The notes beneath the pieces were generated by a model. The model worked only from the letters and a program-made list of their open reading frames with translations, had not been told where the DNA came from and made no database searches. The translations under genes were made by a program, and so were the position numbers. Below are positions 1 through 64,000 of a stretch of DNA of 64,000 nt, piece by piece (within the stretch, counting starts at the first letter, position 1; each line of letters begins with the position of its first letter). This DNA comes from Ferrovibrio sp. (GTDB lineage: Bacteria; Pseudomonadota; Alphaproteobacteria; Ferrovibrionales; Ferrovibrionaceae): positions 69,501-133,500 of the forward strand of contig NZ_PEKV01000005.1 of assembly GCF_002796975.1 (NCBI RefSeq). The letters are read 5' to 3'.

Positions 1-820
1 CGGCTTGCTCCGCCGTGCGATCGGCAACTGGCGGCTGAAACTGGCCAAGCCGAGTTTCAAGAGATTTCATCGACAGAAGCCGGTCAATCGAGCTGGCCTT
101 TACACGATGCTTCCCATTCGCATCAGCAATCACCATGCCATTGCCGTAAGGCTGCAGCTGAAGGCTGAAACGCGCCATGCCGTCATGCAGATCCTGCCAG
201 GTCGACGACTGATCGAGCGCGGTCACCAGCTCGGCTTTATTCTCGCGCACATAGCCGTCGAAACTCTGCTCCCAGGTGTGCGCCTCTTTATCCAGGGCGC
301 GCTGCGGCCGCCGTTCAGATTGCAGCTTGTCAGAGCGGCCAAGATCGACCTTCAGGCCATGTTTCTTTTCCATCTCGCGGCTGACAGCTTCCAATGTCTG
401 GAAATCACGCAGCGGCGTATGAGCTTTCAAGGTGTCAGGATGGATCTTGTTGATCGCAATGTGCATGTGGAAGTTATAAGTATTCACATGCGTTCCGATA
501 ACGCGCTGGTGCTCGGCATAGCCGAGCGATTTGGCAAACTCGCTCTCAATATCCTTCAGGACATCGAGCGGCGGATGCTCGTCCCGGAACGAGATCATCA
601 GATGGTAGGTCTTGCCGATCTTTGTGCGCTGATTGAGTGCTTGCGTAGCCTTGACCTCAGCAATGGCCAGATCTAGGTCATCGAGGCCGTCGCCGGCATT
701 GCAGTTCTCAATCCAGAAGGATTCCAGCTTTTCGCCATCATCCTTGGCAGCTGCGATGTAATTCGCCAGGCCGGCGAAATCGTCGTTCTCAGGCTCGATA
801 TCGATACGCTTGGGAATCAC
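1..820 (-). CDS. traI: TraI relaxase, N-terminal part (runs off the left edge)
   Basis: Open reading frame from a GTG at 820 that continues without a stop to base 1; 273 codons are visible. A stop in the same frame lies 15 bases upstream, which fixes the start. The residues match the MobP relaxase of IncP plasmids: a candidate nicking tyrosine at residue 21 in the motif LANYIA (Tyr22 in RP4 TraI), the HLMISFR motif around residues 73-79 and the metal-binding motif HMHIAINKIHP from residue 118. The known role of the family is to nick oriT, stay covalently bound to the 5' end and pilot the strand to the coupling protein. It is the last gene of the long leftward tra cluster. The C-terminal part is outside the window, so fused domains cannot be judged. 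Confidence 0.93.
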   Translation of the reverse strand, partial: MIPKRIDIEPENDDFAGLANYIAAAKDDGEKLESFWIENCNAGDGLDDLDLAIAEVKATQALNQRTKIGKTYHLMISFRDEHPPLDVLKDIESEFAKSLGYAEHQRVIGTHVNTYNFHMHIAINKIHPDTLKAHTPLRDFQTLEAVSREMEKKHGLKVDLGRSDKLQSERRPQRALDKEAHTWEQSFDGYVRENKAELVTALDQSSTWQDLHDGMARFSLQLQPYGNGMVIADANGKHRVKASSIDRLLSMKSLETRLGQFQPPVADRTAEQA

Positions 821-835
821 GGCTGCGGCTGCAGA

Positions 836-1420
836 TCACATCGAAAGGACACGTTCGCGGACCTGGGCGACAAGGCCGACACCCAAGGCTTGCTCTTGTT
901 GGGCGGTGTAGGCGAGGGCGGCAACACGAATGTTGTGCCGCCGCGCATCGAGGATCTGCTTTTCTGTGTCCGTCAACCGTGACTTATCAGCGTTCAGTAG
1001 GCGCGCGTTGTGCGATTGGAAGAACTGCCGGGCTGCATCGCGCGGCACGCCGCCAATCCGGCTCTTGGCATTTCCGTGGCTGGCATCGATGGCCAGGTAC
1101 AATTCCGGGTCTTTCACTAAAGGCAGCATTTTCTGCGCCTGGCCCAGCTCGGTCAGAGCAGCAGCCAGGCTAGAACGCATCGAGGGGCTGTTGCTGTAAA
1201 AACGCGCATCGTTTTTAAGGAAGCCGGCCTCTGCAGAAAGGATCAGATCGACATCGCCCGACTTGCCGATAGCCTTTGTGGCCTGCAGAAGCATGTCCTG
1301 GCTTAGACGGTACTGCTTTGCTTCCTTGCTGCGCTCGCGGCCGATATAGGCGGCGCGTTCATTCACCATGCTCTTAGCCAGGCGGACCAGAAGCCCCTGG
1401 TTGGTATCAGGCGTCGACAT
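836..1420 (-). CDS. Unknown protein in relaxase operon (194 aa)
   Basis: I do not recognise this protein. It is read with the tra genes and ends 15 bases before the relaxase start. I chose the ATG giving MSTPDTNQG, which overlaps the preceding gene by 14 bases; an upstream in-frame start would add 14 residues but lengthen the overlap. The protein is charged and mostly helical in appearance, with no signal peptide or membrane segment and no recognisable enzyme motif. Because it lies between traJ and traI it may be a relaxosome or plasmid-specific accessory protein. That is inference from position only. Confidence 0.7.
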   Translation of the reverse strand: MSTPDTNQGLLVRLAKSMVNERAAYIGRERSKEAKQYRLSQDMLLQATKAIGKSGDVDLILSAEAGFLKNDARFYSNSPSMRSSLAAALTELGQAQKMLPLVKDPELYLAIDASHGNAKSRIGGVPRDAARQFFQSHNARLLNADKSRLTDTEKQILDARRHNIRVAALAYTAQQEQALGVGLVAQVRERVLSM

Positions 1421-1664
1421 GGCGATCCAGCCAGCCCTTGCCGAACTGGCGGTCGGCTTCATCGGTACGGAGGCCCATGGCTCGCACCTGGTCGGCTCCC
1501 AGAAAGTCCTTCAGCCAGAGCAGCGACTCTGCGGGGTAGATCATCTGGCGCATCAGTCGATCTTCCTCAGCTTCATCGCCACGACGCGCAGCGTCGAGCA
1601 CCAGCGGTAGAAGCTCATCATTCTGAGCAAAACGATTCAGATCAGTTTCGGAATACTCAGCCAT
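1407..1664 (-). CDS. Small unknown acidic protein in relaxase operon (85 aa)
   Basis: Short gene starting MAEYSETDLNRF whose ATG overlaps the traJ stop codon by one base, which indicates translational coupling. Its 3' end overlaps the next gene by 14 bases. The protein is soluble and rich in Asp, Glu and Arg, with no cysteine pairs or membrane segment. I recognise no family. Overlap with both neighbours in the same direction supports a real gene. Confidence 0.65.
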   Translation of the reverse strand: MAEYSETDLNRFAQNDELLPLVLDAARRGDEAEEDRLMRQMIYPAESLLWLKDFLGADQVRAMGLRTDEADRQFGKGWLDRHVDA

Positions 1665-1999
1665 TAGTTCAGCTCCCTGACTTTCGATTTAAGCAAAATC
1701 TGTGTTTCGCGGATGCTATCAAAGAGGCCGCGAAAATCCATACCGTCGGGTAGGACTAGGCTCTCATCATCGAGAATTAGCTTCATAAGATTCCCAAGAC
1801 GGGCCAAATCGGCATTGATCCTCAACAGATCGCGGACGATCAGATGCTTGTCGTTCGCTGCCATGGGCTGCCGGCCTGACGTAAGCCTACAGACCAACTC
1901 AGAGAATGACTGCCCTGTGCGCTTGGCCAGGGCTTCCAGATCGGCCTTGTCATGCGGAGTGGGGTAGAATTTCGCCAGCACGCGATTTTTGAGCGGCAT
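1664..1999 (-). CDS. traJ: TraJ/MobC-like relaxosome accessory protein
   Basis: A 111-residue protein resembling IncP TraJ and the MobC family. It has a basic N-terminal region with a ribbon-helix-helix-like segment (residues about 8-40, with TPHDKADLEALAKRTGQSF). A C-terminal helix follows, with the family pattern RINADLARLGNLMKLIL, seen in TraJ proteins as ARINGDLGRLGGLLK. In the family this protein binds an inverted repeat in oriT and recruits the relaxase. It lies upstream of traI, as in RP4, although two extra small genes separate them here. The gap to the upstream DUF1173 gene is only 23 bases, leaving no room for an oriT between them. Confidence 0.8.
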   Translation of the reverse strand: MPLKNRVLAKFYPTPHDKADLEALAKRTGQSFSELVCRLTSGRQPMAANDKHLIVRDLLRINADLARLGNLMKLILDDESLVLPDGMDFRGLFDSIRETQILLKSKVRELN

Positions 2000-2022
2000 T
2001 CTCTGACCCTGCTGCCGCCGCT

Positions 2023-3228
2023 TTAAGCGCTGACCTGGTTGGACGGCAACGCCGGCATTTCGCCGGAGCTGGCTGACCAGATCCAGGACGCCAGCTTGCT
2101 ATCCTGGGCGAGGGTGGACACCTCGGCCGAATACTCGTCGCTGGAGCCTGGCGGCACGACGTACAGCGCAGTTGGTGCCGGTTGCGTGTCTATCGCCACC
2201 GCGCAAGCCAGAGGCTTGGAAGAAGGCAGATTGTACCGCAGGCCCTTCATAAAGCGCCTACCGCTGGCAGCCAGGCCGTCCAGCACCATTTTCTCATAAA
2301 CGCTGTCAAACGGGAGCCAGCTATCCGTAACGGTCATCAGGGCAGCTTCCTCGACAGAAGCAATGCCGGTTTGCCCAACGCTGAAAGTGGCGATTACCAG
2401 CAGCTTCGTGCCCTCGATGCCATCCCAGAGTCCCAGTTCGACCGCGAACCGCTTCACCAGCCGCTTGTGTATGTCGTCGTTGAGCATGAAATGGCAGTCA
2501 GGAAGGTGTTTGAGGACGATCTTGTGGCCGTATCGGCTGGGGGACAGCTCCTTGACCTCCCCGATCACCATCATCAGCCGCCTGGTTCCCTTTGTCGGGC
2601 TGGCCACCTTGCCAAAATGGGCAACACGGCGTGCGGTAGCTTCGGCGTGACGTTCAGCGTTGAAGGCTTCCGGCATATACAAGATGTCGACCAGGTTGAC
2701 GCCCTTCGCCGATTTCTCAGCGGCAGCCTGCATGAGATATTTGCGGATCACGAACCAGCTCCGCTTGCCCGCCATCGAGGGCGACCAACGATTGAAGCCG
2801 GCTTGCTCCCACAAATAGTGAAGTACACCGCGCAGCGTGAGTTTGCTGCCGTCGGTCTTGACACTGTCGGCCTCGCCGTCGCCGGGAACCGGCGCGGCAC
2901 GGCCGCCAGTCTTGGAAAGTGAAAAATCGAATTTTAGTGCTGTTATCCCCGTATCCGGGCTTTCCTGGATGGCCGTGCCCATCACCTGGCCCAGTCCGGA
3001 CAGCTCTGCAGGCGGATCGTAGGAATCACATGAAGGGTGGTGAGACCCGCCAGAGTCCGGCATCCGCTTGATGATGTGCTTTCCCTGGATCCTGGCAACG
3101 TACATTTCGACGCCGGCAGCGATGCATAAGCAACGGGGCCGAGTCTTAGAACCACGAACTGCAGCCAAGGCCTGATCGAAGCCAGAGTCATCCGAACGGA
3201 TCTTCGAAGTTCCGACAAGGTACATCAT
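2023..3228 (-). CDS. DUF1173 family protein
   Basis: A 401-residue protein with the features of DUF1173 (PF06666). These include an N-terminal CLC...GVEMYVA segment, then the motif KRMPDSGGSHHPSC with a Cys-His arrangement that may bind metal, and long conserved middle blocks. The family occurs mainly on plasmids and integrative elements of Proteobacteria and has no established function. The start codon is in an ATGATG sequence overlapping the stop of the upstream gene by four bases. It sits between the primase/DnaA-like genes and traJ, consistent with a role in plasmid DNA transfer or maintenance, which is inference. Confidence 0.8.
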   Translation of the reverse strand: MMYLVGTSKIRSDDSGFDQALAAVRGSKTRPRCLCIAAGVEMYVARIQGKHIIKRMPDSGGSHHPSCDSYDPPAELSGLGQVMGTAIQESPDTGITALKFDFSLSKTGGRAAPVPGDGEADSVKTDGSKLTLRGVLHYLWEQAGFNRWSPSMAGKRSWFVIRKYLMQAAAEKSAKGVNLVDILYMPEAFNAERHAEATARRVAHFGKVASPTKGTRRLMMVIGEVKELSPSRYGHKIVLKHLPDCHFMLNDDIHKRLVKRFAVELGLWDGIEGTKLLVIATFSVGQTGIASVEEAALMTVTDSWLPFDSVYEKMVLDGLAASGRRFMKGLRYNLPSSKPLACAVAIDTQPAPTALYVVPPGSSDEYSAEVSTLAQDSKLASWIWSASSGEMPALPSNQVSA

Positions 3229-3671
3229 TTTGAGGCTTCCTCTGGAGCGGTGTGGGCGAACGCGGCCGTTCCGGATAGCCGCGATTCAATCGCGCGCGCC
3301 AGATCGCTCTCATAGTGGGAGAGTTCGAACCGCCGCTCCTGATCGCTTAGCCAGTACAATCGGCGCGCTTCAGATTCGCAGAATTCTGACAGGTTTTGCT
3401 GCTGCTCTTTTAGACGGCTAGGTAGCGCCATACCAAGGGCGCGATATATCTCGTTGGTCTCAAACGAGTGAAAGATAATCTTGCCGGCATCGATCCGAAA
3501 ATTATACGCAAGCAGTTCTTTGATGCGGCGGAGGCGAAAACATGCTTCAGAAAGGCTGATGCCGACGGGGCGGACTGTCACCTCCCATGGCGTATCCTGA
3601 CCACCGACATCGCTGGTGTCTGTATCTTCCAGACTGACCAGCTCGAAGGCATAGGGCGCAATATTAGTCAT
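3225..3671 (-). CDS. Unknown protein (148 aa) in transfer operon
   Basis: Soluble protein beginning MTNIAPYAFELV. I chose this ATG because it leaves a 16-base gap to the upstream gene; an alternative start 19 codons upstream would overlap that gene by 41 bases. The C-terminal half is rich in Glu, Arg and aromatic residues and looks helical. No family is recognised. The stop overlaps the ATG of the DUF1173 gene, which suggests the two are translated together. Confidence 0.65.
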   Translation of the reverse strand: MTNIAPYAFELVSLEDTDTSDVGGQDTPWEVTVRPVGISLSEACFRLRRIKELLAYNFRIDAGKIIFHSFETNEIYRALGMALPSRLKEQQQNLSEFCESEARRLYWLSDQERRFELSHYESDLARAIESRLSGTAAFAHTAPEEASK

Positions 3672-3687
3672 GGCTGCCAACCTCCGG

Positions 3688-4191
3688 TCAAACGTCTTTG
3701 CTCGGAATGGCAACCACGAGGGCAGCAATCAGATCGGCCGCTCGATTTGAATCCATCCGTCTTGCTTTGGCAAAAGCTACAGCTAGGTCGGAGAAAACCT
3801 GCTCTGTGGTGTCGTCAGCCAAACTGAGAATACCGGCGTTGCCGGCAACGGCCTCTGAAATGTCGAGAAGGCGGCCGAGCCGACGCTGAAATCGTGGTGA
3901 CCGCAGTTTGAGAACCTCGATCTGGCTTTCGGCATACATGATGGTCGTATGGTCGCGGTCACCGAACAGCTCGCCAAGAGCAGGAAAGCTCAGGCCAGTA
4001 ACCTTTCGGGCAACATGAATCGCTGCGGCCCGAGCGTGGAAAGCCGGTGTGCTCCTGTCGCGGCCGACGAGCTGGGAGTGCGACACCTCGAATATGCGCG
4101 AGGCATAGGCGATGATCTGCAGCACGCAGGTTTGCTTTTCCGTAAGGGAAGGGGCGGCCGATACATTCGGCCGCCCGATCAGCGCATTCAC
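3688..4191 (-). CDS. Stand-alone DnaA domain IV-like DNA-binding protein
   Basis: A 167-residue protein whose residues about 50-95 match the C-terminal DNA-binding domain of DnaA (PF08299). The pattern is AAIHVARKVTGLSFPALGEL followed by GDRDHTTIMYA, where GRDHTT is the signature that reads the DnaA box. The AAA+ ATPase domain of DnaA is absent. Such domain-IV-only proteins could bind DnaA boxes as replication modulators or regulators. The ATG overlaps the stop of the upstream ArdC-primase gene by four bases, so it belongs to the same transcript. The function is unknown; the domain call is strong. Confidence 0.82.
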   Translation of the reverse strand: MNALIGRPNVSAAPSLTEKQTCVLQIIAYASRIFEVSHSQLVGRDRSTPAFHARAAAIHVARKVTGLSFPALGELFGDRDHTTIMYAESQIEVLKLRSPRFQRRLGRLLDISEAVAGNAGILSLADDTTEQVFSDLAVAFAKARRMDSNRAADLIAALVVAIPSKDV

Positions 4192-6377
4192 AGCCCCATT
4201 CCCCGAACGAGCTGCGCGGCCTTATGGAACAGGCCTGGCTGCCTTTGCTTCTCCACTGCCGCTTCAAGCTGCTTTTTCAGTTCTGCGCCGACAGCCTTCT
4301 CACCCCTGACATCATGCAGATCGTTCCAATCTGTGAGTCCCATTTGCTTCTCCTCAGCTGTAAGAGGCGGGAGGAGAACTTGCGAACCGATGGCCTGTGC
4401 TGCTTCCTGTGCCTTGAGCCACCCGACATTGCCCATGGGCCGACCTTCGAGTTTGTGGTCATTGTCGGCCGCGATGGCAAACTTTCCATCAGGGTATCGA
4501 TCACGAAGCGCCTGACTGACAGGCAGCAGATTGCCGGCGTTGAAAGCCACGACAACGGGTTTGCCGGTTAATTGATGTAGAGTCGCGCCTGTCGCAAAGC
4601 CTTCACAGACGATAGCGGTATCTCGACCGAGCTTGTTGCCCGGGTCGATAACGTACATCAGGCCCTTTTGTCGGCCGCCGGCAAGAAACAGCTTCGACCC
4701 ATCGCGGTCGATAGACTGCAGGGAATGAATTTTGCCATCGATATCACGGCAGGGAACAAGCAGCTTCCCATCGGCATCGATCCGGAGTCCATGAGGAAAG
4801 ACCCCCTTGTCAGTGAGATAGGGATGATCCTTTCCGACCATGTCAGGTCTATCACGGGCTAGCTCTGCGGCCCTCGCACGGAACCAAATATCCGAGGCGA
4901 GGATTGCTGCGGCCTCTTGTCTGGTCAGCAGCTCTTGCTTCCGCTGTTCGCCGCGTGACCTGGCTTCAACCTGCAGCGCCTGGCGTTCAGCTGGACCAGG
5001 TATGTCGATATCCGACACCCACTTGTGAAGTTCATTGGTCTTGAAGTTCTTGAGCTGGCCATTGGCACGACCATCGGGGAAGCCACGATAGGAAGCCGTA
5101 AGGACTCCCGGCTTATCGTCATCAAGCGGCGCTCGATGCCAGGAGCCATCCATGACGGGAACACTTTTGAGCACAACCCCATGCTCGCGCAGGAATGCTC
5201 CAAATTCCTCTGCAGGGGAAGCAGCTGTGACGCGGGCAGGAACATTGCCAGTGCGCCATTGTCTAACGGCTTCTATGTCCGGGCCCTCATGGACATACCA
5301 GCTCTTATGCGTACCATCCCACCTAGCACCTGCAGCTTTCGCTGCTTCCTTTTCCTTGAAAGGCACCTGCAGCCAGATCTTCGGCAGTCGCTGCAGGTTT
5401 TGCGCCTGCTCTGGCGCTTCGAGCTGCTGTTCTTCCATCTTCGTCGCCTTTCTCTGAGCCTGCATCTCTTGTTCGATTTCCTGGCGCTTGCTGGGATCGA
5501 GGATCCATGTCGCAATACGATCCGCGTCACGGGCCGCCTGAAACAGAGCATTCCGGTCGTCTTTGAGCACTTTTAGCCAGGAGGCGGCATAGGAGGCATG
5601 CCGCTCGGGGAAATGGCCGATTGCGAGCTGACGAGCCACCATGTGGCTGGAGATTTCCGCCCTTAATTCCTCGCGCGCATAGACTTCCGATCCGAACGGT
5701 CCAAATTCGCGATCCATCCGGGAGCGGTGACCAGTAGCGTGGCCCAGCTCGTGGAGGGCCGTGGCGTAGTAGTCATAGGCAGTATCGAAAGCCGACATGG
5801 GCGGCAAATGCATCTGATCTGACATGGGGCTGTAGAACGCCCTATCGCTTTGATCATTGAGAAGCTTGACGCCAGATTCCTGCAGGATGCCGTCAGCTGA
5901 AACAATCGGGTCGAAGAATAGCTGGTTTGCCACGTAAGGCGGCATTTCCTCGACCTGTTCGGCGTTGAACACCTTGGCGTAAAATACCGATGGCCTGGTG
6001 AGCTGTACGTCGCGGTAGAACTGTTCGCCTCGGGCATCCAGAACCGGATTGCCGGCGTCGTCACGAACGGCCTCACGCTCCGACCATTTCCAGTATTCGA
6101 TGGTGGTGGCGCGCTCGCCTTTGCGAACCTGGGCACCAAGAGCCTCGGCTTGATTGTAGGTCAACCAGCGAGGATCTGAATAACCCTTCATTTCCAGCCA
6201 GAGTCGGTTGATGCCCTGGTATGGCTTATTGGTCGCCGGATTGAATGCTCGGTCCGCGACGATCCCCGGTTTCCAGGGCTTCTGCCAGGGTGCGGTGCCT
6301 GCCTCAATCTGCTTGTAGATTTCGTCTGCGACTTCGTCGCGCCAGGACGGCCGCTGAGTGGATTTATCCTTGCTCAT
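4188..6377 (-). CDS. ArdC antirestriction - DUF5710 - Toprim primase fusion
   Basis: A 729-residue multidomain protein. Residues about 1-140 match the ArdC N-terminal ssDNA-binding domain. A zincin-type metallopeptidase domain follows, with HELGH at residues 209-213. Next is a DUF5710 module (about 335-370, with AAGARWDGTHKSWYV). The C-terminal third is a TraC-like Toprim primase region (KLLVPCRDIDGK, IVCEGFATGATL, FAIAADNDHK). Known relatives protect incoming DNA from host restriction and prime complementary-strand synthesis in the recipient. The fusion suggests a protein carried into the recipient with the DNA, which is inference. It overlaps both neighbours by four bases. Confidence 0.88.
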   Translation of the reverse strand: MSKDKSTQRPSWRDEVADEIYKQIEAGTAPWQKPWKPGIVADRAFNPATNKPYQGINRLWLEMKGYSDPRWLTYNQAEALGAQVRKGERATTIEYWKWSEREAVRDDAGNPVLDARGEQFYRDVQLTRPSVFYAKVFNAEQVEEMPPYVANQLFFDPIVSADGILQESGVKLLNDQSDRAFYSPMSDQMHLPPMSAFDTAYDYYATALHELGHATGHRSRMDREFGPFGSEVYAREELRAEISSHMVARQLAIGHFPERHASYAASWLKVLKDDRNALFQAARDADRIATWILDPSKRQEIEQEMQAQRKATKMEEQQLEAPEQAQNLQRLPKIWLQVPFKEKEAAKAAGARWDGTHKSWYVHEGPDIEAVRQWRTGNVPARVTAASPAEEFGAFLREHGVVLKSVPVMDGSWHRAPLDDDKPGVLTASYRGFPDGRANGQLKNFKTNELHKWVSDIDIPGPAERQALQVEARSRGEQRKQELLTRQEAAAILASDIWFRARAAELARDRPDMVGKDHPYLTDKGVFPHGLRIDADGKLLVPCRDIDGKIHSLQSIDRDGSKLFLAGGRQKGLMYVIDPGNKLGRDTAIVCEGFATGATLHQLTGKPVVVAFNAGNLLPVSQALRDRYPDGKFAIAADNDHKLEGRPMGNVGWLKAQEAAQAIGSQVLLPPLTAEEKQMGLTDWNDLHDVRGEKAVGAELKKQLEAAVEKQRQPGLFHKAAQLVRGMGL

Positions 6378-6595
6378 TCGCCGCCTCCCTGGTCGTCGCC
6401 GGCGACGGCTGCCAGGCGGCTGTCATCCGCCGCTTGGTCATCGAGCGCTTCATCACGGAAAGCGCCCATGACCATGGCCAGTTCGGGATCGACGGCCACG
6501 ACGAAGCCCTGGGAAGCTGCCTGGGCGACCATAGCTGCCTCTACATTCCGTAGCTCTTTGGGAGGTAGAGGGTTGCTCACGCTGCCACCTGACAT
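6374..6595 (-). CDS. Small unknown protein between virD4 and primase (73 aa)
   Basis: Short acidic protein beginning MSGGSVSNPLPP. Its ATG overlaps the end of virD4 by 19 bases and its stop overlaps the primase ATG by four bases. Longer in-frame starts would lie deep inside virD4, so this short form is preferred. The C-terminal tail is rich in Asp and Gly and has no membrane segment. No family is recognised. Position between the coupling protein and the primase suggests an accessory transfer factor. Confidence 0.6.
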   Translation of the reverse strand: MSGGSVSNPLPPKELRNVEAAMVAQAASQGFVVAVDPELAMVMGAFRDEALDDQAADDSRLAAVAGDDQGGGE

Positions 6596-8382
6596 GCATT
6601 TTCTCCTTCGTTGGTTGCATTGGACGGTGCGGGAATCGATGACCGCTGCCTTAGCGTGCGGTTCTTGAAAAATAGAAACTGCCGGCCGTAGATGGCTGGT
6701 TGGCCAGCTACGAAAATCAGCATGTCGCCGGGCACAACACGGCCAAACCGGCCTTTGCGAAGGCCGGGCAGACTCATGCACTCATCGGGCGTCATCAGAT
6801 TGCGTCCGACCTCAGAGATACTTTCCGAGATATTGCCGGTCAGCTCGCCAGCCTTTGAGGATCTGGACCGCTTTCGCTGTACCAGCGTGGTTTTACCCGT
6901 CAATTCCGACAGGGCCTTGGCTGTGTCGTACTTGTTGGGCGCATAGGCCACACGGATATGGCAGTTGCTGGTGATCGCTTCATCTTTTCCGTATGCGTCC
7001 TGGCTCTGCAGCTGGGCAATATCCTGGACGATGATGAATGCCTTGAGGCCATAGCCGGCCATGTACGCCAGCGCTTCCTGGAAAATGTCTAGTTTCCCAA
7101 GCGACGTGAACTCATCGAGCATGAGGAGCAGGCGGTACCGATAATGTTTAGTTGGCTGGCCAGCACTAAACGTCAATTCCGGCATGAGCCGGTTGAGGAT
7201 CTGGTTCAGCATAAGCCGGTAAAGCGGCCGCAGGCGCTTAATGTCTTTCGGCGGGATCACGAGGTAGAGCGAAACAGGCTTGTCGCTGTTCATCAGATCC
7301 GCGATGCGGAAGTCACAGATCGAGGTATTCCGGGCAACAATCGGATCGGCGTATAGCGACAGGTCTACCTTTGCTGACGAATGCACGCCGCTGCGTTCAT
7401 TCGGTGCGCGCTTTTTCATGCCGCTTGCCGCAGCTCTCACGACCCTGTTTGCGACGGCGTCGCCGTGCTCATACTGCGTCATGTCGTCAAGCAGCGCTTT
7501 AAAGCTGGCATCGCCATCGCTGCCGGCGACTTCAATTTCGTCACCGCCAACCGACATAAATTCATGAACATCTGCGAGCGTGGCGATTTTCTCACCGCCG
7601 CTATCGCGATAAACGACATACAGCACATGGAGGATGGCGGCCGTGAGCCAGCCCCAACCCTCCTTCATCCAGAAGTCTTTTAGGCCTTTGCCCTCGGGAT
7701 CCACGATCATGCTGGCGATGTTCTGGGCGTCAGCCACCTGGTACGGCGATCCGATGCGGACCTCTGCAAGCGGGTTGTACCTGGCTGAGCCGCACAGGGC
7801 GGCGGGGTCAAAGCGCAGGACGCGGTGGCCGATAGCGTTTCGCCAACCGGCCGTCAGGGCGTAGTTCTCGCCCTTGATATCCAGCACCAGGGCGCTTTCG
7901 AGCCATGAGAGCAGGGTGGGCACGACCAGGCCGACGCCTTTGCCCGACCTGGTCGGCGCATAAGCCAGAATATGCTCAGGACCGTTATGATGCAGGGGGC
8001 GGACCCGCAGATTGCCCTTCCAGCCACCTACCACGGCTCCAACTGAGCCAAGCAGGGCGGCTCGCCTGGCATCGCCCATGTTCGCCCACCTTGCGGAGCC
8101 ATGGGTATTCCGGGCATCACGGCCGCCATGGAGGGTGGTCGTGTCGGCTCGTGCGATCAGCATCGCCGCCGCGCCCATGACGACGACGCCGGCAGCGCCT
8201 GTCCACCACACGGGGTATAGGAGATTCGACGGCAGGCCGCCGGTCACCATGATGGTCTTGAGAAGCCAGACCCACCACCTCGGATCCAGCGAATTAAAGC
8301 CTACCGCCCAATGCCACTGAATCCCGATGGCGACCAGAGTCAGGAGGAACACGACGACGAATGAAATTCGAACCGCAATCAT
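6577..8382 (-). CDS. virD4: VirD4/TraG type IV coupling protein
   Basis: A 601-residue membrane ATPase that links the relaxosome to the mating channel. Two N-terminal membrane helices are visible (about residues 5-25 and 60-78). They are followed by a Walker A motif PTRSGKGV at 143-150 and a Walker B with the family signature LLMLDEFTSLGKL. Downstream is the motif AFIIVQDIAQLQ. The length and order match VirD4 proteins of VirB-type systems. It lies directly after virB11, with a 15-base gap, and before the primase gene, as part of the same leftward transcript. Confidence 0.95.
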   Translation of the reverse strand: MIAVRISFVVVFLLTLVAIGIQWHWAVGFNSLDPRWWVWLLKTIMVTGGLPSNLLYPVWWTGAAGVVVMGAAAMLIARADTTTLHGGRDARNTHGSARWANMGDARRAALLGSVGAVVGGWKGNLRVRPLHHNGPEHILAYAPTRSGKGVGLVVPTLLSWLESALVLDIKGENYALTAGWRNAIGHRVLRFDPAALCGSARYNPLAEVRIGSPYQVADAQNIASMIVDPEGKGLKDFWMKEGWGWLTAAILHVLYVVYRDSGGEKIATLADVHEFMSVGGDEIEVAGSDGDASFKALLDDMTQYEHGDAVANRVVRAAASGMKKRAPNERSGVHSSAKVDLSLYADPIVARNTSICDFRIADLMNSDKPVSLYLVIPPKDIKRLRPLYRLMLNQILNRLMPELTFSAGQPTKHYRYRLLLMLDEFTSLGKLDIFQEALAYMAGYGLKAFIIVQDIAQLQSQDAYGKDEAITSNCHIRVAYAPNKYDTAKALSELTGKTTLVQRKRSRSSKAGELTGNISESISEVGRNLMTPDECMSLPGLRKGRFGRVVPGDMLIFVAGQPAIYGRQFLFFKNRTLRQRSSIPAPSNATNEGENACQVAA

Positions 8383-8397
8383 TGTTTTTCTCGAAAG

Positions 8398-9366
8398 TTA
8401 TGCCGCCGCCAGCAGGAAATTACCGTCTTGCAGGATGAACCTGTCGTTCCGAGGCTCGTAAATGTCAGTAATGCGACGCCAGCCGTCGCTGCTGCGCTTG
8501 ATCTGCACAACTACGTCGACCAGCTCGCGCAAAAACTCAGGTACTTTCGGCATGTGATTGCCTGACCAGGCGATGTTCTGCTCGAACTTGCGATTGATCG
8601 CCTGGTGCGTGCTTTCGGCATGGATCGAGCACATGAAGCCCGTCATGCCGCTGTTGAGGATCGCTAGCGCGACAAATGCATTCTGGGTGGAGATCTCGCC
8701 CAGGATGGGGTGATCGGGTGTGGCGCGCATCAGATGGTCGTATATCTGCCGCCAGGTAATCATCCCGGCACCAGTGCCTTCCTCACGGGCGGCGATCAAA
8801 CCAACCCCATCCCAGAACCTGCCCAGATGCAGCTCAGGCGTATCTTCGACGCCGATAACGCGCCGATCCTCCGGGATGCATTCCAGTAGCTTATTCAGAA
8901 GGGTCGTTTTGCCAGTATTTGTGGCACCCGAAACGATGATGTTCTTTTCGGCGCTGACAGCGCCGATGAGATAATTCCTCACAGCATCATTCACCCCCAG
9001 CTGTTGCCAGCTGGGGCTAAACGGATGCTTACAGCGGATAGCCAGGGAAAGGCCGGTTTGGACAGAAGGACCAACCAAACACTCGAAGCGGTGACCGCCA
9101 GGCAGGACAGTTGACAGCTTCGGCTTGGTATCTGGATCGAATACCAGGCCATGCCAGTTGCCGAGAGCCTTGCAGATCGTTTCGATCACCGACAGCGATA
9201 GCTCAGGGCATTCAATCTGACGCTTACCATCGCCGCGCCGGTCGGTCGTGACGACTTCCTGCCGGACCATCCGAATCTCAATAGTGCTGGGATCTGAGTA
9301 ATGCTGCGCCAGCGGCTCAAGCAGCCGGCGCAGCATCAGGTCAGATCCATGAACGGGAGCATTCAT
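8398..9366 (-). CDS. virB11: VirB11 secretion ATPase
   Basis: A 322-residue hexameric traffic ATPase. It has a Walker A GATNTGKTTLLN (about residues 147-158), an Asp-box region VEDTPELHL, and the motif CSIHAES typical of VirB11. The start at MNAPVHGSD is chosen because it follows the upstream gene by 14 bases; a longer reading would extend into that gene. In the family it powers substrate transfer and pilus assembly at the inner membrane. The P-loop reads ATNTGKT rather than the commoner GGTGSGKT, a mild variation that keeps the essential GKT. Confidence 0.94.
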   Translation of the reverse strand: MNAPVHGSDLMLRRLLEPLAQHYSDPSTIEIRMVRQEVVTTDRRGDGKRQIECPELSLSVIETICKALGNWHGLVFDPDTKPKLSTVLPGGHRFECLVGPSVQTGLSLAIRCKHPFSPSWQQLGVNDAVRNYLIGAVSAEKNIIVSGATNTGKTTLLNKLLECIPEDRRVIGVEDTPELHLGRFWDGVGLIAAREEGTGAGMITWRQIYDHLMRATPDHPILGEISTQNAFVALAILNSGMTGFMCSIHAESTHQAINRKFEQNIAWSGNHMPKVPEFLRELVDVVVQIKRSSDGWRRITDIYEPRNDRFILQDGNFLLAAA

Positions 9367-9380
9367 GGTGCTGACCAGGC

Positions 9381-11504
9381 TCAATACGGGCAGGGCGGCA
9401 GGAACATCTGCTGCACCGGAGGTCCGGGAGGGCCAATGTTTGTCCAATGCCAGTTGAGCACCTGGCTATCCATTATCCCGCCGTTGCCAGAGTACCAGCC
9501 GCCAGAATCGAACGAGCAGGTGTTACCTACAATCTGGCCAGTCTCAGTGTTTTTGAGTTGGTGTTTCTGAATTAATCCAGTCACCCACATTCGCTGGTAC
9601 CAGTAGTCTTGTTGGTTGCTGTCCCCAACGGTGTGAAACAGTTGGTAGTAATATCCGGTCGTGAGCCGCCGGTTATCTATGAGCGTGGTAACGCAAACAT
9701 CGACTGGGCCGGCCGGCGTGCCAGCGCCGATAACCTTGTTGTAAATCGTGTTGTCCGAGCGCTTCCATTGCTCAACCTTATTGGTCTCGCGAAGTGCATC
9801 GCATCCTTGGTATGTCGAGGTTCCGGTCGGAACGGTACTGGTGCCCTGCAGCTCATAGGGAAGCTGCACAGCCCCGGGCAGAACCTCGCTCACCTTGATA
9901 TCAAACCGGCCAGAAGCAGGTTCGATGTAAACGGTCGTTTGTGCATAACTATAGAGCTGGCCATCATGGTTCTGATAACCGGTGATCTGAACCTTATGGA
10001 CGTAAACGGACTGCGAGTTCTGGCACTGGCCGAGATACTTCCGGCTGCCATTGTCGAGGAAGAAGAACCGCTCTTGCCCATAGGACCGCGCTGCCGCCAT
10101 GTCGTGCTGCCACAGTGACGGGTCTGTGCAGCCGTCTGTCGTAGACTGGACAGCCAGAGTCGATGTGTCTGGCGTGCAATCAGTGATGAACTGGCTGAGA
10201 GAGCCGACGGTGATTCGCAGCCTGCTCTGTAAGGCAACGGTGCTGGCGTTCTGATCGATGACGGGTTGGCAGATATAGGCCCCACCGGCATCCGTGTAGA
10301 CTTTGGTTTGCGGATACTCAGTGCCATTGTCCGCGCAAGCGCCGGCCTGATAGGTGACGCCTTCCAGTGTGTAATGATGCGTTCCTTGCTGAAAGCTTTT
10401 CGAGTTGGCGAAATCGTGGCGGATCGAGCAGCCGTTCGTTGTCGCCACCAGCTGAACGGCTGGTTTTGCCTCAGAAGCTTCACAACCACGAACCTGAACC
10501 TCGCGGTTGCTGGCATCCATGTAAACCAGCGTCGCTCTAGGCGTCGCCAGCTTGCCTACATAGTCAAGCGAGACAGTGCAGGAGTCGTACTTCTCGACAA
10601 TGGGAAAAATCTTGTCGGCATCCGGAGTGCAGTCGGTGACTTCTTTGGTCGCGCCACCCTCATCAACATAATAGAGCTTGAATTGTGCCTGGGATTTCCG
10701 GGCGTCCAGATCGATTTGATCGCTGCAGACGCTGTAGCTGCGCAGCAGCGGGAACCCCTTGCTTGAATCACTGCATTCGGTCTCAGACTGGACCGTGCCG
10801 CCCTTTGAGGTAATCGACTTGTTCTGTTGGACAGCCCTCAGCTGCGCCAGGTCGACGCGGATCGGGCAGCCATCCGATGAAACGCGCACGGATTCCTCCG
10901 GCGCTGGTGCCACTGACACTGCAGAAGGCGTCTGATAGTTGCCGGCAAGGTCGTTCTGGCGCTGGCCGCTATTCGACTGCGGAGCGGCGGCCTGCTGAGT
11001 TGCCTTGGCCGGCTCTTCCTTTTTCTCCTCTTGCTTGGCGGCAGCAAGTTTCTCCAGGGCAGCCCGGAGCTGAGCGCGATCACCTTTCACCAGCACATCG
11101 GCCGCAGGATCCAGCTGCGGCTTTGTCATATCGAATTGGGCGGTGAAATCTGTCGAGTTCAGAGCTTCCTGGCGGCCGTTTTTCTCCACACCGACCAGGA
11201 CGACCTGGCCAATTTTCTTGCTGTTCACGTCGACATATCGGGTGTAGCCCTTGGCAGTAACACCATCAGTCAATGTCCGCTCGATCCCTGGCACGTTCAG
11301 CAGGGACAGATCGATGGCGCGCGGTTCGTTAAGCGGAACATCGATGGCGGTCCTGGCCTTGGTCAGGATCTCCACCTTTTCAGCCAGAGAGGGTGCCTCC
11401 GGCAGAGCGGAAACAGGCTTGGTTTGGGCATGCGCCCCGATCGCCATTGTTCCAATGATCGTCAGAACGATGGCGGCAATGCAGTTGATGACAATTCTAG
11501 TCAT
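9381..11504 (-). CDS. Exported cysteine-repeat protein between virB10 and virB11
   Basis: A 707-residue protein with a signal peptide (residues 1-26, ending AIGAHAQ). An N-terminal region of about 130 residues and a charged Lys/Glu/Ala linker (about 145-175) follow. Then come six tandem units with Cys pairs at 213-244, 260-292, 309-341, 359-390, 412-443 and 459-494. The period is 47-53 residues, each unit has one pair 31-35 residues apart, and there is a shared C-x-x-(I/V)-x-x-D opening. The mature protein has 16 cysteines, an even number, consistent with disulfides in the periplasm or outside. A distinct C-terminal domain of about 200 residues is rich in Tyr, Gln and Gly. I recognise no family. 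Position in the virB operon suggests a channel accessory, pilus-tip or adhesion protein. Confidence 0.85.
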   Translation of the reverse strand: MTRIVINCIAAIVLTIIGTMAIGAHAQTKPVSALPEAPSLAEKVEILTKARTAIDVPLNEPRAIDLSLLNVPGIERTLTDGVTAKGYTRYVDVNSKKIGQVVLVGVEKNGRQEALNSTDFTAQFDMTKPQLDPAADVLVKGDRAQLRAALEKLAAAKQEEKKEEPAKATQQAAAPQSNSGQRQNDLAGNYQTPSAVSVAPAPEESVRVSSDGCPIRVDLAQLRAVQQNKSITSKGGTVQSETECSDSSKGFPLLRSYSVCSDQIDLDARKSQAQFKLYYVDEGGATKEVTDCTPDADKIFPIVEKYDSCTVSLDYVGKLATPRATLVYMDASNREVQVRGCEASEAKPAVQLVATTNGCSIRHDFANSKSFQQGTHHYTLEGVTYQAGACADNGTEYPQTKVYTDAGGAYICQPVIDQNASTVALQSRLRITVGSLSQFITDCTPDTSTLAVQSTTDGCTDPSLWQHDMAAARSYGQERFFFLDNGSRKYLGQCQNSQSVYVHKVQITGYQNHDGQLYSYAQTTVYIEPASGRFDIKVSEVLPGAVQLPYELQGTSTVPTGTSTYQGCDALRETNKVEQWKRSDNTIYNKVIGAGTPAGPVDVCVTTLIDNRRLTTGYYYQLFHTVGDSNQQDYWYQRMWVTGLIQKHQLKNTETGQIVGNTCSFDSGGWYSGNGGIMDSQVLNWHWTNIGPPGPPVQQMFLPPCPY

Positions 11505-11518
11505 GGTCTTCCCCTTGC

Positions 11519-12646
11519 TTACTTGCTTGAAGGTTTGGCGGCCGAGCTAGCCAGGTCGGCTGGTGGCGGAGCAGGGCCATCCTCGATTCGGCGGATGTAC
11601 CAGTCCTGGGCAGGTCGGATCTGCGCCCGTGTACCCTGCGAAATTGTGATGATCGGCATGAGGTTGATGTTGCGCTCCAGATCGGAGGCGGCGATCTCGC
11701 CCAGCTTTTGGCTCAGCTCTTGGGAGCCCTTATCGGCAATGGCCGAGGTGGTGCTTCCAGATGTCGTGGTGGCAGTCGTGGTGGTGGTGGTTTGCGTTCC
11801 GACTGCAGTGGCCAGGCGCACGCTGGCAGAGAGGCCGGCGAGAATGAACGCCGTGCCATAACGCTCCCAAAATCGGTTATCTACATCGCCAGTCACCCCA
11901 CCACGGCCCTGTACGTCAGCCACGGGCGCTGCGAGCTGCAGGATCTCCGAGCGGTATTCGGCCATGAGGATCCGGGCGCAATTGAATGACAGCCTGGAGT
12001 CACCCTGCCGGCGAGGGCTGCTGTAGTCGCAGACCATGCGGGAGCCTTTCGGAACCAGGAGATTGCGGCCGTGATAGCCAAACACGTCCCGGCTCACCTG
12101 AAGGATGACCTGGCCGCCGTTCTTGCTTTCGATCTGGCTGTTAACGCCAGTCTCGAAAATGACGCTGATATAGCGGTCGGTTGTGAGGATCCGCGAGCTG
12201 TCGACCGGGAGGCCTGAGATCCTGCCGTCGTGATGGTATTTCTCCTGGATCTGGGGTGGTGGCGGCGACAAGTTGACATTCTGAATGCCGGCGTTGGGCA
12301 TGCCGGACGTGATGATCGATTCAGCGGCAGTGTGCGGAGCCAGCTGGAAGCCGCCAGAGGCACGCCTGGCCAGTGTTGACGCCAAGGCCAGGCGATATGG
12401 ATTTGGCGGAGGTGTCACGACCGGGGCCGGTGCGGGTGGCTGCGGTGCCGACACAGTGCGCTCGATCACCACAGGCGGCATTGCCGGCGACGGAGGAGGC
12501 GGCGGCGGCGCGGGCGGCGCGGGCTTAAAATTCCACGCTGCCTGGTCGTCGGCCGGCAGTGCCGGCTGCCGGTCCGGCGCTTGCGGTCCACACATGCCAC
12601 CGAACGTCAAGCCAAGGGCCACTAAGACGTCACAGAGGGCCATCAA
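11519..12646 (-). CDS. virB10: VirB10/TrbI-like channel core protein
   Basis: A 375-residue protein with a short hydrophobic N-terminus, a proline-rich segment (about residues 42-60, with a run of six Pro) and a C-terminal TrbI/VirB10 beta-barrel domain. Recognisable blocks include GRISGLPVDSSRILTTDRYI, then RNLLVPKGSRMVCDY. A hydrophobic antenna-like segment, TAFILAGLSASVRLA, is followed by a Thr/Ser-rich stretch (10 Thr in 12 residues near 285). In the family it spans both membranes and senses ATP use by VirB4 and VirB11. It overlaps virB9 by four bases (ATGA). The N-terminal cytoplasmic tail is almost absent, so the membrane helix sits at the very start. Confidence 0.9.
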   Translation of the reverse strand: MMALCDVLVALGLTFGGMCGPQAPDRQPALPADDQAAWNFKPAPPAPPPPPPSPAMPPVVIERTVSAPQPPAPAPVVTPPPNPYRLALASTLARRASGGFQLAPHTAAESIITSGMPNAGIQNVNLSPPPPQIQEKYHHDGRISGLPVDSSRILTTDRYISVIFETGVNSQIESKNGGQVILQVSRDVFGYHGRNLLVPKGSRMVCDYSSPRRQGDSRLSFNCARILMAEYRSEILQLAAPVADVQGRGGVTGDVDNRFWERYGTAFILAGLSASVRLATAVGTQTTTTTTATTTSGSTTSAIADKGSQELSQKLGEIAASDLERNINLMPIITISQGTRAQIRPAQDWYIRRIEDGPAPPPADLASSAAKPSSK

Positions 12647-13905
12647 ACGCCCCTGTACTCAATGCAGATGAAGCTTAGGCCGGATTTCAGCGTGATGAGG
12701 CGCTGCGTGCTCTCGACGACGAGAGTTGTACCGTTGACGCGGGTGTTGACCGTCTCATCGATGCCGTCCACCACGATATAGGCGGTCGGAAGTTCGATAT
12801 CCTTCCACTTATCGCCGAACCGGATGTAGGTGAAATAGTCGTCCCTAAAGACAGTCTCCGGCTTCAGCTCATTGCTGCCGCGAAGGCTGTAATTGCCCCA
12901 ACCCCGCAGCCTGTCGGGGCTGAAGGCAGCCGTTTGAACAAAGTCCGGCTGCTTTTGAGAGCTGCTGACGGCCTTGGCCGCTTCCGCCAGTGCTGCCGGT
13001 GTTGGTGATTTAGAACTGCTTTGATTACGCGGTTTGGTGATGCCGTTACCTGCAGGTTCAGTCGCATCCTGGTCTACATTGTCCTTCGAGGGTTCGGTTT
13101 CGCTCGCCAGCGGTGCAGGTTTAACGATGCGAACATGCCCCTCGATCACGAACCGCAGATCCGGGACGTTCCGACTGTTGATGCTCTCAGTGCGGAGATA
13201 GATCGGATATGTCTGGCCAGACTTGCCGTAAACAATGAGATTTGTATCGATGCCGAAACCTTGCGGCCGAACGGCAATCCGACGATCACCACGCTTTACG
13301 ACTTCGAAGTTCTCAGTATCGCCGTTGTCCCAATTCTCGATCTGCTCACCTGTCGGCAGCTCGATCAGGGAGACCATGTATTCACGCAGGCGGACCTTAT
13401 ATTCGCAGTCGTTGCACATCTGCGCTTTGAAGGTGCCCTTGGCTTTGTCGCTGTCCCAGGCTTCCTGGACCTGACCGCCAACCGCGCCCCGCTTCATTGC
13501 CGTAAACTTGCCCTCAGCCTGGTCTGCCGCCTGGCGCACCATGGAATCCGGGACCGGAACGGCCGTGACCGGCCCTAGCGGTGCCGGCGTCGGGATTCCT
13601 GACGAGGATCCGCCGAGCACACGCGGACCGCCAACCGCCGTCTGAGCCGTGGCAGACGCAGCAGCCACCAACACGCCAACGGCGACCACGACCCAGAAAA
13701 CCGCAAAGTCCAATGCGAACAGCGGCCCGGGGCGGCTGCCTTCGGCAGCCCGCTTCTCCGAACGGTGCAGCTGGTACGCCATGAGAGAGAATGGAATGAA
13801 GCCGACCAGTAGGCACCAGCGCATGAGATACTTGTCGCCTACGAGCAGCCCGAACATGCTGGCCGCCAGGCACACCAGAGCAGCAATCAAAACTAGATAA
13901 ATCAT
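12643..13905 (-). CDS. virB9: VirB9/TrbG-like protein with N-terminal membrane extension
   Basis: A 420-residue protein. The C-terminal two thirds match VirB9/TrbG of the outer-membrane core complex, with conserved blocks such as VRLREYMVSLIELPTGEQIE, then RRIAVRPQGFGIDTNLIVY and the C-terminal YFTYIRFGDKWKDIELPTAY. The unusual part is the first 90 residues. Two hydrophobic helices (about 1-22 and 28-47) precede a third (about 64-88) that looks like the normal VirB9 signal peptide ending in ASATAQ. The ATG overlaps virB8 by four bases, which supports the long start; an internal start would give a classical exported VirB9. Both readings are plausible. Confidence 0.88.
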   Translation of the reverse strand: MIYLVLIAALVCLAASMFGLLVGDKYLMRWCLLVGFIPFSLMAYQLHRSEKRAAEGSRPGPLFALDFAVFWVVVAVGVLVAAASATAQTAVGGPRVLGGSSSGIPTPAPLGPVTAVPVPDSMVRQAADQAEGKFTAMKRGAVGGQVQEAWDSDKAKGTFKAQMCNDCEYKVRLREYMVSLIELPTGEQIENWDNGDTENFEVVKRGDRRIAVRPQGFGIDTNLIVYGKSGQTYPIYLRTESINSRNVPDLRFVIEGHVRIVKPAPLASETEPSKDNVDQDATEPAGNGITKPRNQSSSKSPTPAALAEAAKAVSSSQKQPDFVQTAAFSPDRLRGWGNYSLRGSNELKPETVFRDDYFTYIRFGDKWKDIELPTAYIVVDGIDETVNTRVNGTTLVVESTQRLITLKSGLSFICIEYRGV

Positions 13906-14645
13906 GCGTTAGCCCTCTCCTTGAGAGACATTTCCAGCACGGTGAAGCCATGCGGGTTTTCGTACTTGTCGACGGGATGGACCCGATGTGGTCGGGTGGT
14001 GATGTTGAGGTATGCGCGCAGCTTCCTTTGCTCGACCAGGACGCCGTTGCGCTTATCGATCTGCAGAAGCTCGACCGAGTATTTGTAGGTGTTGCCGACC
14101 GCTTCGATGCGTTCGGCGGTTTCGATCATGATTGAGCGCGTCAGGCCGCCCTTGATCTCTTTCTCGACCTCGGCCTTCCGGTCCTTGGTAAATCGCTCAA
14201 AATACTTGCCATCCGCCACGCGCGAGCAGAAGCGCATGCGCTCGACTTGAGTAACGGAGTCAATTTCCAGGCATTCGCGGACATACCGCTTCGCAATGCC
14301 TTCCATGGCCACATCGAAGCCGTAGACGTTTTTCGCGATAGGCTCGATACGATAGATTTTATCGTTGGCATCGTAGGAACGAACCAACGCTACTTCCGTT
14401 GTTTTCAGCGGAATCATGGTCGCGATGGCATTGGCCAGAACGACGATCGTAAACAGCAGCGCGATATTTGTGCCGGCCGAAATCCTAAGCAGCCAGGCTA
14501 ACCGACGATGAGCAACCTGGAAGCTATAGGGATCTGCTTCATTCACTGACTGGTGCTGATCGGTGGGAACGACGGTGCCGGCTCCGGCGACAGTGCCTCG
14601 CGCCCGCTTGGGGAATGGAGGCAGCTTTAGCTTCAAGAGGCCCAT
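13902..14645 (-). CDS. virB8: VirB8 inner-membrane channel protein
   Basis: A 247-residue bitopic protein. It has a cytoplasmic N-terminus of about 50 residues, one membrane helix (about 55-78, with LLFTIVVLANAIATMI) and a periplasmic VirB8 domain with KNVYGFDVAMEGIAKRYVRE and a C-terminal block ending ENPHGFTVLEM. Family members assemble the inner-membrane complex and contact VirB9 and VirB10. The gene lies after virB7, whose end it overlaps by 13 bases, and is coupled to virB9 by an ATGA overlap. Length and order match the standard VirB arrangement. Confidence 0.92.
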   Translation of the reverse strand: MGLLKLKLPPFPKRARGTVAGAGTVVPTDQHQSVNEADPYSFQVAHRRLAWLLRISAGTNIALLFTIVVLANAIATMIPLKTTEVALVRSYDANDKIYRIEPIAKNVYGFDVAMEGIAKRYVRECLEIDSVTQVERMRFCSRVADGKYFERFTKDRKAEVEKEIKGGLTRSIMIETAERIEAVGNTYKYSVELLQIDKRNGVLVEQRKLRAYLNITTRPHRVHPVDKYENPHGFTVLEMSLKERANA

Positions 14646-14878
14646 ACGAAGCCCCTGCTGTTAAAGTCGATCTCGGAACAAGCGCAGGGGCTTTTCCGCA
14701 TGAGGTCACTGCCATTGCCGTCATTGGCTGGCATTTCAACGCTCTTGCCGGAAACGGTGCAGCCGACCAGGAGAAGCAGGAATAGGCCGACTGCGAAACC
14801 GCCCGCTAAAGCAGAGAGCGACTTCCTGACCAAGCCCGGCTTCCGAGGTGTGACCTGAATAAGGGATGTTGTGTTCAA
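14633..14878 (-). CDS. virB7: VirB7-like lipoprotein
   Basis: An 81-residue protein with a basic N-terminus, a hydrophobic core (about residues 24-38) and a lipobox LLVGC placing the lipidated cysteine at about residue 40. The mature part is about 40 residues, typical of VirB7, and contains a further Cys pair (CAC). It lies between virB6 and virB8, the standard place. In the family it pairs with VirB9 to stabilise the outer-membrane core. Sequence similarity cannot be judged for such a short protein; the call rests on lipobox, length and position. Confidence 0.8.
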   Translation of the reverse strand: MNTTSLIQVTPRKPGLVRKSLSALAGGFAVGLFLLLLVGCTVSGKSVEMPANDGNGSDLMRKSPCACSEIDFNSRGFVWAS

Positions 14879-14893
14879 CGCGGTTCTCCTGGC

Positions 14894-15967
14894 TTAGGGC
14901 TTGGGGGGCTGCTTGGTGGCCTTCTGCAGCAGCGCCTGGACGTGATCGCCGATGCTCTGGCCATTGAACTTGAGTTCGCCGGTTTGCGAGTTCATTCCGA
15001 TGTTCGGAATCATCGACAGTCCTTGGCGGCCGTACTTGAACAAGGCCGCGCCCGTAGCCGCTGTGCCGGCCGTGATAATCGCGGCCGCCTGATTTGTGAG
15101 CTGGGAGCCAGTGATCGAATTGGCGATGCTCGTCGCCTCAGTCATGAATGCTGTGCCGAGCCAGCCCAATGCGACAGCGAGGACGAATTTTGCGTTGTTG
15201 ATGCGAGCGAAATCAGCGGCTTGATCGAGCGGCATGTCGTCGAGGCCAAGACGTGTGACCCCGTAAAGCATGATGCCTAAGGCAAGGGTGCTGCCGAAAA
15301 GCACCATGAATGATGAAATTACTGTGCGAATGCCCTTGGTGGCGATCTCGCGGCCCCAGCCGAAACCAAAACCCAACATCATAAATGGGCTGAGTGTAGC
15401 CAACATCGTGATGCGGAAGATCGATACTACGACCTGAGAGAAGTAGACGATCAGTACTAGAAAGTACGGTACGATCAAAACAATCGCGAAAAGTACGGGC
15501 AGCCAGTTCGTCCACCCGACAGTCTTTGCGATGGAAAAGGCCATCTGAAAGACGGAAACAACTCCTTCTTCTGCAACGCATACCAACTCGGTCATACCGG
15601 CACCTAGAGACTCGGTTGAAGGCGCGGGCGCGCCTTGTACATCTTTGTTGGCGACTAGAAGCGCCGTTGCTGCCGCTGCGCCCATCATCTTCAGTGCAGC
15701 GATGAAAATGACGTTGACTAAGCCTGGTCCCGAACCAAAGAGAAGCAACGCGGAAATGAAGACGTAGATGCTTTCTTTGCCGAGGTCCGATACTGTTGCT
15801 TTGAGCAGAATCATCCGGTAACCGTGCACGATTACCCAGATTCCAATGTATGCAAGAAAGGCAGTTTGCATGGCGCTAACCAGAGCCATACTCAGTTCTT
15901 GGGTATATCCATTGGCCAGGTCGACATACTCAGCGACAATGTCGTCCGTGAAGCATTCGTTATTCAT
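14894..15967 (-). CDS. virB6: VirB6/TrbL inner-membrane channel protein
   Basis: A 357-residue polytopic protein with at least five hydrophobic segments, among them TAFLAYIGIWVIVHGY, YVFISALLLFGSG, WLPVLFAIVLIVPYFLVLI and ISSFMVLFGSTLALGIMLYG. This is the VirB6/TrbL pattern, including a periplasmic loop after the first helices. The chosen ATG at 15967 has an AGGGTG ribosome site seven bases upstream; a GTG three codons earlier is also possible. The start overlaps head-to-head with a plus-strand gene. In the family it forms part of the DNA path through the inner membrane. Confidence 0.9.
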   Translation of the reverse strand: MNNECFTDDIVAEYVDLANGYTQELSMALVSAMQTAFLAYIGIWVIVHGYRMILLKATVSDLGKESIYVFISALLLFGSGPGLVNVIFIAALKMMGAAAATALLVANKDVQGAPAPSTESLGAGMTELVCVAEEGVVSVFQMAFSIAKTVGWTNWLPVLFAIVLIVPYFLVLIVYFSQVVVSIFRITMLATLSPFMMLGFGFGWGREIATKGIRTVISSFMVLFGSTLALGIMLYGVTRLGLDDMPLDQAADFARINNAKFVLAVALGWLGTAFMTEATSIANSITGSQLTNQAAAIITAGTAATGAALFKYGRQGLSMIPNIGMNSQTGELKFNGQSIGDHVQALLQKATKQPPKP

Positions 15968-16433
15968 TGGCGTCACCCTGACTTTTTTGGGAATTGCCCC
16001 GGTAAGCGCTCAGGACTGGCGCTTCGGCAACAACGTGCATCGGGATAGCTTTTTTGATTTCGCTGCGGCGAAAGCGAATTGGACGGCCTTGAAAGGTGCC
16101 GAACAGCTCCAAAAGTACAGAAAGGCAAACTGCCCAGCAGGGAATGAGTACGAGCGTTGGGCAAAAAAGCTGGATACGGACCGCAAGGCCGCTATGAGCG
16201 ATCTCGAGAATGAAAGAAATGCAGAGCTGATTAAGCGATGCCACGACCTGTACTTGATGGCGTACAAGTGGGACGAATTGTGGGGATATTGGAGAGCTGC
16301 CCCCAGCCGTATCAGGAAGTGGAATGACCTGGATCAGGCAAGCAATGCCTGCGCTGCAATACGACGGGGCAATATCTTCACAGGACAATGCAATGACTTG
16401 CCGGACTGGCAAGAGTGGCGAGTTGGAAATTGA
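15939..16433 (+). CDS. Exported unknown protein, entry-exclusion candidate 1
   Basis: A 164-residue protein read against the rest of the tra cluster. It has a clear signal peptide (MSSVKHSLFIGVTLTFLGIA, cleavage after VSA near residue 26). The mature part is Trp- and Lys-rich with three or four cysteines. A GTG three codons downstream is an alternative start. No family is recognised. It directly abuts the following membrane-protein gene. The pair lies between virB5 and virB6, which is where RP4 trbK and pKM101 eex are found, so surface or entry exclusion is a reasonable hypothesis. The start overlaps the virB6 start by 29 bases in the head-to-head orientation. Confidence 0.65.
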   Translation: MSSVKHSLFIGVTLTFLGIAPVSAQDWRFGNNVHRDSFFDFAAAKANWTALKGAEQLQKYRKANCPAGNEYERWAKKLDTDRKAAMSDLENERNAELIKRCHDLYLMAYKWDELWGYWRAAPSRIRKWNDLDQASNACAAIRRGNIFTGQCNDLPDWQEWRVGN

Positions 16434-16916
16434 ATGCCACACTGGGTCAAGGTGATGCTCGATAAGCTCGACCTGGTTCTCGCGGACCCGGCCTGGGCTG
16501 TGCTGGCTTACCTTGCCCTTTCCCTGGCGGTCTTGCTGCCATATGCACAGCTGAGGAAGCGGGCGTTGGCGAGGATCGAAAGTGCTATGGCCGGAAGTCC
16601 CCAGAAGAAGGATTTGCTGTTGGGCATCCTCCACATACCCATGACAGTGCTGCCTATCATTCTGTTCTTCCCGCTTTTTCCCCTGACAATTTACCTGTTC
16701 CGTGAAAGTAACGCCGAGCCGGTCTTGTTCGAACGTAACAGTCACGGCGAGAAGCCGGCGCGCATAGTCCCCAAGAAGCGTAAGGGAATGAAAGACAAAA
16801 ACCGTCCTATCGGCGGTAGCAAGGTCGCCGAAGGCATACTGCTCGACCTTGATCCCCATGAGGATCGCGCAGCGATAAAGATCGCGCGAACGCTGCGTAA
16901 TCAAATTATTGATTGA
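16434..16916 (+). CDS. Two-helix membrane protein, entry-exclusion candidate 2
   Basis: A 160-residue protein starting directly after the stop of the preceding plus-strand gene. Two hydrophobic segments are visible (about residues 20-40, AWAVLAYLALSLAVLLPYA, and about 60-90, ending PLTIYLF). A basic soluble C-terminal tail of about 70 residues follows. Base choice at third codon positions is GC-rich in this frame, which favours it over the antisense reading. The stop lies five bases from the virB5 stop, so the two converge. I recognise no family. It may act with the preceding exported protein to block redundant transfer, by analogy of position only. Confidence 0.65.
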   Translation: MPHWVKVMLDKLDLVLADPAWAVLAYLALSLAVLLPYAQLRKRALARIESAMAGSPQKKDLLLGILHIPMTVLPIILFFPLFPLTIYLFRESNAEPVLFERNSHGEKPARIVPKKRKGMKDKNRPIGGSKVAEGILLDLDPHEDRAAIKIARTLRNQIID

Positions 16917-16921
16917 CGCTC

Positions 16922-17674
16922 TCACGGTGAACCTTCCTCTTCTGCCGCAAGGACGCTTTGCGGAGGCAAGGACGTAAGCGCCATATAAGTGGACTGCACC
17001 TTGAGCAGTTGCGCGAGGATCTGTGTCTGTTGGATATGCGCCCTAGCGATAACGACCTGTCCTTGGGCGATACTAGCAAGCCACTCGTTGCTTTCTTTTG
17101 CGGCGAGAACCGCCGTTTCCAAATCTGACGCAGCTTTGTTCATATCTTCAGCTCCGCGAATGGCCATGTCTGCTTGGCCATTTCCTTTCGCAGCCGCGTC
17201 GACTGCGATGTTGATGCGACGCGACTCTACGGCGCGGCGCATTTCATCTTGCTTTGCGAAGGGCTGGCCCTTCATCTTCTTGGGATCGAGCCACATTGCG
17301 GTCCGGTAGCCACTAGATGCGTGGCAGATCGAGCCCCATGACACATCGTCCATATCGACGCCGGGCATCAATCGGTCGAAATTGGGCATAAGGCATTCGG
17401 AATCCTGACGGAGCCTGCTGGCCACTCGCTGCAGGTTCAGCATCGGTATCGAGATTTGCCCCATCTTGCCGATGGCATTTGCCTGTTGGCGTGTCGCATT
17501 CATGATGGCGGTCAGCGCATCGATTTGCTGCTGCATTTTGGTGAGCTGTTCGGCCAACTTCGCAATCGCCGCCTGGTCGATTACCTGGTCTAGGGCATAT
17601 GACGGCGTTGCTGTCGACACCAAAGCCGAAAGCAGCAGCGCAGCCGCGTAGGACTTCAAAGATGGTTTAGCCAT
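16922..17674 (-). CDS. virB5: VirB5/TrbJ-like pilus-associated protein
   Basis: A 250-residue exported helical protein. It has a signal peptide (MAKPSLKSYAAALLLSALVS, ending TPSYA) followed by a long coiled-coil region (AAIAKLAEQLTKMQQQIDAL). A middle cysteine-containing loop and a second long helix (HIQQTQILAQLLKVQSTYMA) come next. This is the VirB5/TrbJ pattern; such proteins sit at the pilus tip and contribute to recipient recognition. I chose the ATG at 17674 because a run of six G lies just upstream as a ribosome site; an earlier ATG adds four residues. It overlaps the end of virB4 by 19 bases. Confidence 0.88.
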   Translation of the reverse strand: MAKPSLKSYAAALLLSALVSTATPSYALDQVIDQAAIAKLAEQLTKMQQQIDALTAIMNATRQQANAIGKMGQISIPMLNLQRVASRLRQDSECLMPNFDRLMPGVDMDDVSWGSICHASSGYRTAMWLDPKKMKGQPFAKQDEMRRAVESRRINIAVDAAAKGNGQADMAIRGAEDMNKAASDLETAVLAAKESNEWLASIAQGQVVIARAHIQQTQILAQLLKVQSTYMALTSLPPQSVLAAEEEGSP

Positions 17675-20037
17675 TCGGCCCCCCATTGAGTTTTTAGATC
17701 GGCGATGACGCGGTTGGCTTCCGGGCCTGAGCGATAGAACCGAAGGGCATCACCTAGGATGGCCAGGTTCACATCGATGATCGCGCTTTCATCCAGGCCG
17801 GTAGTCGCATCGCGCTGGACTACTAGAGCCTGGCGCTGGCCCTCCTTTGTGTTGCCTGCGCCGAGGATGAAGCCAATCTGCTCTTCGTTCAGATTGAAGC
17901 GTTCCAGGCTGTCGCGACGTGCCTGGCTGTTCGGCAGGAAGATCAGGGTCGCGGTGTTGTCGAGAATTGCATCACTGACACCAGAATCGAAAAGTGCCTT
18001 CGGATCCTGGAAGCCAAGGCCGACAAATCCATCGAGCTTGCGGTATTCGCGGAACATCTCGATAGCCAGGGACTTGAAGCCGTCATTCTGTAGAAGCTTC
18101 GCCGCCTCATCGATGTAGATCCCGAAACCCTTGGTGTTGCTGGATGCCGAAATTCCAATAGCTGACGAAATGTGGGTGACGACGCCCGGTCCTGTTGCAG
18201 GGTCATCCAGGGCCTCGTTCATATTGATGCCGACCAGGTGCGAGGCTGCCAGGAAGCTTCCCAGGCTATCGTGGGGGGCATTCATCAGGTGGGAGCGAAT
18301 GCCCTTGCTGCCCTTTCCGTCTACCACCCACGGCGCAATAGCCCGCCGCAAGTGAGTTCCACGTGGGAACGCAAATTCAAAAATCGTATTGAGGGTGCGG
18401 TTAGGTACTTCTGTTTTAAATACCAGCTCCACTGCATGGGCGAGGATCTCGTCATCCTTCTCACCGCGTTCATAATGACCAGCGAGGGCCTTTAGGATTG
18501 TGTAGATCCGCTGCCGGTTTTTAGCTGTGTCGTCGCCAACATCGAGCGGGTTGAGCTGAAGTTCATCGTAACCCTGATAAAGGCCGCCCATGGCCTCGAT
18601 CATGAAGCGCGCGCCCTCTTTAGAATCGAAGACGTAAGAGCGGACGCCATTGAATTTGGCTAAGCCGCCCAGCAAGTGGATAATCAGCGTGGTCTTGCCT
18701 CCACCTGTCGGGCCAAAGCAGAGAAAATGGCCCTTAGACTGGCGCTTCTGAGAAACATGGAATTGAAGCGCATAGGCTTGGCCAGATGGCGTCCTGAAAT
18801 ACCGGACGGGCCTATCACCGAGCGGGCTAGTCGGCTGGCCTGTATATGAGTGATGGTAAGGCCAGATGGCTGCGATATTCTGCTCGCGCAGTATCAGCGG
18901 CCTGAGCAGACTAGTTGAGCTGGAAACGCGCCGCTGTTTTAACGACGGAATTCGAGCAAACCAGCAAAGTCCAGCACCTTTGGTCTCAACAGAATATTCT
19001 ATTCGGCGGCTACCAAGTGTTTTGCAGATATCACCGATTAGGCGATCCAGCTCCGGTTCAGTTGAGCCTCGCGCCGTTATCTGGAGTTGGGTGGAGAAAA
19101 CGGTGGTGTTGCCGGCAGCGAGCAGCGCTAGGGTGGCGACGACCTGGGCCAGCAGCTCATCGCTCTTGATGAATGATGATTCCAGCTCCTTTTTGCGGCG
19201 GCTGTAGAGTGCAATCGCTTCGTCGCGATCCCAGGGCTCGCAGATCTGTGCAATCTCAAGATCGCCTTGGATCGCCAGAATATCGGCCAATATTTGACCC
19301 GTGAGACTTTCGGGCCAGTCGCGGATCGCAATCGTCCGGTGGATCTTCAGATATGGAACGCGTGTAGAAATCGTCCCATCTGTCGTAACAATCAGATCAG
19401 CTGCCGGAATGCTTCCCGACATACTGCCTGAACGTCGTGTCAGATCATCGCGGAATTCACCCGAGACAAGGTAATTGACGAAGCAAGTCAGGGGGCATGG
19501 TGCTTCAGACGACTCAGGAGAGGATAGGAGCGCTGGCTTATACTGCTCCATCATCGACGTGACTTTGTCGCAGCCCTCTAATATCGCGGTTTTAGTCCTC
19601 CCTCCGATTACTACATACCAGTTGACGTAATAGGCCGACTGAAATACGGCGCGCTCAGCGTTGCCTATTTCTTTGAGGGTGCTGCTAGGCCACTCGGCTT
19701 GAAAGCCGATGTCGCGCTGGCGCTTGATGCCGAATATCCAGTGGTGGATACCAAGTTTACCTAAAGCATGATGCAGTGCTGCCCGACCGAGCAGCATTTG
19801 CTCCTGCTGCGGCATTACTTTGGCGTCATAACTAGTGCCGCGAATCTGGAAAACTCTAAACAGTCCGCCGCTTTTGACTCGGACTGACTGCAGATCTGGA
19901 TCGATACCATCGATCTCCAGCTCGTTCGCGATCCAGTCCTGGGACACATCGCCCAGAAACAGCTTGCGCGTCGACGGCTCTACAAGCGCACCAACCGACA
20001 GAGCCGCAAGGCTGGTCATGATGACTTCACCCCACAT
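17656..20037 (-). CDS. virB4: VirB4 secretion ATPase
   Basis: A 793-residue ATPase with the CagE/TrbE/VirB4 architecture. It has an N-terminal domain of about 420 residues and a P-loop GPTGGGKTTLI at about 442-452. The Walker B-like segment IYIDEAAKLL is followed by a motif region with FQDPKAL and LIFLPN. The start at MWGEV overlaps the virB3 stop (TAATG), which supports it over longer readings inside virB3. In the family it energises pilus assembly and DNA transfer and interacts with VirB3, its upstream neighbour here. Confidence 0.95.
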   Translation of the reverse strand: MWGEVIMTSLAALSVGALVEPSTRKLFLGDVSQDWIANELEIDGIDPDLQSVRVKSGGLFRVFQIRGTSYDAKVMPQQEQMLLGRAALHHALGKLGIHHWIFGIKRQRDIGFQAEWPSSTLKEIGNAERAVFQSAYYVNWYVVIGGRTKTAILEGCDKVTSMMEQYKPALLSSPESSEAPCPLTCFVNYLVSGEFRDDLTRRSGSMSGSIPAADLIVTTDGTISTRVPYLKIHRTIAIRDWPESLTGQILADILAIQGDLEIAQICEPWDRDEAIALYSRRKKELESSFIKSDELLAQVVATLALLAAGNTTVFSTQLQITARGSTEPELDRLIGDICKTLGSRRIEYSVETKGAGLCWFARIPSLKQRRVSSSTSLLRPLILREQNIAAIWPYHHSYTGQPTSPLGDRPVRYFRTPSGQAYALQFHVSQKRQSKGHFLCFGPTGGGKTTLIIHLLGGLAKFNGVRSYVFDSKEGARFMIEAMGGLYQGYDELQLNPLDVGDDTAKNRQRIYTILKALAGHYERGEKDDEILAHAVELVFKTEVPNRTLNTIFEFAFPRGTHLRRAIAPWVVDGKGSKGIRSHLMNAPHDSLGSFLAASHLVGINMNEALDDPATGPGVVTHISSAIGISASSNTKGFGIYIDEAAKLLQNDGFKSLAIEMFREYRKLDGFVGLGFQDPKALFDSGVSDAILDNTATLIFLPNSQARRDSLERFNLNEEQIGFILGAGNTKEGQRQALVVQRDATTGLDESAIIDVNLAILGDALRFYRSGPEANRVIADLKTQWGAEWLNHL

Positions 20038-20354
20038 TACGGCAACCTGTCGAGCTGAGTGGCACGGCCGGCAAGGAAGAACGCCGTCTTGCCCCGAGAA
20101 GCCCAAAAACGCGGGGTCGAGAACAGGTAATTGCCGAAGTGGCAATCTTGGTTGTTCTTGCGCCACAACCACGTCCAAAGACAGATCACGACCGCAAGGG
20201 AGGTGGGTATGGCCAGCGGAGCGAAGCCGACACCCACCATTAGGCCGAAGGTGCAGCCCATGCCGGCGATCACCAGGATCATCACCTTGGGCGGCAGCCC
20301 AAAGAGCGTCAGCGGCTTCTGAACGCCCGTGAACACGAAGCTACTGGCCTTCAT
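20037..20354 (-). CDS. virB3: VirB3 inner-membrane protein
   Basis: A 105-residue protein with the VirB3 pattern: a short N-terminus with VFTGVQKPLTLFGLPP, two adjacent hydrophobic helices (about residues 20-58) and a C-terminal tail. It starts at MKASSFVF, overlapping the virB2 stop by four bases, and is coupled to virB4 through a TAATG overlap. VirB3 is required for pilus assembly and is often fused to or partnered with VirB4. Confidence 0.9.
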   Translation of the reverse strand: MKASSFVFTGVQKPLTLFGLPPKVMILVIAGMGCTFGLMVGVGFAPLAIPTSLAVVICLWTWLWRKNNQDCHFGNYLFSTPRFWASRGKTAFFLAGRATQLDRLP

Positions 20355-20680
20355 GTGCCCATGCTCTTGCTGAGGTTGATCAGGCCGCGAATGATCGCCG
20401 GACCGGCCATGATGCAAATCCCGCCGACGATACACATGGCGAGACGCTGCCAATCCATCTGCCCCTTCAATGTCGCGATGATGCCGGCAACGATTACGCC
20501 GATGCCAACCAGGACCGCGCCCAGCGTGACAAGGCCCGCTTCGATATTACTAGCCGCCTCCACACCTGGTTCGACCCAGGAGTCATCAGCAGCAATAGCG
20601 AGCTGAGGAGCTGCGAACGTGACGAAAGCCACCGCGATCAAAAGGATCAACGACGGCAGGTATTCTGTGGGTTTACGCAT
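20351..20680 (-). CDS. virB2: VirB2 major pilin
   Basis: A 109-residue prepilin with a long signal peptide (about 30 residues, cleavage after LAIA). The mature part has two hydrophobic helices (about 45-72, LVTLGAVLVGIGVIVAGIIA, and about 80-98, LAMCIVGGICIMAGPAII) separated by a short charged loop. This matches VirB2/TrbC pilins that polymerise into the conjugative pilus. It is the first structural gene of the channel set and is coupled to virB3 by an ATGA overlap. Confidence 0.92.
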   Translation of the reverse strand: MRKPTEYLPSLILLIAVAFVTFAAPQLAIAADDSWVEPGVEAASNIEAGLVTLGAVLVGIGVIVAGIIATLKGQMDWQRLAMCIVGGICIMAGPAIIRGLINLSKSMGT

Positions 20681-20704
20681 TATGGGTTCCCCCGGTTGTG
20701 GTTG

Positions 20705-21115
20705 TTATTTCAGGATGAAGAAGAAGGTGATGACGGCGGCCCAATTCAGACTGGTGAGGACTGCTTGAGCGATCAGTTGGGACTTGGTTTTGCTTTGCAG
20801 CGTGCCAAGTGCTTCCGACTGTTGAGCCACACCATTCAGCACGCTGCGGACTGCACCATCGAGCAAGGCATCGCGCAGTTTGTTGGCGGACTGCGTTACG
20901 GACTCCACCACACCAACCACGGCCCGCTCGAAGCTTTCATTCTGAGCCTTGCGATGTGCTTCCAGAGACCGCGCCAGGTCACCCATGAATGCGGTGTGTA
21001 GCGTCACAGACATGAGAATGGGATCGTCCTCACCGACTGCCACGCCATGCTCTGCGAGAAGCATGGTGCGAACTTCCTGCTTGGATATCGGTTCAAAGGC
21101 AGCTTGGTCCGTCAT
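20705..21115 (-). CDS. TraM-like transfer protein with C-terminal membrane helix
   Basis: A 136-residue protein with a soluble, helical N-terminal part and one C-terminal hydrophobic helix (SLNWAAVITFFFIL). The gene order traK, traL, small gene, then this gene mirrors the traK-traL-traM leader operon of RP4, and the length is close to RP4 TraM (about 145 residues). I call it TraM-like mainly on position and size; residue similarity is not certain. The ATG overlaps the stop of the upstream small gene by four bases. Confidence 0.65.
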   Translation of the reverse strand: MTDQAAFEPISKQEVRTMLLAEHGVAVGEDDPILMSVTLHTAFMGDLARSLEAHRKAQNESFERAVVGVVESVTQSANKLRDALLDGAVRSVLNGVAQQSEALGTLQSKTKSQLIAQAVLTSLNWAAVITFFFILK

Positions 21116-21339
21116 GGCTCCGCCCCCACGGTTGTGCCTTGCGCGTCCAGGCGCGACAGGAAGTCATCGATGTTCGGCCATGAGCCCTTGCCGTAGGCGA
21201 CTTGGACTTTGCGGAGGAGGCCGACGGCTTCCATTGTCGTCGATAGGCTATACATCGAGAGCTGTTGATCGATGGCCCTCCTGCTGGCCGGGCTCAAAGC
21301 CGCCAGGGAGAGATCCTTGAACTTGGATGGATCGCTCAT
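21112..21339 (-). CDS. Small unknown protein between traL and traM-like gene (75 aa)
   Basis: Soluble, mostly helical protein beginning MSDPSKFKDLSL, with a GGAAAG ribosome site nine bases upstream. A longer in-frame reading would overlap traL, so the shorter start is preferred. No counterpart is known in the RP4 traKLM operon. It is coupled to the next gene by an ATGA overlap. No family is recognised. Confidence 0.65.
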   Translation of the reverse strand: MSDPSKFKDLSLAALSPASRRAIDQQLSMYSLSTTMEAVGLLRKVQVAYGKGSWPNIDDFLSRLDAQGTTVGAEP

Positions 21340-21353
21340 TGCTGGCTTTCCTG

Positions 21354-22082
21354 TCACGAGAGGTTCGCGGCGGCGATCTGGCCGTCGATGGTCCGCCATG
21401 TCATCGCGAGCCGCTGCTTGGCCATCACTGTGAAGCCAGCCGCCTCTTTGACTTCCTTGAACGTCAGTTTTTGGCGCAGCATCTGGTCCATATCAGCGCC
21501 GAAGGTTTCCTTGCGGACCTCGGGAATGCGGATCAGGGCTTGGATCTGTTCCTGGTTGTCGCGGAACAGTTTGCTGTCCTCGAACTTCTTTCCGTCGCGC
21601 TCGACGCGGCCGAAGAATTCGTTCAGCCAAACAACGACAGGGACGGTTTTGAAGTGATCCAGGAGGGAGGCAAGGCCATCCATGGTGTCGGTCTGGGCCT
21701 GACCGCCAGTGAGAACCGAATGGATGACCAGCTGCAGGCCATGCTCTTTAAAGAAGCCAGCAACGTCGTTCTCGAACATATAGGCGCAGAGCGGAACGAA
21801 GGTCGCAGCGCCGTTGTCAACGATGAAAGTGGCATCGTCCTTGGCGTTGATGATCGCTTCGATCAGCTGGTCAAATAGGCGCTGATCGATGTTGCCGTCT
21901 CGCATCAGCTCAAGGCGTATGGCTCCGAAGTCTTTGTAGCCGGCATAGGTCTGATTTACCGGATCCGTGTCGTAGCAGATCGGAGCCAGGCCCTTAGCCA
22001 GGAAGTGCTGAGTGATCAGGGAGGCGACAAGGCTTTTGCCGACGCCGCCCTTCCCCTGCAGGATCAGATGAACTTGCTTCAT
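21354..22082 (-). CDS. traL: TraL ParA/MinD-type ATPase
   Basis: A 242-residue P-loop ATPase very close in pattern to RP4 TraL. It opens with HLILQGKGGVGKS (deviant Walker A), followed by CYDTDPVNQTYAGYK, the motif FIVDNGAATFVPL, then VIHSVLTGGQAQTDT and VVWLNEFFG. The start at MKQVHL has an AAGGAG ribosome site ten bases upstream; an upstream ATG overlapping traK would add 14 residues. The cellular role of TraL in RP4 is not settled; it belongs to the leader operon made early after entry. It lies directly after traK. Confidence 0.88.
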   Translation of the reverse strand: MKQVHLILQGKGGVGKSLVASLITQHFLAKGLAPICYDTDPVNQTYAGYKDFGAIRLELMRDGNIDQRLFDQLIEAIINAKDDATFIVDNGAATFVPLCAYMFENDVAGFFKEHGLQLVIHSVLTGGQAQTDTMDGLASLLDHFKTVPVVVWLNEFFGRVERDGKKFEDSKLFRDNQEQIQALIRIPEVRKETFGADMDQMLRQKLTFKEVKEAAGFTVMAKQRLAMTWRTIDGQIAAANLS

Positions 22083-22120
22083 AACCTGTCGTCTCCTTGG
22101 TTGGCGTTTGCTGTTTGTCG

Positions 22121-22588
22121 TCACCAGTGGTCCCCACCTGACTTGAGGCCCTTGAACTTCAGAACCTCGGGTTCCTGTCCTGCCCCTACCGGCCGCCTCG
22201 TGGGACTGGCCTGGGCAGGTTCAGCCGGTCGAACCGGCATTGAGGGCGAATCGATGCGAACCGCAGCCGGGATGGCAGCAGCGGGTTGAGCAGGATTCGA
22301 TTGTGGGGTGGTGGTTGACTGGGTTGGCTTGGGGGCAGCCGCAAGCCAAGCCAGGACTTCGGGAGTGAGTTCTATCGGTGTCCTGGCCTGTTGAGGCTCG
22401 GCCAGGCACTCATCCCGAATAACCGCCGCGTGACGGAAGAAGGTGCTCTCGCCTACAGTGAGGCGGCCCGCAGCACAGAGAATTTTGTAGGCCTCGACAA
22501 GCGTGGCCCCATTCTTAATGAGGGTTGCAATCTCTGGCTTAAGCGCAAAAATCTCGCGCTTCGCCTTCCCCCAAGACAGACTGCCCAT
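22121..22588 (-). CDS. traK: TraK-like oriT-binding protein
   Basis: A 155-residue protein. Residues about 12-60 resemble the TraK family (pattern LKPEIATLIKNGATLVEAYK then AAGRLTVGESTFFRHAAVI, compared with FLAVRDDVKAAIDAGYSLRTI in TraK proteins). The rest is a Pro/Ala/Gln-rich linker and a short basic tail. RP4 TraK binds and bends DNA at oriT and lies next to it. It is the first gene of the leftward transcript. An inverted repeat lies two bases upstream of its ATG. The family call rests on the N-terminal pattern plus the following traL. Confidence 0.72.
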   Translation of the reverse strand: MGSLSWGKAKREIFALKPEIATLIKNGATLVEAYKILCAAGRLTVGESTFFRHAAVIRDECLAEPQQARTPIELTPEVLAWLAAAPKPTQSTTTPQSNPAQPAAAIPAAVRIDSPSMPVRPAEPAQASPTRRPVGAGQEPEVLKFKGLKSGGDHW

Positions 22589-22590
22589 AA

Positions 22591-22618
22591 CCGGTCACCC
22601 GAATAAACGATTGACCGG
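22591..22618 (-). promoter_or_regulatory. Inverted repeat at the traK start (operator, RNA hairpin or oriT arm)
   Basis: Perfect 7-base arms CCGGTCA (22591-22597) and TGACCGG (22612-22618) around a 14-base spacer. On the traK transcript the second arm ends two bases before the ATG. A hairpin would therefore cover or abut the weak GGGTGA ribosome site. A second palindrome, CACGA-A-TCGTG, lies at 22623-22633. In RP4, oriT and regulatory repeats lie next to traK. The function is inferred; the repeats are directly visible. Confidence 0.4.
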
Positions 22619-22717
22619 AAAGCACGAATCGTGATCTACCTAAATGGCAGCGGAGGGTGTTAATCAATCTTCCCGCTTAGAGAAGACCGAGAATCACCTT
22701 GGCTCCCGCAACCAAAT

Positions 22718-22757
22718 CAAAAGCCCCGCCAGGTTCGCCTGTGCGGGGCTTTTTTTG
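22718..22757. terminator. Strong bidirectional rho-independent terminator
   Basis: Nine-base arms AAGCCCCGC (22721-22729) and GCGGGGCTT (22743-22751). These are extended by an inner stem CAGG/CCTG around a TTCG loop with one bulged T, then seven T (22750-22756) on the plus strand. Four A (22719-22722) precede it, giving a T tract on the minus strand as well. It lies about 50 bases beyond the stop of the leftward glycan trio (22804) and upstream of traK. It should insulate the two regions from each other. Confidence 0.88.
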
Positions 22758-22803
22758 TTGATTGTGCCCTATTGGGCCGCCGCCGCGGGGAATGCTGCCC
22801 GCG

Positions 22804-23529
22804 CTAAACCGTCTTTACGTATTGGCAGACTAGGATCGTGGCCGTCTTGCTGGACAACCAGTCCAGCGAATGCCGATCGCTCCAAACTTCGGAGAGTGCC
22901 GTGTTGGGGCGGTCATGCATTAGGACGCGCAGGCTGCAGTAACCGTAATCGACCATCTTGAGGCCAACCGATTCGCCGAGGGCTCTCATGTCCTTCAGCG
23001 TATGGGCGTTGTGCAGAATGTCTTTCTTGTAGGGTTTGTATGGCCGGACCAGTAAGCGATCGATCAGGCGCGCCAGACCATTGAGCGGCTTCTTGCTGCG
23101 ATTGTCGCCATTGGGGACCGCGACGATTACCGTGCCCTCCGGCTTGGTGATGCGGACCAGTTCGCGCATATGGGGCAGCGGGTCGTCATAGTATTCGATG
23201 ACGGCGATATCGAGGGTGAGATCGGCCGAGGCATCCGGCTGCGGGATCTGCTCCGCGTCGCCGACTTCGAATTTATGGGTCGGATAAAGGCGGCTGCTAT
23301 GCTTCACCATCTCCGGGGAGATGTCGTAGCCGATATAGGTCTGCGGATCGAAGAGCTGGCAATACTCGCCCGTGCCTGAGCCGACATCCACCACCGTCTT
23401 CGGCGAAAGGCCCGCGACCATGCGTTCGACGACGCGATACCGGATCGCGTAGGGATGCTGTTTGATTCGCAGATGCCAGGTCGGGGCGTAGGAATCGAAG
23501 TGTTCAGTTACGGTCTGCTTGCCGCTCAT
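22804..23529 (-). CDS. Class I SAM-dependent methyltransferase
   Basis: A 241-residue methyltransferase with the SAM-binding motif VVDVGSGTGEYCQLF (about residues 47-61). The acidic loop IGYDISPEMV follows, then motif II-like ADLTLDIAVIEYYDDP and the post-motif EGTVIVAVPNGD. It starts at MSGKQTV, overlapping the upstream deacetylase stop by four bases (ATGA). Last gene of the leftward trio, followed by a strong terminator. The substrate is probably a sugar or glycan intermediate, inferred from context. Confidence 0.85.
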   Translation of the reverse strand: MSGKQTVTEHFDSYAPTWHLRIKQHPYAIRYRVVERMVAGLSPKTVVDVGSGTGEYCQLFDPQTYIGYDISPEMVKHSSRLYPTHKFEVGDAEQIPQPDASADLTLDIAVIEYYDDPLPHMRELVRITKPEGTVIVAVPNGDNRSKKPLNGLARLIDRLLVRPYKPYKKDILHNAHTLKDMRALGESVGLKMVDYGYCSLRVLMHDRPNTALSEVWSDRHSLDWLSSKTATILVCQYVKTV

Positions 23530-24389
23530 AATGCACCATCTAGATAGAAAGGGGTGTAGTAAGTTTTGCCGGGATTGCGGAAATAGATCTCGCAAAGTTC
23601 GAGATAGCTTTTTGCCGGAACCACGAAGAACGCCTCCGCGTAGCAGGGCGACTTCGATCCAGGAAGAAAGCGGGACATGAAGGCGTTAAGGCCTAGAATA
23701 TAATGCGCCCAGTCGCGCCGCTGCATCTGGCTGGTATAGCACCGCATAGCCGAAGCTTTATGCTTGATCGTCTCGGTGATGTCGATCACCACGTTCGGCG
23801 GCAGCGTCGTATAAACCTGATAACCCCAGATTTCCACGCCTTCGGGATCAAACAGACCCTCCTGCCACATCCTGAGGAGCAGTTCGGAGACGCGCCGATG
23901 GTCGTCATGGTCGTCGAGCAGGAAGGGCAGGAAGATACAGTCCGGGCCGATTCGCTTCAGGGCTGCAGCGCAAGTCTCCAACGATGGCCTGTCTAGCGCG
24001 ATCCTGTTCAGCTCGAATTTCAGAAAATCCGTGTCGAAGCCGATCCGCTCCGCCACCTGCCGCGCTTCGCTTTCCATCTGGTCGGCCGGCTTTCCAGTCG
24101 TCACGTAGATGGTGGAAACCGGGATACGCGCGGCAATGCTTTTTACCAGCGTGCCGCCGGCACCGAGGACTTCGTCGTCGGGGTGCGGCGCAAGCACGGC
24201 GATCCGCTTAGCCTGCGGATGATCCATGATGACCGGCTGCAGATTCCGGCTGAAACGCATAGTTCCCAGTAGTGGGGCGGCGGCGTGAAGATCGTCGAGG
24301 CCAGTCCAGTCCTTGATGAAGAACTTGTAGGCCTGCCGCGTCTGGAAGTGGCGATCTATACGCTGTGCAAGATTGCGAAGCGAGACCAA
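23526..24389 (-). CDS. PIG-L/LmbE family N-deacetylase
   Basis: A 287-residue PIG-L family protein. It has the zinc-binding motif APHPDDEVLGAGG (about residues 67-79), a second conserved segment DDHDDHRRV supplying the third ligand, and a C-terminal part typical of sugar-modifying members. The family removes N-acetyl groups from sugars such as GlcNAc derivatives. The start is a TTG with a GGAGG ribosome site six bases upstream; no ATG occurs in the conserved N-terminal part. It is in a leftward operon with the WbpE-like aminotransferase, so its substrate may be a diacetamido sugar, which is inference. Confidence 0.85.
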   Translation of the reverse strand: MVSLRNLAQRIDRHFQTRQAYKFFIKDWTGLDDLHAAAPLLGTMRFSRNLQPVIMDHPQAKRIAVLAPHPDDEVLGAGGTLVKSIAARIPVSTIYVTTGKPADQMESEARQVAERIGFDTDFLKFELNRIALDRPSLETCAAALKRIGPDCIFLPFLLDDHDDHRRVSELLLRMWQEGLFDPEGVEIWGYQVYTTLPPNVVIDITETIKHKASAMRCYTSQMQRRDWAHYILGLNAFMSRFLPGSKSPCYAEAFFVVPAKSYLELCEIYFRNPGKTYYTPFYLDGAL

Positions 24390-24441
24390 AGCCTGCCTCC
24401 ACGCCAGCGTGTTTCCCCACGACGAACCAAGCAGCCAGCTT

Positions 24442-25563
24442 TCATTTCGCGACGGCGAGGATGGTCGCCACGATCCGGTCCTGGGTCGCCTCGTCGAGGT
24501 AAGGATGCATTGGCAGGCTGATCACCTTCTGCGCCAGCTTCTCGGAAACCGGCAGCCCGTTTCCAACCACAGGATACTGCTTATAACCCTGCTGCAGGTG
24601 CAGGGGGATGGGGTAATAGATCGCGGTCGGGATTTTTTCGGTCGCGCAAGCCTTTGCGATCGCGTCGCGATTCTCGAGTAGCAGGGTATATTGCGCCCAG
24701 ACCGATGTGGCGCCCTGACGCAGTTGTGGCACACTGAAGGTCTGCCGCAGCAGATCGTTGTAGCGTTGCGCGATGCGCATGCGGGCCACGATCTCATCGG
24801 CGAAGATATCGAGTTTCTCCAGCAGAATCGCCGCTTGCAGCGTATCCAAGCGTGAATTCATACCCAGCCGAACGTTGTCGTATTTGTCCTGGCCCTTGCC
24901 GTGGAACCGTAGCGAGCGCAGCAGGTCCGCCTGTGCGTCGTCATCGGTAAATACCGCGCCGCCGTCGCCGTAGCAGCCCAGCGGCTTGGCCGGGAAAAAG
25001 CTGGTCGTTGTATATTTTCCGAAGGTGCCTGTTTTCCTGCCATGCAACTCCGCGCCGAATGACTGCGCGGCATCTGACAGGACGACCAGATCATGTTTCG
25101 AGGCGATGTCCAGCAGGGCGTCATAATCGGCCGGCTGGCCGAACAGATCGACCGGGATCACCATGCGCGGCTTCAGGCCCTTGGCCTTCGCGCCGGCGAT
25201 CGCCTGCTCAAGGCTGCTGGGGCTGATGCAGAAATCATCTTCGTTCACATCGACGAAATAGGGTGTGGCGCCGGTCCCGGGAATCACTTCGGCGGTCGCG
25301 ACGAAGGTGAATGCGGGCACGAAGACTGCGTCACCGGGACCGATCTTTTCCGCCATCAAAACCAGTTCCAGCGCATCGGTACCATTGGCGCAGGTAACGG
25401 TATGGCGCGCGCCGCAGAAGGCAGACAGCCGTTTTTCGAGCTCAGTGACTTCGGGGCCGAGAATGAAACCGCTGTGATCGACCACGCGGGCCATGGCCTG
25501 CTCGATGCGGGTGCCAAGCCGCCGGCGTTGCGCCTTGAGATCGATGAAATCGATGCGACTCAC
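24442..25563 (-). CDS. wbpE: DegT/DnrJ aminotransferase, WbpE/WlbC-like
   Basis: A 373-residue PLP enzyme of the sugar aminotransferase family. The N-terminal FIDLKAQ, then TCANGTDALELVLMA and the Schiff-base lysine motif SFFPAKPLGCYGDGGA are characteristic of WbpE/WlbC. That enzyme aminates position 3 of UDP-2-acetamido-2-deoxy-3-oxo-glucuronate. I chose the GTG at 25563, directly before the conserved core and ten bases after AGAGGG; a TTG 12 codons upstream is possible. It lies divergent to the WbpB-WbpD fusion 1.3 kb away, which supplies the other two steps. No WbpA dehydrogenase is in the window. Confidence 0.86.
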   Translation of the reverse strand: MSRIDFIDLKAQRRRLGTRIEQAMARVVDHSGFILGPEVTELEKRLSAFCGARHTVTCANGTDALELVLMAEKIGPGDAVFVPAFTFVATAEVIPGTGATPYFVDVNEDDFCISPSSLEQAIAGAKAKGLKPRMVIPVDLFGQPADYDALLDIASKHDLVVLSDAAQSFGAELHGRKTGTFGKYTTTSFFPAKPLGCYGDGGAVFTDDDAQADLLRSLRFHGKGQDKYDNVRLGMNSRLDTLQAAILLEKLDIFADEIVARMRIAQRYNDLLRQTFSVPQLRQGATSVWAQYTLLLENRDAIAKACATEKIPTAIYYPIPLHLQQGYKQYPVVGNGLPVSEKLAQKVISLPMHPYLDEATQDRIVATILAVAK

Positions 25564-25858
25564 GTCGGAGAACCCTCTGCTGCTTCTGGATGCCGGCAAA
25601 CCATGCGTCGAATGCAGGCGGCGCCACGCTCAAAACATCTAGTTACCTACCGGAGCTTGCGGTTTCGCACAATGTTTCCAGGTTTGATATCGTGGTCATG
25701 TGAAGCTTGGCGGACCGGTGTTTTCACAGCATTGCTCGGCGCTGGATCGGATCCTGCGTGCGCTGCGACGACCATCACTGGCGGCCTTGCCCGCCACGGC
25801 CCTCGGATGCTATCGGCTTGTTGTCGAGGCGGAGCAATATTCGAACAAAGAGGCAACC
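25564..25858. other. Divergent intergenic region (about 295 bases)
   Basis: Separates the leftward WbpE-type gene from the rightward methyltransferase gene and must contain promoters for both directions. On the minus strand TTGTGC followed after 17 bases by TAGGTA is a possible promoter, but it is weak. No terminator, tRNA or convincing small gene is visible. If the methyltransferase really starts at a GTG at 25700, the region is about half as long. Confidence 0.4.
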
Positions 25859-26629
25859 ATGGCATGGCAGGTAGAGCCGGCTGAAAATGACGGGCGACAC
25901 GCTGCGGGCTTCATGCATAAGGCCCTCGGCGATCTGGGCGGCATCGCTCCGGGAGATAGCCGGGTTCTGGATTTCGGCTGCGGCGGCGGAGAACTTGTCG
26001 AACGGTTGTGTGCCATGGGCTGGGACGTTTTCGGCTGCGATATGGGGGAGTACTGGCTGGAGAGCAAGGAACTGGCTGCCGGTCGCTGCGCCGTCATTCA
26101 GCCGACGCCATATCGCCTGCCATTCCCGGATCAGCATTTCGATATCGTCATCAGCACCTCAGTGCTGGAGCATGCACTCAATAAGGAAGAAGTCTTCCGC
26201 GAGATTTTCCGCGTGCTGCGGCCGGGTGGCAGCATGCTCCATCTGCTGCCGGGCAAATGGTACCTGCCGACCGAGCCGCATATCTTCGTGCCGCTGGTGA
26301 GCTGGCTCTGGCCCTACGTCCCGCAATGGTGGTTGTCCATGTGGGCAATCTTGGGGGTGCGGAACTCGTTCCAGGCCGGGCTGGACTGGCGCGAGACGGC
26401 GAATCGGAATCGCCGCTACATGGACCAGCGACTCAGCTACTGGACGCGCCGCAGTCTTCGCCGTACGGTTGAGCATATTTTTGGGAACTGCTCGTTTCCA
26501 GATAGGTATCTGGTCGACTGGGCGGATGGCGGCCTCGCCCGCTTAGCGAGGCGGCTGCCCTTCCGGGACGTAAGTGCTTGGATCAGTGGTAATTTCAGAA
26601 TGGGCCTGTTGTTTGCCCGCCGGCCCTGA
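25859..26629 (+). CDS. Class I SAM-dependent methyltransferase
   Basis: A 256-residue methyltransferase with VLDFGCGGGELVERL (about residues 35-49), the acidic VFGCDMGEYW, the segment FDIVISTSVLEHAL and RVLRPGGSMLHLLP. The C-terminal part carries Trp-rich hydrophobic stretches that may contact membrane or lipid. I chose the ATG at 25859 because AAAGAGG lies just upstream; a GTG at 25700 would add 53 residues without visible domain content. It is the first rightward gene of the glycan region. The substrate is unknown. Confidence 0.82.
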   Translation: MAWQVEPAENDGRHAAGFMHKALGDLGGIAPGDSRVLDFGCGGGELVERLCAMGWDVFGCDMGEYWLESKELAAGRCAVIQPTPYRLPFPDQHFDIVISTSVLEHALNKEEVFREIFRVLRPGGSMLHLLPGKWYLPTEPHIFVPLVSWLWPYVPQWWLSMWAILGVRNSFQAGLDWRETANRNRRYMDQRLSYWTRRSLRRTVEHIFGNCSFPDRYLVDWADGGLARLARRLPFRDVSAWISGNFRMGLLFARRP

Positions 26630-26893
26630 TCCAGTCCAGTCTCAGGTCTTCACATTGCCGTTCAGCTTGACCTTAAGCGCCCATTATCGCTACTGTTCAG
26701 GCCGTGAACGTGCAGTGGTCGGCGAGAGTTCCTCACTAGCGGATGCTGTCTGCCCTCCTTGGCGCGGCGGTCAATCCTTTCAGGCGCGGCAGTGTCTTTT
26801 CATGCCGGCCGACCCTCCCGGGTGCGGCCGGTCTGCTCTCCCGGCTGCGGTGTGGCCTCTGGTTGGGGACGGTCCCACCCGGAGTGCGGTAGC
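26630..26893 (+). promoter_or_regulatory. Intergenic region with candidate promoter
   Basis: A 264-base gap upstream of the WbpB-WbpD fusion. It contains TTGACC (26667-26672) and, after 18 bases, TACTGT (26691-26696), a plausible sigma-70-type promoter about 200 bases ahead of the gene. The rest shows only short GC-rich repeats and no gene. The assignment is by pattern alone. Confidence 0.35.
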
Positions 26894-28486
26894 ATGATGA
26901 ATCATCCAGCGGAAAAGATGTCACAAAACGCAATGCGATTGGCCGTAGTTGGCTGCGGCTACTGGGGCAAGAATCTGGTCCGCAATTTCGCTGCTCTGGG
27001 CGTGCTTGCTGGCGTGTGCGATGCCAATGCCGAACAGGCGGCGGCCATGGCCGCCCAGTTCAACGCCATGACAATGGATTTCGACACGCTGCTCGGCAAT
27101 GCGGAAATCCAGGCGGTCGTCATTGCCGCGCCGGCGGCGATGCATTATCGGCTGGCGCGCCAGGCACTGACGGCCGGCAAGCATGTTTTTGTCGAGAAGC
27201 CGCTCGCGCTGAATGTCGATGAAGCGATGGAACTTTGCCGCCTGGCCGAAAACCACCGACTCATCCTGATGGTCGGGCACCTGCTGCACTATCATCCGGC
27301 GTTCCTGCGTCTGAAGCAGCTTGTTGCCGATGGTGGCATCGGGCGACTGCAGTATCTCTACTCCAATCGCCTCAATCTCGGGAAAGTGCGCCGGGAGGAG
27401 AATGCGCTTTGGAGTTTTGCGCCGCATGATATTTCGATGATTCTGGCGTTAGTCGGTAGCGAGCCGGATGACGTGACAGCAGTTGGCGGCGCGTATCTGA
27501 ACCGGCAGGTTGCCGATGTGACGACCAGTCATCTCAGCTTCCCCGGCGGCGAGCGTGCGCATGTCTTCGTGTCTTGGCTGCATCCGTTCAAGGAGCAGAA
27601 GCTGGTCGTAGTCGGCGAGCGTGGCATGGCTGTGTTCGACGATGGCGAGCCCTGGGATCGCAAGCTGTTGCTCTATCCGCACGAGATACAGTGGAAAGAC
27701 GGTGTTCCGGTGCCGAACAAGGCCACGGGGCAGCCGATTCCGCTGGATGAGAGTGAACCCCTGAAGCTGGAATGCCAGCATTTCATCGATTGCATTTGCA
27801 CATCTTCGCCACCGCGCACCGATGGCTGGGAAGGGGTGCGGGTGCTGAAGGTGTTGCAACGCGCACAAATGGCCATGGACAAACCAGTCAGGACGACCAA
27901 CCAGCCCGTTTTCCCCGGCGCCACCGTCCACGAGAGCGCCTATGTCGACCAGCCGACTACCATCGGCGATGGCACGAAGATCTGGCATTTCAGCCACATT
28001 CTTGGCCACACGGATATCGGCCGCAACTGCGTGATCGGCCAGAATGTGACGATCGGCCCGCACGTGGTGGTCGGCAACAACTGCAAGATCCAGAACAATG
28101 TCTCGATTTACAAGGGCGTCCGGCTGGAGGATGGCGTGTTCTGCGGGCCTTCCTGCGTATTCACTAACGTGAACAATCCCCGTGCCGAGATCGAGCGCAA
28201 GGATGAATTCCGACAGACCCTAGTGAAGCGTGGGGCTACCATAGGCGCCAACGCCACAGTCGTTTGTGGGCACACGCTCGGCGAATACTGCTTCATCGCT
28301 GCCGGTGCCGTCGTCACTTCCGATGTTCCGCCTCATGCGCTGATGGCCGGCGTGCCGGCGCGGCAGATCGGCTGGATGTCCCATGATGGTGAGAAGCTCG
28401 GTCCAGACATGACCTGCCCCCGCAGCGGCCGGTGCTACAGGGAAGCGGCGGGACGCCTAGAAGAAGTTGCAGCGCAGGCGAGCTGA
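26894..28486 (+). CDS. WbpB-WbpD fusion: Gfo/Idh/MocA dehydrogenase and N-acetyltransferase
   Basis: A 530-residue two-domain protein. Residues about 8-330 form a Gfo/Idh/MocA oxidoreductase ([17 protein letters not shown] for NAD binding, and the [10 protein letters not shown] motif). Residues about 340-530 form a left-handed beta-helix acetyltransferase with hexapeptide repeats ([37 protein letters not shown]). These correspond to WbpB (3-oxidation of UDP-GlcNAcA) and WbpD (3-N-acetylation), the steps before and after WbpE. Separate genes are the classic arrangement; fusion would couple the steps. The ATG at 26894 has GGAG ten bases upstream. An ATG one codon on is equivalent. Confidence 0.9.
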
Positions 28487-28545
28487 TAGCCGATCTTTTC
28501 GCCCGAGCATCGAAAACAATCCATCCTGGAAAAGAAGACTTAAAA

Positions 28546-29583
28546 GTGACAAAGAATCTTAGCTTCGCCGCAGATGCGGATTGGCACCAGCTTGATGGGA
28601 GCTCCATTGTCATTACCGGCGGGACGGGGTCGTTCGGCCGCCGCTTCGTGCGCAAATTGCTGGAAAAGGCCTCTCCGCGCCGTGTCGCCATCCTGTCGCG
28701 GGATGAGCTTAAGCAATATGAAATGGCCCAGGATTTTTCGACGCACCAGAAGTTCGACATCCTGCGCTTCCTGATCGGGGATGTACGCGACGCCGACCGG
28801 TTGGAGATGGCGTTTCGCGATGTCGATCATGTCATCCACGCGGCGGCACTCAAGCATGTGCCGATTGCCGAATACAATCCGTTCGAATGCGTTCACACCA
28901 ATGTACTGGGCGCCGAAAATATCGTGCGGGCGGCGATCCGTAACGAAGTGAAGACCGTCGTTGCGCTGTCCACCGACAAAGCCGCTAACCCGATCAACCT
29001 GTACGGCGCATCGAAGCTTGCCTCTGACAAGATCTTCGTTGCCGGCAACAGCATGAGTGGCTCGGCACGGACACGGTTCAGCGTGGTCCGCTACGGCAAT
29101 GTCATAGGCTCCCGCGGCAGCGTTGTTCCGCTCTTCAGGAGGCTGCTGGAACAGGGTGTCGAAGCGCTGCCGATTACAGATGCGCGCATGACGCGTTTCT
29201 GGATCACGTTGGGTCAGGGCGTCGATTTTGTGGCTTCAAGCCTTGCCCATATGCGCGGGGGTGAAATTTTCGTCCCCAAAATCCCCAGCATGAAGATCGT
29301 TGATCTGGCCGAGGTAATGGCGCCGGGCCGCCCGCAGAAGATTGTTGGCATCCGTCCGGGCGAGAAGCTGCATGAAGTCATGATCACTGAGGATGATTCG
29401 CGCAATACGGTGGAGTTGAAGGATCGTTATGTGCTTCAGCCGGCTTTTCCGAACTGGGGCACCTGGCGGGATTACACTGAGACCGGAGCGGAAAGGGTGG
29501 CGGATGGTTTCCGCTATGCAAGCGACAACAATACGCAATGGCTGGATCCTGCCGACCTCAGTCGGTGGCTGGACGCGGACTAA
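28546..29583 (+). CDS. pseB: PseB-like UDP-GlcNAc 4,6-dehydratase (inverting)
   Basis: A 345-residue extended SDR enzyme with IVITGGTGSFGRRFV for NAD binding, LSRDELKQYEM typical of PseB/FlaA1, and the catalytic motif STDKAANPINLYGASK, where the usual SDR Ser is part of the STDK signature. The family converts UDP-GlcNAc to the 4-keto-6-deoxy-altro sugar, first step of pseudaminic acid synthesis. The start is a GTG at 28546; longer readings run back into the fusion gene. About 20 residues precede the Rossmann fold. Followed by pseC, confirming the pathway. Confidence 0.92.
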   Translation: MTKNLSFAADADWHQLDGSSIVITGGTGSFGRRFVRKLLEKASPRRVAILSRDELKQYEMAQDFSTHQKFDILRFLIGDVRDADRLEMAFRDVDHVIHAAALKHVPIAEYNPFECVHTNVLGAENIVRAAIRNEVKTVVALSTDKAANPINLYGASKLASDKIFVAGNSMSGSARTRFSVVRYGNVIGSRGSVVPLFRRLLEQGVEALPITDARMTRFWITLGQGVDFVASSLAHMRGGEIFVPKIPSMKIVDLAEVMAPGRPQKIVGIRPGEKLHEVMITEDDSRNTVELKDRYVLQPAFPNWGTWRDYTETGAERVADGFRYASDNNTQWLDPADLSRWLDAD

Positions 29584-29613
29584 TCGGATCGTTGCGGCTG
29601 TTGCGGTGACGGC

Positions 29614-30822
29614 ATGACGGCGCCCGGAAGCTTTCTTCCCTATGGCCACCAGAGTATCGACGATGATGACGTCGCTGCGGTGGTTGCGGCTTTGCGGGGC
29701 GAATTCCTTACCGGTGGCCCCACGGTGGTGTCATTCGAGCAGGCCTTGTGCGCCGCCACCGGAGCCCGGCATGCCGTCGTCTGCTCTAGCGGTACGGCTG
29801 GCCTGCATCTGGCGGCGCTGGCGCTCGGTCTTGGCGAGGGCGATGTTGTCATTGTTCCCAGCCTAACCTTCCTCGCGACCGCCAATGCGGCCCGATACGT
29901 GGGGGCAGAGGTCGTGTTCTCGGATGTCGATCCCGAAACGGGCCTAATGCGGGTGCAGGATCTCGATGATGCCCTGGTGCAGGCGGCTTCCGGCGGCCGG
30001 CGAGTGAAGGCTGTTTTCCCGGTGCACCTGAACGGTCAGCCGGCAGACCCGGCCGGCATTCACGACCTTGCCCGGCGGCATGGCCTGAGCATTGTCGAAG
30101 ATGCCAGCCACGCTTTGGGCACGCGTTATGGCAACGGGGCCCATTCAGTCGGCGCCTGCAGCCATGCCGATGCCACGGTGTTTTCATTCCATCCGGTGAA
30201 GACGGCGACCATGGCAGAAGGCGGCGCGGTGACCGTTTCCGCCCCGGTGCTGAAAGAGCGGCTCGCACGATTCCGCAATCATGGAATGATCCGCGAGCCG
30301 GAAGCCTTCACCGAACTGGAGCAGGCTTTGGATGCCAGCGGGCAGGCCCATCCCTGGTATTATGAAATGCCCGAGATCGGCTTCAACTACCGCGCCACCG
30401 ATCTACAATGCGCCCTTGGTCTGCGGCAGATGGCAAAGCTCGATGGCTTCCTAGCCCGCCGCCGGGCGCTTGTGGCGCGCTATGATGTACTGCTGGCGGA
30501 TATGGCGCCGCTGCTGCGCCCCGTCGGCCGCGTCGCTGGCGCGGAGGCGGGCTGGCATCTGTATGTCGTGCATATCCGCTTCGACCAGCTGGGCCGTGAT
30601 CGGGCGACGGTCATGAAGCAGCTGCGCGCCGAGGGGATCGGCACCCAGGTTCACTATCTGCCGGTGCATCGCCAGCCCTATTATCGCAAACGCTATGGCC
30701 GGATTTCCCTGCCGGGTGCCGATGCCTATTACGACCAGGCCCTGAGCCTGCCGCTGTATCCAGACATGACCGAGGCCGACCAGGATCGCGTGGTCTCCGC
30801 ATTGAGCAGGCTTGTCTCCTGA
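29614..30822 (+). CDS. pseC: PseC-like UDP-4-keto-6-deoxy sugar aminotransferase
   Basis: A 402-residue DegT/DnrJ PLP enzyme. The opening FLPYGHQSIDDDDVAAVV and RGEFLTGGP are diagnostic of PseC. Other landmarks are AVVCSSGTAGLHLAALAL, the aspartate segment IVEDASHALG and the Schiff-base lysine in FSFHPVKTATMAEGGA. It forms UDP-4-amino-4,6-dideoxy-AltNAc. It follows pseB by 30 bases and its stop overlaps the next start (TGATG). Confidence 0.92.
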   Translation: MTAPGSFLPYGHQSIDDDDVAAVVAALRGEFLTGGPTVVSFEQALCAATGARHAVVCSSGTAGLHLAALALGLGEGDVVIVPSLTFLATANAARYVGAEVVFSDVDPETGLMRVQDLDDALVQAASGGRRVKAVFPVHLNGQPADPAGIHDLARRHGLSIVEDASHALGTRYGNGAHSVGACSHADATVFSFHPVKTATMAEGGAVTVSAPVLKERLARFRNHGMIREPEAFTELEQALDASGQAHPWYYEMPEIGFNYRATDLQCALGLRQMAKLDGFLARRRALVARYDVLLADMAPLLRPVGRVAGAEAGWHLYVVHIRFDQLGRDRATVMKQLRAEGIGTQVHYLPVHRQPYYRKRYGRISLPGADAYYDQALSLPLYPDMTEADQDRVVSALSRLVS

Positions 30823-31631
30823 TGGTTGACCTGTCGGCCGCTTACGAGGGTGTGGAAGGCGTGGCGAATTTCCCGACCGAGGAAGCGCTGCGGAACTATC
30901 GGGCCATGGCGCTGGAGCGATCGGTACAGCAGGCCGATTTCATCGGCCGCCGCTTTTCCGGGGCAGGCAGTGTTGCGGAAGCCTGCTGCGGCAATGGCCG
31001 GTTGCTGATTGCCCTGGCCGATCGCATGCAGCGGCTGCAGGGATTCGATCTGGCAGCCAGCCGCATCGATTTTGCCAGGCAGTGGGTTGAGGCCGCCGGC
31101 TGCAAGAATGTCGATGTTTGGCGTGACGATATGCTGGAACCCTCGCGCCGTCCGGCTCCGGCCGATCTGGGCATCTGTATCACCGGGGCCTTTGCCTATT
31201 TCGGAGCGCTGTCCGGCGAGCATGAGCGCAGGGCTGTCGCAAGTTTGGGCGCGATGGTCCGGCCCGGCGGCGGATTGCTGCTCGAACTCTACCAGCATCC
31301 GGCGACCATTGCACATTGCCTGGCGGAACCTGACGGCCGCTGGCAGCGTTGGAGCGAGCTCGCAGCAGAAGACCCGTTCCGCTTCTCGTTGTCTGCCTTC
31401 GCTTACGACCGGCAGCGCGGTGTCCTGCGCCATGAAAAGAAGTTTATCGCCCGCAATGGCAGTGTCGATGAAGGCCGCGTTGAGGCATTACGGATTTACT
31501 CGCCTGAAACACTCGACGGACTGCTGGCGCCATGGTTCGACCAGCCGGAGTGGTATGGCGACTGGGCTGGCAATGCGTTTGCGCCTGACAGCAAGCACAT
31601 GATCGTCAGCTTCAGGCGTCGGGCGGACTGA
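30822..31631 (+). CDS. SAM-dependent methyltransferase
   Basis: A 269-residue protein with a methyltransferase fold: SVAEACCGNGRLLIALADR stands in the place of the SAM-binding loop, followed by LQGFDLAASRIDFA, and a later block VRPGGGLLLELYQ. The loop has CCGNG rather than the common GxGxG. The start overlaps the pseC stop and the stop overlaps the next start by one base. The gene lies inside the nonulosonate operon; the substrate cannot be read from sequence. Confidence 0.8.
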   Translation: MVDLSAAYEGVEGVANFPTEEALRNYRAMALERSVQQADFIGRRFSGAGSVAEACCGNGRLLIALADRMQRLQGFDLAASRIDFARQWVEAAGCKNVDVWRDDMLEPSRRPAPADLGICITGAFAYFGALSGEHERRAVASLGAMVRPGGGLLLELYQHPATIAHCLAEPDGRWQRWSELAAEDPFRFSLSAFAYDRQRGVLRHEKKFIARNGSVDEGRVEALRIYSPETLDGLLAPWFDQPEWYGDWAGNAFAPDSKHMIVSFRRRAD

Positions 31632-32602
31632 TGGACGTCACGGTCGGAATTGTCGGGCTTGGCTCGATCGGCATCCGGCATGCGCGGAACTTCCTGTCGG
31701 CCGGCGCGCAGGTGATGGGCTGGGATCCGCGGCCGGAAAGTCGCCTCGCCCTTGCCGCGCTGGGCGGTGAGGTGGTCGATGCGCGCTCTGTGGTTTTCGA
31801 CCGGGCCGATGCCATCGTGGTGGCATCGCCCAGCCGCTTTCATCATGCTGATCTGATCGAAGCGATCCGGCGCGGCCTGCATGTCTTTGTCGAGAAACCT
31901 CTGGCCCATACCGAGACTGACCTGGCTGCGGTCTTCACCGTGGCCGATCAGAGCGGTACCATTGTCTTTGCCGCGCTCAACATGCGGTATCATCCGGCGG
32001 TCTCCGCTGCCCGTGCGCTGTTCGACAGGCTGGGTGAGCCACTATGGGCCCGCGGCATCTGCGCCTCGTATCTGCCGGAATGGCGGCCGGGCAGTGATTA
32101 CCTCAGCAATTACGCGGCGGATGCATCGACCGGCGGCGTCATCTTCGACCTGACCCATGAGTTTGACCTGCTGAACCACCTGCTCGGTCCTGCCGAGGTG
32201 GTTGCAGCGGCGGCGCAGAACAGCGGCCTGCTTGGCATCGAAAGCGAAGACTGCGCCGATGTCATTCTTCGCCATGGCAGGCGGATTCAGTCCAGCCTGC
32301 ACCTCGATTACATCACGCGCCCACGGCTGCGTGTGACGGAAGTCGGGTTTACCGAAGGCTTGCTGCGGATCGACATCCGCAACCGGCGTCTCGATGCCTG
32401 GGCTGCGGATGGCAGCGTGATGGCGAAGCAGATGTTTGGTGGCAGTGTCGATGACGATTATCGCGGGGAAGCGGCGAATTTTCTTGCTTGCCTGCGTGGC
32501 GAGCAGCGCCCTGCCTGCGATGGCTGGGAGGCACTGGGCGTCCTGCGCCAGGTTCTGGCAGCACGCCGGATGTGTGGCCTGAAAGAGGAGGCGTGCCTGT
32601 GA
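31631..32602 (+). CDS. Gfo/Idh/MocA family oxidoreductase
   Basis: A 323-residue NAD(P)-dependent sugar oxidoreductase with VGIVGLGSIGIRHARNF and the active-site segment [12 protein letters not shown]. The C-terminal domain contains FDLTHEFDLLNHLLGP, typical of the family. It is distinct from the WbpB-like domain at 26.9 kb. It is immediately coupled (GTGA overlap) to a divergent NeuB-like gene, then an SpsF-like gene and a class III aminotransferase, and probably oxidises a sugar that feeds these enzymes. That is inference. Confidence 0.85.
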   Translation: MDVTVGIVGLGSIGIRHARNFLSAGAQVMGWDPRPESRLALAALGGEVVDARSVVFDRADAIVVASPSRFHHADLIEAIRRGLHVFVEKPLAHTETDLAAVFTVADQSGTIVFAALNMRYHPAVSAARALFDRLGEPLWARGICASYLPEWRPGSDYLSNYAADASTGGVIFDLTHEFDLLNHLLGPAEVVAAAAQNSGLLGIESEDCADVILRHGRRIQSSLHLDYITRPRLRVTEVGFTEGLLRIDIRNRRLDAWAADGSVMAKQMFGGSVDDDYRGEAANFLACLRGEQRPACDGWEALGVLRQVLAARRMCGLKEEACL

Positions 32603-33588
32603 GTCGCATCATTGCAGAAGTTGCCCAGGGGTATGAGGGCCGCCTCGACCTGTGCCGCCTATATATCAAGGCCGCGGCGAAGGCTCGTGCCAATGCCGTG
32701 AAGTTCCAGATTGTGTATGCGGACGACATCGCGCAGCCCGACTACCAGTATTATGATTGGTACCGGCAACTCGAGATGCCGGTCGAGGCATGGCAGGAGG
32801 TGCGCCGGTTGGCCAGTGTGGCCGGGATACCGCTGTTCACCGATGTATCCGGCGACCGTGCATTGGCTATGGCCCGCACGATCAGGCCGGACGGCCTGAA
32901 ATTTCATTCGTCGAATTTCTTCAATCGCCGCTTGATGCGGCAGGCCTTCGACATCGTGCCGCATGTGTTCATTTCGATTGGCGGCATAGAGGAAGATGAG
33001 ATCGGCGGCCTGCTTGCCGATATCCGGCAATGGCAGGCCGGGGAGCGCATCACCCTACTTTACGGCTTCCAGTCGGAGCCGACGCCGGTTGAGCTCAGTG
33101 GGCTGGCCAGGTTGCCGGTTCTGAAGCAGCGTTTCGGTGTGCCTGTCGGTTTCCTGGATCATGTCGATGGTGCATCCCCAGATCGCATGGCCGTCAGCAC
33201 CATGGCGGTCGCACTGGGAGCCGACTGGATAGAGAAGCATCTGACAATCAGTCGCCATCTAGAAATCGAAGACTACGTCTCGGCGCTGGAGCCGGACGAA
33301 TTCACCGACTATGTCGGGCAGATGCGACGCCTCCAGCAGGCTCTGGGCTCCACCGCACTTCAATTGACCGATGGCGAGCGGGCATACCGGCACAAGGCGA
33401 TCAAGAAAGTCCTTGCGCTGCGCGATCTGGCAGCAGGCCATGTCCTCGGTGAAGGGGATATCGAACTGAAGCGGACCGAAAATGTGCCGCCAGGCCAAGG
33501 TCTGAACGATCCCGCGCTGGCGATTGGGCGCCATCTGGGCCGAGCCGTTGCGGCGGGCAGCGCGATCCTGAAGGCGGATATCCGATGA
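32599..33588 (+). CDS. Divergent NeuB/SpsE-family synthase
   Basis: A 329-residue protein with the NeuB TIM-barrel pattern (AAAKARANAVKFQIVYADDI near residues 26-45) and a C-terminal SAF-like domain (AGHVLGEGDIELKRTENVPPG). The usual AEIGxNHxG motif is replaced by AEVAQGYEG, so the conserved Asn-His is absent. The two metal-binding histidines typical of the family appear kept (FLDHVDG and IEKHLT). The family condenses phosphoenolpyruvate with an amino sugar to make a nonulosonic acid. The changed N-terminal motif suggests a different substrate. It starts at a GTG overlapping the previous stop. Confidence 0.8.
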   Translation: MSRIIAEVAQGYEGRLDLCRLYIKAAAKARANAVKFQIVYADDIAQPDYQYYDWYRQLEMPVEAWQEVRRLASVAGIPLFTDVSGDRALAMARTIRPDGLKFHSSNFFNRRLMRQAFDIVPHVFISIGGIEEDEIGGLLADIRQWQAGERITLLYGFQSEPTPVELSGLARLPVLKQRFGVPVGFLDHVDGASPDRMAVSTMAVALGADWIEKHLTISRHLEIEDYVSALEPDEFTDYVGQMRRLQQALGSTALQLTDGERAYRHKAIKKVLALRDLAAGHVLGEGDIELKRTENVPPGQGLNDPALAIGRHLGRAVAAGSAILKADIR

Positions 33589-34334
33589 GACGGCTGATTG
33601 CAGCGCTGGCCTGCCGCAATGCCGGCAGTCGCCTCTATGGCAAACCGATGCAGAACCTGCTCGCGGGCAAAACGATCCTCGACCAGATTCTCGACACCAT
33701 TGCCCGGCTGCCGCAGATCGAGATGCCCGTGCTGGGAATATCGGAAGGCACCGAGAATCAGGTCTTTGTCGAGGTGGCGCGGGGACGTGGCATTCCCTAC
33801 ATCGTCGGCAGCGAGGTGGATGTGCTGGCCAGACTGATCGCCTGCGCCGAAGCGGCCAACGGAACCGACGTCTTCCGCGTGACGACGGAATGCCCCTTCC
33901 TGTATTCCGAACCGGTTGAACGGGCTTGGCACGACCACCAGCGCTACGGCAACGATATCACGGCGACCGACGGACTGCCGGAAGGTACCCATTTCGAGAT
34001 TTTCACCCTTGAGGCATTGCGGCGGTCGCATCGGAACGGGACCAGCGAACATCGCAGCGAGAACTGCTCGCGCTATGCGCGGCAGAATTTCAAGGACTTC
34101 CGGGTTCAGGCCATTCTACCCGAGGCGGAATGCGCACGCATGGACCTGCGGCTGACCGTCGATTATCCAGAAGACCTTGTGGTGTGCCGCAGGATCTATG
34201 AGGCGCTGCAGGATAGGGCGCCGCTGATCCCCCTGCGCGACATTGTCCACTTTCTCGATTCACGCCCGGATCTGACCGCGCTGCTCGCGCCTTACACCAA
34301 ACCAAAACGCCTGTGGGACGGGAATTATCCGTGA
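33585..34334 (+). CDS. SpsF-like cytidylyltransferase/NTP transferase
   Basis: A 249-residue nucleotidyltransferase-like protein. The opening LIAALACRNAGSRLYGKPMQ corresponds to the (A/Q)RxxSxRLxGK nucleotide-binding motif of SpsF. Later features include TTECPFLY and a C-terminal RMDLRLTVDYPEDL segment, both typical of SpsF/COG1861. In Bacillus spore coat synthesis SpsF activates a nonulosonic acid made by SpsE. Here it follows the divergent NeuB-like gene directly (ATGA overlap), so CMP activation of that product is likely. It is distinct from the NeuA-type enzyme at 57.9 kb. Confidence 0.8.
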   Translation: MRRLIAALACRNAGSRLYGKPMQNLLAGKTILDQILDTIARLPQIEMPVLGISEGTENQVFVEVARGRGIPYIVGSEVDVLARLIACAEAANGTDVFRVTTECPFLYSEPVERAWHDHQRYGNDITATDGLPEGTHFEIFTLEALRRSHRNGTSEHRSENCSRYARQNFKDFRVQAILPEAECARMDLRLTVDYPEDLVVCRRIYEALQDRAPLIPLRDIVHFLDSRPDLTALLAPYTKPKRLWDGNYP

Positions 34335-35686
34335 TGACGACCGAAGACAGGGGACGCAATGAAATGACACGGCTGCAGTTCGAGAAGTCGAAGGCTTTCG
34401 GACGCCGGATCGAACAGTTGATTCCTGGCGGCAGCCACACCTATTCCCGTGGTCGCGACCGTTTCCCTGCTGAATCGCCTAACGGCATCGTGCGCGGCAA
34501 GGGTCCGCGCATCTGGGATGCGGACGGCAATTGCCTTGTCGATTGGGCCATGGGGCTGACGGCCGTTTCGCTCGGTCACGCCGATGATGCGGTCGATCGT
34601 GCCGTTTGTGCCGCCATCAAGGATGGCGTGATCTTCCAGCGGTCGTCGCAGCTTGAACTGGTTGCGGCAGAAGCTTTTCTGTCTCTGACGGGTACGGACA
34701 TGGTGAAGTTCGCCCGGCACGGGTCCGCTGTGACGACGGCGGCCGTCAAGCTGGCGCGTGGCTTCACGCGCCGAGCTGGTGTGGCAGTGCCTAAGGAACA
34801 TCCGTTCTTTTCCTACGACGACTGGTTTATCGGCACGACAGCCTGCGATTTCGGCATTCCAGACGAGGCGAAGCTGCACACCTGGCAGTTTTCCTACGGT
34901 GACGTCGCGTCGCTGCATGACGTGTTCCGCGCCCATCCTGGCGAGATCGCCTGCGTGATCATGGAGCCGGTGAAATTCGAGCCGCCGCCGGACGGTTATC
35001 TGCAGGAGGTCCGGGCGCTTTGCCATCGCGAAGGCGCGCTGTTTATCCTCGATGAGATGGTGACCGGCCTGAAACTCGGCGTGCCTGGTGCCGCCGCTAC
35101 GCTGAAGGCAGAGGCAGACCTCTACACATACGGCAAGGGCATCGCCAATGGGTATGCCAATGCTGCCCTGACCGGTCGGGGCGACGTCATGAGCATTGGC
35201 GGTCTGGAACCGGCGGGTGCGCCCAAGTTGTTCCTGCTGTCGACGACGCATGGCGGGGAGTCGGTCGGCCTAGCCGCCACCATCGCCACTCTACAACGGT
35301 TCGCCGACGGCATGATCGTGCGCCAGACTGCGCAGACGGGTGAACTGCTGCGCGACCGCCTGCAGTCGGTGATCCGTCGCCATGGGCTCGATGCACATCT
35401 GCGAATCTACGGCTATCCGGCGCTGATGGCCCTTGAAGTGCGTGGCCCGGACGGCAGGCCCAATGCGGCCTTCCAGACGCTGTTCCTGCAGGAGGTCATC
35501 GCGCATGGCGTTCTGCTGCAGGGCATCTTCGTGCCGACCCCAAGTCATGGCGAGGCCGAGATTGCCGCTACCGAGCAGGCTTTTGATGCGGCCTGTCCGG
35601 TTCTGGCCCAGGCCTTGGCGCAGAACACTACCGATGGCCTGCTGATCGGCCCGCCAATGCGGCCGGTATTCCGAAAGCACCTGTGA
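34334..35686 (+). CDS. Class III PLP aminotransferase, glutamate-1-semialdehyde aminomutase-like
   Basis: A 450-residue fold-type I PLP enzyme. It has IPGGSHTYSRGRDRFP, the segment VKFARHGSAVTTAAVKLAR, the cofactor aspartate in FILDEMVTGLK and the Schiff-base lysine in LYTYGKGIANGY. It resembles GSA aminomutase and related sugar-cluster aminotransferases. A housekeeping haem role is unlikely in the middle of a glycan operon. It probably aminates a carbonyl in a nonulosonate or an attached group. The ATG overlaps the previous stop (TGATG) and the stop overlaps the next GTG. Confidence 0.86.
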   Translation: MTTEDRGRNEMTRLQFEKSKAFGRRIEQLIPGGSHTYSRGRDRFPAESPNGIVRGKGPRIWDADGNCLVDWAMGLTAVSLGHADDAVDRAVCAAIKDGVIFQRSSQLELVAAEAFLSLTGTDMVKFARHGSAVTTAAVKLARGFTRRAGVAVPKEHPFFSYDDWFIGTTACDFGIPDEAKLHTWQFSYGDVASLHDVFRAHPGEIACVIMEPVKFEPPPDGYLQEVRALCHREGALFILDEMVTGLKLGVPGAAATLKAEADLYTYGKGIANGYANAALTGRGDVMSIGGLEPAGAPKLFLLSTTHGGESVGLAATIATLQRFADGMIVRQTAQTGELLRDRLQSVIRRHGLDAHLRIYGYPALMALEVRGPDGRPNAAFQTLFLQEVIAHGVLLQGIFVPTPSHGEAEIAATEQAFDAACPVLAQALAQNTTDGLLIGPPMRPVFRKHL

Positions 35687-37200
35687 CGCACCAAGCCGTA
35701 TTCCGCTGCGATGCCTCGCCTGCCATCGGCGGCGGGCATGTCATGCGCTGTCTTGCTCTGGCGAACGCATTGGCAGAGGCCGGCTGGCAATCGACTTTCG
35801 CCACCTGTGCCAGCAGCACAGGCGTATTGCCGGCTATCAGCCAGTCCGGTCATGAAATACGGGTTGTTAATGTCGCGGCATCCCAAGCTGCGCAGGCGGA
35901 TGAAATCGCGGCGTGGTATCCAGATGGCATCGCTCTTCTGGTGGCAGACCATTATGGACTGTCGGCCGGGTTCGAGCATGCCGGCAGATCCTGGGCGAAA
36001 GAAATCCTGGTGATCGATGAGTTGGCAGACCGAGAGCATGATTGCGACATGCTGCTGGCGCCGGTTCCAGGGTGCCGGCCGGAAGATTACAGGGGCAGAG
36101 TGCCGGACGAGTGCCGGTATCTTACCGGTGCTGAATACGCGCTCTTGCGACCGCAATTCGCCCGCGCGCGGCAGACCGCCCGCAGCCGGCGTTCTGACAG
36201 GCACGACGCCGGCAGGATTCTGGTCAGTTTCGGTGCGGCGGACGGCAGGCGGATGACCCCGCGCGTGCTGTCGGCGTTGGCCGATGCGGGATACCGGGCT
36301 CCAGTAACCGTGATTGTCGGGGCCAGTGCCGAGAGTGCTTCGGTGCTCACCGAGATGGCGCCGCGCCTGCCCTATCCCATATCAGTACTGCATGATGTCG
36401 ATGACATGGCGGCGCAGATGACTGCGGCCGACATTGCAATAATGGCGGCAGGCTCCTCTCTGCTCGAGGCGGCCAGCTTGGGCTTGCCGGTGGTCGCCGT
36501 GGTGACGGCCGACAACCAGCAAAGGCAGGGGGCAGCGATCCATGAGGCTGGTGCGATCCGGTTGGCGGGCGACTGGAATAGTCTCGACCTACCCGCTCTC
36601 GCCGACATGGCGCTGGGGCTACTGCGGGATCCGTCGACGCTGCAGTGCATGAGTGAAAACGGCATGCGTCTCTGTAACGGCCGTGGCGCAAGCCGGGCGG
36701 CACTTGCGATCAGCCCGCCACGCGATAATGCCGGGAACGGCATCGGACTGCGTCCGGCAAGTTTCAACGATGCCGAGCTTATGTTCCGCTGGCAGACGAC
36801 GCCAGGAGCACGGAAGTGGATGCGCAATTCGGCCGCGCCGAGCTATGCCGAGCACATGGCCTGGTGGCAGCGCCGGTTGCAGATGATCGATCTGGACCTT
36901 TATATCGTCGAGGCTCCCAAGCCGGTTGGCTATGTCCGGGTGGATGGGATGGCGGATGGACGGCACGAAGTTTCCATCATGATCGATCCTGATCATGCAG
37001 GACGGGGCGTGGGGACCGCAGCGTTGCGTGCATTGCGCAGGCTGCTGCCGGAACTACCGCTTCATGCCGAGATTCGTCCGGGAAATCTGGCCTCGGCGAG
37101 CATTTTTGCCAAAGCGGGTTACCGGCAGGATGGCGGCAACGGCTGGTATCGCAGCGATCCTATTGCGGCAGGAAGCGGCGATGCTAGGACTACGCCATGA
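35683..37200 (+). CDS. PseG-PseH fusion: UDP-sugar hydrolase and N-acetyltransferase
   Basis: A 505-residue fusion. Residues about 1-345 are PseG, a GT-B-fold hydrolase that releases UDP from the diacetamido-altrose nucleotide (RCDASPAIGGGHVMRCLALA, with the likely catalytic His19, and AAGSSLLEAASLGLP near 260). Residues about 355-495 are a GNAT domain of the PseH type (GLRPASFNDAELMFRWQ, then VSIMIDPDHAGRGVGTAALR). PseH acetylates the 4-amino group just before PseG acts, so the two domains catalyse consecutive steps. The GTG start overlaps the previous stop. Both domain calls are strong. Confidence 0.9.
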   Translation: MTHQAVFRCDASPAIGGGHVMRCLALANALAEAGWQSTFATCASSTGVLPAISQSGHEIRVVNVAASQAAQADEIAAWYPDGIALLVADHYGLSAGFEHAGRSWAKEILVIDELADREHDCDMLLAPVPGCRPEDYRGRVPDECRYLTGAEYALLRPQFARARQTARSRRSDRHDAGRILVSFGAADGRRMTPRVLSALADAGYRAPVTVIVGASAESASVLTEMAPRLPYPISVLHDVDDMAAQMTAADIAIMAAGSSLLEAASLGLPVVAVVTADNQQRQGAAIHEAGAIRLAGDWNSLDLPALADMALGLLRDPSTLQCMSENGMRLCNGRGASRAALAISPPRDNAGNGIGLRPASFNDAELMFRWQTTPGARKWMRNSAAPSYAEHMAWWQRRLQMIDLDLYIVEAPKPVGYVRVDGMADGRHEVSIMIDPDHAGRGVGTAALRALRRLLPELPLHAEIRPGNLASASIFAKAGYRQDGGNGWYRSDPIAAGSGDARTTP

Positions 37201-38090
37201 TGAAGGCCATGCTGAAGCGGCGTATCGCGGAGCGCTTGGCGCAGTACAATCGGATTGTCATCTGGGGAGCCGGTAGTGCCGGACTGCTGGCCTTGGGGCT
37301 GCTGCCGCGGGACCGGATTATATATGCGGTCGATAGTTTCAGTTCCGCGCGTGATCTGGATGGCAAGCCGGTCGAGCGGCCCGAGCGGCTGCGGGAAGAA
37401 CATCCCGATACCCTGGTGATGATCGCCTCGATCGCCGACAAGGAGATCGGCAGCTGGATGGATGAGAACGGCGTCGTCTGCGTGCGCATGGATTTCTATG
37501 GGCTGCTGGTCGAAGTAGTCGATCCTGCTTCGATGAAGGATCTGCTGGCTGCGGACCTGTTGGCGAACTGGCACGGCAGTCTGGTGGAAACATTGATCCG
37601 GCGACCGCAGATATTGGTCAATCTGTCGTATCGCGTCAGCCATAGCTTGCTGCGATCGCGGTCGCTGCCGGGCCGGATTGCGGCGACATTGTCACGGCTA
37701 TGGCATGCTTCCAACTGCGCCTATTTCGGCATCGATATTCCGGCGGAAGTCAGCGCTGGTCCTGGCCTGGTATTTGCCCATTGCGGCGCCATCGTCGTTC
37801 ACCGCCGGGTCACGCTAGGCAGCTTCTGCACCCTGTACCAAGGAACCACCCTAGGAGCTAACCGGCGCGGCGCAGTGCCTCGTCTGGGCGGGCGGGTGAT
37901 CGTATGGGCCGGTGCGGTGGTGGTGGGTGACTGCATCCTCGGTGACCGCACCGAAGTCGGGGCCAACAGTACCGTGCTGGGGCCGTTTGAAGTGAATCAC
38001 GCAATCATTGCCGGCACGCCGGCACGGGTGTTGCGCCAGTTTTCGCATCCGGCGGCCGGCGAAAAAGCAGAGGATCGTAATGAGCGCTAA
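37197..38090 (+). CDS. Nucleotide-binding domain fused to a CysE-type hexapeptide acetyltransferase
   Basis: A 297-residue protein. The N-terminal 110 residues open with a Rossmann-like motif (RIVIWGAGSAGLLALGLL) and look like a sugar-modifying or CoA-binding-type domain. The C-terminal 150 residues form a left-handed beta-helix resembling serine acetyltransferase (CAYFGIDIPAEVSAGPGLVF, HCGAIVVHRRVTLGSFCTL, VIVWAGAVVVGD). The role is probably O- or N-acetylation of a sugar or of the amino acid made by the nearby cysteate-synthase-like enzyme. The ATG overlaps the previous stop, and the 3' end overlaps the ATP-grasp gene by 11 bases. Confidence 0.78.
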   Translation: MMKAMLKRRIAERLAQYNRIVIWGAGSAGLLALGLLPRDRIIYAVDSFSSARDLDGKPVERPERLREEHPDTLVMIASIADKEIGSWMDENGVVCVRMDFYGLLVEVVDPASMKDLLAADLLANWHGSLVETLIRRPQILVNLSYRVSHSLLRSRSLPGRIAATLSRLWHASNCAYFGIDIPAEVSAGPGLVFAHCGAIVVHRRVTLGSFCTLYQGTTLGANRRGAVPRLGGRVIVWAGAVVVGDCILGDRTEVGANSTVLGPFEVNHAIIAGTPARVLRQFSHPAAGEKAEDRNER

Positions 38091-39144
38091 GCCGATGAGG
38101 ACTGTCTTGGTCACGGGCGCGGGCGGGCCGGGCTATCCGGCCATATACAAGGCCCTGCACAGCTCGACGCGGTTCAGCTATCGTATCATCGGCGCAGAAC
38201 TGAATCCGCTGGCTGGAAATCTTTATCGGTCCGACTGGGTTGATGCTGCCTATCAAGTTCCCCCCACTCTTGCGTCGGACTATTTCGACTGCATCTTGGA
38301 TGTAATCCGCCGCGAAGGTGTGACCTTCTGGTACAGTGCGGTCGATGAGGAACTGCCGATCATCGCCGCCAATGCAGCGCGCCTGGCCGAAGCCGGCTGT
38401 GGAATGCTGTTGCCGCCCCCGGAGGCGCTGGAGGCCTCCTTCGACAAGGGGGTGACCACCCGTATGCTGAGCGGCAAGGTACCGATGCCGCGCACCCTGC
38501 TGTCCTCGGAAGTTGCGCTTGAGGATGCCTGGACGCAGCTGGGCGCGCCGATGGTGGTCAAGGCCTGCCGTACGCGCGGCAACAGGCATAACTATCGTGC
38601 CCACTCGCTCGACGAGTTGAAGATCCAGGTGGCGGCCCTCGAAAGTGCTGGGCTGGACTTCCTGTACCAGGAACAGGTCGATGGCGAAGAATTCAACGTT
38701 TCGCTGATGATGGATGCAAATGGCAATCCGCTGTTTTCTGTCGCGCGCCAGAAGATCGATCCGCCGCGGACCCGTGCCAACACTTTCTGCGGGATCATCC
38801 GGCGCGACGCGGTCATGGAAGGCCATGCTGTTGCTGTAGCGCGGGAGATGAAGTTGTTCCCAGGTATGAACAATGTCGAATTCCTGCGCCGCCGTGGTGG
38901 CGAGCCCATGGTGATAGATGTCAATGGCGGCCGGCACGCCGCCCAAGATTTCAACATCATTGCCTCGGGCGTTAATTTCCCAGAGATGCTGATCGACATG
39001 GCGCAGGGCCTGCCAGTCTCCGCTCCAGATCCATCCCGCTTTCGGGAGGGTACGATGACGGTCAAGTTCGTCGATGACATGGCCATCCACATCGATGATC
39101 TGCGTGCGTTCTGTCATGGTTTCGATCTAAAGGTGGAAGAGTGA
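38080..39144 (+). CDS. ATP-grasp carboxylate-amine ligase-like protein
   Basis: A 354-residue protein of the ATP-grasp superfamily. It has an N-terminal Rossmann-like domain (TVLVTGAGGPGYPAIYKALH) and a central segment with PMVVKACRTRGNRHNYRA supplying ATP-binding residues. A later block, VDGEEFNVSLMMDANGNP, precedes the metal-binding VIDVNGGRHAA. The layout recalls carbamoyl-phosphate-synthase-like and PylC-like ligases, which join an amine to a carboxylate using ATP. The final motif reads DVNGGRHA where DVNPR is common. Coupled to the cysteate-synthase-like gene downstream by TGATG, which suggests the two act on the same compound. Confidence 0.8.
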   Translation: MSAKPMRTVLVTGAGGPGYPAIYKALHSSTRFSYRIIGAELNPLAGNLYRSDWVDAAYQVPPTLASDYFDCILDVIRREGVTFWYSAVDEELPIIAANAARLAEAGCGMLLPPPEALEASFDKGVTTRMLSGKVPMPRTLLSSEVALEDAWTQLGAPMVVKACRTRGNRHNYRAHSLDELKIQVAALESAGLDFLYQEQVDGEEFNVSLMMDANGNPLFSVARQKIDPPRTRANTFCGIIRRDAVMEGHAVAVAREMKLFPGMNNVEFLRRRGGEPMVIDVNGGRHAAQDFNIIASGVNFPEMLIDMAQGLPVSAPDPSRFREGTMTVKFVDDMAIHIDDLRAFCHGFDLKVEE

Positions 39145-40475
39145 TGTTGCATTATCAAGTCCGCTGCCCCGGTTGCGGCGCCATGACCGACGACAATGGC
39201 GTGATGAACAGCTGTTCCAGTGGCTGCAGCGGCAAGACAGTTCCGGTTTTCCAGCCTCGCGGACCGGTTGCCATCGACCGCAATGCAACGGGCTTCAGGC
39301 GCTATGCCGCTCTGCTGCCGTGCAGTGAGGTGCTGGACACGCCATTCCCGGTATCCACTTTCCGAGCCACACGCCTGGCAGAGACGCTTGGTTTCGACAA
39401 TCTTTACCTGACCCTGACAGGCCATTTCCCTAAGCTGGGTCAGACGTCCCCGACCTGCTCCTTCAAGGAACTGGAGGCGGTGGCGGTCTTCAGCCGGTTG
39501 CGCACGCATGACTGCCGGCGTCCAGTCTTGTTGGCCAGCGCGGGCAATACGGCACGTGCCTTTGCTTATTTCGGGGCAAAGATCGGCTATCCCACGGTCA
39601 TCGCGGTGCCCGGCAATGCACGCGCGTCGCTGTGGCTGCCCGACGAGGATGGCCTGGCGGAACGCGTTGAACGTTTTGTCCGGTTCGTGTCGGTGCGTGA
39701 GCCGGGCAATTATCTTGATGCCAGCCGGCTCTGTGCGGCCGTACAGGCTGCGCTCGGAAGCGCAGTGATCAATGAGGGCGGTTTTACCAATATCGGGCGG
39801 ACCACCGGTCTGGGCTTGTGCGCCGCTAGTTTTGTAGATGCCGTTGGGCGTGTTCCCGATCATTACGTCCAGGCCGTCGGTTCGGCTTCGGGCGCGGTTG
39901 CGGCGTTGCGAACCTACGAACTGCTGATGGGCGCATCTGCCCGGCCGATGTCGCTGCATCTGATCCAGAATGCGCCTTATACGCTGCTGGTGGATGCCCT
40001 TGAGGCCCGCCGCGTCAAGGTCGATGCAACACCCTATCTCGACTACATCGATTCGGCATGTTCTCCCATGTTGACCAGTGCCGATCCTGCCTATGCCTAT
40101 CCAGGCGGGCTGAAAGAGCGCCTGGACGACGGCTGGTCGATCGGAGGCGCAGCCGTTACCAACAGTGAAATCTATTCGGCGCAGCATTTGGCATGGCGCA
40201 CTGAGAGGCTGCAATTGCTGCTTCCGGCGGCGGCGGCACTCGCGGGACTTAAGCAGCTTGTCGAGAGCGGCCGGATCGGGCGCACCGAGACGGTGCAACT
40301 GAACCTGACCGGTGGTGGCGAGGAGCAACTCAAGGCGGAGTGCGGCTATTTCCATCCGCATCTCGATGAAGGACTGTCCGCCATCATTCCCGAGGTGCGG
40401 GGTGAGGTGGCGCGAGGCGACGCGGCACACCGCGTTGCCGGCCGTCTTGGTCGCTGGATTGCCGAGTTTGAGTAA
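39144..40475 (+). CDS. Cysteate synthase/threonine synthase-like PLP enzyme
   Basis: A 443-residue fold-type II PLP enzyme. It opens with a zinc-ribbon-like CPGCG motif and a second Cys pair (CSSGCSG). The cofactor lysine lies in PTCSFKELEAVAVFSRL, the form I recall from archaeal cysteate synthases and unlike the SFKDR motif usual in threonine synthase. Further blocks are LLASAGNTARAFAYF, the segment INEGGFTNIGRTTGLG and VQAVGSASGAVAAL. Cysteate synthase makes L-cysteate from O-phosphoserine and sulfite. In this operon the product may be attached to a sugar by the preceding ATP-grasp ligase. Assignment to the cysteate branch is from motif memory, not a search. Confidence 0.75.
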   Translation: MLHYQVRCPGCGAMTDDNGVMNSCSSGCSGKTVPVFQPRGPVAIDRNATGFRRYAALLPCSEVLDTPFPVSTFRATRLAETLGFDNLYLTLTGHFPKLGQTSPTCSFKELEAVAVFSRLRTHDCRRPVLLASAGNTARAFAYFGAKIGYPTVIAVPGNARASLWLPDEDGLAERVERFVRFVSVREPGNYLDASRLCAAVQAALGSAVINEGGFTNIGRTTGLGLCAASFVDAVGRVPDHYVQAVGSASGAVAALRTYELLMGASARPMSLHLIQNAPYTLLVDALEARRVKVDATPYLDYIDSACSPMLTSADPAYAYPGGLKERLDDGWSIGGAAVTNSEIYSAQHLAWRTERLQLLLPAAAALAGLKQLVESGRIGRTETVQLNLTGGGEEQLKAECGYFHPHLDEGLSAIIPEVRGEVARGDAAHRVAGRLGRWIAEFE

Positions 40476-40488
40476 GGGGGCAACACGG

Positions 40489-41457
40489 ATGTCCGACAAG
40501 GTTCTTGTCATTGCTGAAATCGGCTCGAATCACGACGGCGACCTCGGGCACGCACTCGATCTAATCGATGTCGCGGCTGATTGTGGTGCCGATGTCGCCA
40601 AATTTCAGAGTTTTCTTGCGGAGGAAATGCTGGCGCCGAGTCACCCCAACTATCCGATGCTCAAAAAGCTGGAAATGCCGCGCGCTTGGTATCCTAAGCT
40701 GATGGAGCGTTGTGCCAGTCGCGGGGTCCGTTTCCTTTCGACGGCCACAAATTTCACCTCCTTGGCCTGGATGGAGGAATACGGCGCCTGGGGCTACAAG
40801 GTAGCCTCGTGTAACATCACGTATGAACCGCTGCTGGAATATCTGATCCGCATCAACAAGCCGATCATCATTTCCACTGGCATGGCGACGCTGGAAGAAA
40901 TTCTTGCCCTGTCCCGCCGCCTGGGCGATGCTGGTATGCGGGACTATGCCTTCCTGCATTGCGTGAGCCGGTATCCGGTACCGGCGACCGAGATGCGGTT
41001 GCGCAATATTACCGTGCTGAAGGAAATCCTTCCTTGCAAGGTAGGGTTGTCGGATCATTCCTGGGGCATGCATCTTGCTGTGGCGGCGGTCGCCCTGGGT
41101 GCGCGGATCGTTGAAAAGCATCTAACCAACAACAAGCAGGGCTATAGTCCTGACCACCACGTTTCGATTCTGCCGGACGAGTTTTCACGCATGGTGCAGG
41201 CGATCCGGGAAACCGAAGCGGCGCTGGTCGCGAATTTCGCTCCCGATGTGGAATCCATCCATACGATGCGGCGCTCGCTGCATTTTGCCCGTTCGATGCA
41301 GGCCGGCGAGGAAATCACGGCCGCAGACCTGAAAGTGACCCGGCCCGAGGACGGCCTGCTGCCAGGACAGCAGACAGCCGTGATTGGTCGCAGGCTGGCG
41401 CAGCCGGTGGCAACCGACCAGCCGTTGTCGTGGGATCTGTTCGAGGCAGAAAAATGA
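40489..41457 (+). CDS. NeuB-family nonulosonic acid synthase
   Basis: A 322-residue synthase with the canonical opening VIAEIGSNHDGDLGHALDLI, then CGADVAKFQSF, the barrel segment YKVASCNITYEPLLEYL and IISTGMATLEEI. Metal histidines lie in LSDHSWG and VEKHLTNN. The C-terminal SAF domain is visible (MQAGEEITAADLKVTRPEDG). The family condenses phosphoenolpyruvate with an N-acetylmannosamine-like sugar. It is not clearly of the PseI type, which usually reads AELSANHxG. It lies between the cysteate-synthase-like gene and a PIG-L deacetylase. Confidence 0.9.
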   Translation: MSDKVLVIAEIGSNHDGDLGHALDLIDVAADCGADVAKFQSFLAEEMLAPSHPNYPMLKKLEMPRAWYPKLMERCASRGVRFLSTATNFTSLAWMEEYGAWGYKVASCNITYEPLLEYLIRINKPIIISTGMATLEEILALSRRLGDAGMRDYAFLHCVSRYPVPATEMRLRNITVLKEILPCKVGLSDHSWGMHLAVAAVALGARIVEKHLTNNKQGYSPDHHVSILPDEFSRMVQAIRETEAALVANFAPDVESIHTMRRSLHFARSMQAGEEITAADLKVTRPEDGLLPGQQTAVIGRRLAQPVATDQPLSWDLFEAEK

Positions 41458-42134
41458 GCCGGATACTTGTGGTGGCGGCCCATCCTGATGATGAAGTGCT
41501 GGGCTGCGGCGGCACTCTGGCCCGTCATGCGACGGCCGGCGACGATGTTCATGTCCTGATTGTCACCGAAGGAGCGACATCGCGTGATGATATGCGTGAC
41601 CCCACCGGCCGGGGTGATGAAATGCGGGCCCTGCGCGCCGCCGCCGCCGCCGCCGCCCATGCACTGAGCATCCAGGCTCCGCGATTTGGCGGATTGCCCG
41701 ATAACCGCCTGGACAGCCTGCCGTTGCTGGATGTGGTCAAGCTGGTGGAAAAAGTGGTGGCCGAAGTCGGGCCTGAGATCGTTTATACGCATTGCGGCGT
41801 GGATTTGAATATCGATCATCAGAGGGTGTCGCAGGCAGTGCTGACGGCCTGCCGCCCGCAGCCGGGTGCGACAGTACGCCGTATTCTGGCTTACGAAACG
41901 CAGTCAAGCACCGAATGGTCAGCCTCTGGGGTATTCCGCCCGACGGTGTATGTCGATATCGCCGCTTATCTGCCGGCCAAGATGCGCGCTCTGCAGGCTT
42001 ACGCTGCCGAAATGCGTGCCTTTCCACATGCACGATCGCTGGAAGCAATCGAAGCTCTGGCCCGGTGGCGCGGTGCCTCTGCAGGCATGATGGCTGCTGA
42101 AGCCTTCGAGTTGATGCGGGAATGCCAGGTCTGA
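41454..42134 (+). CDS. PIG-L/LmbE family N-deacetylase
   Basis: A 226-residue deacetylase with the zinc motif AAHPDDEVLGCGGTL (residues about 8-22) and the later HCGVDLNIDHQRVSQ carrying the third ligand. It is a second, shorter family member than the one at 23.5 kb. A run of seven alanines near residues 62-68 is encoded by an almost pure GCC repeat. The start overlaps the NeuB stop by four bases. It may free an amine on the NeuB product for later acylation or ligation, which is inference. Confidence 0.86.
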   Translation: MSRILVVAAHPDDEVLGCGGTLARHATAGDDVHVLIVTEGATSRDDMRDPTGRGDEMRALRAAAAAAAHALSIQAPRFGGLPDNRLDSLPLLDVVKLVEKVVAEVGPEIVYTHCGVDLNIDHQRVSQAVLTACRPQPGATVRRILAYETQSSTEWSASGVFRPTVYVDIAAYLPAKMRALQAYAAEMRAFPHARSLEAIEALARWRGASAGMMAAEAFELMRECQV

Positions 42135-43870
42135 TGACCGGACAGTTTTCCGAGTTGCGCGAATCGCTGGCTTATCTTGCCACCCATTATCCGGTGGCGA
42201 TGGTAACCAGCTTGGTACTGCTGTTTGCCGCAGCGATGGCTGAAAGTATCGGCGTGTTCACTCTGTTGCCGGTGCTGCAGGTGGTCAGCGGCGCGACTGC
42301 AGGGGAGGGCGCCGCCAACATGCTGCTGGAGCCCATCCGGGCCCTTGGCCTAGAGCCGACCCTCCCGCTGTTGCTGGTGGTGATGGTGGCAGGCATCCTG
42401 CTCAAGGCTGTGCTGACACTCAGTGCTGCTGTGGCGTCGGGTTTTGCCGCAGCCCAGATTGCCACGGATCTGCGCATTGCACTGATGCGCACCCTGATGA
42501 AGGCGCAGTGGTCATATTTTATCCGCCAGCCAGTCGGCATTCTCGCCAATGCGGTCAGTGGTGAAGCGATGCGGGCATCGGGTATCTTTGTTGCCGCCTG
42601 CAGGCTGATTAGCGAGCTGGTCCGAACTGCCGTCTATGTTGTCCTCGCGCTGTTTGTCTCTTGGCCGGTCACCATTGCCGCTGTTGCGGCCGGATTAGTC
42701 ATGCTGATCATCATGCGTGGCCCGATCCGCGTTGCCCGCGATGCCAGCGTTCGGCAGAACCAGGCCCTACGTTCGCTGACGCAGCGGCTGGCCGACGGTC
42801 TGATGTCGTTCAAGGCGATCAAAGCCATGGGCCGGGAGGACCGGCTTGCGCCGCTGTTGGAGGCGGATACGCAGGAGGTCAACCGCTCTCAGCGCAAGGA
42901 GATGGTTGCCATTGCCTTGATGGCCAATGCCAACGAGCCGCTCATCGCCGTGATCCTGGCCTTCGGCGTCTATGGCGCGGTGAACCATGCCGATACCCCG
43001 TTCAGCCAGCTTCTGTTCATGGCCGTCGTGCTGCAGAGGATTCTGGCTGCCATCGGGGCGACCCAGAATTCCTATCAGGGGCTGGTGCGCATGCTGCCGG
43101 CCTGGCTGGCTCAGCAGCAGTCGATTACTGCCGCCAGCCGCGCGCCCGAGATCAACACCGGACGCAAGTCTCCCGACTTTCGACGCCAGATCGTCCTGGA
43201 TCATGTGACCTTCGCCTATGGAGAAGCCGCGGTATTGCATGATCTGAGTTTGTCGGTGCCGGCTGGTCAGCTGACGACGATTGTCGGCCCCTCCGGTTCC
43301 GGTAAAACCACGATCATCGATCTCATTCTGGGCCTGCAGGTACCGCAGAGCGGAACCGTGCGGCTGGATGGCGTGGATCTGACGGATATCGATCTACAGG
43401 CCTGGCGCCGCAGTATCGGGTATGTGCCGCAGGAAGTGTATCTGTTCAACGACAGCATCTATGCCAATGTCAGCCTGGACGACCCTATGATCACACCCGA
43501 GGCAGCAGAGAATGCATTGCGAGCGGCAGATGCATGGGCCTTCGTCGAGAAACTCTCGCATGGCATGGAGACCCCGATCGGGGAGCGCGGTGGCTGGCTC
43601 TCTGGCGGGCAGCGACAGCGTATCGCCATTGCCCGCGCGCTTGCCCGCCGGCCGGCGCTGCTGATTCTGGACGAAGCGACTTCCGCGTTGGACAGCCGTA
43701 CCGAAGCGGAAATCTGCGCGACGCTTGCGGCGCTGAAAGGGAAGGTGACGATTCTTGCTATATCGCATCAGCCGGCGCTCGCCGCACTGGCGGATACTGT
43801 TTACCACCTGAAAGATGGCGTTGTGATCGAAGCCTCGGATGGGATTGGTCTAGCGCGTGGTCATGTCTGA
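42134..43870 (+). CDS. ABC exporter, flippase type (permease plus ATPase)
   Basis: A 578-residue half-transporter. Residues about 1-330 form the membrane domain with about six helices (for example MVTSLVLLFAAAMAESIGVF). Residues about 335-575 form the ATPase with GPSGSGKTTIIDLI (Walker A), WLSGGQRQRIAIARAL (signature) and LLILDEATSALDS (Walker B). The pattern resembles MsbA and PglK-like lipid-linked oligosaccharide flippases. It is the only transporter in the glycan region of this window and probably flips a lipid-linked glycan. The start overlaps the previous stop (TGATG). Confidence 0.9.
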   Translation: MTGQFSELRESLAYLATHYPVAMVTSLVLLFAAAMAESIGVFTLLPVLQVVSGATAGEGAANMLLEPIRALGLEPTLPLLLVVMVAGILLKAVLTLSAAVASGFAAAQIATDLRIALMRTLMKAQWSYFIRQPVGILANAVSGEAMRASGIFVAACRLISELVRTAVYVVLALFVSWPVTIAAVAAGLVMLIIMRGPIRVARDASVRQNQALRSLTQRLADGLMSFKAIKAMGREDRLAPLLEADTQEVNRSQRKEMVAIALMANANEPLIAVILAFGVYGAVNHADTPFSQLLFMAVVLQRILAAIGATQNSYQGLVRMLPAWLAQQQSITAASRAPEINTGRKSPDFRRQIVLDHVTFAYGEAAVLHDLSLSVPAGQLTTIVGPSGSGKTTIIDLILGLQVPQSGTVRLDGVDLTDIDLQAWRRSIGYVPQEVYLFNDSIYANVSLDDPMITPEAAENALRAADAWAFVEKLSHGMETPIGERGGWLSGGQRQRIAIARALARRPALLILDEATSALDSRTEAEICATLAALKGKVTILAISHQPALAALADTVYHLKDGVVIEASDGIGLARGHV

Positions 43871-45446
43871 TCTACAGCTCGACGCCGCAAAGTTAGACGT
43901 CAGTAGTGAAGGCGTGCGTGAATTCACGTGGCCCGTCAGCCGTGCAGGCCTTCTGGCGACCCGTGACGCCTTTATTACCGCCTGTATCGGTTTGGCCCGG
44001 CAGCAGACGAATGCCGACTGGCGCGACTGGCTGTCCGTGTTGAGCCCGCATGCAATGGCGGAAGTCATGACAGTTTATTCCGCCTGGGCATTGCGTCAGC
44101 ATTGCCGCAACAGCGGCCAGGCCTGTCATACGGTGCCGCAGAACCGCCTGTTGAGCAGCTTCTTACGCGATCAATGCCCGCAGGGTTCGCTTCTGGCTGA
44201 TCGGTTGCGGCAGGGAATGCCAAAACCATCGGGCCTGCGCCTGCCGCTACGCATCGCGCGCTCCCTCCTGGTCCGGGATGGTCTGCGTCGTCTCTATTTC
44301 GGCGAACCTGGCGCGCAGCCGGGCCCCGTCGTCATCACCACATCAGGTCGGATTTCAGCGCATGCGCGTCGCAACAATCGTCCGGTTACCTATATCGGGC
44401 CGCATGTGTGGTTCGGCCCGCTCGCCGAGAGTGATCTCAAGGCGGCAACCGCGGCAGTTTCCGAATCCGGCTTGGCTGAAGTGTTGGTGCGTATCGCGGC
44501 CGAGGCTTTCGCCGCTGGTGGTGTGGCGTTGGAAGGTGCGGCGCGTGAGTATCTCGCCGACTATTTCCTCGACGCGCTAGCCGGAATATGCGCCCGTCTG
44601 AAGAGTCTGCTGGAAAGGCCGGAGCGACTGCCCCGCGAGTTGTGGACCGGGGCCGGCAGTCCGATCTGGCCACGGCTGCTGCGACATGCCGTTCGCCGGG
44701 CCGGAGGCTGGATCACCGGGTTTGACCATACGCCGGGGTCGAGCTACACCACGTCGATCCAGAAGACGGTTGTGGATTTCGAGGCTTGCAACGAGTTCCG
44801 CACGATCAGTCCGGGACAGGCCGAGGCCTATCCCCGCTGGACACTGCGTCTGGATCTGCTGGTGCAACCGCACCCCCCCGTCATCGTCGGCCATGAGCAG
44901 GTGATCACGCGTGCCCGCACCGCGCGCCCAGACAAGATTCGCCGCGTGATGCTGGTGACCAGCGAGTACACGACGGAGATGGAGCGCGGCCTGCCGCTGT
45001 TGCCGGTCCCGGTTCTTGTCGACTGGCATGCCCGGCTGCTCGGCCGGCTGAAAGCGCTCGGCTATGAAGTTCTGCTCAAGGGACATCCAGAAAGCGATCA
45101 GCCGTTCCCCGATGCTTTCTCGGCCATCACTGGCCAGCCGCCGCTGCAGGGGCGGTTCGAGAACCTAGCCAGCCAGGCCGACGCGGTAATTTTTGATTGG
45201 TCGCGGACAACGACGCTGGCGGCGGCACTCCAGTTCGACCTGCCGATCGTGCATATTGATTTTGGCTTGGGATTTCTCACCAACCAGGCAGATGCGATGT
45301 TGTCGCGGCGTTGTGCAACTGTTCGCGGCTGGCTAGATCGCGACAACCGCTGCCAGATTGCCTGGGATGAGCTGCAGCAGGCCATTGAAACTGCACCCGG
45401 ACTGACCGACCGCGAGTTTGAAGCGTGCTATTTAAATCTTCAGTGA
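43863..45446 (+). CDS. Putative GT-B-type glycosyltransferase, unknown family
   Basis: A 527-residue protein. No family is recognised in the N-terminal half. The C-terminal half has features of GT-B or CDP-glycerol-type transferases: a KGHPES motif at about residue 400 and, downstream, ADAVIFDWSRTTTLAAALQF, where a nucleotide-sugar-binding acidic segment is expected. The ATG overlaps the end of the transporter gene. A run of seven C bases (44873-44879) lies in the middle. Being next to the exporter, it may transfer a nonulosonic acid or assemble the glycan. The function is inferred. Confidence 0.68.
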   Translation: MSDLQLDAAKLDVSSEGVREFTWPVSRAGLLATRDAFITACIGLARQQTNADWRDWLSVLSPHAMAEVMTVYSAWALRQHCRNSGQACHTVPQNRLLSSFLRDQCPQGSLLADRLRQGMPKPSGLRLPLRIARSLLVRDGLRRLYFGEPGAQPGPVVITTSGRISAHARRNNRPVTYIGPHVWFGPLAESDLKAATAAVSESGLAEVLVRIAAEAFAAGGVALEGAAREYLADYFLDALAGICARLKSLLERPERLPRELWTGAGSPIWPRLLRHAVRRAGGWITGFDHTPGSSYTTSIQKTVVDFEACNEFRTISPGQAEAYPRWTLRLDLLVQPHPPVIVGHEQVITRARTARPDKIRRVMLVTSEYTTEMERGLPLLPVPVLVDWHARLLGRLKALGYEVLLKGHPESDQPFPDAFSAITGQPPLQGRFENLASQADAVIFDWSRTTTLAAALQFDLPIVHIDFGLGFLTNQADAMLSRRCATVRGWLDRDNRCQIAWDELQQAIETAPGLTDREFEACYLNLQ

Positions 45447-46588
45447 AAAGCCTGCCGCAGTCGGTAGGCAAAAACAGCCCCCCGCCGGAAACCGCCTGGG
45501 CGGTTAGGGGGCGGGGCTGGATTTACACGCGGCAACTCGCCCAGTACCCGCGGCATGTTGACTATATCAGCCGAATCGAACTGACTGCTGCACGTCAGGC
45601 GCTGCCGCGCGCGGGGCGATTGCTGGACCTGGGTGCAGGAACGGGGCGGATTGCATCGCTCATGGCGCGTGGTCATGCAGGAGAACTGATCGCGCTCGAC
45701 CCTTCCGCGTCGATGCTCGAACAGATCGACCGACGTGGTGCGACCTGTCCGGTTCGAGCCGTGGTCGGGATGTCAATGGACAGTCTGCCATTCGCTAGCC
45801 AGAGTTTCGATGGGGCCTACAGTTTCGGCGTGCTAAACCGGTTCCGTGATTGGCGCCCGCTGCTGCGTCCCGTCGCGTCGGTGCTGAAGCCGAATGGCGT
45901 GGCGGTTTTCAATAATCGCTCGCTGGACAGCATCATCGCCTGGGGCGGACTAGAACCGGACAGCGGTTTCTTCCGGTCTGCCGATCTTGATGATGAGATG
46001 CGTGGCATGGGACTGCAGGTTACGTCCGTACTGGCTACGCCGCTGCTGGTTCCTAGCATGCTGCTGGTGCAATGGGCTGCGCCGGGCACGCCGATCCGTC
46101 CGGTGATGGTCTTTGCGATGCGCAATGTCCTTGAGGCGCAGATCGCGGCATTGAGCGATATCGAAAAGTGGGTAGAGTTTGAGATGCGTCTCGCTGCGCT
46201 GCTGCCGGCAATGGCTGCCCTGCAGGTTATCGTAGTCGCCCGGGTTGGTTCGAGTGATGATCGGATGACTCGCAGGGAGCCGATCAATCCGTCTGCAGCC
46301 ATCCGGCATCTGTTTGCCGAACCGGATGTCGCCGAACTCCTGAGGGAACCCGCAATGCTCCGGCTGTTGCTGCTGTTGCGGCCCTTGCTGAGGCGTATAT
46401 GTGGCGAGGATATCGTCGCTGCGGTTTTTGGCCGCCGAAAGTCGGAGATGGATGAGGCTGTACGCCACATGCATGCCGCACTGGAACCTTCGGGCCTGTA
46501 TGATGCCCGGATGCGCCTGCAGAAAATGAAAATGGATATTTATGCCAAGGGAATCGGCCTGGCCATCAGGCTTGGCCGCTTAATCTGA
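45443..46588 (+). CDS. SAM-dependent methyltransferase with C-terminal extension
   Basis: A 381-residue protein. The N-terminal 230 residues are a class I methyltransferase (RLLDLGAGTGRIASLMA, the acidic ELIALDPSASML, then VLKPNGVAVFNNRS). The last 110 residues are Leu/Arg-rich helices with LRLLLLLRPLLRR, of unknown role. Two GTG starts are possible, at 45425 and 45443; I took the latter for its GTGA overlap with the previous stop, though neither has a good ribosome site. Probably modifies a glycan intermediate. Confidence 0.75.
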   Translation: MKSLPQSVGKNSPPPETAWAVRGRGWIYTRQLAQYPRHVDYISRIELTAARQALPRAGRLLDLGAGTGRIASLMARGHAGELIALDPSASMLEQIDRRGATCPVRAVVGMSMDSLPFASQSFDGAYSFGVLNRFRDWRPLLRPVASVLKPNGVAVFNNRSLDSIIAWGGLEPDSGFFRSADLDDEMRGMGLQVTSVLATPLLVPSMLLVQWAAPGTPIRPVMVFAMRNVLEAQIAALSDIEKWVEFEMRLAALLPAMAALQVIVVARVGSSDDRMTRREPINPSAAIRHLFAEPDVAELLREPAMLRLLLLLRPLLRRICGEDIVAAVFGRRKSEMDEAVRHMHAALEPSGLYDARMRLQKMKMDIYAKGIGLAIRLGRLI

Positions 46589-46607
46589 GAACGAGGTAAT
46601 CGACAGC

Positions 46608-47672
46608 ATGTCCGCCGAACTTACATTTGACAATGTCGTGGTTAACGACGCATCCGATTGCTATGTGATCGCCGAGATCGGTAACAACCATCAGGGCGAT
46701 CTGGACAAGTGTCGGCAGTTGTTCGTTGCGGCCAGGGAGGCTGGCGCCAACGCGGTAAAGTTACAGAAGCGCGATAACCGTACGCTGTTTACAAAGGCCA
46801 TGTATGACCAGGCGTATAACAGCGAGAATGCTTTCGCCCCCACTTATGGCGCGCATCGAGATTTTCTCGAATTTGGCCGTGACGAGTATGTCGAGCTCAG
46901 GAAGCTGGCTAAGGAATTGAACATTACGTTCTTCGCCACGGCATTCGACATTTCGAGCGCTGACTTCCTGGAAGAACTCGAGATGCCCTTTTATAAGATC
47001 GCGTCGGCCGACCTGACGAACATTCCGCTGCTGAAACATGTGGCGGCATTTGGCAAGCCGGTCATCGTCAGCACGGGTGGTGGGTCAATGACCGATATCC
47101 GGCGCATGTACGATGCCGTCATGCCGATCAATAGACAGCTGAGCATCCTACAGTGCACGGCAAGCTATCCCTGTGAAGTCGAGAAGCTGAATTTGCGGGT
47201 CATCGAAACCCTGCGGCGTGAGTTCCCTGGTGTGGTGGTCGGGCTTTCGGCGCATGACAACGGGATTGCCATGCCCGTCGTCGCTTACATGCTGGGCGCA
47301 CGTGTGGTGGAGAAGCATTTCACACTCAACCGATCGTGGCGCGGAACGGACCATGCTTTCTCGCTCGCTCCAGACGGGATGCGGAAGATGGTACGTGATC
47401 TGCAACGGACGCGGGCGGCCCTCGGCGATGGCGTGAAACGCGTCCTGCCCGAGGAGGAGGCTCCGATCAAGAAGATGAGTAAGAAGCTGGTTGCCGCCCG
47501 CCCGCTTGCCGCTGGTCATGTGCTGCAGGTCGATGATATCGCACTCAAGTCTCCAGGCGATGGCCTGCCGCCTTATGATCTGGACCGGCTGATCGGCCGC
47601 ACTCTGGCAACCGCGCTGGAGGAAGACGCAACGTTCAGCTGGGACTGTGTGGCCGGAAGTGCACCTAAGTGA
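46608..47672 (+). CDS. NeuB-family synthase, probable 9-phosphate type
   Basis: A 354-residue synthase with YVIAEIGNNHQGDLDKCRQL, the segment AGANAVKLQKRDNRTLF, then YKIASADLTNIPLLKHV and a C-terminal SAF domain (AAGHVLQVDDIALKSPGDGLP). The first metal histidine lies in LSAHDNG, where SDH is commoner, and the second in VEKHFTLN. It is followed at once by a KdsC-like phosphatase, which would fit a route making a 9-phosphate (as for Neu5Ac-9-P or KDN-9-P) that is then dephosphorylated. This is the third NeuB relative in the window. GAGG lies upstream of the ATG. Confidence 0.9.
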   Translation: MSAELTFDNVVVNDASDCYVIAEIGNNHQGDLDKCRQLFVAAREAGANAVKLQKRDNRTLFTKAMYDQAYNSENAFAPTYGAHRDFLEFGRDEYVELRKLAKELNITFFATAFDISSADFLEELEMPFYKIASADLTNIPLLKHVAAFGKPVIVSTGGGSMTDIRRMYDAVMPINRQLSILQCTASYPCEVEKLNLRVIETLRREFPGVVVGLSAHDNGIAMPVVAYMLGARVVEKHFTLNRSWRGTDHAFSLAPDGMRKMVRDLQRTRAALGDGVKRVLPEEEAPIKKMSKKLVAARPLAAGHVLQVDDIALKSPGDGLPPYDLDRLIGRTLATALEEDATFSWDCVAGSAPK

Positions 47673-48187
47673 CGGGCATGCTGCGGACTGACGGACTGGA
47701 TGCCGGACTGACCGCGGCAATCCGTACTATCCGTCTGATCGTGTTTGATTTCGATGGCGTGTTTACCGATAACACAGTGATTGTCAGCGAGGATGGTCGG
47801 GAATCAGTGGTGTGCTGGCGTAGCGATGGCTTGGGATTGGCAAAATTGCGCCAGCGCGGACTGGAGATGCGAGTGCTCTCCACCGAAGTAAATCCGGTTG
47901 TGGCAGTGCGTTGCCGAAAGCTGCAGCTCGACTGCCAGCAAGGCTGTGATGACAAACTGACCGCCCTGAAGCGGCTAGCCGAGGCACGCGGGCTGTCTGC
48001 CGGACAGGTTGCTTATATGGGAAACGACATCAATGATTCCGAATGCCTGCGTTGGGCCGGCTTGCCGGTGGTTCCTGACGATGCCCATCCAGATGTGCTG
48101 GCGCTGGCGCGTTTACGCACCAGCCAGCCGGGCGGCCGCGGCGCGGTTCGGGAATTCTGCGATCTCGTCGACGGGGTGCTGGCGTAA
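47669..48187 (+). CDS. KdsC-like HAD phosphatase
   Basis: A 172-residue HAD-superfamily phosphatase of the KdsC type. It has the nucleophile motif LIVFDFDGVFTDN, the KdsC-style GLGLAKLRQRGLEMRVLSTE and the metal motif AYMGNDINDSECL. The common KdsC nucleophile motif is DVDGVLTDG; here it is DFDGVFTDN. Related enzymes hydrolyse Kdo-8-phosphate or nonulosonate-9-phosphates. The GTG start overlaps the NeuB stop, which supports action on that enzyme's product. Confidence 0.88.
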   Translation: MTGMLRTDGLDAGLTAAIRTIRLIVFDFDGVFTDNTVIVSEDGRESVVCWRSDGLGLAKLRQRGLEMRVLSTEVNPVVAVRCRKLQLDCQQGCDDKLTALKRLAEARGLSAGQVAYMGNDINDSECLRWAGLPVVPDDAHPDVLALARLRTSQPGGRGAVREFCDLVDGVLA

Positions 48188-49005
48188 TGACGAATGATGC
48201 CCTTTTTGGTCTGGATGGTCGGGTGGTTGCTGTGACCGGTGGTCTGGGACAGCTCGGACGGCAGTATGGCCATGCGCTGCTGGCGCGCGGCGCCAGACTG
48301 GCGATCATCGAGAATCGCGGTGGCGATGCCGAATTGCGCGCTGCATATCCAGAGGCCAATCCTGCACAGATCATGCTGGTGAATGCCGATGTGACGCGGC
48401 GGGTGACCTTGGAGGCGGCCCTGGGTGCAATCCGGCAGCGCTGGGAAGTGCCCAGCGGTTTGGTAAACAATGCAGCTATCGACTCGCCGCCCGATGCGCC
48501 GGCGAGTGAAGTTGGTGCGTTCGAAACCTATCCCGAAACCTCCTGGGATAAGGTTATGGATGTGAATGTCAAAGGCGTTTTCCTAGCTTGCCAGGTCTTT
48601 GGCGGCGCCATGGCGGCGACCGGACGGGGCTCGATCGTCAATGTCGCATCGATCTATGGCAAGGTGTCGCCTAATCAGAGCATCTATGACTTTCGCCGCC
48701 AGAAGGGCGAAGTGTTTTTCAAACCCGTCGCCTACTCGGCCTCGAAGTCGGCGATCTACAATCTGACCCGCTATCTCGCGACCTATTGGGCGCGACAGGG
48801 TGTGCGGGTGAACACTCTCACTCTGGCCGGAGTTTTTAATAATCAGCCGGAAGAGTTCCTGGCGGCATATACGCCCCATGTGCCGATGGGGCGTATGGCG
48901 AAAGCGGAAGAATATGAAGGCGCCGTTATATTTCTGTTATCTGGTGCATCGTCTTACATGACGGGTGCTGAACTTGTTATCGATGGCGGCTGGACAGCCT
49001 GGTGA
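48187..49005 (+). CDS. Short-chain dehydrogenase/reductase
   Basis: A 272-residue SDR with the NAD(P) motif AVTGGLGQLGRQYGHALL, the segment LVNNAAID, serine in VNVASIYG and YSASKSAIYN as the catalytic Tyr-Lys pair, with a C-terminal ELVIDGGWTAW. Coupled to the phosphatase by a TAATG overlap and followed five bases later by an aldehyde dehydrogenase. A sugar or ulosonic acid substrate is likely from context, but the specificity cannot be read. Confidence 0.88.
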   Translation: MTNDALFGLDGRVVAVTGGLGQLGRQYGHALLARGARLAIIENRGGDAELRAAYPEANPAQIMLVNADVTRRVTLEAALGAIRQRWEVPSGLVNNAAIDSPPDAPASEVGAFETYPETSWDKVMDVNVKGVFLACQVFGGAMAATGRGSIVNVASIYGKVSPNQSIYDFRRQKGEVFFKPVAYSASKSAIYNLTRYLATYWARQGVRVNTLTLAGVFNNQPEEFLAAYTPHVPMGRMAKAEEYEGAVIFLLSGASSYMTGAELVIDGGWTAW

Positions 49006-49009
49006 GACC

Positions 49010-50476
49010 ATGACGCGCGATTTCCCCGAGCAGATTCCAAACTGGATCGCGGGCAGGCAGGTTCCTGCCGCAGCCGGGCAATGGGGTGCAAAACTTTCGC
49101 CGCACCATGGCCGACGGATATCTGAATTCGCCAGCTCGACGGCTGATGATGTGGCAACTGCAGTTGCTGCCGCGAAGGAGGCACAGGCGGACTGGGCCGC
49201 GATTCCGGCCGTCAAACGCGGAAATATCTTGCTCGATGTTGCCCTTGCCCTGCGGGCGAATGCCGAACTGGTGGCGTGTATCGTTGCGGCGGAAACCGGG
49301 AAGTCACCGAAAGAAGCGCTGGGTGAGACGATAGGCGCGGTGCAGCAGGGCCTGTTCATGGCCGGCGAAGGCATGCGTCTGTATGGCCGAACGACGACAA
49401 GCGCCGTCGCCAACAAGCACGCGATGACTGTGCGCTGTCCGATCGGTGTCGCCGGACTGATCATTGCGGCCAACACGCCGATCGCGAATGTGGCGTGGAA
49501 GGTGTTCCCTGCACTGATCTGCGGCAACACGGCGATCCTGAAAGCGCCGGAAGATGCCCCTGCTACCGCATGGATATTCGGCAAGATTGCTGCTGAGGCC
49601 GGGCTGCCGCGCGGTGTGCTGAATGTTGTTCAGGGGTTCGGCCCCGAGGCCGGCGGGGCGTTGGTTGCCCATCCCGATGTCGCGGTGATCAGCTTTACCG
49701 GGTCGACCGCGGTCGGCCGGCGAATCGCTGGCGTCGCGGGCGATCGTCTGGCCCGCCTGTCCCTGGAACTGGGCGGCAAGAATGCCTTTGTCGTCTGCGA
49801 GGATGCCGATCTCGACAAGGCGGTTGAATGGGCGGTGCTGTCGGCCTTTTCCAATGCTGGCCAGCGCTGTGCCGCCGGCAGCAGGCTCATTGTGTTTGAT
49901 GCGGTATACGATGAATTCCGTGCCAAGCTTATCGCACGGACCGCAAAACTGAATGTGGGTGCCACCGATAGCGACGACTGTGGTCCTGTTATCAACGGCC
50001 GCCAGCTCTCGAACATGCTTGCGGCAGTCGGTCGCGCCAAGGCTGCGGGCGCAACGGTGCTTTGTGGCGGCGACCGGTTTACCGATGAGGAGCGGGCAGC
50101 CGGTTTCTACATGCAGCCGACCATTGTCGAGGGCCTGGCCGCAGATGCCGAGATGTCGATCTGCGAATTGTTCGGTCCGATTGCGGCACTTTATCGGGTT
50201 CCGGGCTATGCCGAGGCGATCGCGCTTGCTAACAGTTCGCCATACGGCCTGACCGCCGCGATCCACACGCGGGATTTTGACCGGGCGATGCGGTTTGTCG
50301 CTGCCATGGACACAGGTGTTGTGACAGTGAATGGCGGCACTTACGGCTCGGAACCGCATATGCCCTTCGGTGGCAGCAAGCAGTCAGGAAACGGCAGCCG
50401 CGAGCCAGGCACTGAAGCGCTGGATGTCTATTCCAGCCTGAAGGATGTCTACCTGCTTGTATCGCCGCACGCCTGA
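49010..50476 (+). CDS. Aldehyde dehydrogenase
   Basis: A 488-residue NAD(P)-dependent aldehyde dehydrogenase with SFTGSTAVGRR for cofactor binding, the general-base Glu in LELGGKNAF and the catalytic Cys in NAGQRCAAGS. The start at MTRDFPEQ follows the SDR by five bases. Family members oxidise an aldehyde to a carboxylate; here the substrate may be a sugar aldehyde or a three- to four-carbon unit used in building an acidic sugar. It is the last gene of the long operon that begins at pseB. Its 3' end overlaps the convergent rmlC by 28 bases. Confidence 0.9.
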   Translation: MTRDFPEQIPNWIAGRQVPAAAGQWGAKLSPHHGRRISEFASSTADDVATAVAAAKEAQADWAAIPAVKRGNILLDVALALRANAELVACIVAAETGKSPKEALGETIGAVQQGLFMAGEGMRLYGRTTTSAVANKHAMTVRCPIGVAGLIIAANTPIANVAWKVFPALICGNTAILKAPEDAPATAWIFGKIAAEAGLPRGVLNVVQGFGPEAGGALVAHPDVAVISFTGSTAVGRRIAGVAGDRLARLSLELGGKNAFVVCEDADLDKAVEWAVLSAFSNAGQRCAAGSRLIVFDAVYDEFRAKLIARTAKLNVGATDSDDCGPVINGRQLSNMLAAVGRAKAAGATVLCGGDRFTDEERAAGFYMQPTIVEGLAADAEMSICELFGPIAALYRVPGYAEAIALANSSPYGLTAAIHTRDFDRAMRFVAAMDTGVVTVNGGTYGSEPHMPFGGSKQSGNGSREPGTEALDVYSSLKDVYLLVSPHA

Positions 50477-51027
50477 CGGATTTGTGGCAGCCGGTCAGTG
50501 GGGATGTCCCGGAGGCGGGGATAGGCAGCGTCGCGGGGACTAATGACGGGATTGCTGATTGGCCAAGAAATGCCGATATCTGGATCCGACCACAGCAGCC
50601 CTCCTTCGTCGCCGGGCTGATACAGGTCGGTGCATTTGTACCAGATTTCCGCGTGGTCGCTCAGCACGCAGAAGCCATGCGCCACACCGGGCGGCAGATA
50701 CAGCTGGCAGGGCTGATCGGCACTGAGTATTGCAGAGACCGATTGTCCGAACGTGGGTGAATCCGGGCGCAAATCGACGCCCACATCGAAAACCGAGCCG
50801 CGGGTCAGTGTGATCAGGTGGCCCTGGGGCCGCAGCACCTGATAGTGCAGGCCGCGCAGGACTGCCCGCCCAGATATGGAGCGGTTGTCCTGCACGAACG
50901 GAAGGGAAAGTCCGGCTTCACGGTAACGGTTGGGATGGAAGGTTTCAAAAAAACTGCCCCTAGCATCTTCAAACACCCGGGGATGAATCAGGCGCATCCC
51001 TTCGATCGGACCGGTTTCGACCTTCAT
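50449..51027 (-). CDS. rmlC: RmlC-like dTDP-4-dehydrorhamnose 3,5-epimerase
   Basis: A 192-residue cupin epimerase with the catalytic His in LRGLHYQ, the acidic partner in DVGVDLRPDSPTFG, the segment LPPGVAHGFCVLSD and the conserved Tyr in CTDLYQPGDE. It acts on 4-keto-6-deoxy nucleotide sugars. RmlA, RmlB and RmlD are absent from the window, so it must draw on a substrate made elsewhere or act on a different keto sugar. It is the only minus-strand gene in the right half and overlaps the end of the aldehyde dehydrogenase gene tail to tail. Confidence 0.9.
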   Translation of the reverse strand: MKVETGPIEGMRLIHPRVFEDARGSFFETFHPNRYREAGLSLPFVQDNRSISGRAVLRGLHYQVLRPQGHLITLTRGSVFDVGVDLRPDSPTFGQSVSAILSADQPCQLYLPPGVAHGFCVLSDHAEIWYKCTDLYQPGDEGGLLWSDPDIGISWPISNPVISPRDAAYPRLRDIPTDRLPQIRQACGDTSR

Positions 51028-51122
51028 GGTTGAGTCCTACTCAGGCTTTGCTGCTGTTATGCAAGGTAAACCGGCGCGAATGGAGTGAAACCTGGAACTC
51101 GGCCGGGCCATTGAAATGGGCT

Positions 51123-51151
51123 TTGAATTGGATTATCTAGCGCTGTTTTAT
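51123..51151 (+). promoter_or_regulatory. Candidate promoter for the second glycan operon
   Basis: TTGAAT (51123-51128), 17 bases, TTTTAT (51146-51151), in the most AT-rich part of the 174-base divergent gap between rmlC and the GT2 gene. A promoter for each direction is expected here. The match is by pattern only and the exact positions are uncertain. Confidence 0.35.
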
Positions 51152-51201
51152 TGCATATTTTCCAATCGCAGGATAGCGGGAACCGTCAGGAACCTCGCCA
51201 C

Positions 51202-52140
51202 ATGCAACTCGAACCTCTCGTAACAATCGGACTGCCCGTATACAACGGCGCACGCACGCTGCGGCGCGCCTTGGACAGTCTTCTGGCCCAGGATCACCGC
51301 AATATGGAAATCGTCATTGCAGACGATTGCTCCAGTGATGAAACGGTTGCCATATGCAGGGAATATGCTGCGGCGGATAGCCGGATCACCGTGCATGCCA
51401 ATGCCAGCAACGTCGGTTCAATCGGCAATCTGCACGTGGTCGTGAAGCTCGGTCGCGGCGACTATTTTCTGTATGCCAGTCAGGACGACATCTGGGAGTC
51501 ATCATTCATTCGCAGAATGCTTGAGGCTATGCAGGCATATCCGCGGTCCGTGGTCGCCATGAGCGCGGTGAGCGCGATATGTCCCGATGGCGAGTTTGCC
51601 GGAGAAACGCGGCTTGCGAAGGCGGACTGGCCGCAAGAACAGGCGCCGCTCGATACGGCGATTTCCGTCGTCACCAAGCGGGGGCGCAATCTAGGCACAG
51701 TCAAGACCAACATGTTCATTCATGGTCTGGTTCGAATGGACATGTTTAGGGATCTGCTGACTTCCTTTCCGGGAATTTTTGTCGGTGAGCGGCAGCTGGT
51801 GTGTCAGATGGCGCTAGCTGGCACGCTTGTCTATGTGGATGAGATACTGTTCACCAAGGAAGTCTCGCGGCAAAGCCTGGTCGAGCGCCGCCCGCATGAT
51901 CCGCTGGTGAAAAAGAAGCAGACAGTCCGCTATCCGCATCTTGAGTATCTCGTGTCGATGACGGTGGCGATTTTGCGGTCACGTCTGGTGCCGCTCCGCC
52001 ATAAGTTTTATGTATTGCCGATTGGCGCTGCCTTTATTCGCGAGATGATCATGAAACGCTGGATCAGCCTGGTGTTGCAGTTCCTGCACGACAATTTGCC
52101 GGCTGGCGTCCTTGGCGTTCTGCAGCGCATCCGCAAGTAA
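51202..52140 (+). CDS. Family 2 glycosyltransferase
   Basis: A 312-residue GT-A transferase with VTIGLPVYNGARTLRRALDS at the N-terminus, the nucleotide-binding IVIADDCSSDET and the metal motif ASQDD near residue 95. The C-terminal 70 residues are more hydrophobic (YVLPIGAAFIREMI) and may touch the membrane. The start at MQLEPLV has AGGAA upstream; an earlier TTG is unlikely. It is the first gene of the second plus-strand operon and probably adds a sugar to a lipid-linked glycan. Confidence 0.9.
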   Translation: MQLEPLVTIGLPVYNGARTLRRALDSLLAQDHRNMEIVIADDCSSDETVAICREYAAADSRITVHANASNVGSIGNLHVVVKLGRGDYFLYASQDDIWESSFIRRMLEAMQAYPRSVVAMSAVSAICPDGEFAGETRLAKADWPQEQAPLDTAISVVTKRGRNLGTVKTNMFIHGLVRMDMFRDLLTSFPGIFVGERQLVCQMALAGTLVYVDEILFTKEVSRQSLVERRPHDPLVKKKQTVRYPHLEYLVSMTVAILRSRLVPLRHKFYVLPIGAAFIREMIMKRWISLVLQFLHDNLPAGVLGVLQRIRK

Positions 52141-52179
52141 ATTGCCGCCGATCCGGGCGGTAGCAAGGAAAGGAAGATC

Positions 52180-53403
52180 ATGGCCACGTGCCGCACATGT
52201 GCCGCTTCGATAAAGCCCTTCATGAGCTTTGGCCGCATGCCGATTGCGAATGGCTTTTTGCGGCCGGAGCAGTTCAAGCAGGAATATTTCTTCGAACTGG
52301 CGACGGCATTTTGTGAAGCCTGCGGAACCTTCCAGATCGTGGAGCAACCCGATCCCGAGAAGATGTTCCACGAGAATTATGCCTTCTTCACCCGCACATC
52401 GGCGCATATGGTGACGCATTTCCGCGAATACGCGGAATGGGTGAAGGCGCATTACCTGTCCGATGTCGATCCCTTCGTGGTTGAAATCGGCAGCAATGAC
52501 GGGGCGCTGCTGGAGAATTTCGCCAACGCCGGCATTCGCCATCTCGGTGTCGAGCCGTCGGCCAATGTGGCGGCCGAAGCCCGCCGGCATGGTGTCGAGA
52601 GTCTGGTCAGCTTCTTCGACGCCGGGGCTGGCGAACGGATCCGCGACCAGTATGGCGAGGCCGATGCCATTCTGGCCGCGAATGTGATGTGCCATATACC
52701 CGACCTACACGGCGTCGCCAAAGGGGCGGAGCTTCTGCTGAAGCCGAAGGGGATTCTCGTTTTTGAAGACCCTTACCTTGGCGCAATGATCGAGAAGACG
52801 TCGTATGACCAGATATACGACGAGCATGTCTTCATCTTTTCGCTGAAGTCGGTACAGAGCATCTTCGGGCCATACGGCTTCGAGGTGATCGATGTTCTGC
52901 CGCAGGCGACGCATGGCGGCTCGATGCGCTATGTGCTCGCGCGGCGGGGCGCCCGGCCGGTCAGCCCGGCGGTGAGCCAGCTAGCCAGCGGCGAAGATGC
53001 CCAAGGACTTGGGAGGGCCGCGACCTACCAGGATTTCCGGACGCGTTGCGAGCATTCGCGTGATCAGCTTCTTGACCTGCTCAACAGGCTGAAGGCGGAA
53101 GGAAAGCGGGTTGTAGGGTATGGTGCGACGTCCAAGAGCACCACGGTGATGAACTATTGCGGCATTGGCCCGCAGCATATCGAGTTCATTTCCGACACGA
53201 CGCCGATCAAGCAGGGCAAATACACGCCGGGCAGCCATATTCCGGTGAAGCCCTACGACGAATTCAAGACGCACCATCCAGATTATGCGTTGCTGTTCGC
53301 CTGGAACCACAAGGCGGAAATCATGTCAAAAGAGGCCGGTTTCCGTAGTGGTGGCGGAAAGTGGATCGTTTTCGTGCCGGAAGTTTCCATCATTGAGGGC
53401 TGA
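52180..53403 (+). CDS. Sugar C-methyltransferase (NovU/TylC3/CloU-like)
   Basis: A 407-residue three-part protein. It has an N-terminal zinc-binding domain with CRTC and CEAC pairs (residues about 4-50), a central SAM-binding domain (VVEIGSNDGALLENFA, about 100-115) and a C-terminal domain with VVGYGATSKSTTVMNYC. This is the layout of sugar C-methyltransferases that act on 4-keto sugars in antibiotic and O-antigen pathways. A GGAAAGGAAG ribosome site precedes the ATG. It suggests a C-methyl branched sugar, consistent with the epimerase and aminotransferase in the same region. Confidence 0.9.
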   Translation: MATCRTCAASIKPFMSFGRMPIANGFLRPEQFKQEYFFELATAFCEACGTFQIVEQPDPEKMFHENYAFFTRTSAHMVTHFREYAEWVKAHYLSDVDPFVVEIGSNDGALLENFANAGIRHLGVEPSANVAAEARRHGVESLVSFFDAGAGERIRDQYGEADAILAANVMCHIPDLHGVAKGAELLLKPKGILVFEDPYLGAMIEKTSYDQIYDEHVFIFSLKSVQSIFGPYGFEVIDVLPQATHGGSMRYVLARRGARPVSPAVSQLASGEDAQGLGRAATYQDFRTRCEHSRDQLLDLLNRLKAEGKRVVGYGATSKSTTVMNYCGIGPQHIEFISDTTPIKQGKYTPGSHIPVKPYDEFKTHHPDYALLFAWNHKAEIMSKEAGFRSGGGKWIVFVPEVSIIEG

Positions 53404-53451
53404 CAGGCATATGCGTCTTCACTTCGATCATACCGCATCTGGAGGCACGTC

Positions 53452-54204
53452 ATGGTAATGTCTGTATGGAATGGCGTGTTTGAAACATTTGCCGCTGCCC
53501 GGGGGGACAGCACTGTTTTTCATGGCGACATCTGGGTGCAGAAGCTGCTTGACCGCGCGGAGCGCGATGTGGCCGGCCTGCAGGGTGGGGCCCTACCGGA
53601 CACGGCCGCCATGCGTGATTATCCGACCCTACCGATCGCGGCGCTGCTGGGCATGAAGCGGAAGCCGATCAACATCCTCGACTACGGCGGCGGCATGGGA
53701 ACCGGCTATTTCCAGCTCAAGGCGGCGCTGCCCGAATTCAGCGGCAGTTACCATGTCGTCGAGATGGCGGCCGTCTGCGAGGTGGCCCGCAAACGCCTTG
53801 CCGGTTTCGGTAACCTGCACTTCTACGAGGAAATGCCATCCGCACTGCCGGCACTGGATATCGCCCAGATCGCTAGCGCGCTGCATTATGTCGAGGACTG
53901 GCGTGCCCTGCTGAAGCAGATCGCAAGTCTGCGGGCGGGCATCTTCATTCTTGCCGATCTGCTGGCAGGCGATATTCCAACTTTCGTGACCACGCAGAAT
54001 TTCTATGGGGCGCGAATTCCGGTGTGGCTCTGGAATGTCAAGGATATATGCAAAGAGATGCAGCAGTGCGGCTACAAGCCGATCCTGATGACGAAGCATC
54101 TGACGTCCGTGCGTGGCAAGGATGGGCCGCTGCCTATGAGCGATCTGCCGGAATCCCACCGGCTGGACCATTCCTGCAATATCGTATTCGCCTTGGAAGG
54201 ATGA
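53452..54204 (+). CDS. TIGR04325/LIC12133-like methyltransferase
   Basis: A 250-residue protein with a methyltransferase-like core (NILDYGGGMGTGYFQLKAAL at about 74-93) and the N-terminal pattern WNGVFETFAAARG. Both are features of the TIGR04325 group found in Leptospira and other surface-polysaccharide clusters. A GGAGG ribosome site lies six bases before the ATG. The substrate of this group is not known. It lies between the C-methyltransferase and a CmcI-like gene. Confidence 0.78.
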   Translation: MVMSVWNGVFETFAAARGDSTVFHGDIWVQKLLDRAERDVAGLQGGALPDTAAMRDYPTLPIAALLGMKRKPINILDYGGGMGTGYFQLKAALPEFSGSYHVVEMAAVCEVARKRLAGFGNLHFYEEMPSALPALDIAQIASALHYVEDWRALLKQIASLRAGIFILADLLAGDIPTFVTTQNFYGARIPVWLWNVKDICKEMQQCGYKPILMTKHLTSVRGKDGPLPMSDLPESHRLDHSCNIVFALEG

Positions 54205-54207
54205 ATT

Positions 54208-54939
54208 ATGTTTGACCGCAAGCAGTTCGAGATCGACAAGCGCAGCAATGCCGTAGCCCAGAACAAGGACGAAGGCCTGCGCAAGCTGGCGCTGGACTTC
54301 GTTGTGCAGTCGGACCGGTATCACTATGCCTATCAGTGGACATGGCTCGGTCTCCCGATCGTCCAGCTGCCCGCCGATATTCTGGCAACCCAGGAACTGA
54401 TCTGGGATGCCAAGCCCGATCTCATCATCGAGACCGGAATCGCCTGGGGCGGTTCGATCGTGATGTATGCATCGTTGCTGGAACTGCTGGGGAATGGTGA
54501 GGTGATCGGTATCGACCGTGTCCTGCCGCAGCATAATCGCGAGGCGATGGAGCAGTATTCTTTCTCCCAGCGGATTACCCTGCTGGAAGGATCTTCCACC
54601 GATCCGGCGATCATCGACGTGGTGAAGGCAAAGATAAAGCCTGGCATGAAGGTGATGGTTCTGCTCGATTCCAACCACACGCACGACCATGTGCTTGATG
54701 AATTGCGCCTGTACGGCCCGATGGTGACGCCCGGCCAGTGGCTCGTTGTGTCAGACACTATTGTGGAAGATATTCCACCGCAGACGCATCGTCCACGCCC
54801 CTGGGGGCCGGGAAACAACCCAAAGACTGCGATGTACGAGTATCTTCGCGAGACCGATCGGTTCGAGGAAGACGAGTACATTAACGGCAAGCTACTGATG
54901 ACGTTCACGCCGAACGGCTTCCTTCGCTGCGTGAAATGA
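54208..54939 (+). CDS. CmcI/cephalosporin-hydroxylase family methyltransferase
   Basis: A 243-residue protein of the CmcI family (PF04989). It has LIIETGIAWGGSIVMYASLL in place of the SAM loop, VIGIDRVLPQHNRE, then the metal-type segment VLLDSNHTHDHVL and LVVSDTIVED. Members act as O-methyltransferases on sugars (rhamnosyl O-methyltransferase) despite the hydroxylase name. It follows the previous stop by three bases and overlaps the formyltransferase start by four. The likely target is a deoxysugar hydroxyl. Confidence 0.86.
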   Translation: MFDRKQFEIDKRSNAVAQNKDEGLRKLALDFVVQSDRYHYAYQWTWLGLPIVQLPADILATQELIWDAKPDLIIETGIAWGGSIVMYASLLELLGNGEVIGIDRVLPQHNREAMEQYSFSQRITLLEGSSTDPAIIDVVKAKIKPGMKVMVLLDSNHTHDHVLDELRLYGPMVTPGQWLVVSDTIVEDIPPQTHRPRPWGPGNNPKTAMYEYLRETDRFEEDEYINGKLLMTFTPNGFLRCVK

Positions 54940-55691
54940 TGAGCCGTAAGCGGATACTCGTCTTTGCTGCCAAGGATGTCGGGGCCAGACTGGTCCGGCA
55001 TCTCGTGGAGAATTTTGCAGAAGACGAGTATCGCTTTATTGTCGGCGAGCCGGGTGCGGATGGCATTGCGCAATATCTCGCCAGTAAAGGGCAGAATTTT
55101 TCTCTATACAGCGACGCAGCGGTAGAAGGCCTGCATGCGGTTCCCGATGCGCATTTCGACTGGTTGCTGAATCTGTGGGGGAATCACATATTCCGCCTAC
55201 CCCTGTTGGCGAAGGTGAAGCGCAGCCTGAACATCCATCCGGCGTATCTTCCTTATGGCCGTGGCCGCGACCCTGTCGTCTGGGCTATCAGGCGGGAGCA
55301 CACGGCGGGTGCGTCGCTGCATGAGATTGCGCCGCAGATTGATGCCGGGGCAGTCTGGGCCAGGAAGGTCACCGAATATGAATTGCCGTGCCGCGGGCAG
55401 GATCTTTATGCGCGGGTGATACGGGATTGCGGCGACCTGTTCGAGGAAGCCTGGCCGCAACTCCGTGACGGCATTCTGATTGCTGTGCCGCAGGAGGGTA
55501 ACTGGCCCACCAATCGGCGCAAGGATCTGTTGCAGGACAGAGTGATTGATGTGGATGCCGACGCAGCGGCGCGCGAAGTCGTGCTGAAGCTGATGGCGCA
55601 CGATTTTGCCGACCAGTACAGCGCACTCGTGAAGCTTGACGGCACGTTTTTCAAAGCCACGATACGGCTTGAACCCACGGGAGAGGGGTGA
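54936..55691 (+). CDS. Sugar N-formyltransferase-like protein
   Basis: A 251-residue protein with the formyltransferase fold. Its catalytic triad residues fit Asn in LNIHPAYLPYGRGRDP, His in GASLHEI and Asp in IDAGAVW, matching the Asn-His-Asp set of folate-dependent formyltransferases. The C-terminal part differs from tRNA formyltransferases. It sits directly before an aminotransferase that could make the amino sugar it formylates, as with Qui4NFo or Rha4NFo in other O-antigens. The donor would be N10-formyl-THF. Coupled to the next gene through TGATG. Confidence 0.85.
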   Translation: MMSRKRILVFAAKDVGARLVRHLVENFAEDEYRFIVGEPGADGIAQYLASKGQNFSLYSDAAVEGLHAVPDAHFDWLLNLWGNHIFRLPLLAKVKRSLNIHPAYLPYGRGRDPVVWAIRREHTAGASLHEIAPQIDAGAVWARKVTEYELPCRGQDLYARVIRDCGDLFEEAWPQLRDGILIAVPQEGNWPTNRRKDLLQDRVIDVDADAAAREVVLKLMAHDFADQYSALVKLDGTFFKATIRLEPTGEG

Positions 55692-56812
55692 TGATGGAAA
55701 TTTATATGTCCGGGCCGTGGATCACCGAGCATGAAGAGAAGGTGGTCTTGGATGCCGTCCGCAACGGCTGGTACGGCGAAAAGGCCTATTGGTATGTCGA
55801 GACCTTCGAGCGCGAATTCGCTGCTTGGCATGGCCGCAAGTATGCGCTGATGACGCCGAACTGCACCTCGGCGATCCACCTGCTGCTGGCCGCCCTGGGA
55901 ATCGGTCCGGGCGATGAAGTCATCGTACCGGAATGCACCTGGATCGCCAGCGCAGCGCCGATCACATATCAGCGGGCGAAGACCGTCTTCGCAGATATCG
56001 ATCCTGAGCATTGGTGCCTGACGCCCGAGACCATCGCGGCCCGTATCACACCGCAGACCAAAGCTGTCATCGTGGTCGATCTCTACGGCAACATGCCGGA
56101 TTGGGACGGCATCACCAAGCTTTGCGCCGAGCGTGGCATTGTCGCGATCGAAGATTCAGCCGAGGCGCTTGGCTCGTTATACAAAGGCGTGCGCGCCGGC
56201 AAATTCGGCGTTGGCTCGGTGTTCAGCTTCCATCGGACCAAGACACTAACCACCGGCGAAGGTGGGATGTTATTGCTTGACGACGACAAACTGTTTGAGC
56301 GCTGCAAGTTCCTGCGTGACCATGGCCGGGCGCCGGGCACTTGGTACAATACCGAAGTCACCTTCAAATACATGCCGTTCAACATGCAGGCGGCATTGGG
56401 CTATGCACAGTTCCAGCGGATCAACGAACTCGTCGAACGCAAGCGCTGGATCTGGCGGGGCTACAAGTCCAGGCTAGTCGACCTTAACGGCCTGCTGTGG
56501 AATCCCGAGCCTTCTGGCGTAACGAACTCGGTCTGGTGCCCGGCGGTTGTTTTCGATGAAGGCCTGGGCATCACCAAGGAAGATGCGATGCGTGATCTGG
56601 GCGAGATGGGGTTGCCGTCGCGACCATTCTTCTATCCGCTCAGCTCGCTGCCAGCCTTCGGTTCGCGTGGTGAATGGGGGCAGCAGCAGAATCCGATTTC
56701 GTATTCGGTTTCATCGCGGGCCATTAACGTGCCCAGCGCGTTCACTGTCGATGATGAACAGTTGGACAGGATGGCCGGCGGCCTCCGCAAGCTGATTTCG
56801 AGTGGAAGCTAA
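55691..56812 (+). CDS. DegT/DnrJ sugar aminotransferase, perosamine-synthase-like
   Basis: A 373-residue PLP enzyme with YALMTPNCTSAIHLLLAALG, the aspartate segment AIEDSAEALGS and the Schiff-base lysine in SFHRTKTLTTGEGGML, which matches the PerA/GDP-perosamine synthase type. It probably aminates a 4-keto-6-deoxy sugar. It follows the formyltransferase, supporting a 4-formamido sugar. The start is within GTGATGATG after GAGAGGGG; I took the middle ATG, overlapping the previous stop. No dedicated 4,6-dehydratase is nearby. Confidence 0.88.
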   Translation: MMEIYMSGPWITEHEEKVVLDAVRNGWYGEKAYWYVETFEREFAAWHGRKYALMTPNCTSAIHLLLAALGIGPGDEVIVPECTWIASAAPITYQRAKTVFADIDPEHWCLTPETIAARITPQTKAVIVVDLYGNMPDWDGITKLCAERGIVAIEDSAEALGSLYKGVRAGKFGVGSVFSFHRTKTLTTGEGGMLLLDDDKLFERCKFLRDHGRAPGTWYNTEVTFKYMPFNMQAALGYAQFQRINELVERKRWIWRGYKSRLVDLNGLLWNPEPSGVTNSVWCPAVVFDEGLGITKEDAMRDLGEMGLPSRPFFYPLSSLPAFGSRGEWGQQQNPISYSVSSRAINVPSAFTVDDEQLDRMAGGLRKLISSGS

Positions 56813-56906
56813 CGGGGTGATCGGGATTCTTGCGCATCTGCCAGTCTCGGATGCCTGCAGGTCATGATCCACGCCGATACTTTGGGAAGTTGCAGAAAGT
56901 AAGACA

Positions 56907-57851
56907 ATGAAGCTCGTCGTTACCGGTGCATTGGGCCATATCGGATCGCGCCTGATTCGTGACTTGCCGGAATTGCAGCCTGATCTGGAAGTCGTCCTGG
57001 TCGACAACATGTTGTCGCAGCGCTATTCGTCGCTGTTCAACCTTCCGGCGCGCGCGCGATACAAGTTCATCGAGGCGGATGTCACCAAGACTAATCTGCG
57101 TGCGATCCTCACTGGCGCTGACGTCGTTATCCATCTTGCTGCTATCACCGATGCCACAAGCAGTTTCGACAACAAGGATCTTGTCGAGCAGAACAATTTT
57201 GAAGCAACGCGCTGTGTCGCCGAAGCCGCAGGCGAGGCCGGCAGCGCTTTGATCCACCTGTCTTCTACCAGCGTCTATGGTATGCAGACTGCCGTGGTCG
57301 ATGAAGACTGCGATGCTGCGGGCCTGCGACCGCAGAGCCCTTATGCCGAGACGAAGCTCAAGGAAGAGGCGCTGGTCAAGGAAATGTCGGCTGCCGGCCT
57401 GAAGGCGGTGATCTGCCGCTTCGGCACGATATTCGGGCCATCCCCAGGCATGCGATTTCACACCGCCGTCAACAAATTCTGTTGGCAGGCTGTCATGGGG
57501 CAGCCGCTGACGGTGTGGAAAACGGCCTATGATCAGCGGCGCCCCTATCTTGATCTCGGTGATGCCGTTCGGGCCATCTCGTTTTTCATTGAGCGCGACC
57601 TGTTCGATGGACGCATCTACAACGTGTTGACCCAGAATGCCACGGTTCGCGAGGTGGTTGATCACGTGCGTCCGCATGTGCCGGACTTGAACGTACAGTT
57701 CGTGAATTCCCAGATTATGAACCAGCTGTCGTACGACGTTTCAAACGCACGGCTGCGCGCCGCCGGTTTCAGGTTCAGTGGTGACATGAAGGCGGGCATC
57801 GCTGAAACCATCGGCCTGTTGAAGCGCAGCAACGTGCTGTCGGACATGTAA
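56907..57851 (+). CDS. NAD-dependent epimerase/dehydratase
   Basis: A 314-residue extended SDR with LVVTGALGHIGSRLIRDL, the acidic VVLVDNM and a GalE-like core with LSSTSVYGMQ and PYAETKLKEE as the Tyr-Lys pair. The length suits UDP-sugar epimerases or reductases. It lies 94 bases after the aminotransferase; the gap shows no clear promoter. It is followed by a CMP-sugar synthetase, so it may supply an epimerised precursor for the acid sugar. Confidence 0.87.
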   Translation: MKLVVTGALGHIGSRLIRDLPELQPDLEVVLVDNMLSQRYSSLFNLPARARYKFIEADVTKTNLRAILTGADVVIHLAAITDATSSFDNKDLVEQNNFEATRCVAEAAGEAGSALIHLSSTSVYGMQTAVVDEDCDAAGLRPQSPYAETKLKEEALVKEMSAAGLKAVICRFGTIFGPSPGMRFHTAVNKFCWQAVMGQPLTVWKTAYDQRRPYLDLGDAVRAISFFIERDLFDGRIYNVLTQNATVREVVDHVRPHVPDLNVQFVNSQIMNQLSYDVSNARLRAAGFRFSGDMKAGIAETIGLLKRSNVLSDM

Positions 57852-57875
57852 CGGGCACTAGAGCAGCGGACAGTC

Positions 57876-58601
57876 ATGAGCAGCAGCACAAAGCCCAGGA
57901 CGCTGGGCGTTATCCCGGCCCGCGGTGGCTCAAAGCGGGTGCCGCGCAAAAACATCCTGCCGGTGGCCGGACATCCCCTGATTGCCCATACGATTATGGC
58001 CGCGGCCAGGGCAACTGCCCTGACGGACTGGCTGGTTACCTCGGAAGACGAGGAAATCATTGAAGTTGCGCGCCGGTACGGCGCTCTCGTCCCGTTCCGG
58101 CGGCCCGCCGAACTTTCCGGCGACGAAGTGCGCAATATCGATACGGTGAAACATGCGTTGGACTTCATGGAAGCGCAAACTGGCCAACTCTACGACATCG
58201 TCGTATTGCTGCAGCCGACTTGCCCGGTTCGCAACCCGGATCACATCGATCAGGCCGTAAACATGCTTTGGGCGTCGGAGCTGGATACGCTGGCAAGCGT
58301 GAAGGGCCCGTTCAAGAAGCGCGATCCCATCCTGAAGGGAATTTGTGACGGTGTGCTGGAACCGTGGTGCGCGCATTCAGAAGGCAATGACGCCAACCCC
58401 CTCTATCTGTACAACGCGTCCATCTATGCCACCAAGCGGGACTACTTCCTGCGCGAAGGCAGGCTAGTATCTCGCCGGCAGGTGCCGCTGGTGATGGACC
58501 AGATGCATTCCTGCGATGTTGACGAAGTACCAGACCTGCTGGTTGCCGAAGCCTATCTGAATTTTCTCGCCGAACGACGGACTGAAAAGGACAAGAAATG
58601 A
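57876..58601 (+). CDS. CMP-nonulosonic acid synthetase (NeuA/PseF type)
   Basis: A 241-residue cytidylyltransferase with the signature GVIPARGGSKRVPRKNIL, the segment LLQPTCPVRNPDHIDQA and a C-terminal DVDEVPDLLVAEA typical of NeuA/PseF. It activates a nonulosonic acid as its CMP derivative for transfer. It is the only classical NeuA in the window and could serve pseudaminic acid or one of the other NeuB products. It overlaps the next gene by four bases (ATGA). Confidence 0.92.
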   Translation: MSSSTKPRTLGVIPARGGSKRVPRKNILPVAGHPLIAHTIMAAARATALTDWLVTSEDEEIIEVARRYGALVPFRRPAELSGDEVRNIDTVKHALDFMEAQTGQLYDIVVLLQPTCPVRNPDHIDQAVNMLWASELDTLASVKGPFKKRDPILKGICDGVLEPWCAHSEGNDANPLYLYNASIYATKRDYFLREGRLVSRRQVPLVMDQMHSCDVDEVPDLLVAEAYLNFLAERRTEKDKK

Positions 58602-59515
58602 TCGAAACGCGCATTATCAAGGGGGTTGTGCCTGTCGTTCAGACCCCGATCGACGCCAAGGGAGAAGTGGACGTTGGCGGACTGACGAAGCTCATCGAAT
58701 ATCTCATTGGCAAGGACGTGGCTGGCTTCTGGTGCCTGGGAACCGGAAGCGAAGACATGAACCTCAGCTTTGAAAAGCGCCTGACGGTTGCGCGGACGGC
58801 GTGTGCGGTGAATGCCGGTCGCAAGCCGCTGGTTCTGGGCTGCGGCTTCTTCGCCCTCGAAGACATGCTGAATTTTGTCGATGCCACGCGCGACCTGGAA
58901 TTCGATTCCTATCATGTGATGCCTTATCATCCGCTGCTGAGCTTGGATCGCATGGAGTGGATGTACCGGCATATTGCGGATTACGCGCCGAAGCCGCTGT
59001 GGATGTATACGAGTGCCAACTGGTGCCGGGCTTTTACGCCGGACTTCGTCGCCAAGCTGAAGGACCATAAGAATATTGCCGGTATCAAGTTCTCGAGTAG
59101 CAACACGGTTGACCAGCTGAAGGTGCTCGGGATGGCGGAAGAGCGCTTCCAGGTGATCACGGCGGTCGCCAATCAGTGGTATGCGGCGCTGGCCATGGGA
59201 AGCCGCGCGGGCACGACCAGCCTGGCCGGCCCGCTGCCCGAGCCGCTGCAGGAGATCTACCGACTTTTTGTTTCCGGTGACCAAGATGGCGCCCTGAAAC
59301 AGCAGCGCAATCTCATGAAGTTCCTGGGCATGATGCCGAAGGGCTCGAAGGCCGACAATTTCCTGACTGGCGCCGAAGAAAAATACATGCTTTCCCTGCG
59401 CGGCATTTGCCAGCCACACATGACGGGCTATTACCGGCCGCTGAGCGAGAGCGAGCAGGCGCAGGTGCGAAAAGCACTTGAGGACTGCGGCTATATGAAT
59501 TACATCGCAGGCTGA
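58598..59515 (+). CDS. DapA/NanA-family aldolase
   Basis: A 305-residue class I aldolase of the dihydrodipicolinate synthase family. The Schiff-base lysine lies in IAGIKFSSSNT and the likely catalytic Tyr in LWMYTSANW. The N-terminal GVVPVVQTPIDAKGEVD and WCLGTGSEDM fit, where TTGE is more common. The group includes N-acetylneuraminate lyase. Between NeuA and a transketolase, it may build or split a keto-acid sugar rather than make lysine. That is inference. Confidence 0.87.
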   Translation: MIETRIIKGVVPVVQTPIDAKGEVDVGGLTKLIEYLIGKDVAGFWCLGTGSEDMNLSFEKRLTVARTACAVNAGRKPLVLGCGFFALEDMLNFVDATRDLEFDSYHVMPYHPLLSLDRMEWMYRHIADYAPKPLWMYTSANWCRAFTPDFVAKLKDHKNIAGIKFSSSNTVDQLKVLGMAEERFQVITAVANQWYAALAMGSRAGTTSLAGPLPEPLQEIYRLFVSGDQDGALKQQRNLMKFLGMMPKGSKADNFLTGAEEKYMLSLRGICQPHMTGYYRPLSESEQAQVRKALEDCGYMNYIAG

Positions 59516-59524
59516 TCGTTCACC

Positions 59525-61447
59525 ATGTCCAAGTTGACCTTCATTCCCCGCAGCGAATTTGACCGCGTCAAGGCCATGAACGCGCCGATGTCCGGGCGCG
59601 CTGCCATCTTCGCCAACCTTGCCCGCATAAATACTCTCAGCATGATTGCGGCTGCTGGGTCCGGCCATATCGGATCGAGCTTCTCCAGCTTGGATATAGT
59701 TTCGTGGCTGTATCTTGATGAGATGCGGCTGCCCGCCAAAGCCGGACGGGATACCGAGCGCGACATCTTCTTCTCATCAAAGGGTCATGACGCTCCCGGT
59801 CTCTATGCGGTCATGATCGCGCTCGGCCAGCTGCCCGAGCAGGCACGTCTGCAGCTTCGCCGCCTCGGTGGCCTTCCTGGCCATCCAGATCTCACCCTGA
59901 CGCCCTTCATCGAAGCCAATACCGGTTCTCTGGGCATGGGCATTTCCAAGGCCAAGGGTATGGCGATCGCCAATCGCCTGAAGGGCCGGAATTCCAGACT
60001 CTTCGTCATGACTGGCGACGGGGAATTGCAGGAAGGGCAGATCTGGGAATCTCTCGGTTCTGCGGTACGCCTTGGCCTGTCCGAAATCACGGTGATCGTC
60101 GATCACAACAAGGTCCAGTCGGATACGCTGGTGCAGCAGACCGCTGATCTTGGTGACCTGGAGGCGAAATTCGCGGCATTCGGATGGAATGTCCTGCGCT
60201 GCAACGGTCACGATTTTCAGGCCCTTTCGACGGCAATCACCGCGGCTAGGTCGGAAACCGGCCGTCCGACGGTGATTATTGCCGACACACTGAAAGGATG
60301 CGGCGTGTCCTTCATGGAACACATAGCGATGGACGGTAGGTGGTATCGCTATCACTCGGGGGCGCCGAGCCCGGCAGACTATGACCGCGCGATAGCCGAA
60401 CTGATGGATCGCTCCCGTGCGCAGTTTGCCGCATTCGGAGCAGAGCCGGGTGTGGTCGATCTTGTCGAACGGCCTGTAGCCGTACAGCTCCCTGCAACGC
60501 CTCAGCGAATGGTGCGGGCCTATTCGGAGGCCTTGCTGGCAGAGGCGGCGGCCAACCGTGATATCATCGCACTAGACGCCGACCTTGTGCTGGATACGGG
60601 CCTGATCCCGTTCCAGGAGCAGTTTCCAGATCGCTTTGTCGAATGCGGCATTGCCGAAATGGATATGGTCAGCCAGGCCAGCGGCCTGGCACTGGCGGGT
60701 ATGCTGCCGGTCGTCCATTCTTTCGCCTGCTTCCTTACGCCGCGCGCGAATGAGCAGATATTCAATGCCTCCACCGAGGATACCCGCATCATCTATACCG
60801 GCTCCCTTGCCGGCGTGGTGCCGGCGGGGCCTGGCCATTCTCATCAGTCGGTGCGCGACATTGCCCTGATGGGATCTGTGCCGAACCTGGTGGCGCTGGA
60901 GCCATGCTGCGAGGCCGAAGTTGCGATGGCTGTGCGCTGGGCGGTCCGGGATAATCTGCGCAGCAGCTACATACGGCTGGTTTCGATCCCCTGCGACATT
61001 CCCTACAGCCTGCCTGAAGGCTACAGGCTGCAGCCCGGTCGTGGTGCGGTGTTGCGGGGCGGCGGCGATATCGCATTGATCGGATACGGTCCAGTGCTTT
61101 TGCCGCAGGCCATGATCATGGCTGAACGGATGGCGACTGAAGGACTGCAGGTTCGGGTTATCAACCTGCCATGGCTGAACGTGATTGACGGTGCCTGGCT
61201 CAAGGATGCATTGGCCGGTTGCCGTGCCGTCGTTACGCTCGACAATCATCTTCTTTCTGGCGGGCAGGGTGAGAAAATCATGGTGGCGCTTGTCGAGCAG
61301 GGTTTCGCAGCGCCTGTGCGACGCCTCGGGATCGAGGGTGTTCCGGCCTGCGGTCGTAACGACGAGGTTCTGGCACATCATGGGTTGGATGCCGCGGGCC
61401 TTGCCGCGGTGGTGCGCAAACTAGCGCAGCAGCAGGACGCGGACTGA
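59525..61447 (+). CDS. Full-length transketolase-like protein in glycan operon
   Basis: A 640-residue thiamin-diphosphate enzyme. The N-terminal half has AAGSGHIGSSFSSLDIV, the segment FFSSKGHDAPGLYAVM and the cofactor motif VMTGDGELQEGQIWES. The C-terminal half has FVECGIAEMDMVSQASGLAL and GPGHSHQSVRDIAL. It is shorter than housekeeping transketolase and closer in style to the split transketolase families joined in one chain. In a glycan operon it may transfer a two-carbon unit to make a branched or higher-carbon sugar, together with the DapA-like aldolase next door. The substrate is inferred. Confidence 0.88.
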   Translation: MSKLTFIPRSEFDRVKAMNAPMSGRAAIFANLARINTLSMIAAAGSGHIGSSFSSLDIVSWLYLDEMRLPAKAGRDTERDIFFSSKGHDAPGLYAVMIALGQLPEQARLQLRRLGGLPGHPDLTLTPFIEANTGSLGMGISKAKGMAIANRLKGRNSRLFVMTGDGELQEGQIWESLGSAVRLGLSEITVIVDHNKVQSDTLVQQTADLGDLEAKFAAFGWNVLRCNGHDFQALSTAITAARSETGRPTVIIADTLKGCGVSFMEHIAMDGRWYRYHSGAPSPADYDRAIAELMDRSRAQFAAFGAEPGVVDLVERPVAVQLPATPQRMVRAYSEALLAEAAANRDIIALDADLVLDTGLIPFQEQFPDRFVECGIAEMDMVSQASGLALAGMLPVVHSFACFLTPRANEQIFNASTEDTRIIYTGSLAGVVPAGPGHSHQSVRDIALMGSVPNLVALEPCCEAEVAMAVRWAVRDNLRSSYIRLVSIPCDIPYSLPEGYRLQPGRGAVLRGGGDIALIGYGPVLLPQAMIMAERMATEGLQVRVINLPWLNVIDGAWLKDALAGCRAVVTLDNHLLSGGQGEKIMVALVEQGFAAPVRRLGIEGVPACGRNDEVLAHHGLDAAGLAAVVRKLAQQQDAD

Positions 61448-61452
61448 GTCAC

Positions 61453-62955
61453 GTGCCCAGCCGCGTCCTCTTCATACCACACAACCTGCGCGCCAAATAC
61501 CTGCAGGCAGTTGTGTCCCATGCTGTGCAGGCGCGAGACTGGCAGGTCGGCGTACTAGATGTTCCACAGGCTCGGCAGAGGTATCAGGGGATCCTCCAGA
61601 ATACGGAAGATTTCTTCAGCCTCCCGAATCTTGTCCAGCCTCAGCCATGGGAAACCGATCCCGAGCAGCGCCGGCAAGTCGAGGCCGGAATTCATGCTGC
61701 CGAGAAAGCGGCCGGGCTTCCGATGAACCGGCTGATTCTGGCGGGCGAGCGGACGATGGGCCGTGCATATGGCCAGGATCTTTACGACTGGCCCAGCACC
61801 GAGATTTCGCGCCGCGCGTTGCGCGACAATGCCGAACCGGGTCGCATGATAGAGCGCCTGATGGCTAGGGTGATCGAGGTATTTGATCGGTTCCGACCTG
61901 ATATTGTGGTTGCAGGACAGACGGCGAGTCCGGAAGGAATTGCCGTGATGATGGTGGCCGCGGCGCGCAACATCCCGCTGTTGGTCAACCGTCCGTCCAA
62001 GCTGTTGTCGCATCGCTGCTTCTGGACGCTCGACCCGTTCATGTGGAACAGGCGTGCGGATGCGATGTGCCGCGACTCCGTTGTGGCCGGACATCTGCCG
62101 GACGATGAAGCAATGAAACGGCTCGAAGCCTTCAGGGCCGCACCCGAAACAGTGGCGTATATCAAGCGCAACTGGGATATCGCCGCGGCCATGTCGTGGC
62201 TGCAGTGGCACAAGAATATTGTGTTGCAGCTTGCCTCGTGGGCGAGCTGGGTGTGCAAAGGGCGCATCGGCACCGCGCCACGCGAACCGATTCCCAAGAT
62301 CGCGGAATATTACAGGATCGGTTGGCGTAAGCGGGTGCAGCGGAAGCTATTTGCGAGCCTGCCCGAGGACCGCCTGGCCGGCATGCGATATGTTCTGATC
62401 GCCCTGCACAAGGAACCGGAACTTGCCCTCAATTACCAAGCAGCACAGTGGCACAGCCAGAAGGCTTTGATTTCATGGCTCTCGGCTAATCTGCCGGCCG
62501 GATATCGTCTGCTGGTCCGCGAGCACCGCTTTAATGAAGGCAGGCGGACCACCGCATTCCTCAACGAGGTTAGGATGCTGCCGGGGGTAATGCTGATTTC
62601 TCCATTTGATTCACAGTTCAAATATATCCGGCATGCGGCTGCCATCGTCACCGACACGGGCAGCACCGGCTGGGAAGGGCTGGTATTCGGCCGCCCCGTG
62701 ATCAGCCTGTCGGAGAATTATTACACTGCTACTGGCCTTACCGAAGAGGTTACTGATCCGGCACGGCTTGGCGCAGCGATTCTCAGAAGTGTTCTGGCGC
62801 CCCAGCAGATGCCCGATGTGGAATACAATCGCAGGCTTGCATTGTTGCTGCAGGCGGAATTTCAGACCACAGTTGTGCAGAATGAGCAGGCGCAAAGCCT
62901 GAACGCTTCCCTTGAGTCGATTGATGCTCTGATGGGGCGTGTGGAGGCAGTCTGA
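61453..62955 (+). CDS. Capsule-type GT-B glycosyltransferase
   Basis: A 500-residue protein. The N-terminal half has a GT-B-like domain (RVLFIPHNLRAKYLQAVVSH). The C-terminal half has the pattern of capsule polysaccharide synthesis proteins (PF05159): ALHKEPELALNYQAAQW, then LLVREHRF and AIVTDTGSTGWEGLVFGRPV. KpsC/KpsS of this group transfer Kdo. Here a CMP-nonulosonate is a reasonable donor, since two CMP-sugar synthetases are present. The start is a GTG at 61453, five bases after the transketolase stop. Confidence 0.8.
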   Translation: MPSRVLFIPHNLRAKYLQAVVSHAVQARDWQVGVLDVPQARQRYQGILQNTEDFFSLPNLVQPQPWETDPEQRRQVEAGIHAAEKAAGLPMNRLILAGERTMGRAYGQDLYDWPSTEISRRALRDNAEPGRMIERLMARVIEVFDRFRPDIVVAGQTASPEGIAVMMVAAARNIPLLVNRPSKLLSHRCFWTLDPFMWNRRADAMCRDSVVAGHLPDDEAMKRLEAFRAAPETVAYIKRNWDIAAAMSWLQWHKNIVLQLASWASWVCKGRIGTAPREPIPKIAEYYRIGWRKRVQRKLFASLPEDRLAGMRYVLIALHKEPELALNYQAAQWHSQKALISWLSANLPAGYRLLVREHRFNEGRRTTAFLNEVRMLPGVMLISPFDSQFKYIRHAAAIVTDTGSTGWEGLVFGRPVISLSENYYTATGLTEEVTDPARLGAAILRSVLAPQQMPDVEYNRRLALLLQAEFQTTVVQNEQAQSLNASLESIDALMGRVEAV

Positions 62956-62959
62956 TTCC

Positions 62960-64000
62960 ATGTGTGGGTTGTTTGCGATATTTCTGAATCGCCCGCTCAC
63001 CGAGCGGGATATTGCAATCGGCCGGCGCGGAACCGAACGTCTGGCGCATCGCGGGCCGGATGGCCAGGGTGAATGGTTCGATCGCGAAAGGGGTGTGTTC
63101 CTCGGGCATCGCCGACTTGCAATCGTCGATCTGAGCGATGACAGCGCGCAGCCAATGCAAAGAGGCAGGCTGACGCTGACCTATAACGGTGAAATCTATA
63201 ATTTTCGCGAGTTACGCCACGATCTGCAGCAACTTGGGCAGGCATTCACCACCAGCGGAGACACCGAGGTTCTGCTGCAGGGCTGGCAGCAATGGGGCGA
63301 GGGCCTGCTGGACCGGATTGACGGCATGCTGGCATTCGCGCTGTGGGATGGCGATGCCGGCCACTTGGCGGTGGACGCCTTTGGTGAAAAGCCGCTTTTC
63401 ATAGCGGAAGCACCAGATGGTGTTTACGTCAGTTCCGAGCTGGCACCCCTGGTCGACCTGCTCGGCCTTACGCCTGAACTGCCGGATGAACAGCTCACGG
63501 CCTTCCTGTGTCTTGGCTATCTGCCACCGCCAGCGGCTGGTTGGAAAGGCGTTTCGCGTCTCGCGCCAGCCAGCCGCACGACAATTAGGAGCGGGCGCGT
63601 TGTCGCGAAGCAGACATACTGGCAAACACCTCCGGTCGCATTACCGCGCGGTGACTTGCGGCGGGCGACGGAAGTAGAGTTGGATGTCATCGAAGAAGTT
63701 CTGGCAGAGAGTATAAGCCGGCGATTGCAGGGGGATGTCCCGGCTTGCATTTTCCTTTCCAGCGGTCTCGATTCTCCATTGATCGCTGCACTAGCCAGGA
63801 AGATGGGGGGTACTCCTCATTGCCTGACGGTTGCCTATGCGGATGGTGTCGATGAGTCAGGCGATGCGGCGATGATCGCCAGGCATCTCGGGCTGCCGCA
63901 TGACAAGGTCGAAAGCACGGATACGCCGGGGCGCGACGGGCTGGACACCATGCTGGCGAGCTTCCGCCAGCCGATCGACAATGCAGTTCTGGTTGCCATC
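62960..64000 (+). CDS. Asparagine synthase-like glutamine amidotransferase (runs off the right edge)
   Basis: Begins MCGLFAIF at the ATG at 62960 and is open to the last base, 347 codons. The N-terminal Cys2 nucleophile, AHRGPDGQGEWF, then LGHRRLAIVDLSD and TYNGEIYNFREL are class II glutaminase motifs. The synthetase domain begins at about residue 225 with the PP-loop FLSSGLDSPLI (about 252-262). In O-antigen clusters such as that carrying WbpS, enzymes of this type amidate uronic acids. The WbpB/D/E genes in this window make a suitable acid. The C-terminus is outside the window. Confidence 0.92.
   Translation, partial: MCGLFAIFLNRPLTERDIAIGRRGTERLAHRGPDGQGEWFDRERGVFLGHRRLAIVDLSDDSAQPMQRGRLTLTYNGEIYNFRELRHDLQQLGQAFTTSGDTEVLLQGWQQWGEGLLDRIDGMLAFALWDGDAGHLAVDAFGEKPLFIAEAPDGVYVSSELAPLVDLLGLTPELPDEQLTAFLCLGYLPPPAAGWKGVSRLAPASRTTIRSGRVVAKQTYWQTPPVALPRGDLRRATEVELDVIEEVLAESISRRLQGDVPACIFLSSGLDSPLIAALARKMGGTPHCLTVAYADGVDESGDAAMIARHLGLPHDKVESTDTPGRDGLDTMLASFRQPIDNAVLVAI

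Follow-up and report, generated by a model that had tools for sequence, protein, structure and literature searches.

In mating-pair stabilisation of IncF plasmids, the tips of TraN select among recipient outer-membrane proteins (PMC10516633). TraN of F contains 22 cysteine residues (PMC10516633, PMC9246713). PilV of TP114 is an adhesin composed of a constant part of 345 aa and a variable C-terminus of 69-113 aa, and this exchangeable C-terminus sets the recipient affinity (PMC9045228). According to recent reviews, conjugation by R388 (VirB-type) or RP4 has no known specific recipient factor, and a specific receptor has likewise not been identified for the pilus-tip protein VirB5 (PMC10516633, PMC12624023). 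The protein described here is a conserved member of VirB-type operons with an exchangeable end, and thereby a concrete, testable candidate for recipient choice by these elements.

The virB operon of Ferrovibrio sp.

The window, i.e. the entire stretch of 64,000 nucleotides that was analysed (Ferrovibrio sp., RefSeq assembly GCF_002796975.1, contig NZ_PEKV01000005.1, positions 69,501 to 133,500), contains a VirB/VirD4 set. Together with VirB2, a VirB5-like protein, a coupling protein and a relaxase, this set looks like a complete conjugative element (Table 1). The element lies on an 851-kb contig and is thus either chromosomally integrated or part of a very large replicon. The gene of the 707-aa protein is separated from virB10 by 14 nt and is abutted by virB11 at its other end, with all three genes on one strand. 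The longest ORF of VirB11 overlaps the end of the tip by 67 nt, and its likely start, MNAPVHGS, is located just past the stop of the tip gene.

Table 1. Features of the gene of the 707-aa protein and of the surrounding operon, in positions of the window unless stated otherwise
Feature	Position	Strand	Basis
Entire gene, exported 707-aa protein between virB10 and virB11	9381..11504	(-)	ATG start
Signal peptide, residues 1-27, AHA-Q, without lipobox	11424..11504	(-)	read from sequence
N-terminal domain, residues 43-158, mixed beta with C-terminal helix, conserved, probable anchor	11031..11378	(-)	AlphaFold pLDDT about 90; conserved positions in alignment A4
Linker, residues 159-203, predicted disordered	10896..11030	(-)	pLDDT 29-42 along most of the linker
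Stem, six cysteine-paired units, residues 209-513, every unit predicted as a short beta meander	9966..10880	(-)	cysteine spacing, unit profile, AlphaFold
Neck, residues 514-604, conserved Cys568 and Cys604	9693..9965	(-)	invariant in alignments A4/A5; pLDDT about 96 in the model of L038
Hypervariable C-terminal tip, residues 605-707	9384..9692	(-)	tip comparisons among relatives
MobA/VirD2-type relaxase with TraI middle domain	1-820 (window) and 1339-2820 (L060)	(-)	crosses the left edge of the window
VirD4/TraG coupling protein	6577..8382	(-)	
VirB11 ATPase	8398..9447	(-)	NCBIfam VirB11 E 2e-45, under the model's curated cut-off
VirB10	11519..12646	(-)	Pfam TrbI E 2e-38
VirB9	12643..13905	(-)	family match
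VirB8	13902..14645	(-)	family match
VirB6	14894..15976	(-)	family match, synteny
VirB5-like protein	16922..17686	(-)	position and synteny; without Pfam family
VirB4	17656..20178	(-)	relative in L002 annotated VirB4; own match only weak TraG P-loop
VirB2 pilin	20351..20680	(-)	

Further features of the element are mentioned briefly. The VirB9 ORF has about 60 additional N-terminal residues with membrane segments ahead of the apparent signal peptide, which stem either from an artefactual upstream start or from fusion to a small membrane protein. Two ORFs located between the genes of the VirB5-like protein and VirB6 are encoded on the strand reverse to the operon (15846-16433 and 16434-16916, both (+)), one with a signal peptide and one membrane-like. 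In some VirB-type plasmids, exclusion genes sit between VirB5 and VirB6, and the two ORFs are candidate entry-exclusion genes. Beside the coupling protein, a 729-aa protein (4188-6377, (-)) combines an ArdC-like N-terminus, a zincin peptidase, DUF5710 and Toprim, and is a candidate anti-restriction protein or primase. The transfer operon is adjoined by a long run of genes (22804-62955), some of which have functions related to surface polysaccharides or nucleotide sugars. Encoded within this run are DegT aminotransferases, Polysacc_synt_2, methyltransferases and a capsule synthesis-like protein.

Architecture of the 707-aa protein

The first-pass annotation described an exported protein of 707 residues between virB10 and virB11, containing six units of 47-53 residues with one cysteine pair each, spaced 31-35 residues apart, and a total of 16 cysteines in the mature protein. 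The ORF, the Sec-type signal peptide (MTRIVINCIAAIVLTIIGTMAIGAHAQ) and the family matches of the flanking genes all agree with this description. The precursor contains 17 cysteines (positions 8, 213, 244, 260, 292, 309, 341, 359, 390, 412, 443, 459, 494, 568, 604, 663, and 705), and C8 falls within the signal peptide. Of the 16 cysteines in the mature protein, 12 form the six stem pairs, while the other four are located at positions 568, 604, 663, and 705. Recomputed pair spacings are 31, 32, 32, 31, 31, and 35 residues, with start-to-start distances of the units of 47, 49, 50, 53, and 47 residues. The units also resemble each other beyond their cysteines, with a mean z of 2.8 against shuffles with fixed cysteines; several pairs reach z 4-7 and some are near 0. 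This similarity and the matches of the unit profile in every relative of sufficient length indicate that the six-unit repeat is not due to chance. The pair Cys568/604, the N-terminal domain, the linker and the variable tip had gone unmentioned in the initial description.

In silico modelling with AlphaFold (20 sequences) resulted in a pLDDT of 79 overall and a pTM of 0.34. The stem and neck (residues 204-604) are confidently predicted as all-beta, and the tip is mostly uncertain. Each unit of the stem is modelled with a pLDDT of about 90, yet the units are not packed into one globule. The combination of low pTM and high local confidence fits a row of independent beads in the model, and an extended shape is not proven thereby.

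Distribution of the family

A described family with a different role was looked for in Pfam, NCBIfam, PHROGs and the PDB sequences, and none matched the 707-aa protein above threshold. MtrF-like domain III reached an E of 9e-4 but is under the family cut-off, and Shiga B-subunit models (E of at least 0.03) are at chance level. The phage genomes and viral contigs searched contained no relatives. An hhalign comparison of the N-terminal domain and stem with the VirB5-like, VirB8, VirB9, and VirB10 proteins of the same operons revealed no profile similarity. The earlier statement that no such protein is part of the classical VirB set is in line with these results.

Relatives were found by several searches. 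A tblastn search against plasmids returned 13 records, in which the annotation is absent or reads only "hypothetical protein". In 11 of the 12 plasmid regions opened, the gene is located directly after virB10, including L006, where only broken remains are present. The twelfth region (L001) begins at the start of the record with the gene, followed by virB11. In L006, a Roseibium plasmid, the gene copy (8737-10867) is split over several frames and represents a natural broken copy unless it is an assembly error. Of 385 alphaproteobacterial genomes screened by a profile search, 11 contain the family. In a sample of the phylum, 4 of 398 genomes matched, all from the same class, namely the window's own genome, two already known from the alphaproteobacterial search and one new genome. 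A pattern scan of one genome per species, covering 84,980 species, yielded 22 loci; the pattern was drawn from alignment A3, as alignment A1 is too diverse for pattern searching. Hosts of the family are Alphaproteobacteria, Nitrosospira, and Desulfovibrio. The closest relative of the window protein, with 98% identity, is found in the metagenome-assembled genome CROMO_A_67 (L031). Two systems are present in one strain in T. lohafexi (L045/L049) and T. profundimaris S25-3-2 (L040/L042).

Homologues at the same locus of other VirB-type elements, the search for which had been suggested at the outset, were found almost every time. The order virB10, gene of the 707-aa type, virB11 on one strand is present in 38 of the 39 loci in which both flanks are visible (by our count). 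The exception is L023/L054, where virB10 precedes the gene and virD4 follows it. In L054 (8156-12472), a 1.3-Mb single-contig alphaproteobacterial genome, the gene has only four units and is flanked by virB10 and virD4, virB11 being absent from the space between these two. Judged by sequence, the family is real, unnamed and undescribed, and represents an operon component so far annotated only as "hypothetical protein". T4SS operons thereby gain a component that had gone unrecognised.

Variation of the stem

The cysteine spacing of the stem (30/31-16-32-17-32-18-31-22-31-16-35) is near-invariant and recurs in relatives with about 35-50% identity. In all relatives of adequate length, the unit profile detects 4-11 units. 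Specifically, most relatives contain six units, Roseibium eight, Caenispirillum (L050) nine, M. molischianum (L048) eleven, Azospirillum five, and L023 four. In the M. molischianum relative (8001-10685), the eleven units apparently derive from a duplicated five-unit block, as indicated by the spacing pattern.

Single units fit single four-stranded blades of WD40-like propellers with a VIA Z of up to 3.5 over 39 residues, which is a common arrangement. A fold search with the whole model retrieved only propeller-like rows with a TM of about 0.05. A closed beta-propeller formed by the stem units is unlikely, as the variable unit number and the low pTM speak against it. The neck and tip of L038 gave nothing at E<0.001 or Z>=5 in a fold search.

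Exchange of the C-terminal tip

Alignments with distant relatives often end at Cys604, and the tip beyond this residue comprises roughly 95-196 residues. Among the tips, at least two classes recur, beside many singletons, and many class members end with WGW/LGW or PPCP[FY]. Tryptophan accounts for 3.4% of the residues in tips versus 0.9% in stems, and acidic residues are fewer in tips. Two tip classes are found in Magnetospirillum, in which the stems are about 60-76% identical.

Several pairs of loci combine near-identical operons with different tips. L001 and L040 share 95% identity in the stem, 97% in VirB11, and 96% in VirD4, with only 42% in the tip. The corresponding values for L039 and L042 are 94% in the stem, 100% in VirB4, and 41% in the tip, and for L034 and L049 they are 96% in VirB10, 98% in VirD4, 99% in VirB4, and 43% in the tip. 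In sliding windows along the DNA, an identity of about 90% drops to 35-55% within the tip and recovers to about 93% at virB11. For L034 and L049, dS of the tip is saturated, compared with a dS of 0.22 for VirB10. The reverse is seen for L036 and L049, where dS of the tip (0.29) is lower than that of VirB11 (0.58), VirB10 (0.62), and the stem (0.77). In AU tests, the grouping of L036, L037 and L049 is rejected by VirB10 (p 1e-35), VirD4 (p 4e-7), and VirB11 (p 0.005), and the grouping of L034 and L049 is rejected by the tip data (p 3e-36). As these groups were picked with the pairwise identities already in view, the formal p-values lose some weight, though hardly so at such size. The tip trees decisively contradict the trees of VirB10 and VirD4, which indicates that tips are exchanged by recombination. 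Variation is also seen elsewhere in these operons, namely in the gap between VirB5 and VirB6, in stretches of VirB9 and VirB10, and in accessory genes. Within its own gene the tip thus varies most, but other stretches of the operon are variable too.

Within a class, tips show a dN/dS of 0.04-0.25. This purifying selection indicates that the tip is functional and not decaying. It also bears on the idea of a periplasmic or outer-membrane-core spacer, a cap or collar strengthening the VirB channel, in which the tip would vary through relaxed constraint and ordinary recombination. Such a role is in line with the near-constant position of the gene beside virB10, the conserved N-terminal domain and the lack of a visible route through the outer membrane. 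Recurring tip classes under purifying selection are, however, not a product of relaxed constraint, and 4-11 units would be odd for a fixed envelope spacer, so that we consider this role improbable. The first-pass annotation had proposed a stalk, an adhesin or a channel cap; with the varying unit number and the exchange of the end domain between otherwise near-identical operons, stalk and adhesin are favoured, and the cap less so.

A constant N-terminal part followed by a variable C-terminal domain is also the layout of polymorphic toxins. The protein could accordingly be read as a constant delivery part with repeats and an exchangeable toxin domain that is sent via the T4SS. Space for an immunity gene is absent, however, as virB11 overlaps or starts within about 110 nt in all intact loci with the sole exception of L044 (273 nt). 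No toxin family matched the family members scanned, and cysteine-containing, beta-rich tips suit binding better than catalysis. A toxin is thus highly improbable.

The tip matches no known fold with confidence. In the relative from Desulfovibrio ferrophilus (L010, 5406-7769), it is glycine-rich and, as the only tip with such a hit, matches the phage family phrog_4474, which has no assigned function, with an E of 3e-11; the same tip region had no match among phage records. Tip copies outside the gene were absent from the fetched loci, apart from the broken gene copy of L006 and refetched same loci, and no cassette repeats were found in positions 9000-11600 of the window.

Proposed role in recipient binding

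In the protein, a probable anchor domain is joined by a flexible linker to a countable series of cysteine-locked modules, which is followed by a conserved neck and an exchangeable Trp-rich end. This layout suggests a stalk with a receptor-binding tip. Based on this stalk-like layout and on the counterparts TraN and PilV, we propose that the protein is an accessory mating-pair adhesin in a clade of VirB-type systems and that its tip sets recipient preference, a role that we regard as moderately probable. The N-terminal domain would be held at or in the outer-membrane core beside VirB10, and the linker would cross the outer membrane. The disulfide-locked modules may then form an elongated stalk outside the donor, allowing the tip to bind a structure on the recipient surface. 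Such binding would hold the mating pair together and determine which recipients are preferred, as TraN does in F-like and PilV in I-type systems.

Several observations count against the adhesin reading. No lipobox and no barrel is predicted that would provide an outer-membrane export route beyond Sec. The tip matches no known fold confidently, and it shares its divergence with other parts of the operons, such as the VirB5-VirB6 gap and portions of VirB9 and VirB10. The Roseibium proteins of L004 and L007 differ also along much of the stem, and the proteins of L011 and L023 are without a recognisable tip.

The strongest rival explanation is that the tip varies to escape an attack on the donor, for instance by pilus- or T4SS-specific phages, or because resident relatives direct surface or entry exclusion at it. 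In that case, the protein would be a structural extension of the transfer machinery, and its tip an antigen and not a recipient-specific ligand. Hypervariability and allele exchange would be equally expected in this case, and the strains that hold two such systems are in line with it. For exclusion, a partner gene should change with the tip, but the candidate exclusion genes of the window and of L031 have diverged despite identical tips, in what is one pair only. Furthermore, a whole dedicated Trp-rich end domain is more ligand-like than a few changed loops. Escape or exclusion is thus considered rather unlikely.

Extended to VirB-type elements as a group, the adhesin reading implies that they carry a recipient-choosing stalk of an undescribed family and swap its tips by recombination to change partners, like the tail-fibre tips of tailed phages. 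For this broader proposal, the chances appear about even. The natural tip variants on near-identical backbones provide ready-made comparisons.

Comparison with known systems

Cysteine-containing repeats are also known from CagY, a VirB10-type outer-membrane-core protein of the Helicobacter Cag T4SS. The 707-aa protein shares such repeats with CagY, and differs in having a gene of its own, predicted beta modules and a tip that varies. The idea of a stalk is shared with the single-layer beta rods of SasG E-G5 from staphylococci, to which the neck bears a very weak resemblance (VIA Z 2.2, 46-112 residues, rmsd 3.4-8.6) that is far under a meaningful score and only a hint. In VirB-type systems, the pilus-tip protein VirB5/TrwJ and accessory adhesins of the pKM101 KikA/Pep type are comparable, being minor or accessory parts of the T4SS with a presumed contact to the recipient (PMC12624023). 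VirB5 is helical, whereas the 707-aa protein is predicted to be all-beta with cysteine-paired modules. A substitute for VirB5 was rejected, as the same operons contain a separate VirB5-like gene and hhalign to VirB5-like proteins gave a probability of 0.1%.

TraN of IncF plasmids is similar in being an exported, cysteine-rich protein of about 600-700 aa that is encoded in the transfer region and combines a conserved body with a variable tip (PMC10516633, PMC9246713). TraN family models of Pfam and NCBIfam did not match the 707-aa protein at E<=1. The 707-aa protein differs by its tandem two-cysteine units of variable number and by the C-terminal location of its variable part, which is internal in TraN. 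In addition, the TraN system is F-type (MPF_F), whereas the gene described here belongs to a VirB2-VirB11/VirD4 operon, two relatives of which are typed MPF_T.

With PilV of the IncI plasmids R64 and TP114, the protein shares a long constant N-terminal part, which is followed by a C-terminal domain that is exchangeable and comparable in size. Features of a type IV minor pilin are absent from the 707-aa protein, which has an ordinary Sec-type signal peptide and matches no pilin family. Programmed switching of tips by a shufflon was rejected, as no cassettes are present near the gene in the fetched loci or in positions 9000-11600. Unlike for PilV, neither a recombinase nor silent cassettes were found near the locus, and exchange takes place between elements and not by programmed inversion. 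By sequence a relative of neither, the 707-aa protein is best read, by analogy, as working like TraN and PilV.

What the first reader, a model, noticed from the sequence alone, without database searches (positions are those of the whole stretch)
38080..42134. Cysteate-synthase-like enzyme coupled to an ATP-grasp ligase, a NeuB synthase and a deacetylase
Seen: four consecutive genes with overlaps or very short gaps encode an ATP-grasp protein (DVNGGRHA near the end), a fold II PLP enzyme with TCSFKELEA, a NeuB-family synthase and a PIG-L deacetylase. Known: cysteate synthase makes L-cysteate from phosphoserine and sulfite, ATP-grasp ligases join amino acids to amines, and NeuB makes nonulosonic acids. 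Inference: the block may make a sialic-like sugar whose freed amino group carries an amino acid, possibly a sulfonated one. I know of no described nonulosonate pathway with a cysteate synthase.
Basis: partly seen in the sequence, partly recalled or inferred. Interest (0 to 1): 0.85.

Follow-up and report, generated by a model that had tools for sequence, protein, structure and literature searches.

The report
Amino-acid-decorated sialic-like sugar gene cassette
Four tightly packed bacterial genes look able to make an unusual amino acid, perhaps a sulfur-bearing one, and attach it to a sialic-acid-like surface sugar; the combination looks rare, but its product has not been shown.

Summary
Four genes packed end to end (38080-42134) encode an ATP-grasp protein, a fold-II PLP enzyme, a NeuB synthase and a PIG-L deacetylase, inside an island that also has PseB, PseC, PseG and two more NeuB genes. 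The PLP enzyme is not a threonine synthase: its best family is cysteate synthase TIGR03844 (224 bits; thrC 43.5), it groups with cysteate-synthase-like proteins (100/100), joining it to threonine synthases is rejected (p-AU 0.002), and the genome has a separate true threonine synthase. It is a divergent relative: it misses the TIGR03844 cut-off (325) and lacks an Arg-Asp pair that all six compared relatives keep. So sulfite, and hence cysteate, is uncertain. In samples of its class (1 of 385) and phylum (1 of 398) only its own genome matched TIGR03844 at E<=1e-35. Best reading: the enzyme makes a beta-substituted alanine from phosphoserine, most likely cysteate, and the ATP-grasp ligase joins it to an amine that PIG-L frees on a NeuB product. 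The closest known parallel is the taurine-containing peptide on C. difficile type B flagellin glycan.

The parts
38080..39144 (+). ATP-grasp protein (354 aa), nearest the PRK12767 'carbamoyl phosphate synthase-like' models, with PylC-like N-domain; proposed amino acid-amine ligase
   Evidence: PF02655 36.4 bits (cut-off 23.2), PF21360 34.8 (27); PRK12767.1-1 94 bits, below its cut-off 218; one PDB match at E<=0.001, 2pn1, 2.5e-9
39141..40475 (+). Cysteate-synthase-like fold-II PLP enzyme; start GTG 39141 or ATG 39144; K109 aligns with the PLP lysine
   Evidence: TIGR03844 223.8 bits (cut-off 324.9), TIGR00260 thrC 43.5; PDB 9k3c 'Cysteate synthase' 4.1e-49, next 1uim threonine synthase 6.1e-11; trees and AU tests
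40489..41457 (+). NeuB-family nonulosonate synthase number 2 with SAF domain (322 aa)
   Evidence: PF03102 228.9 bits; NeuB_NnaB 278 and PseI 241, both below cut-offs; PDB SpsE 2.7e-44, pseudaminic acid synthase 2.3e-42; start
41454..42134 (+). PIG-L (LmbE-like) N-deacetylase
   Evidence: PF02585 94.6 bits; best NCBIfam BshB1 67.8, below cut-off 182.5; PDB TT1542, diacetylchitobiose deacetylase, MshB among 11 matches
28432..29583 (+). PseB
   Evidence: TIGR03589 515 bits, cut-off 408
29614..30822 (+). PseC aminotransferase
   Evidence: TIGR03588 489 bits, cut-off 423.5
32488..33588 (+). NeuB-like synthase number 1 (divergent)
   Evidence: PF03102 117 bits; NeuB_NnaB 129.5, below cut-off
35683..37200 (+). 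PseG fused to a GNAT acetyltransferase
   Evidence: TIGR03590 PseG 234 bits, cut-off 153.6; PF13302 53.6 bits
42122..43870 (+). ABC exporter, MsbA/PglK-like; overlaps the PIG-L stop (alternative start 42134)
   Evidence: PF00005 121.6, PF00664 50.7 bits; HepA 278, MsbA 261, PglK 213 bits, all below cut-offs; start
43857..45446 (+). unassigned protein, possibly a glycosyltransferase
   Evidence: no Pfam family at E<=0.001; only PF07388 polysialyltransferase at E 0.15
46608..47672 (+). NeuB-family synthase number 3
   Evidence: NeuB_NnaB 292 bits, below cut-off; 35% identical to number 2
47669..48187 (+). KdsC/KDN-9-phosphatase-like HAD protein
   Evidence: PRK09484 103.4, TIGR01670 93.5, KDN-9-PPhBT 84.7 bits, all below cut-offs
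57876..58601 (+). PseF-like cytidylyltransferase
   Evidence: TIGR03584 127.5 bits, cut-off 205.7; PF02348 64.2 bits, cut-off 22.6

Best explanation
The cassette makes an amino acid and installs it on an amino sugar of a nonulosonate-containing surface glycan. The PLP enzyme replaces the phosphate of O-phospho-L-serine by beta-elimination and addition, giving a beta-substituted alanine, most likely L-cysteate (from sulfite) or a close analogue. PIG-L removes an N-acetyl group from the nonulosonate made by NeuB, or from its precursor or activated form. The ATP-grasp ligase activates the amino acid carboxylate with ATP and forms an amide with the freed amine. The product is then built into and exported with the island's glycan. 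Shown: families, gene order, clade placement, scarcity in the samples searched. Inferred: substrates, sugar, order of steps, final structure. I put the decoration logic at about 0.45 and cysteate specifically at about 0.25.
For: Tight packing with overlapping stops and starts. The cysteate-synthase-like clade with the window is split off with 100/100 support, and joining the window to threonine synthases is rejected, p-AU 0.0021 and 0.00195. K109, the arginine aligned with R160 of 1uim, the insertion before the lysine loop and the EGGxxN motif are kept. The genome has a true threonine synthase elsewhere (PRK08197 652.7 bits, cut-off 303), so threonine supply need not explain it. PseB, PseC and PseG pass cut-offs in the same island. 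PIG-L relatives with solved structures include sugar N-deacetylases. In L001 another cysteate-synthase-like gene overlaps a gene with a weak ATP-grasp signal, in a locus with a glycosyltransferase and a sulfotransferase. Precedent: taurinyl-Ala-Gly on Fuc3N of C. [quoted passage not shown]
Against: TIGR03844 cut-off missed, 224 against 325. R221, D222, E257 and R261, kept in 6 of 6 relatives, are T, T, R and L here. The two relatives with the best independent link to cysteate (9k3c by its PDB name; G936 beside a cysteate-C-fatty acyltransferase match) both keep the RRD loop. L001's ATP-grasp-like protein shows no BLASTP similarity to the window's, and L001's sister L017 shows no ATP-grasp-like neighbour, so the pairing is not conserved. 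Three NeuB genes make the sugar ambiguous. The structure model was unusable. No glycan data.
Confidence: 0.45

Rival explanations
1. Same decoration logic, but the PLP enzyme uses a nucleophile other than sulfite (for example ammonia, giving 2,3-diaminopropionate, or another amine or thiol), so the substituent is not sulfonated. This overlaps with the best explanation.
For: Loss of R221/D222 next to the arginine aligned with R160 of 1uim, and of E257 and R261, all kept in the 6 compared relatives; longest end branch of the tree, 2.04, and sub-cut-off score.
Against: That R221/D222 serve sulfite binding is my inference, untested; 46 of 60 columns invariant in the six relatives are kept.
Confidence: 0.3
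2. The PLP enzyme and ATP-grasp serve another amino sugar of the island (one made by the DegT aminotransferases at 24445 or 55688, or by the routes of NeuB number 1 or 3); NeuB number 2 is only a neighbour in the gene run.
For: The island is a long run of mostly same-strand genes with several amino-sugar enzymes and three NeuB genes.
Against: NeuB number 2 follows after 13 bases and PIG-L overlaps it.
Confidence: 0.3
3. The amino acid is used elsewhere (free cysteate, a sulfonolipid or another sulfonate), and the ATP-grasp acts on something else.
For: Cysteate synthase serves sulfonolipid synthesis in Chryseobacterium (PMC11211663, passages); in G936 the gene lies beside a close match of cysteate-C-fatty acyltransferase 28eh (E 2.7e-109).
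Against: No such acyltransferase among the window proteins that I scanned; the rest of the genome was not searched for one.
Confidence: 0.12
4. An ordinary threonine synthase that happens to lie in a glycan cluster.
For: Distant thrC similarity, 43.5 bits.
Against: p-AU 0.002; a true threonine synthase is present elsewhere.
Confidence: 0.03

Closest known systems
Clostridioides difficile type B flagellin glycan locus (CDR20291_0244-0247)
   Same: Amino-acid decoration of an amino sugar ending in a sulfonate (taurinyl-Ala-Gly on Fuc3N); [quoted passage not shown]
   Different: Fuc3N, not a nonulosonate; taurine, not cysteate; the passages I saw name no cysteate synthase, NeuB or PIG-L protein
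Cysteate synthase, TIGR03844 (coenzyme M in Methanosarcina: PMC12713407, passages; sulfonolipids: PMC11211663, passages)
   Same: Same clade, aligned lysine and arginine, insertion before the lysine loop
   Different: Below the equivalog cut-off, lacks the RRD loop, and lies among glycan genes rather than beside comDE or a fatty acyltransferase
Pseudaminic acid pathway
   Same: PseB, PseC, PseG over cut-off; NeuB number 2 matches NnaB and PseI models and structures
   Different: The standard pathway (recalled) has no PLP amino-acid enzyme, ATP-grasp ligase or deacetylase
Bacillithiol/mycothiol synthesis (BshB/MshB deacetylase, then cysteine ligase)
   Same: Logic of freeing a sugar amine and joining an amino acid (recalled); PIG-L best matches BshB1, 67.8 bits
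   Different: Below cut-off; an ATP-grasp rather than BshC or MshC (recalled); nonulosonate surroundings

Membership tests
Cysteate synthase TIGR03844 | Score over the curated cut-off 324.9 | tested here: not met
   223.8 bits
Cysteate synthase TIGR03844 | Groups with cysteate-synthase-like proteins, apart from threonine synthases | tested here: met
   100/100 branch; joining to the two threonine synthases p-AU 0.0021 and 0.00195
Cysteate synthase TIGR03844 | Nested inside the group rather than its sister | tested here: inconclusive
   p-AU 0.165 and 0.247 for the sister placement
Cysteate synthase TIGR03844 | RRD loop after the phosphate-site arginine (that it defines the family is my inference) | tested here: not met
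   RTT here, RRD in 6 of 6 relatives
Cysteate synthase TIGR03844 | Makes cysteate from phosphoserine and sulfite | not testable with these tools
   needs an enzyme assay
Threonine synthase TIGR00260 | Score over cut-off 167.1 and tree placement | tested here: not met
   43.5 bits; p-AU 0.002
NeuB family PF03102 | Over gathering score | tested here: met
   228.9 against 22.1
NnaB or PseI equivalogs | Over equivalog cut-off | tested here: not met
   278 of 399.7 and 241 of 340.3
ATP-grasp PF02655 | Over gathering score | tested here: met
   36.4 against 23.2
ATP-grasp amino acid-to-sugar ligase | Joins an amino acid to a sugar amine | not testable with these tools
   inference from family and neighbours
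PIG-L PF02585 | Over gathering score | tested here: met
   94.6 against 28.2
Pseudaminic acid pathway (island) | PseB, PseC, PseG over cut-off | tested here: met
   515/408, 489/423.5, 234/153.6 bits
Pseudaminic acid pathway (island) | PseF and PseI over cut-off | tested here: not met
   PseF 127.5 of 205.7; PseI at most 241 of 340.3 in the three NeuB proteins

The most novel reading that the evidence does not exclude
A nonulosonic-acid pathway that carries its own cysteate synthase and installs a sulfonated amino acid on the sugar, giving a sialic-like surface sugar with a sulfonate group.
Probability: 0.25. Interest if true: 0.82.

Novelty: new variant of a known kind. Interest (0 to 1): 0.57.

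Why it matters
If true, it adds amino-acid synthesis and ligation to a sialic-like sugar pathway, gives an enzymatic route to a sulfonated surface sugar, and takes the cysteate synthase family beyond coenzyme M and sulfonolipids. It would also give a gene signature (cysteate-synthase-like, ATP-grasp, NeuB, PIG-L) to look for. In the open library, 'cysteate' with 'nonulosonic' gave 0 papers and 'cysteate synthase' with 'glycan' gave 1, on methanogens (listing only); most subscription journals are not held, so this is weak evidence of novelty.

Tried and rejected
Threonine synthase: rejected. Structure model of the PLP enzyme from two sequences: mean pLDDT 36.6, not used, no fold search made. 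Viral contigs: no confirmed relative of the PLP alignment (32 stretches matched a pattern) or of the ATP-grasp (4 stretches). Genome contigs: 41 stretches matched, 1 confirmed, L001; that search used short patterns from one sequence and reaches close relatives only. Plasmids: 2 records for the PLP enzyme, both Streptomyces, 31% and 27%; 14 records for the ATP-grasp, all under 60% identity, neighbourhoods not read. Flagellin: two flagellin-like matches lie elsewhere, one on the same contig about 650 kb away; no MptE-like match, but the 4 controls that rang there are all archaea, so this says little about bacterial Maf proteins. L013, the only other genome of 385 with an ATP-grasp match at E<=1e-15, holds a double-length protein next to a decarboxylase-like frame (by eye). 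The L001 frame that I read by eye as a flippase has no Pfam match.

Row dropped: one tree row (longest frame of L009) was not a PLP enzyme; it is left out. The L001 protein is read from 9893 as it stands; its N-terminal stretch appears in another frame.

Papers: PMC5207245, PMC3765264, PMC11211663, PMC12713407, PMC3210612 and PMC8498110 were seen as search passages, the others only as listings. PMC8498110 repeats the C. difficile sulfopeptide and its passages show no taurine on a nonulosonate.
Full report
What is there. The four genes are real and closely packed. The ATP-grasp stop and the PLP enzyme start overlap, 13 bases separate the PLP enzyme from NeuB, and NeuB and PIG-L share ATGA. The gene before overlaps the ATP-grasp start and the ABC gene after overlaps the PIG-L stop. 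Pfam supports each of the four above its curated score.

The PLP enzyme. NCBIfam puts cysteate synthase TIGR03844 first at 223.8 bits, under its cut-off of 324.9, with thrC at 43.5. In the PDB the best match is 9k3c, named cysteate synthase (E 4.1e-49), against 6.1e-11 for the best threonine synthase. I compared it with six cysteate-synthase-like sequences (9k3c, G936, L001, G1181/L017 and two from Streptomyces), two threonine synthases and two other PLP enzymes of its own genome. The six plus the window are split off with 100/100 support. Forcing the window together with the threonine synthases costs 34.6 log units (p-AU 0.00195; 30.8 and 0.0021, without L017). Whether it sits inside the group or is its sister is open (p-AU 0.247 and 0.165). 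It has the longest end branch (2.04), so its exact place is unsure. Of 60 columns invariant in the six it keeps 46; of the 26 of these that differ from both threonine synthases it keeps 16. Among the ten lost are R221, D222, E257 and R261. K109 aligns with K61 and R220 with R160 of 1uim; that these residues hold PLP and the substrate phosphate is recalled. The loss beside R220 is why I do not assert sulfite as the nucleophile. The same genome has a true threonine synthase elsewhere (PRK08197 652.7 bits, cut-off 303).

Scarcity. With TIGR03844 at E<=1e-35: 1 of 18 genomes of the family and the same 18 as the order, 1 of 385 of the class, 1 of 398 of the phylum, each time only the window's own genome. 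Around other relatives: 2 of 235 (phylum of G757), 1 of 71 (class of G936), 2 of 317 (class of G757). These are samples and they overlap. The ATP-grasp at E<=1e-15 is in 2 of 385 genomes of the class, own included. An order of one family with 18 held genomes would fit Ferrovibrionales; this is recalled and untested.

Neighbourhoods of relatives. L001 (a Deltaproteobacteria MAG by title, Myxococcota by tree label): the gene overlaps one with a weak RimK-type ATP-grasp signal (E 0.0038, below cut-off), which has no BLASTP similarity to the window's ATP-grasp and no PDB match at E<=1; a glycosyltransferase (PF00534 122.9 bits) and a sulfotransferase (PF13469 73.5 bits) lie near. L011 (G936, TIGR03844 472 bits): beside a protein that matches PDB 28eh, cysteate-C-fatty acyltransferase, at E 2.7e-109, the sulfonolipid arrangement, so this one is probably a true cysteate synthase. 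L017 (G1181, 348 bits; sister of L001): no ATP-grasp-like neighbour among the frames printed (by eye); the two neighbours I scanned are a PilZ protein and a LuxR-type/PilZ protein. L006 and L007 (Streptomyces plasmids): beside an NRPS-like protein and a type III polyketide synthase in L006, and an aminotransferase and an FMN-dependent dehydrogenase in L007. Pairing with an ATP-grasp-like gene was thus seen in 1 of the 5 relatives whose neighbourhood I read; it is a hint and no rule.

The island. PseB, PseC and PseG pass their cut-offs; a PseF-like protein and all three NeuB proteins stay below the equivalog cut-offs. NeuB number 3 is followed by a KdsC/KDN-9-phosphatase-like gene, below cut-off. 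There is an MsbA/PglK-like ABC protein, several methyltransferases, DegT aminotransferases and a GT2 glycosyltransferase. Which sugar would carry the amino acid is not settled.

Mechanism. Phosphoserine to a beta-substituted alanine is inferred from the family and the kept arginine. Removal of an N-acetyl group by PIG-L is inferred; its relatives with structures include diacetylchitobiose and mycothiol-pathway deacetylases. Amide formation by the ATP-grasp is inferred. The parallel in C. [quoted passage not shown] Amino-acid acyl groups on other amino sugars are known in marine bacteria (PMC3210612, passages). A probable nonulosonate with a further moiety, from a cluster with a NeuB-domain gene, is known in Shewanella flagellin (PMC3765264, abstract and passages).

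Literature limits. The founding cysteate synthase paper is not held. Searches (0 papers; 1; 1; 0; 1; 1) gave no description of this combination; the papers of 35 and 72 were seen in passages, those of 43 and 84 as listings.

Check. On re-reading, the by-eye labels of neighbours were replaced; one (a flippase in L001) was not borne out by Pfam.

Verdict. Real, scarce and chemically suggestive: a divergent cysteate-synthase-like enzyme in a nonulosonate island. The sulfonated-sugar claim is possible and not shown.

Noticed in passing
window 1-24000: Conjugative element genes (T4SS coupling protein, CagX, weak TrbL, ArdC N-domain protein, DUF1173) lie just before the glycan island, which may have arrived with a mobile element.
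   Followed up: no
window 32488-33588, 40489-41457, 46608-47672: Three NeuB-family synthases in one island, number 1 strongly divergent: up to three nonulosonate-type sugars.
   Followed up: partly
window 34313-35686: Glutamate-1-semialdehyde-aminomutase-like protein, just over the PRK06209 cut-off (491 against 486 bits), between a cytidylyltransferase-like gene and PseG; perhaps a sugar aminotransferase.
   Followed up: no
window 43857-45446: 529-aa protein with no Pfam family at E<=0.001; only a polysialyltransferase match at E 0.15.
   Followed up: partly
window 58598-61447: DHDPS-like and transketolase-like genes inside the glycan island.
   Followed up: no
L006 8983-10281, L007 8896-10278: Cysteate-synthase-like genes with the RRD loop on Streptomyces plasmids, beside an NRPS-like protein and a type III polyketide synthase (L006) or an aminotransferase and an FMN-dependent dehydrogenase (L007); possibly a cysteate building block for a peptide.
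   Followed up: partly
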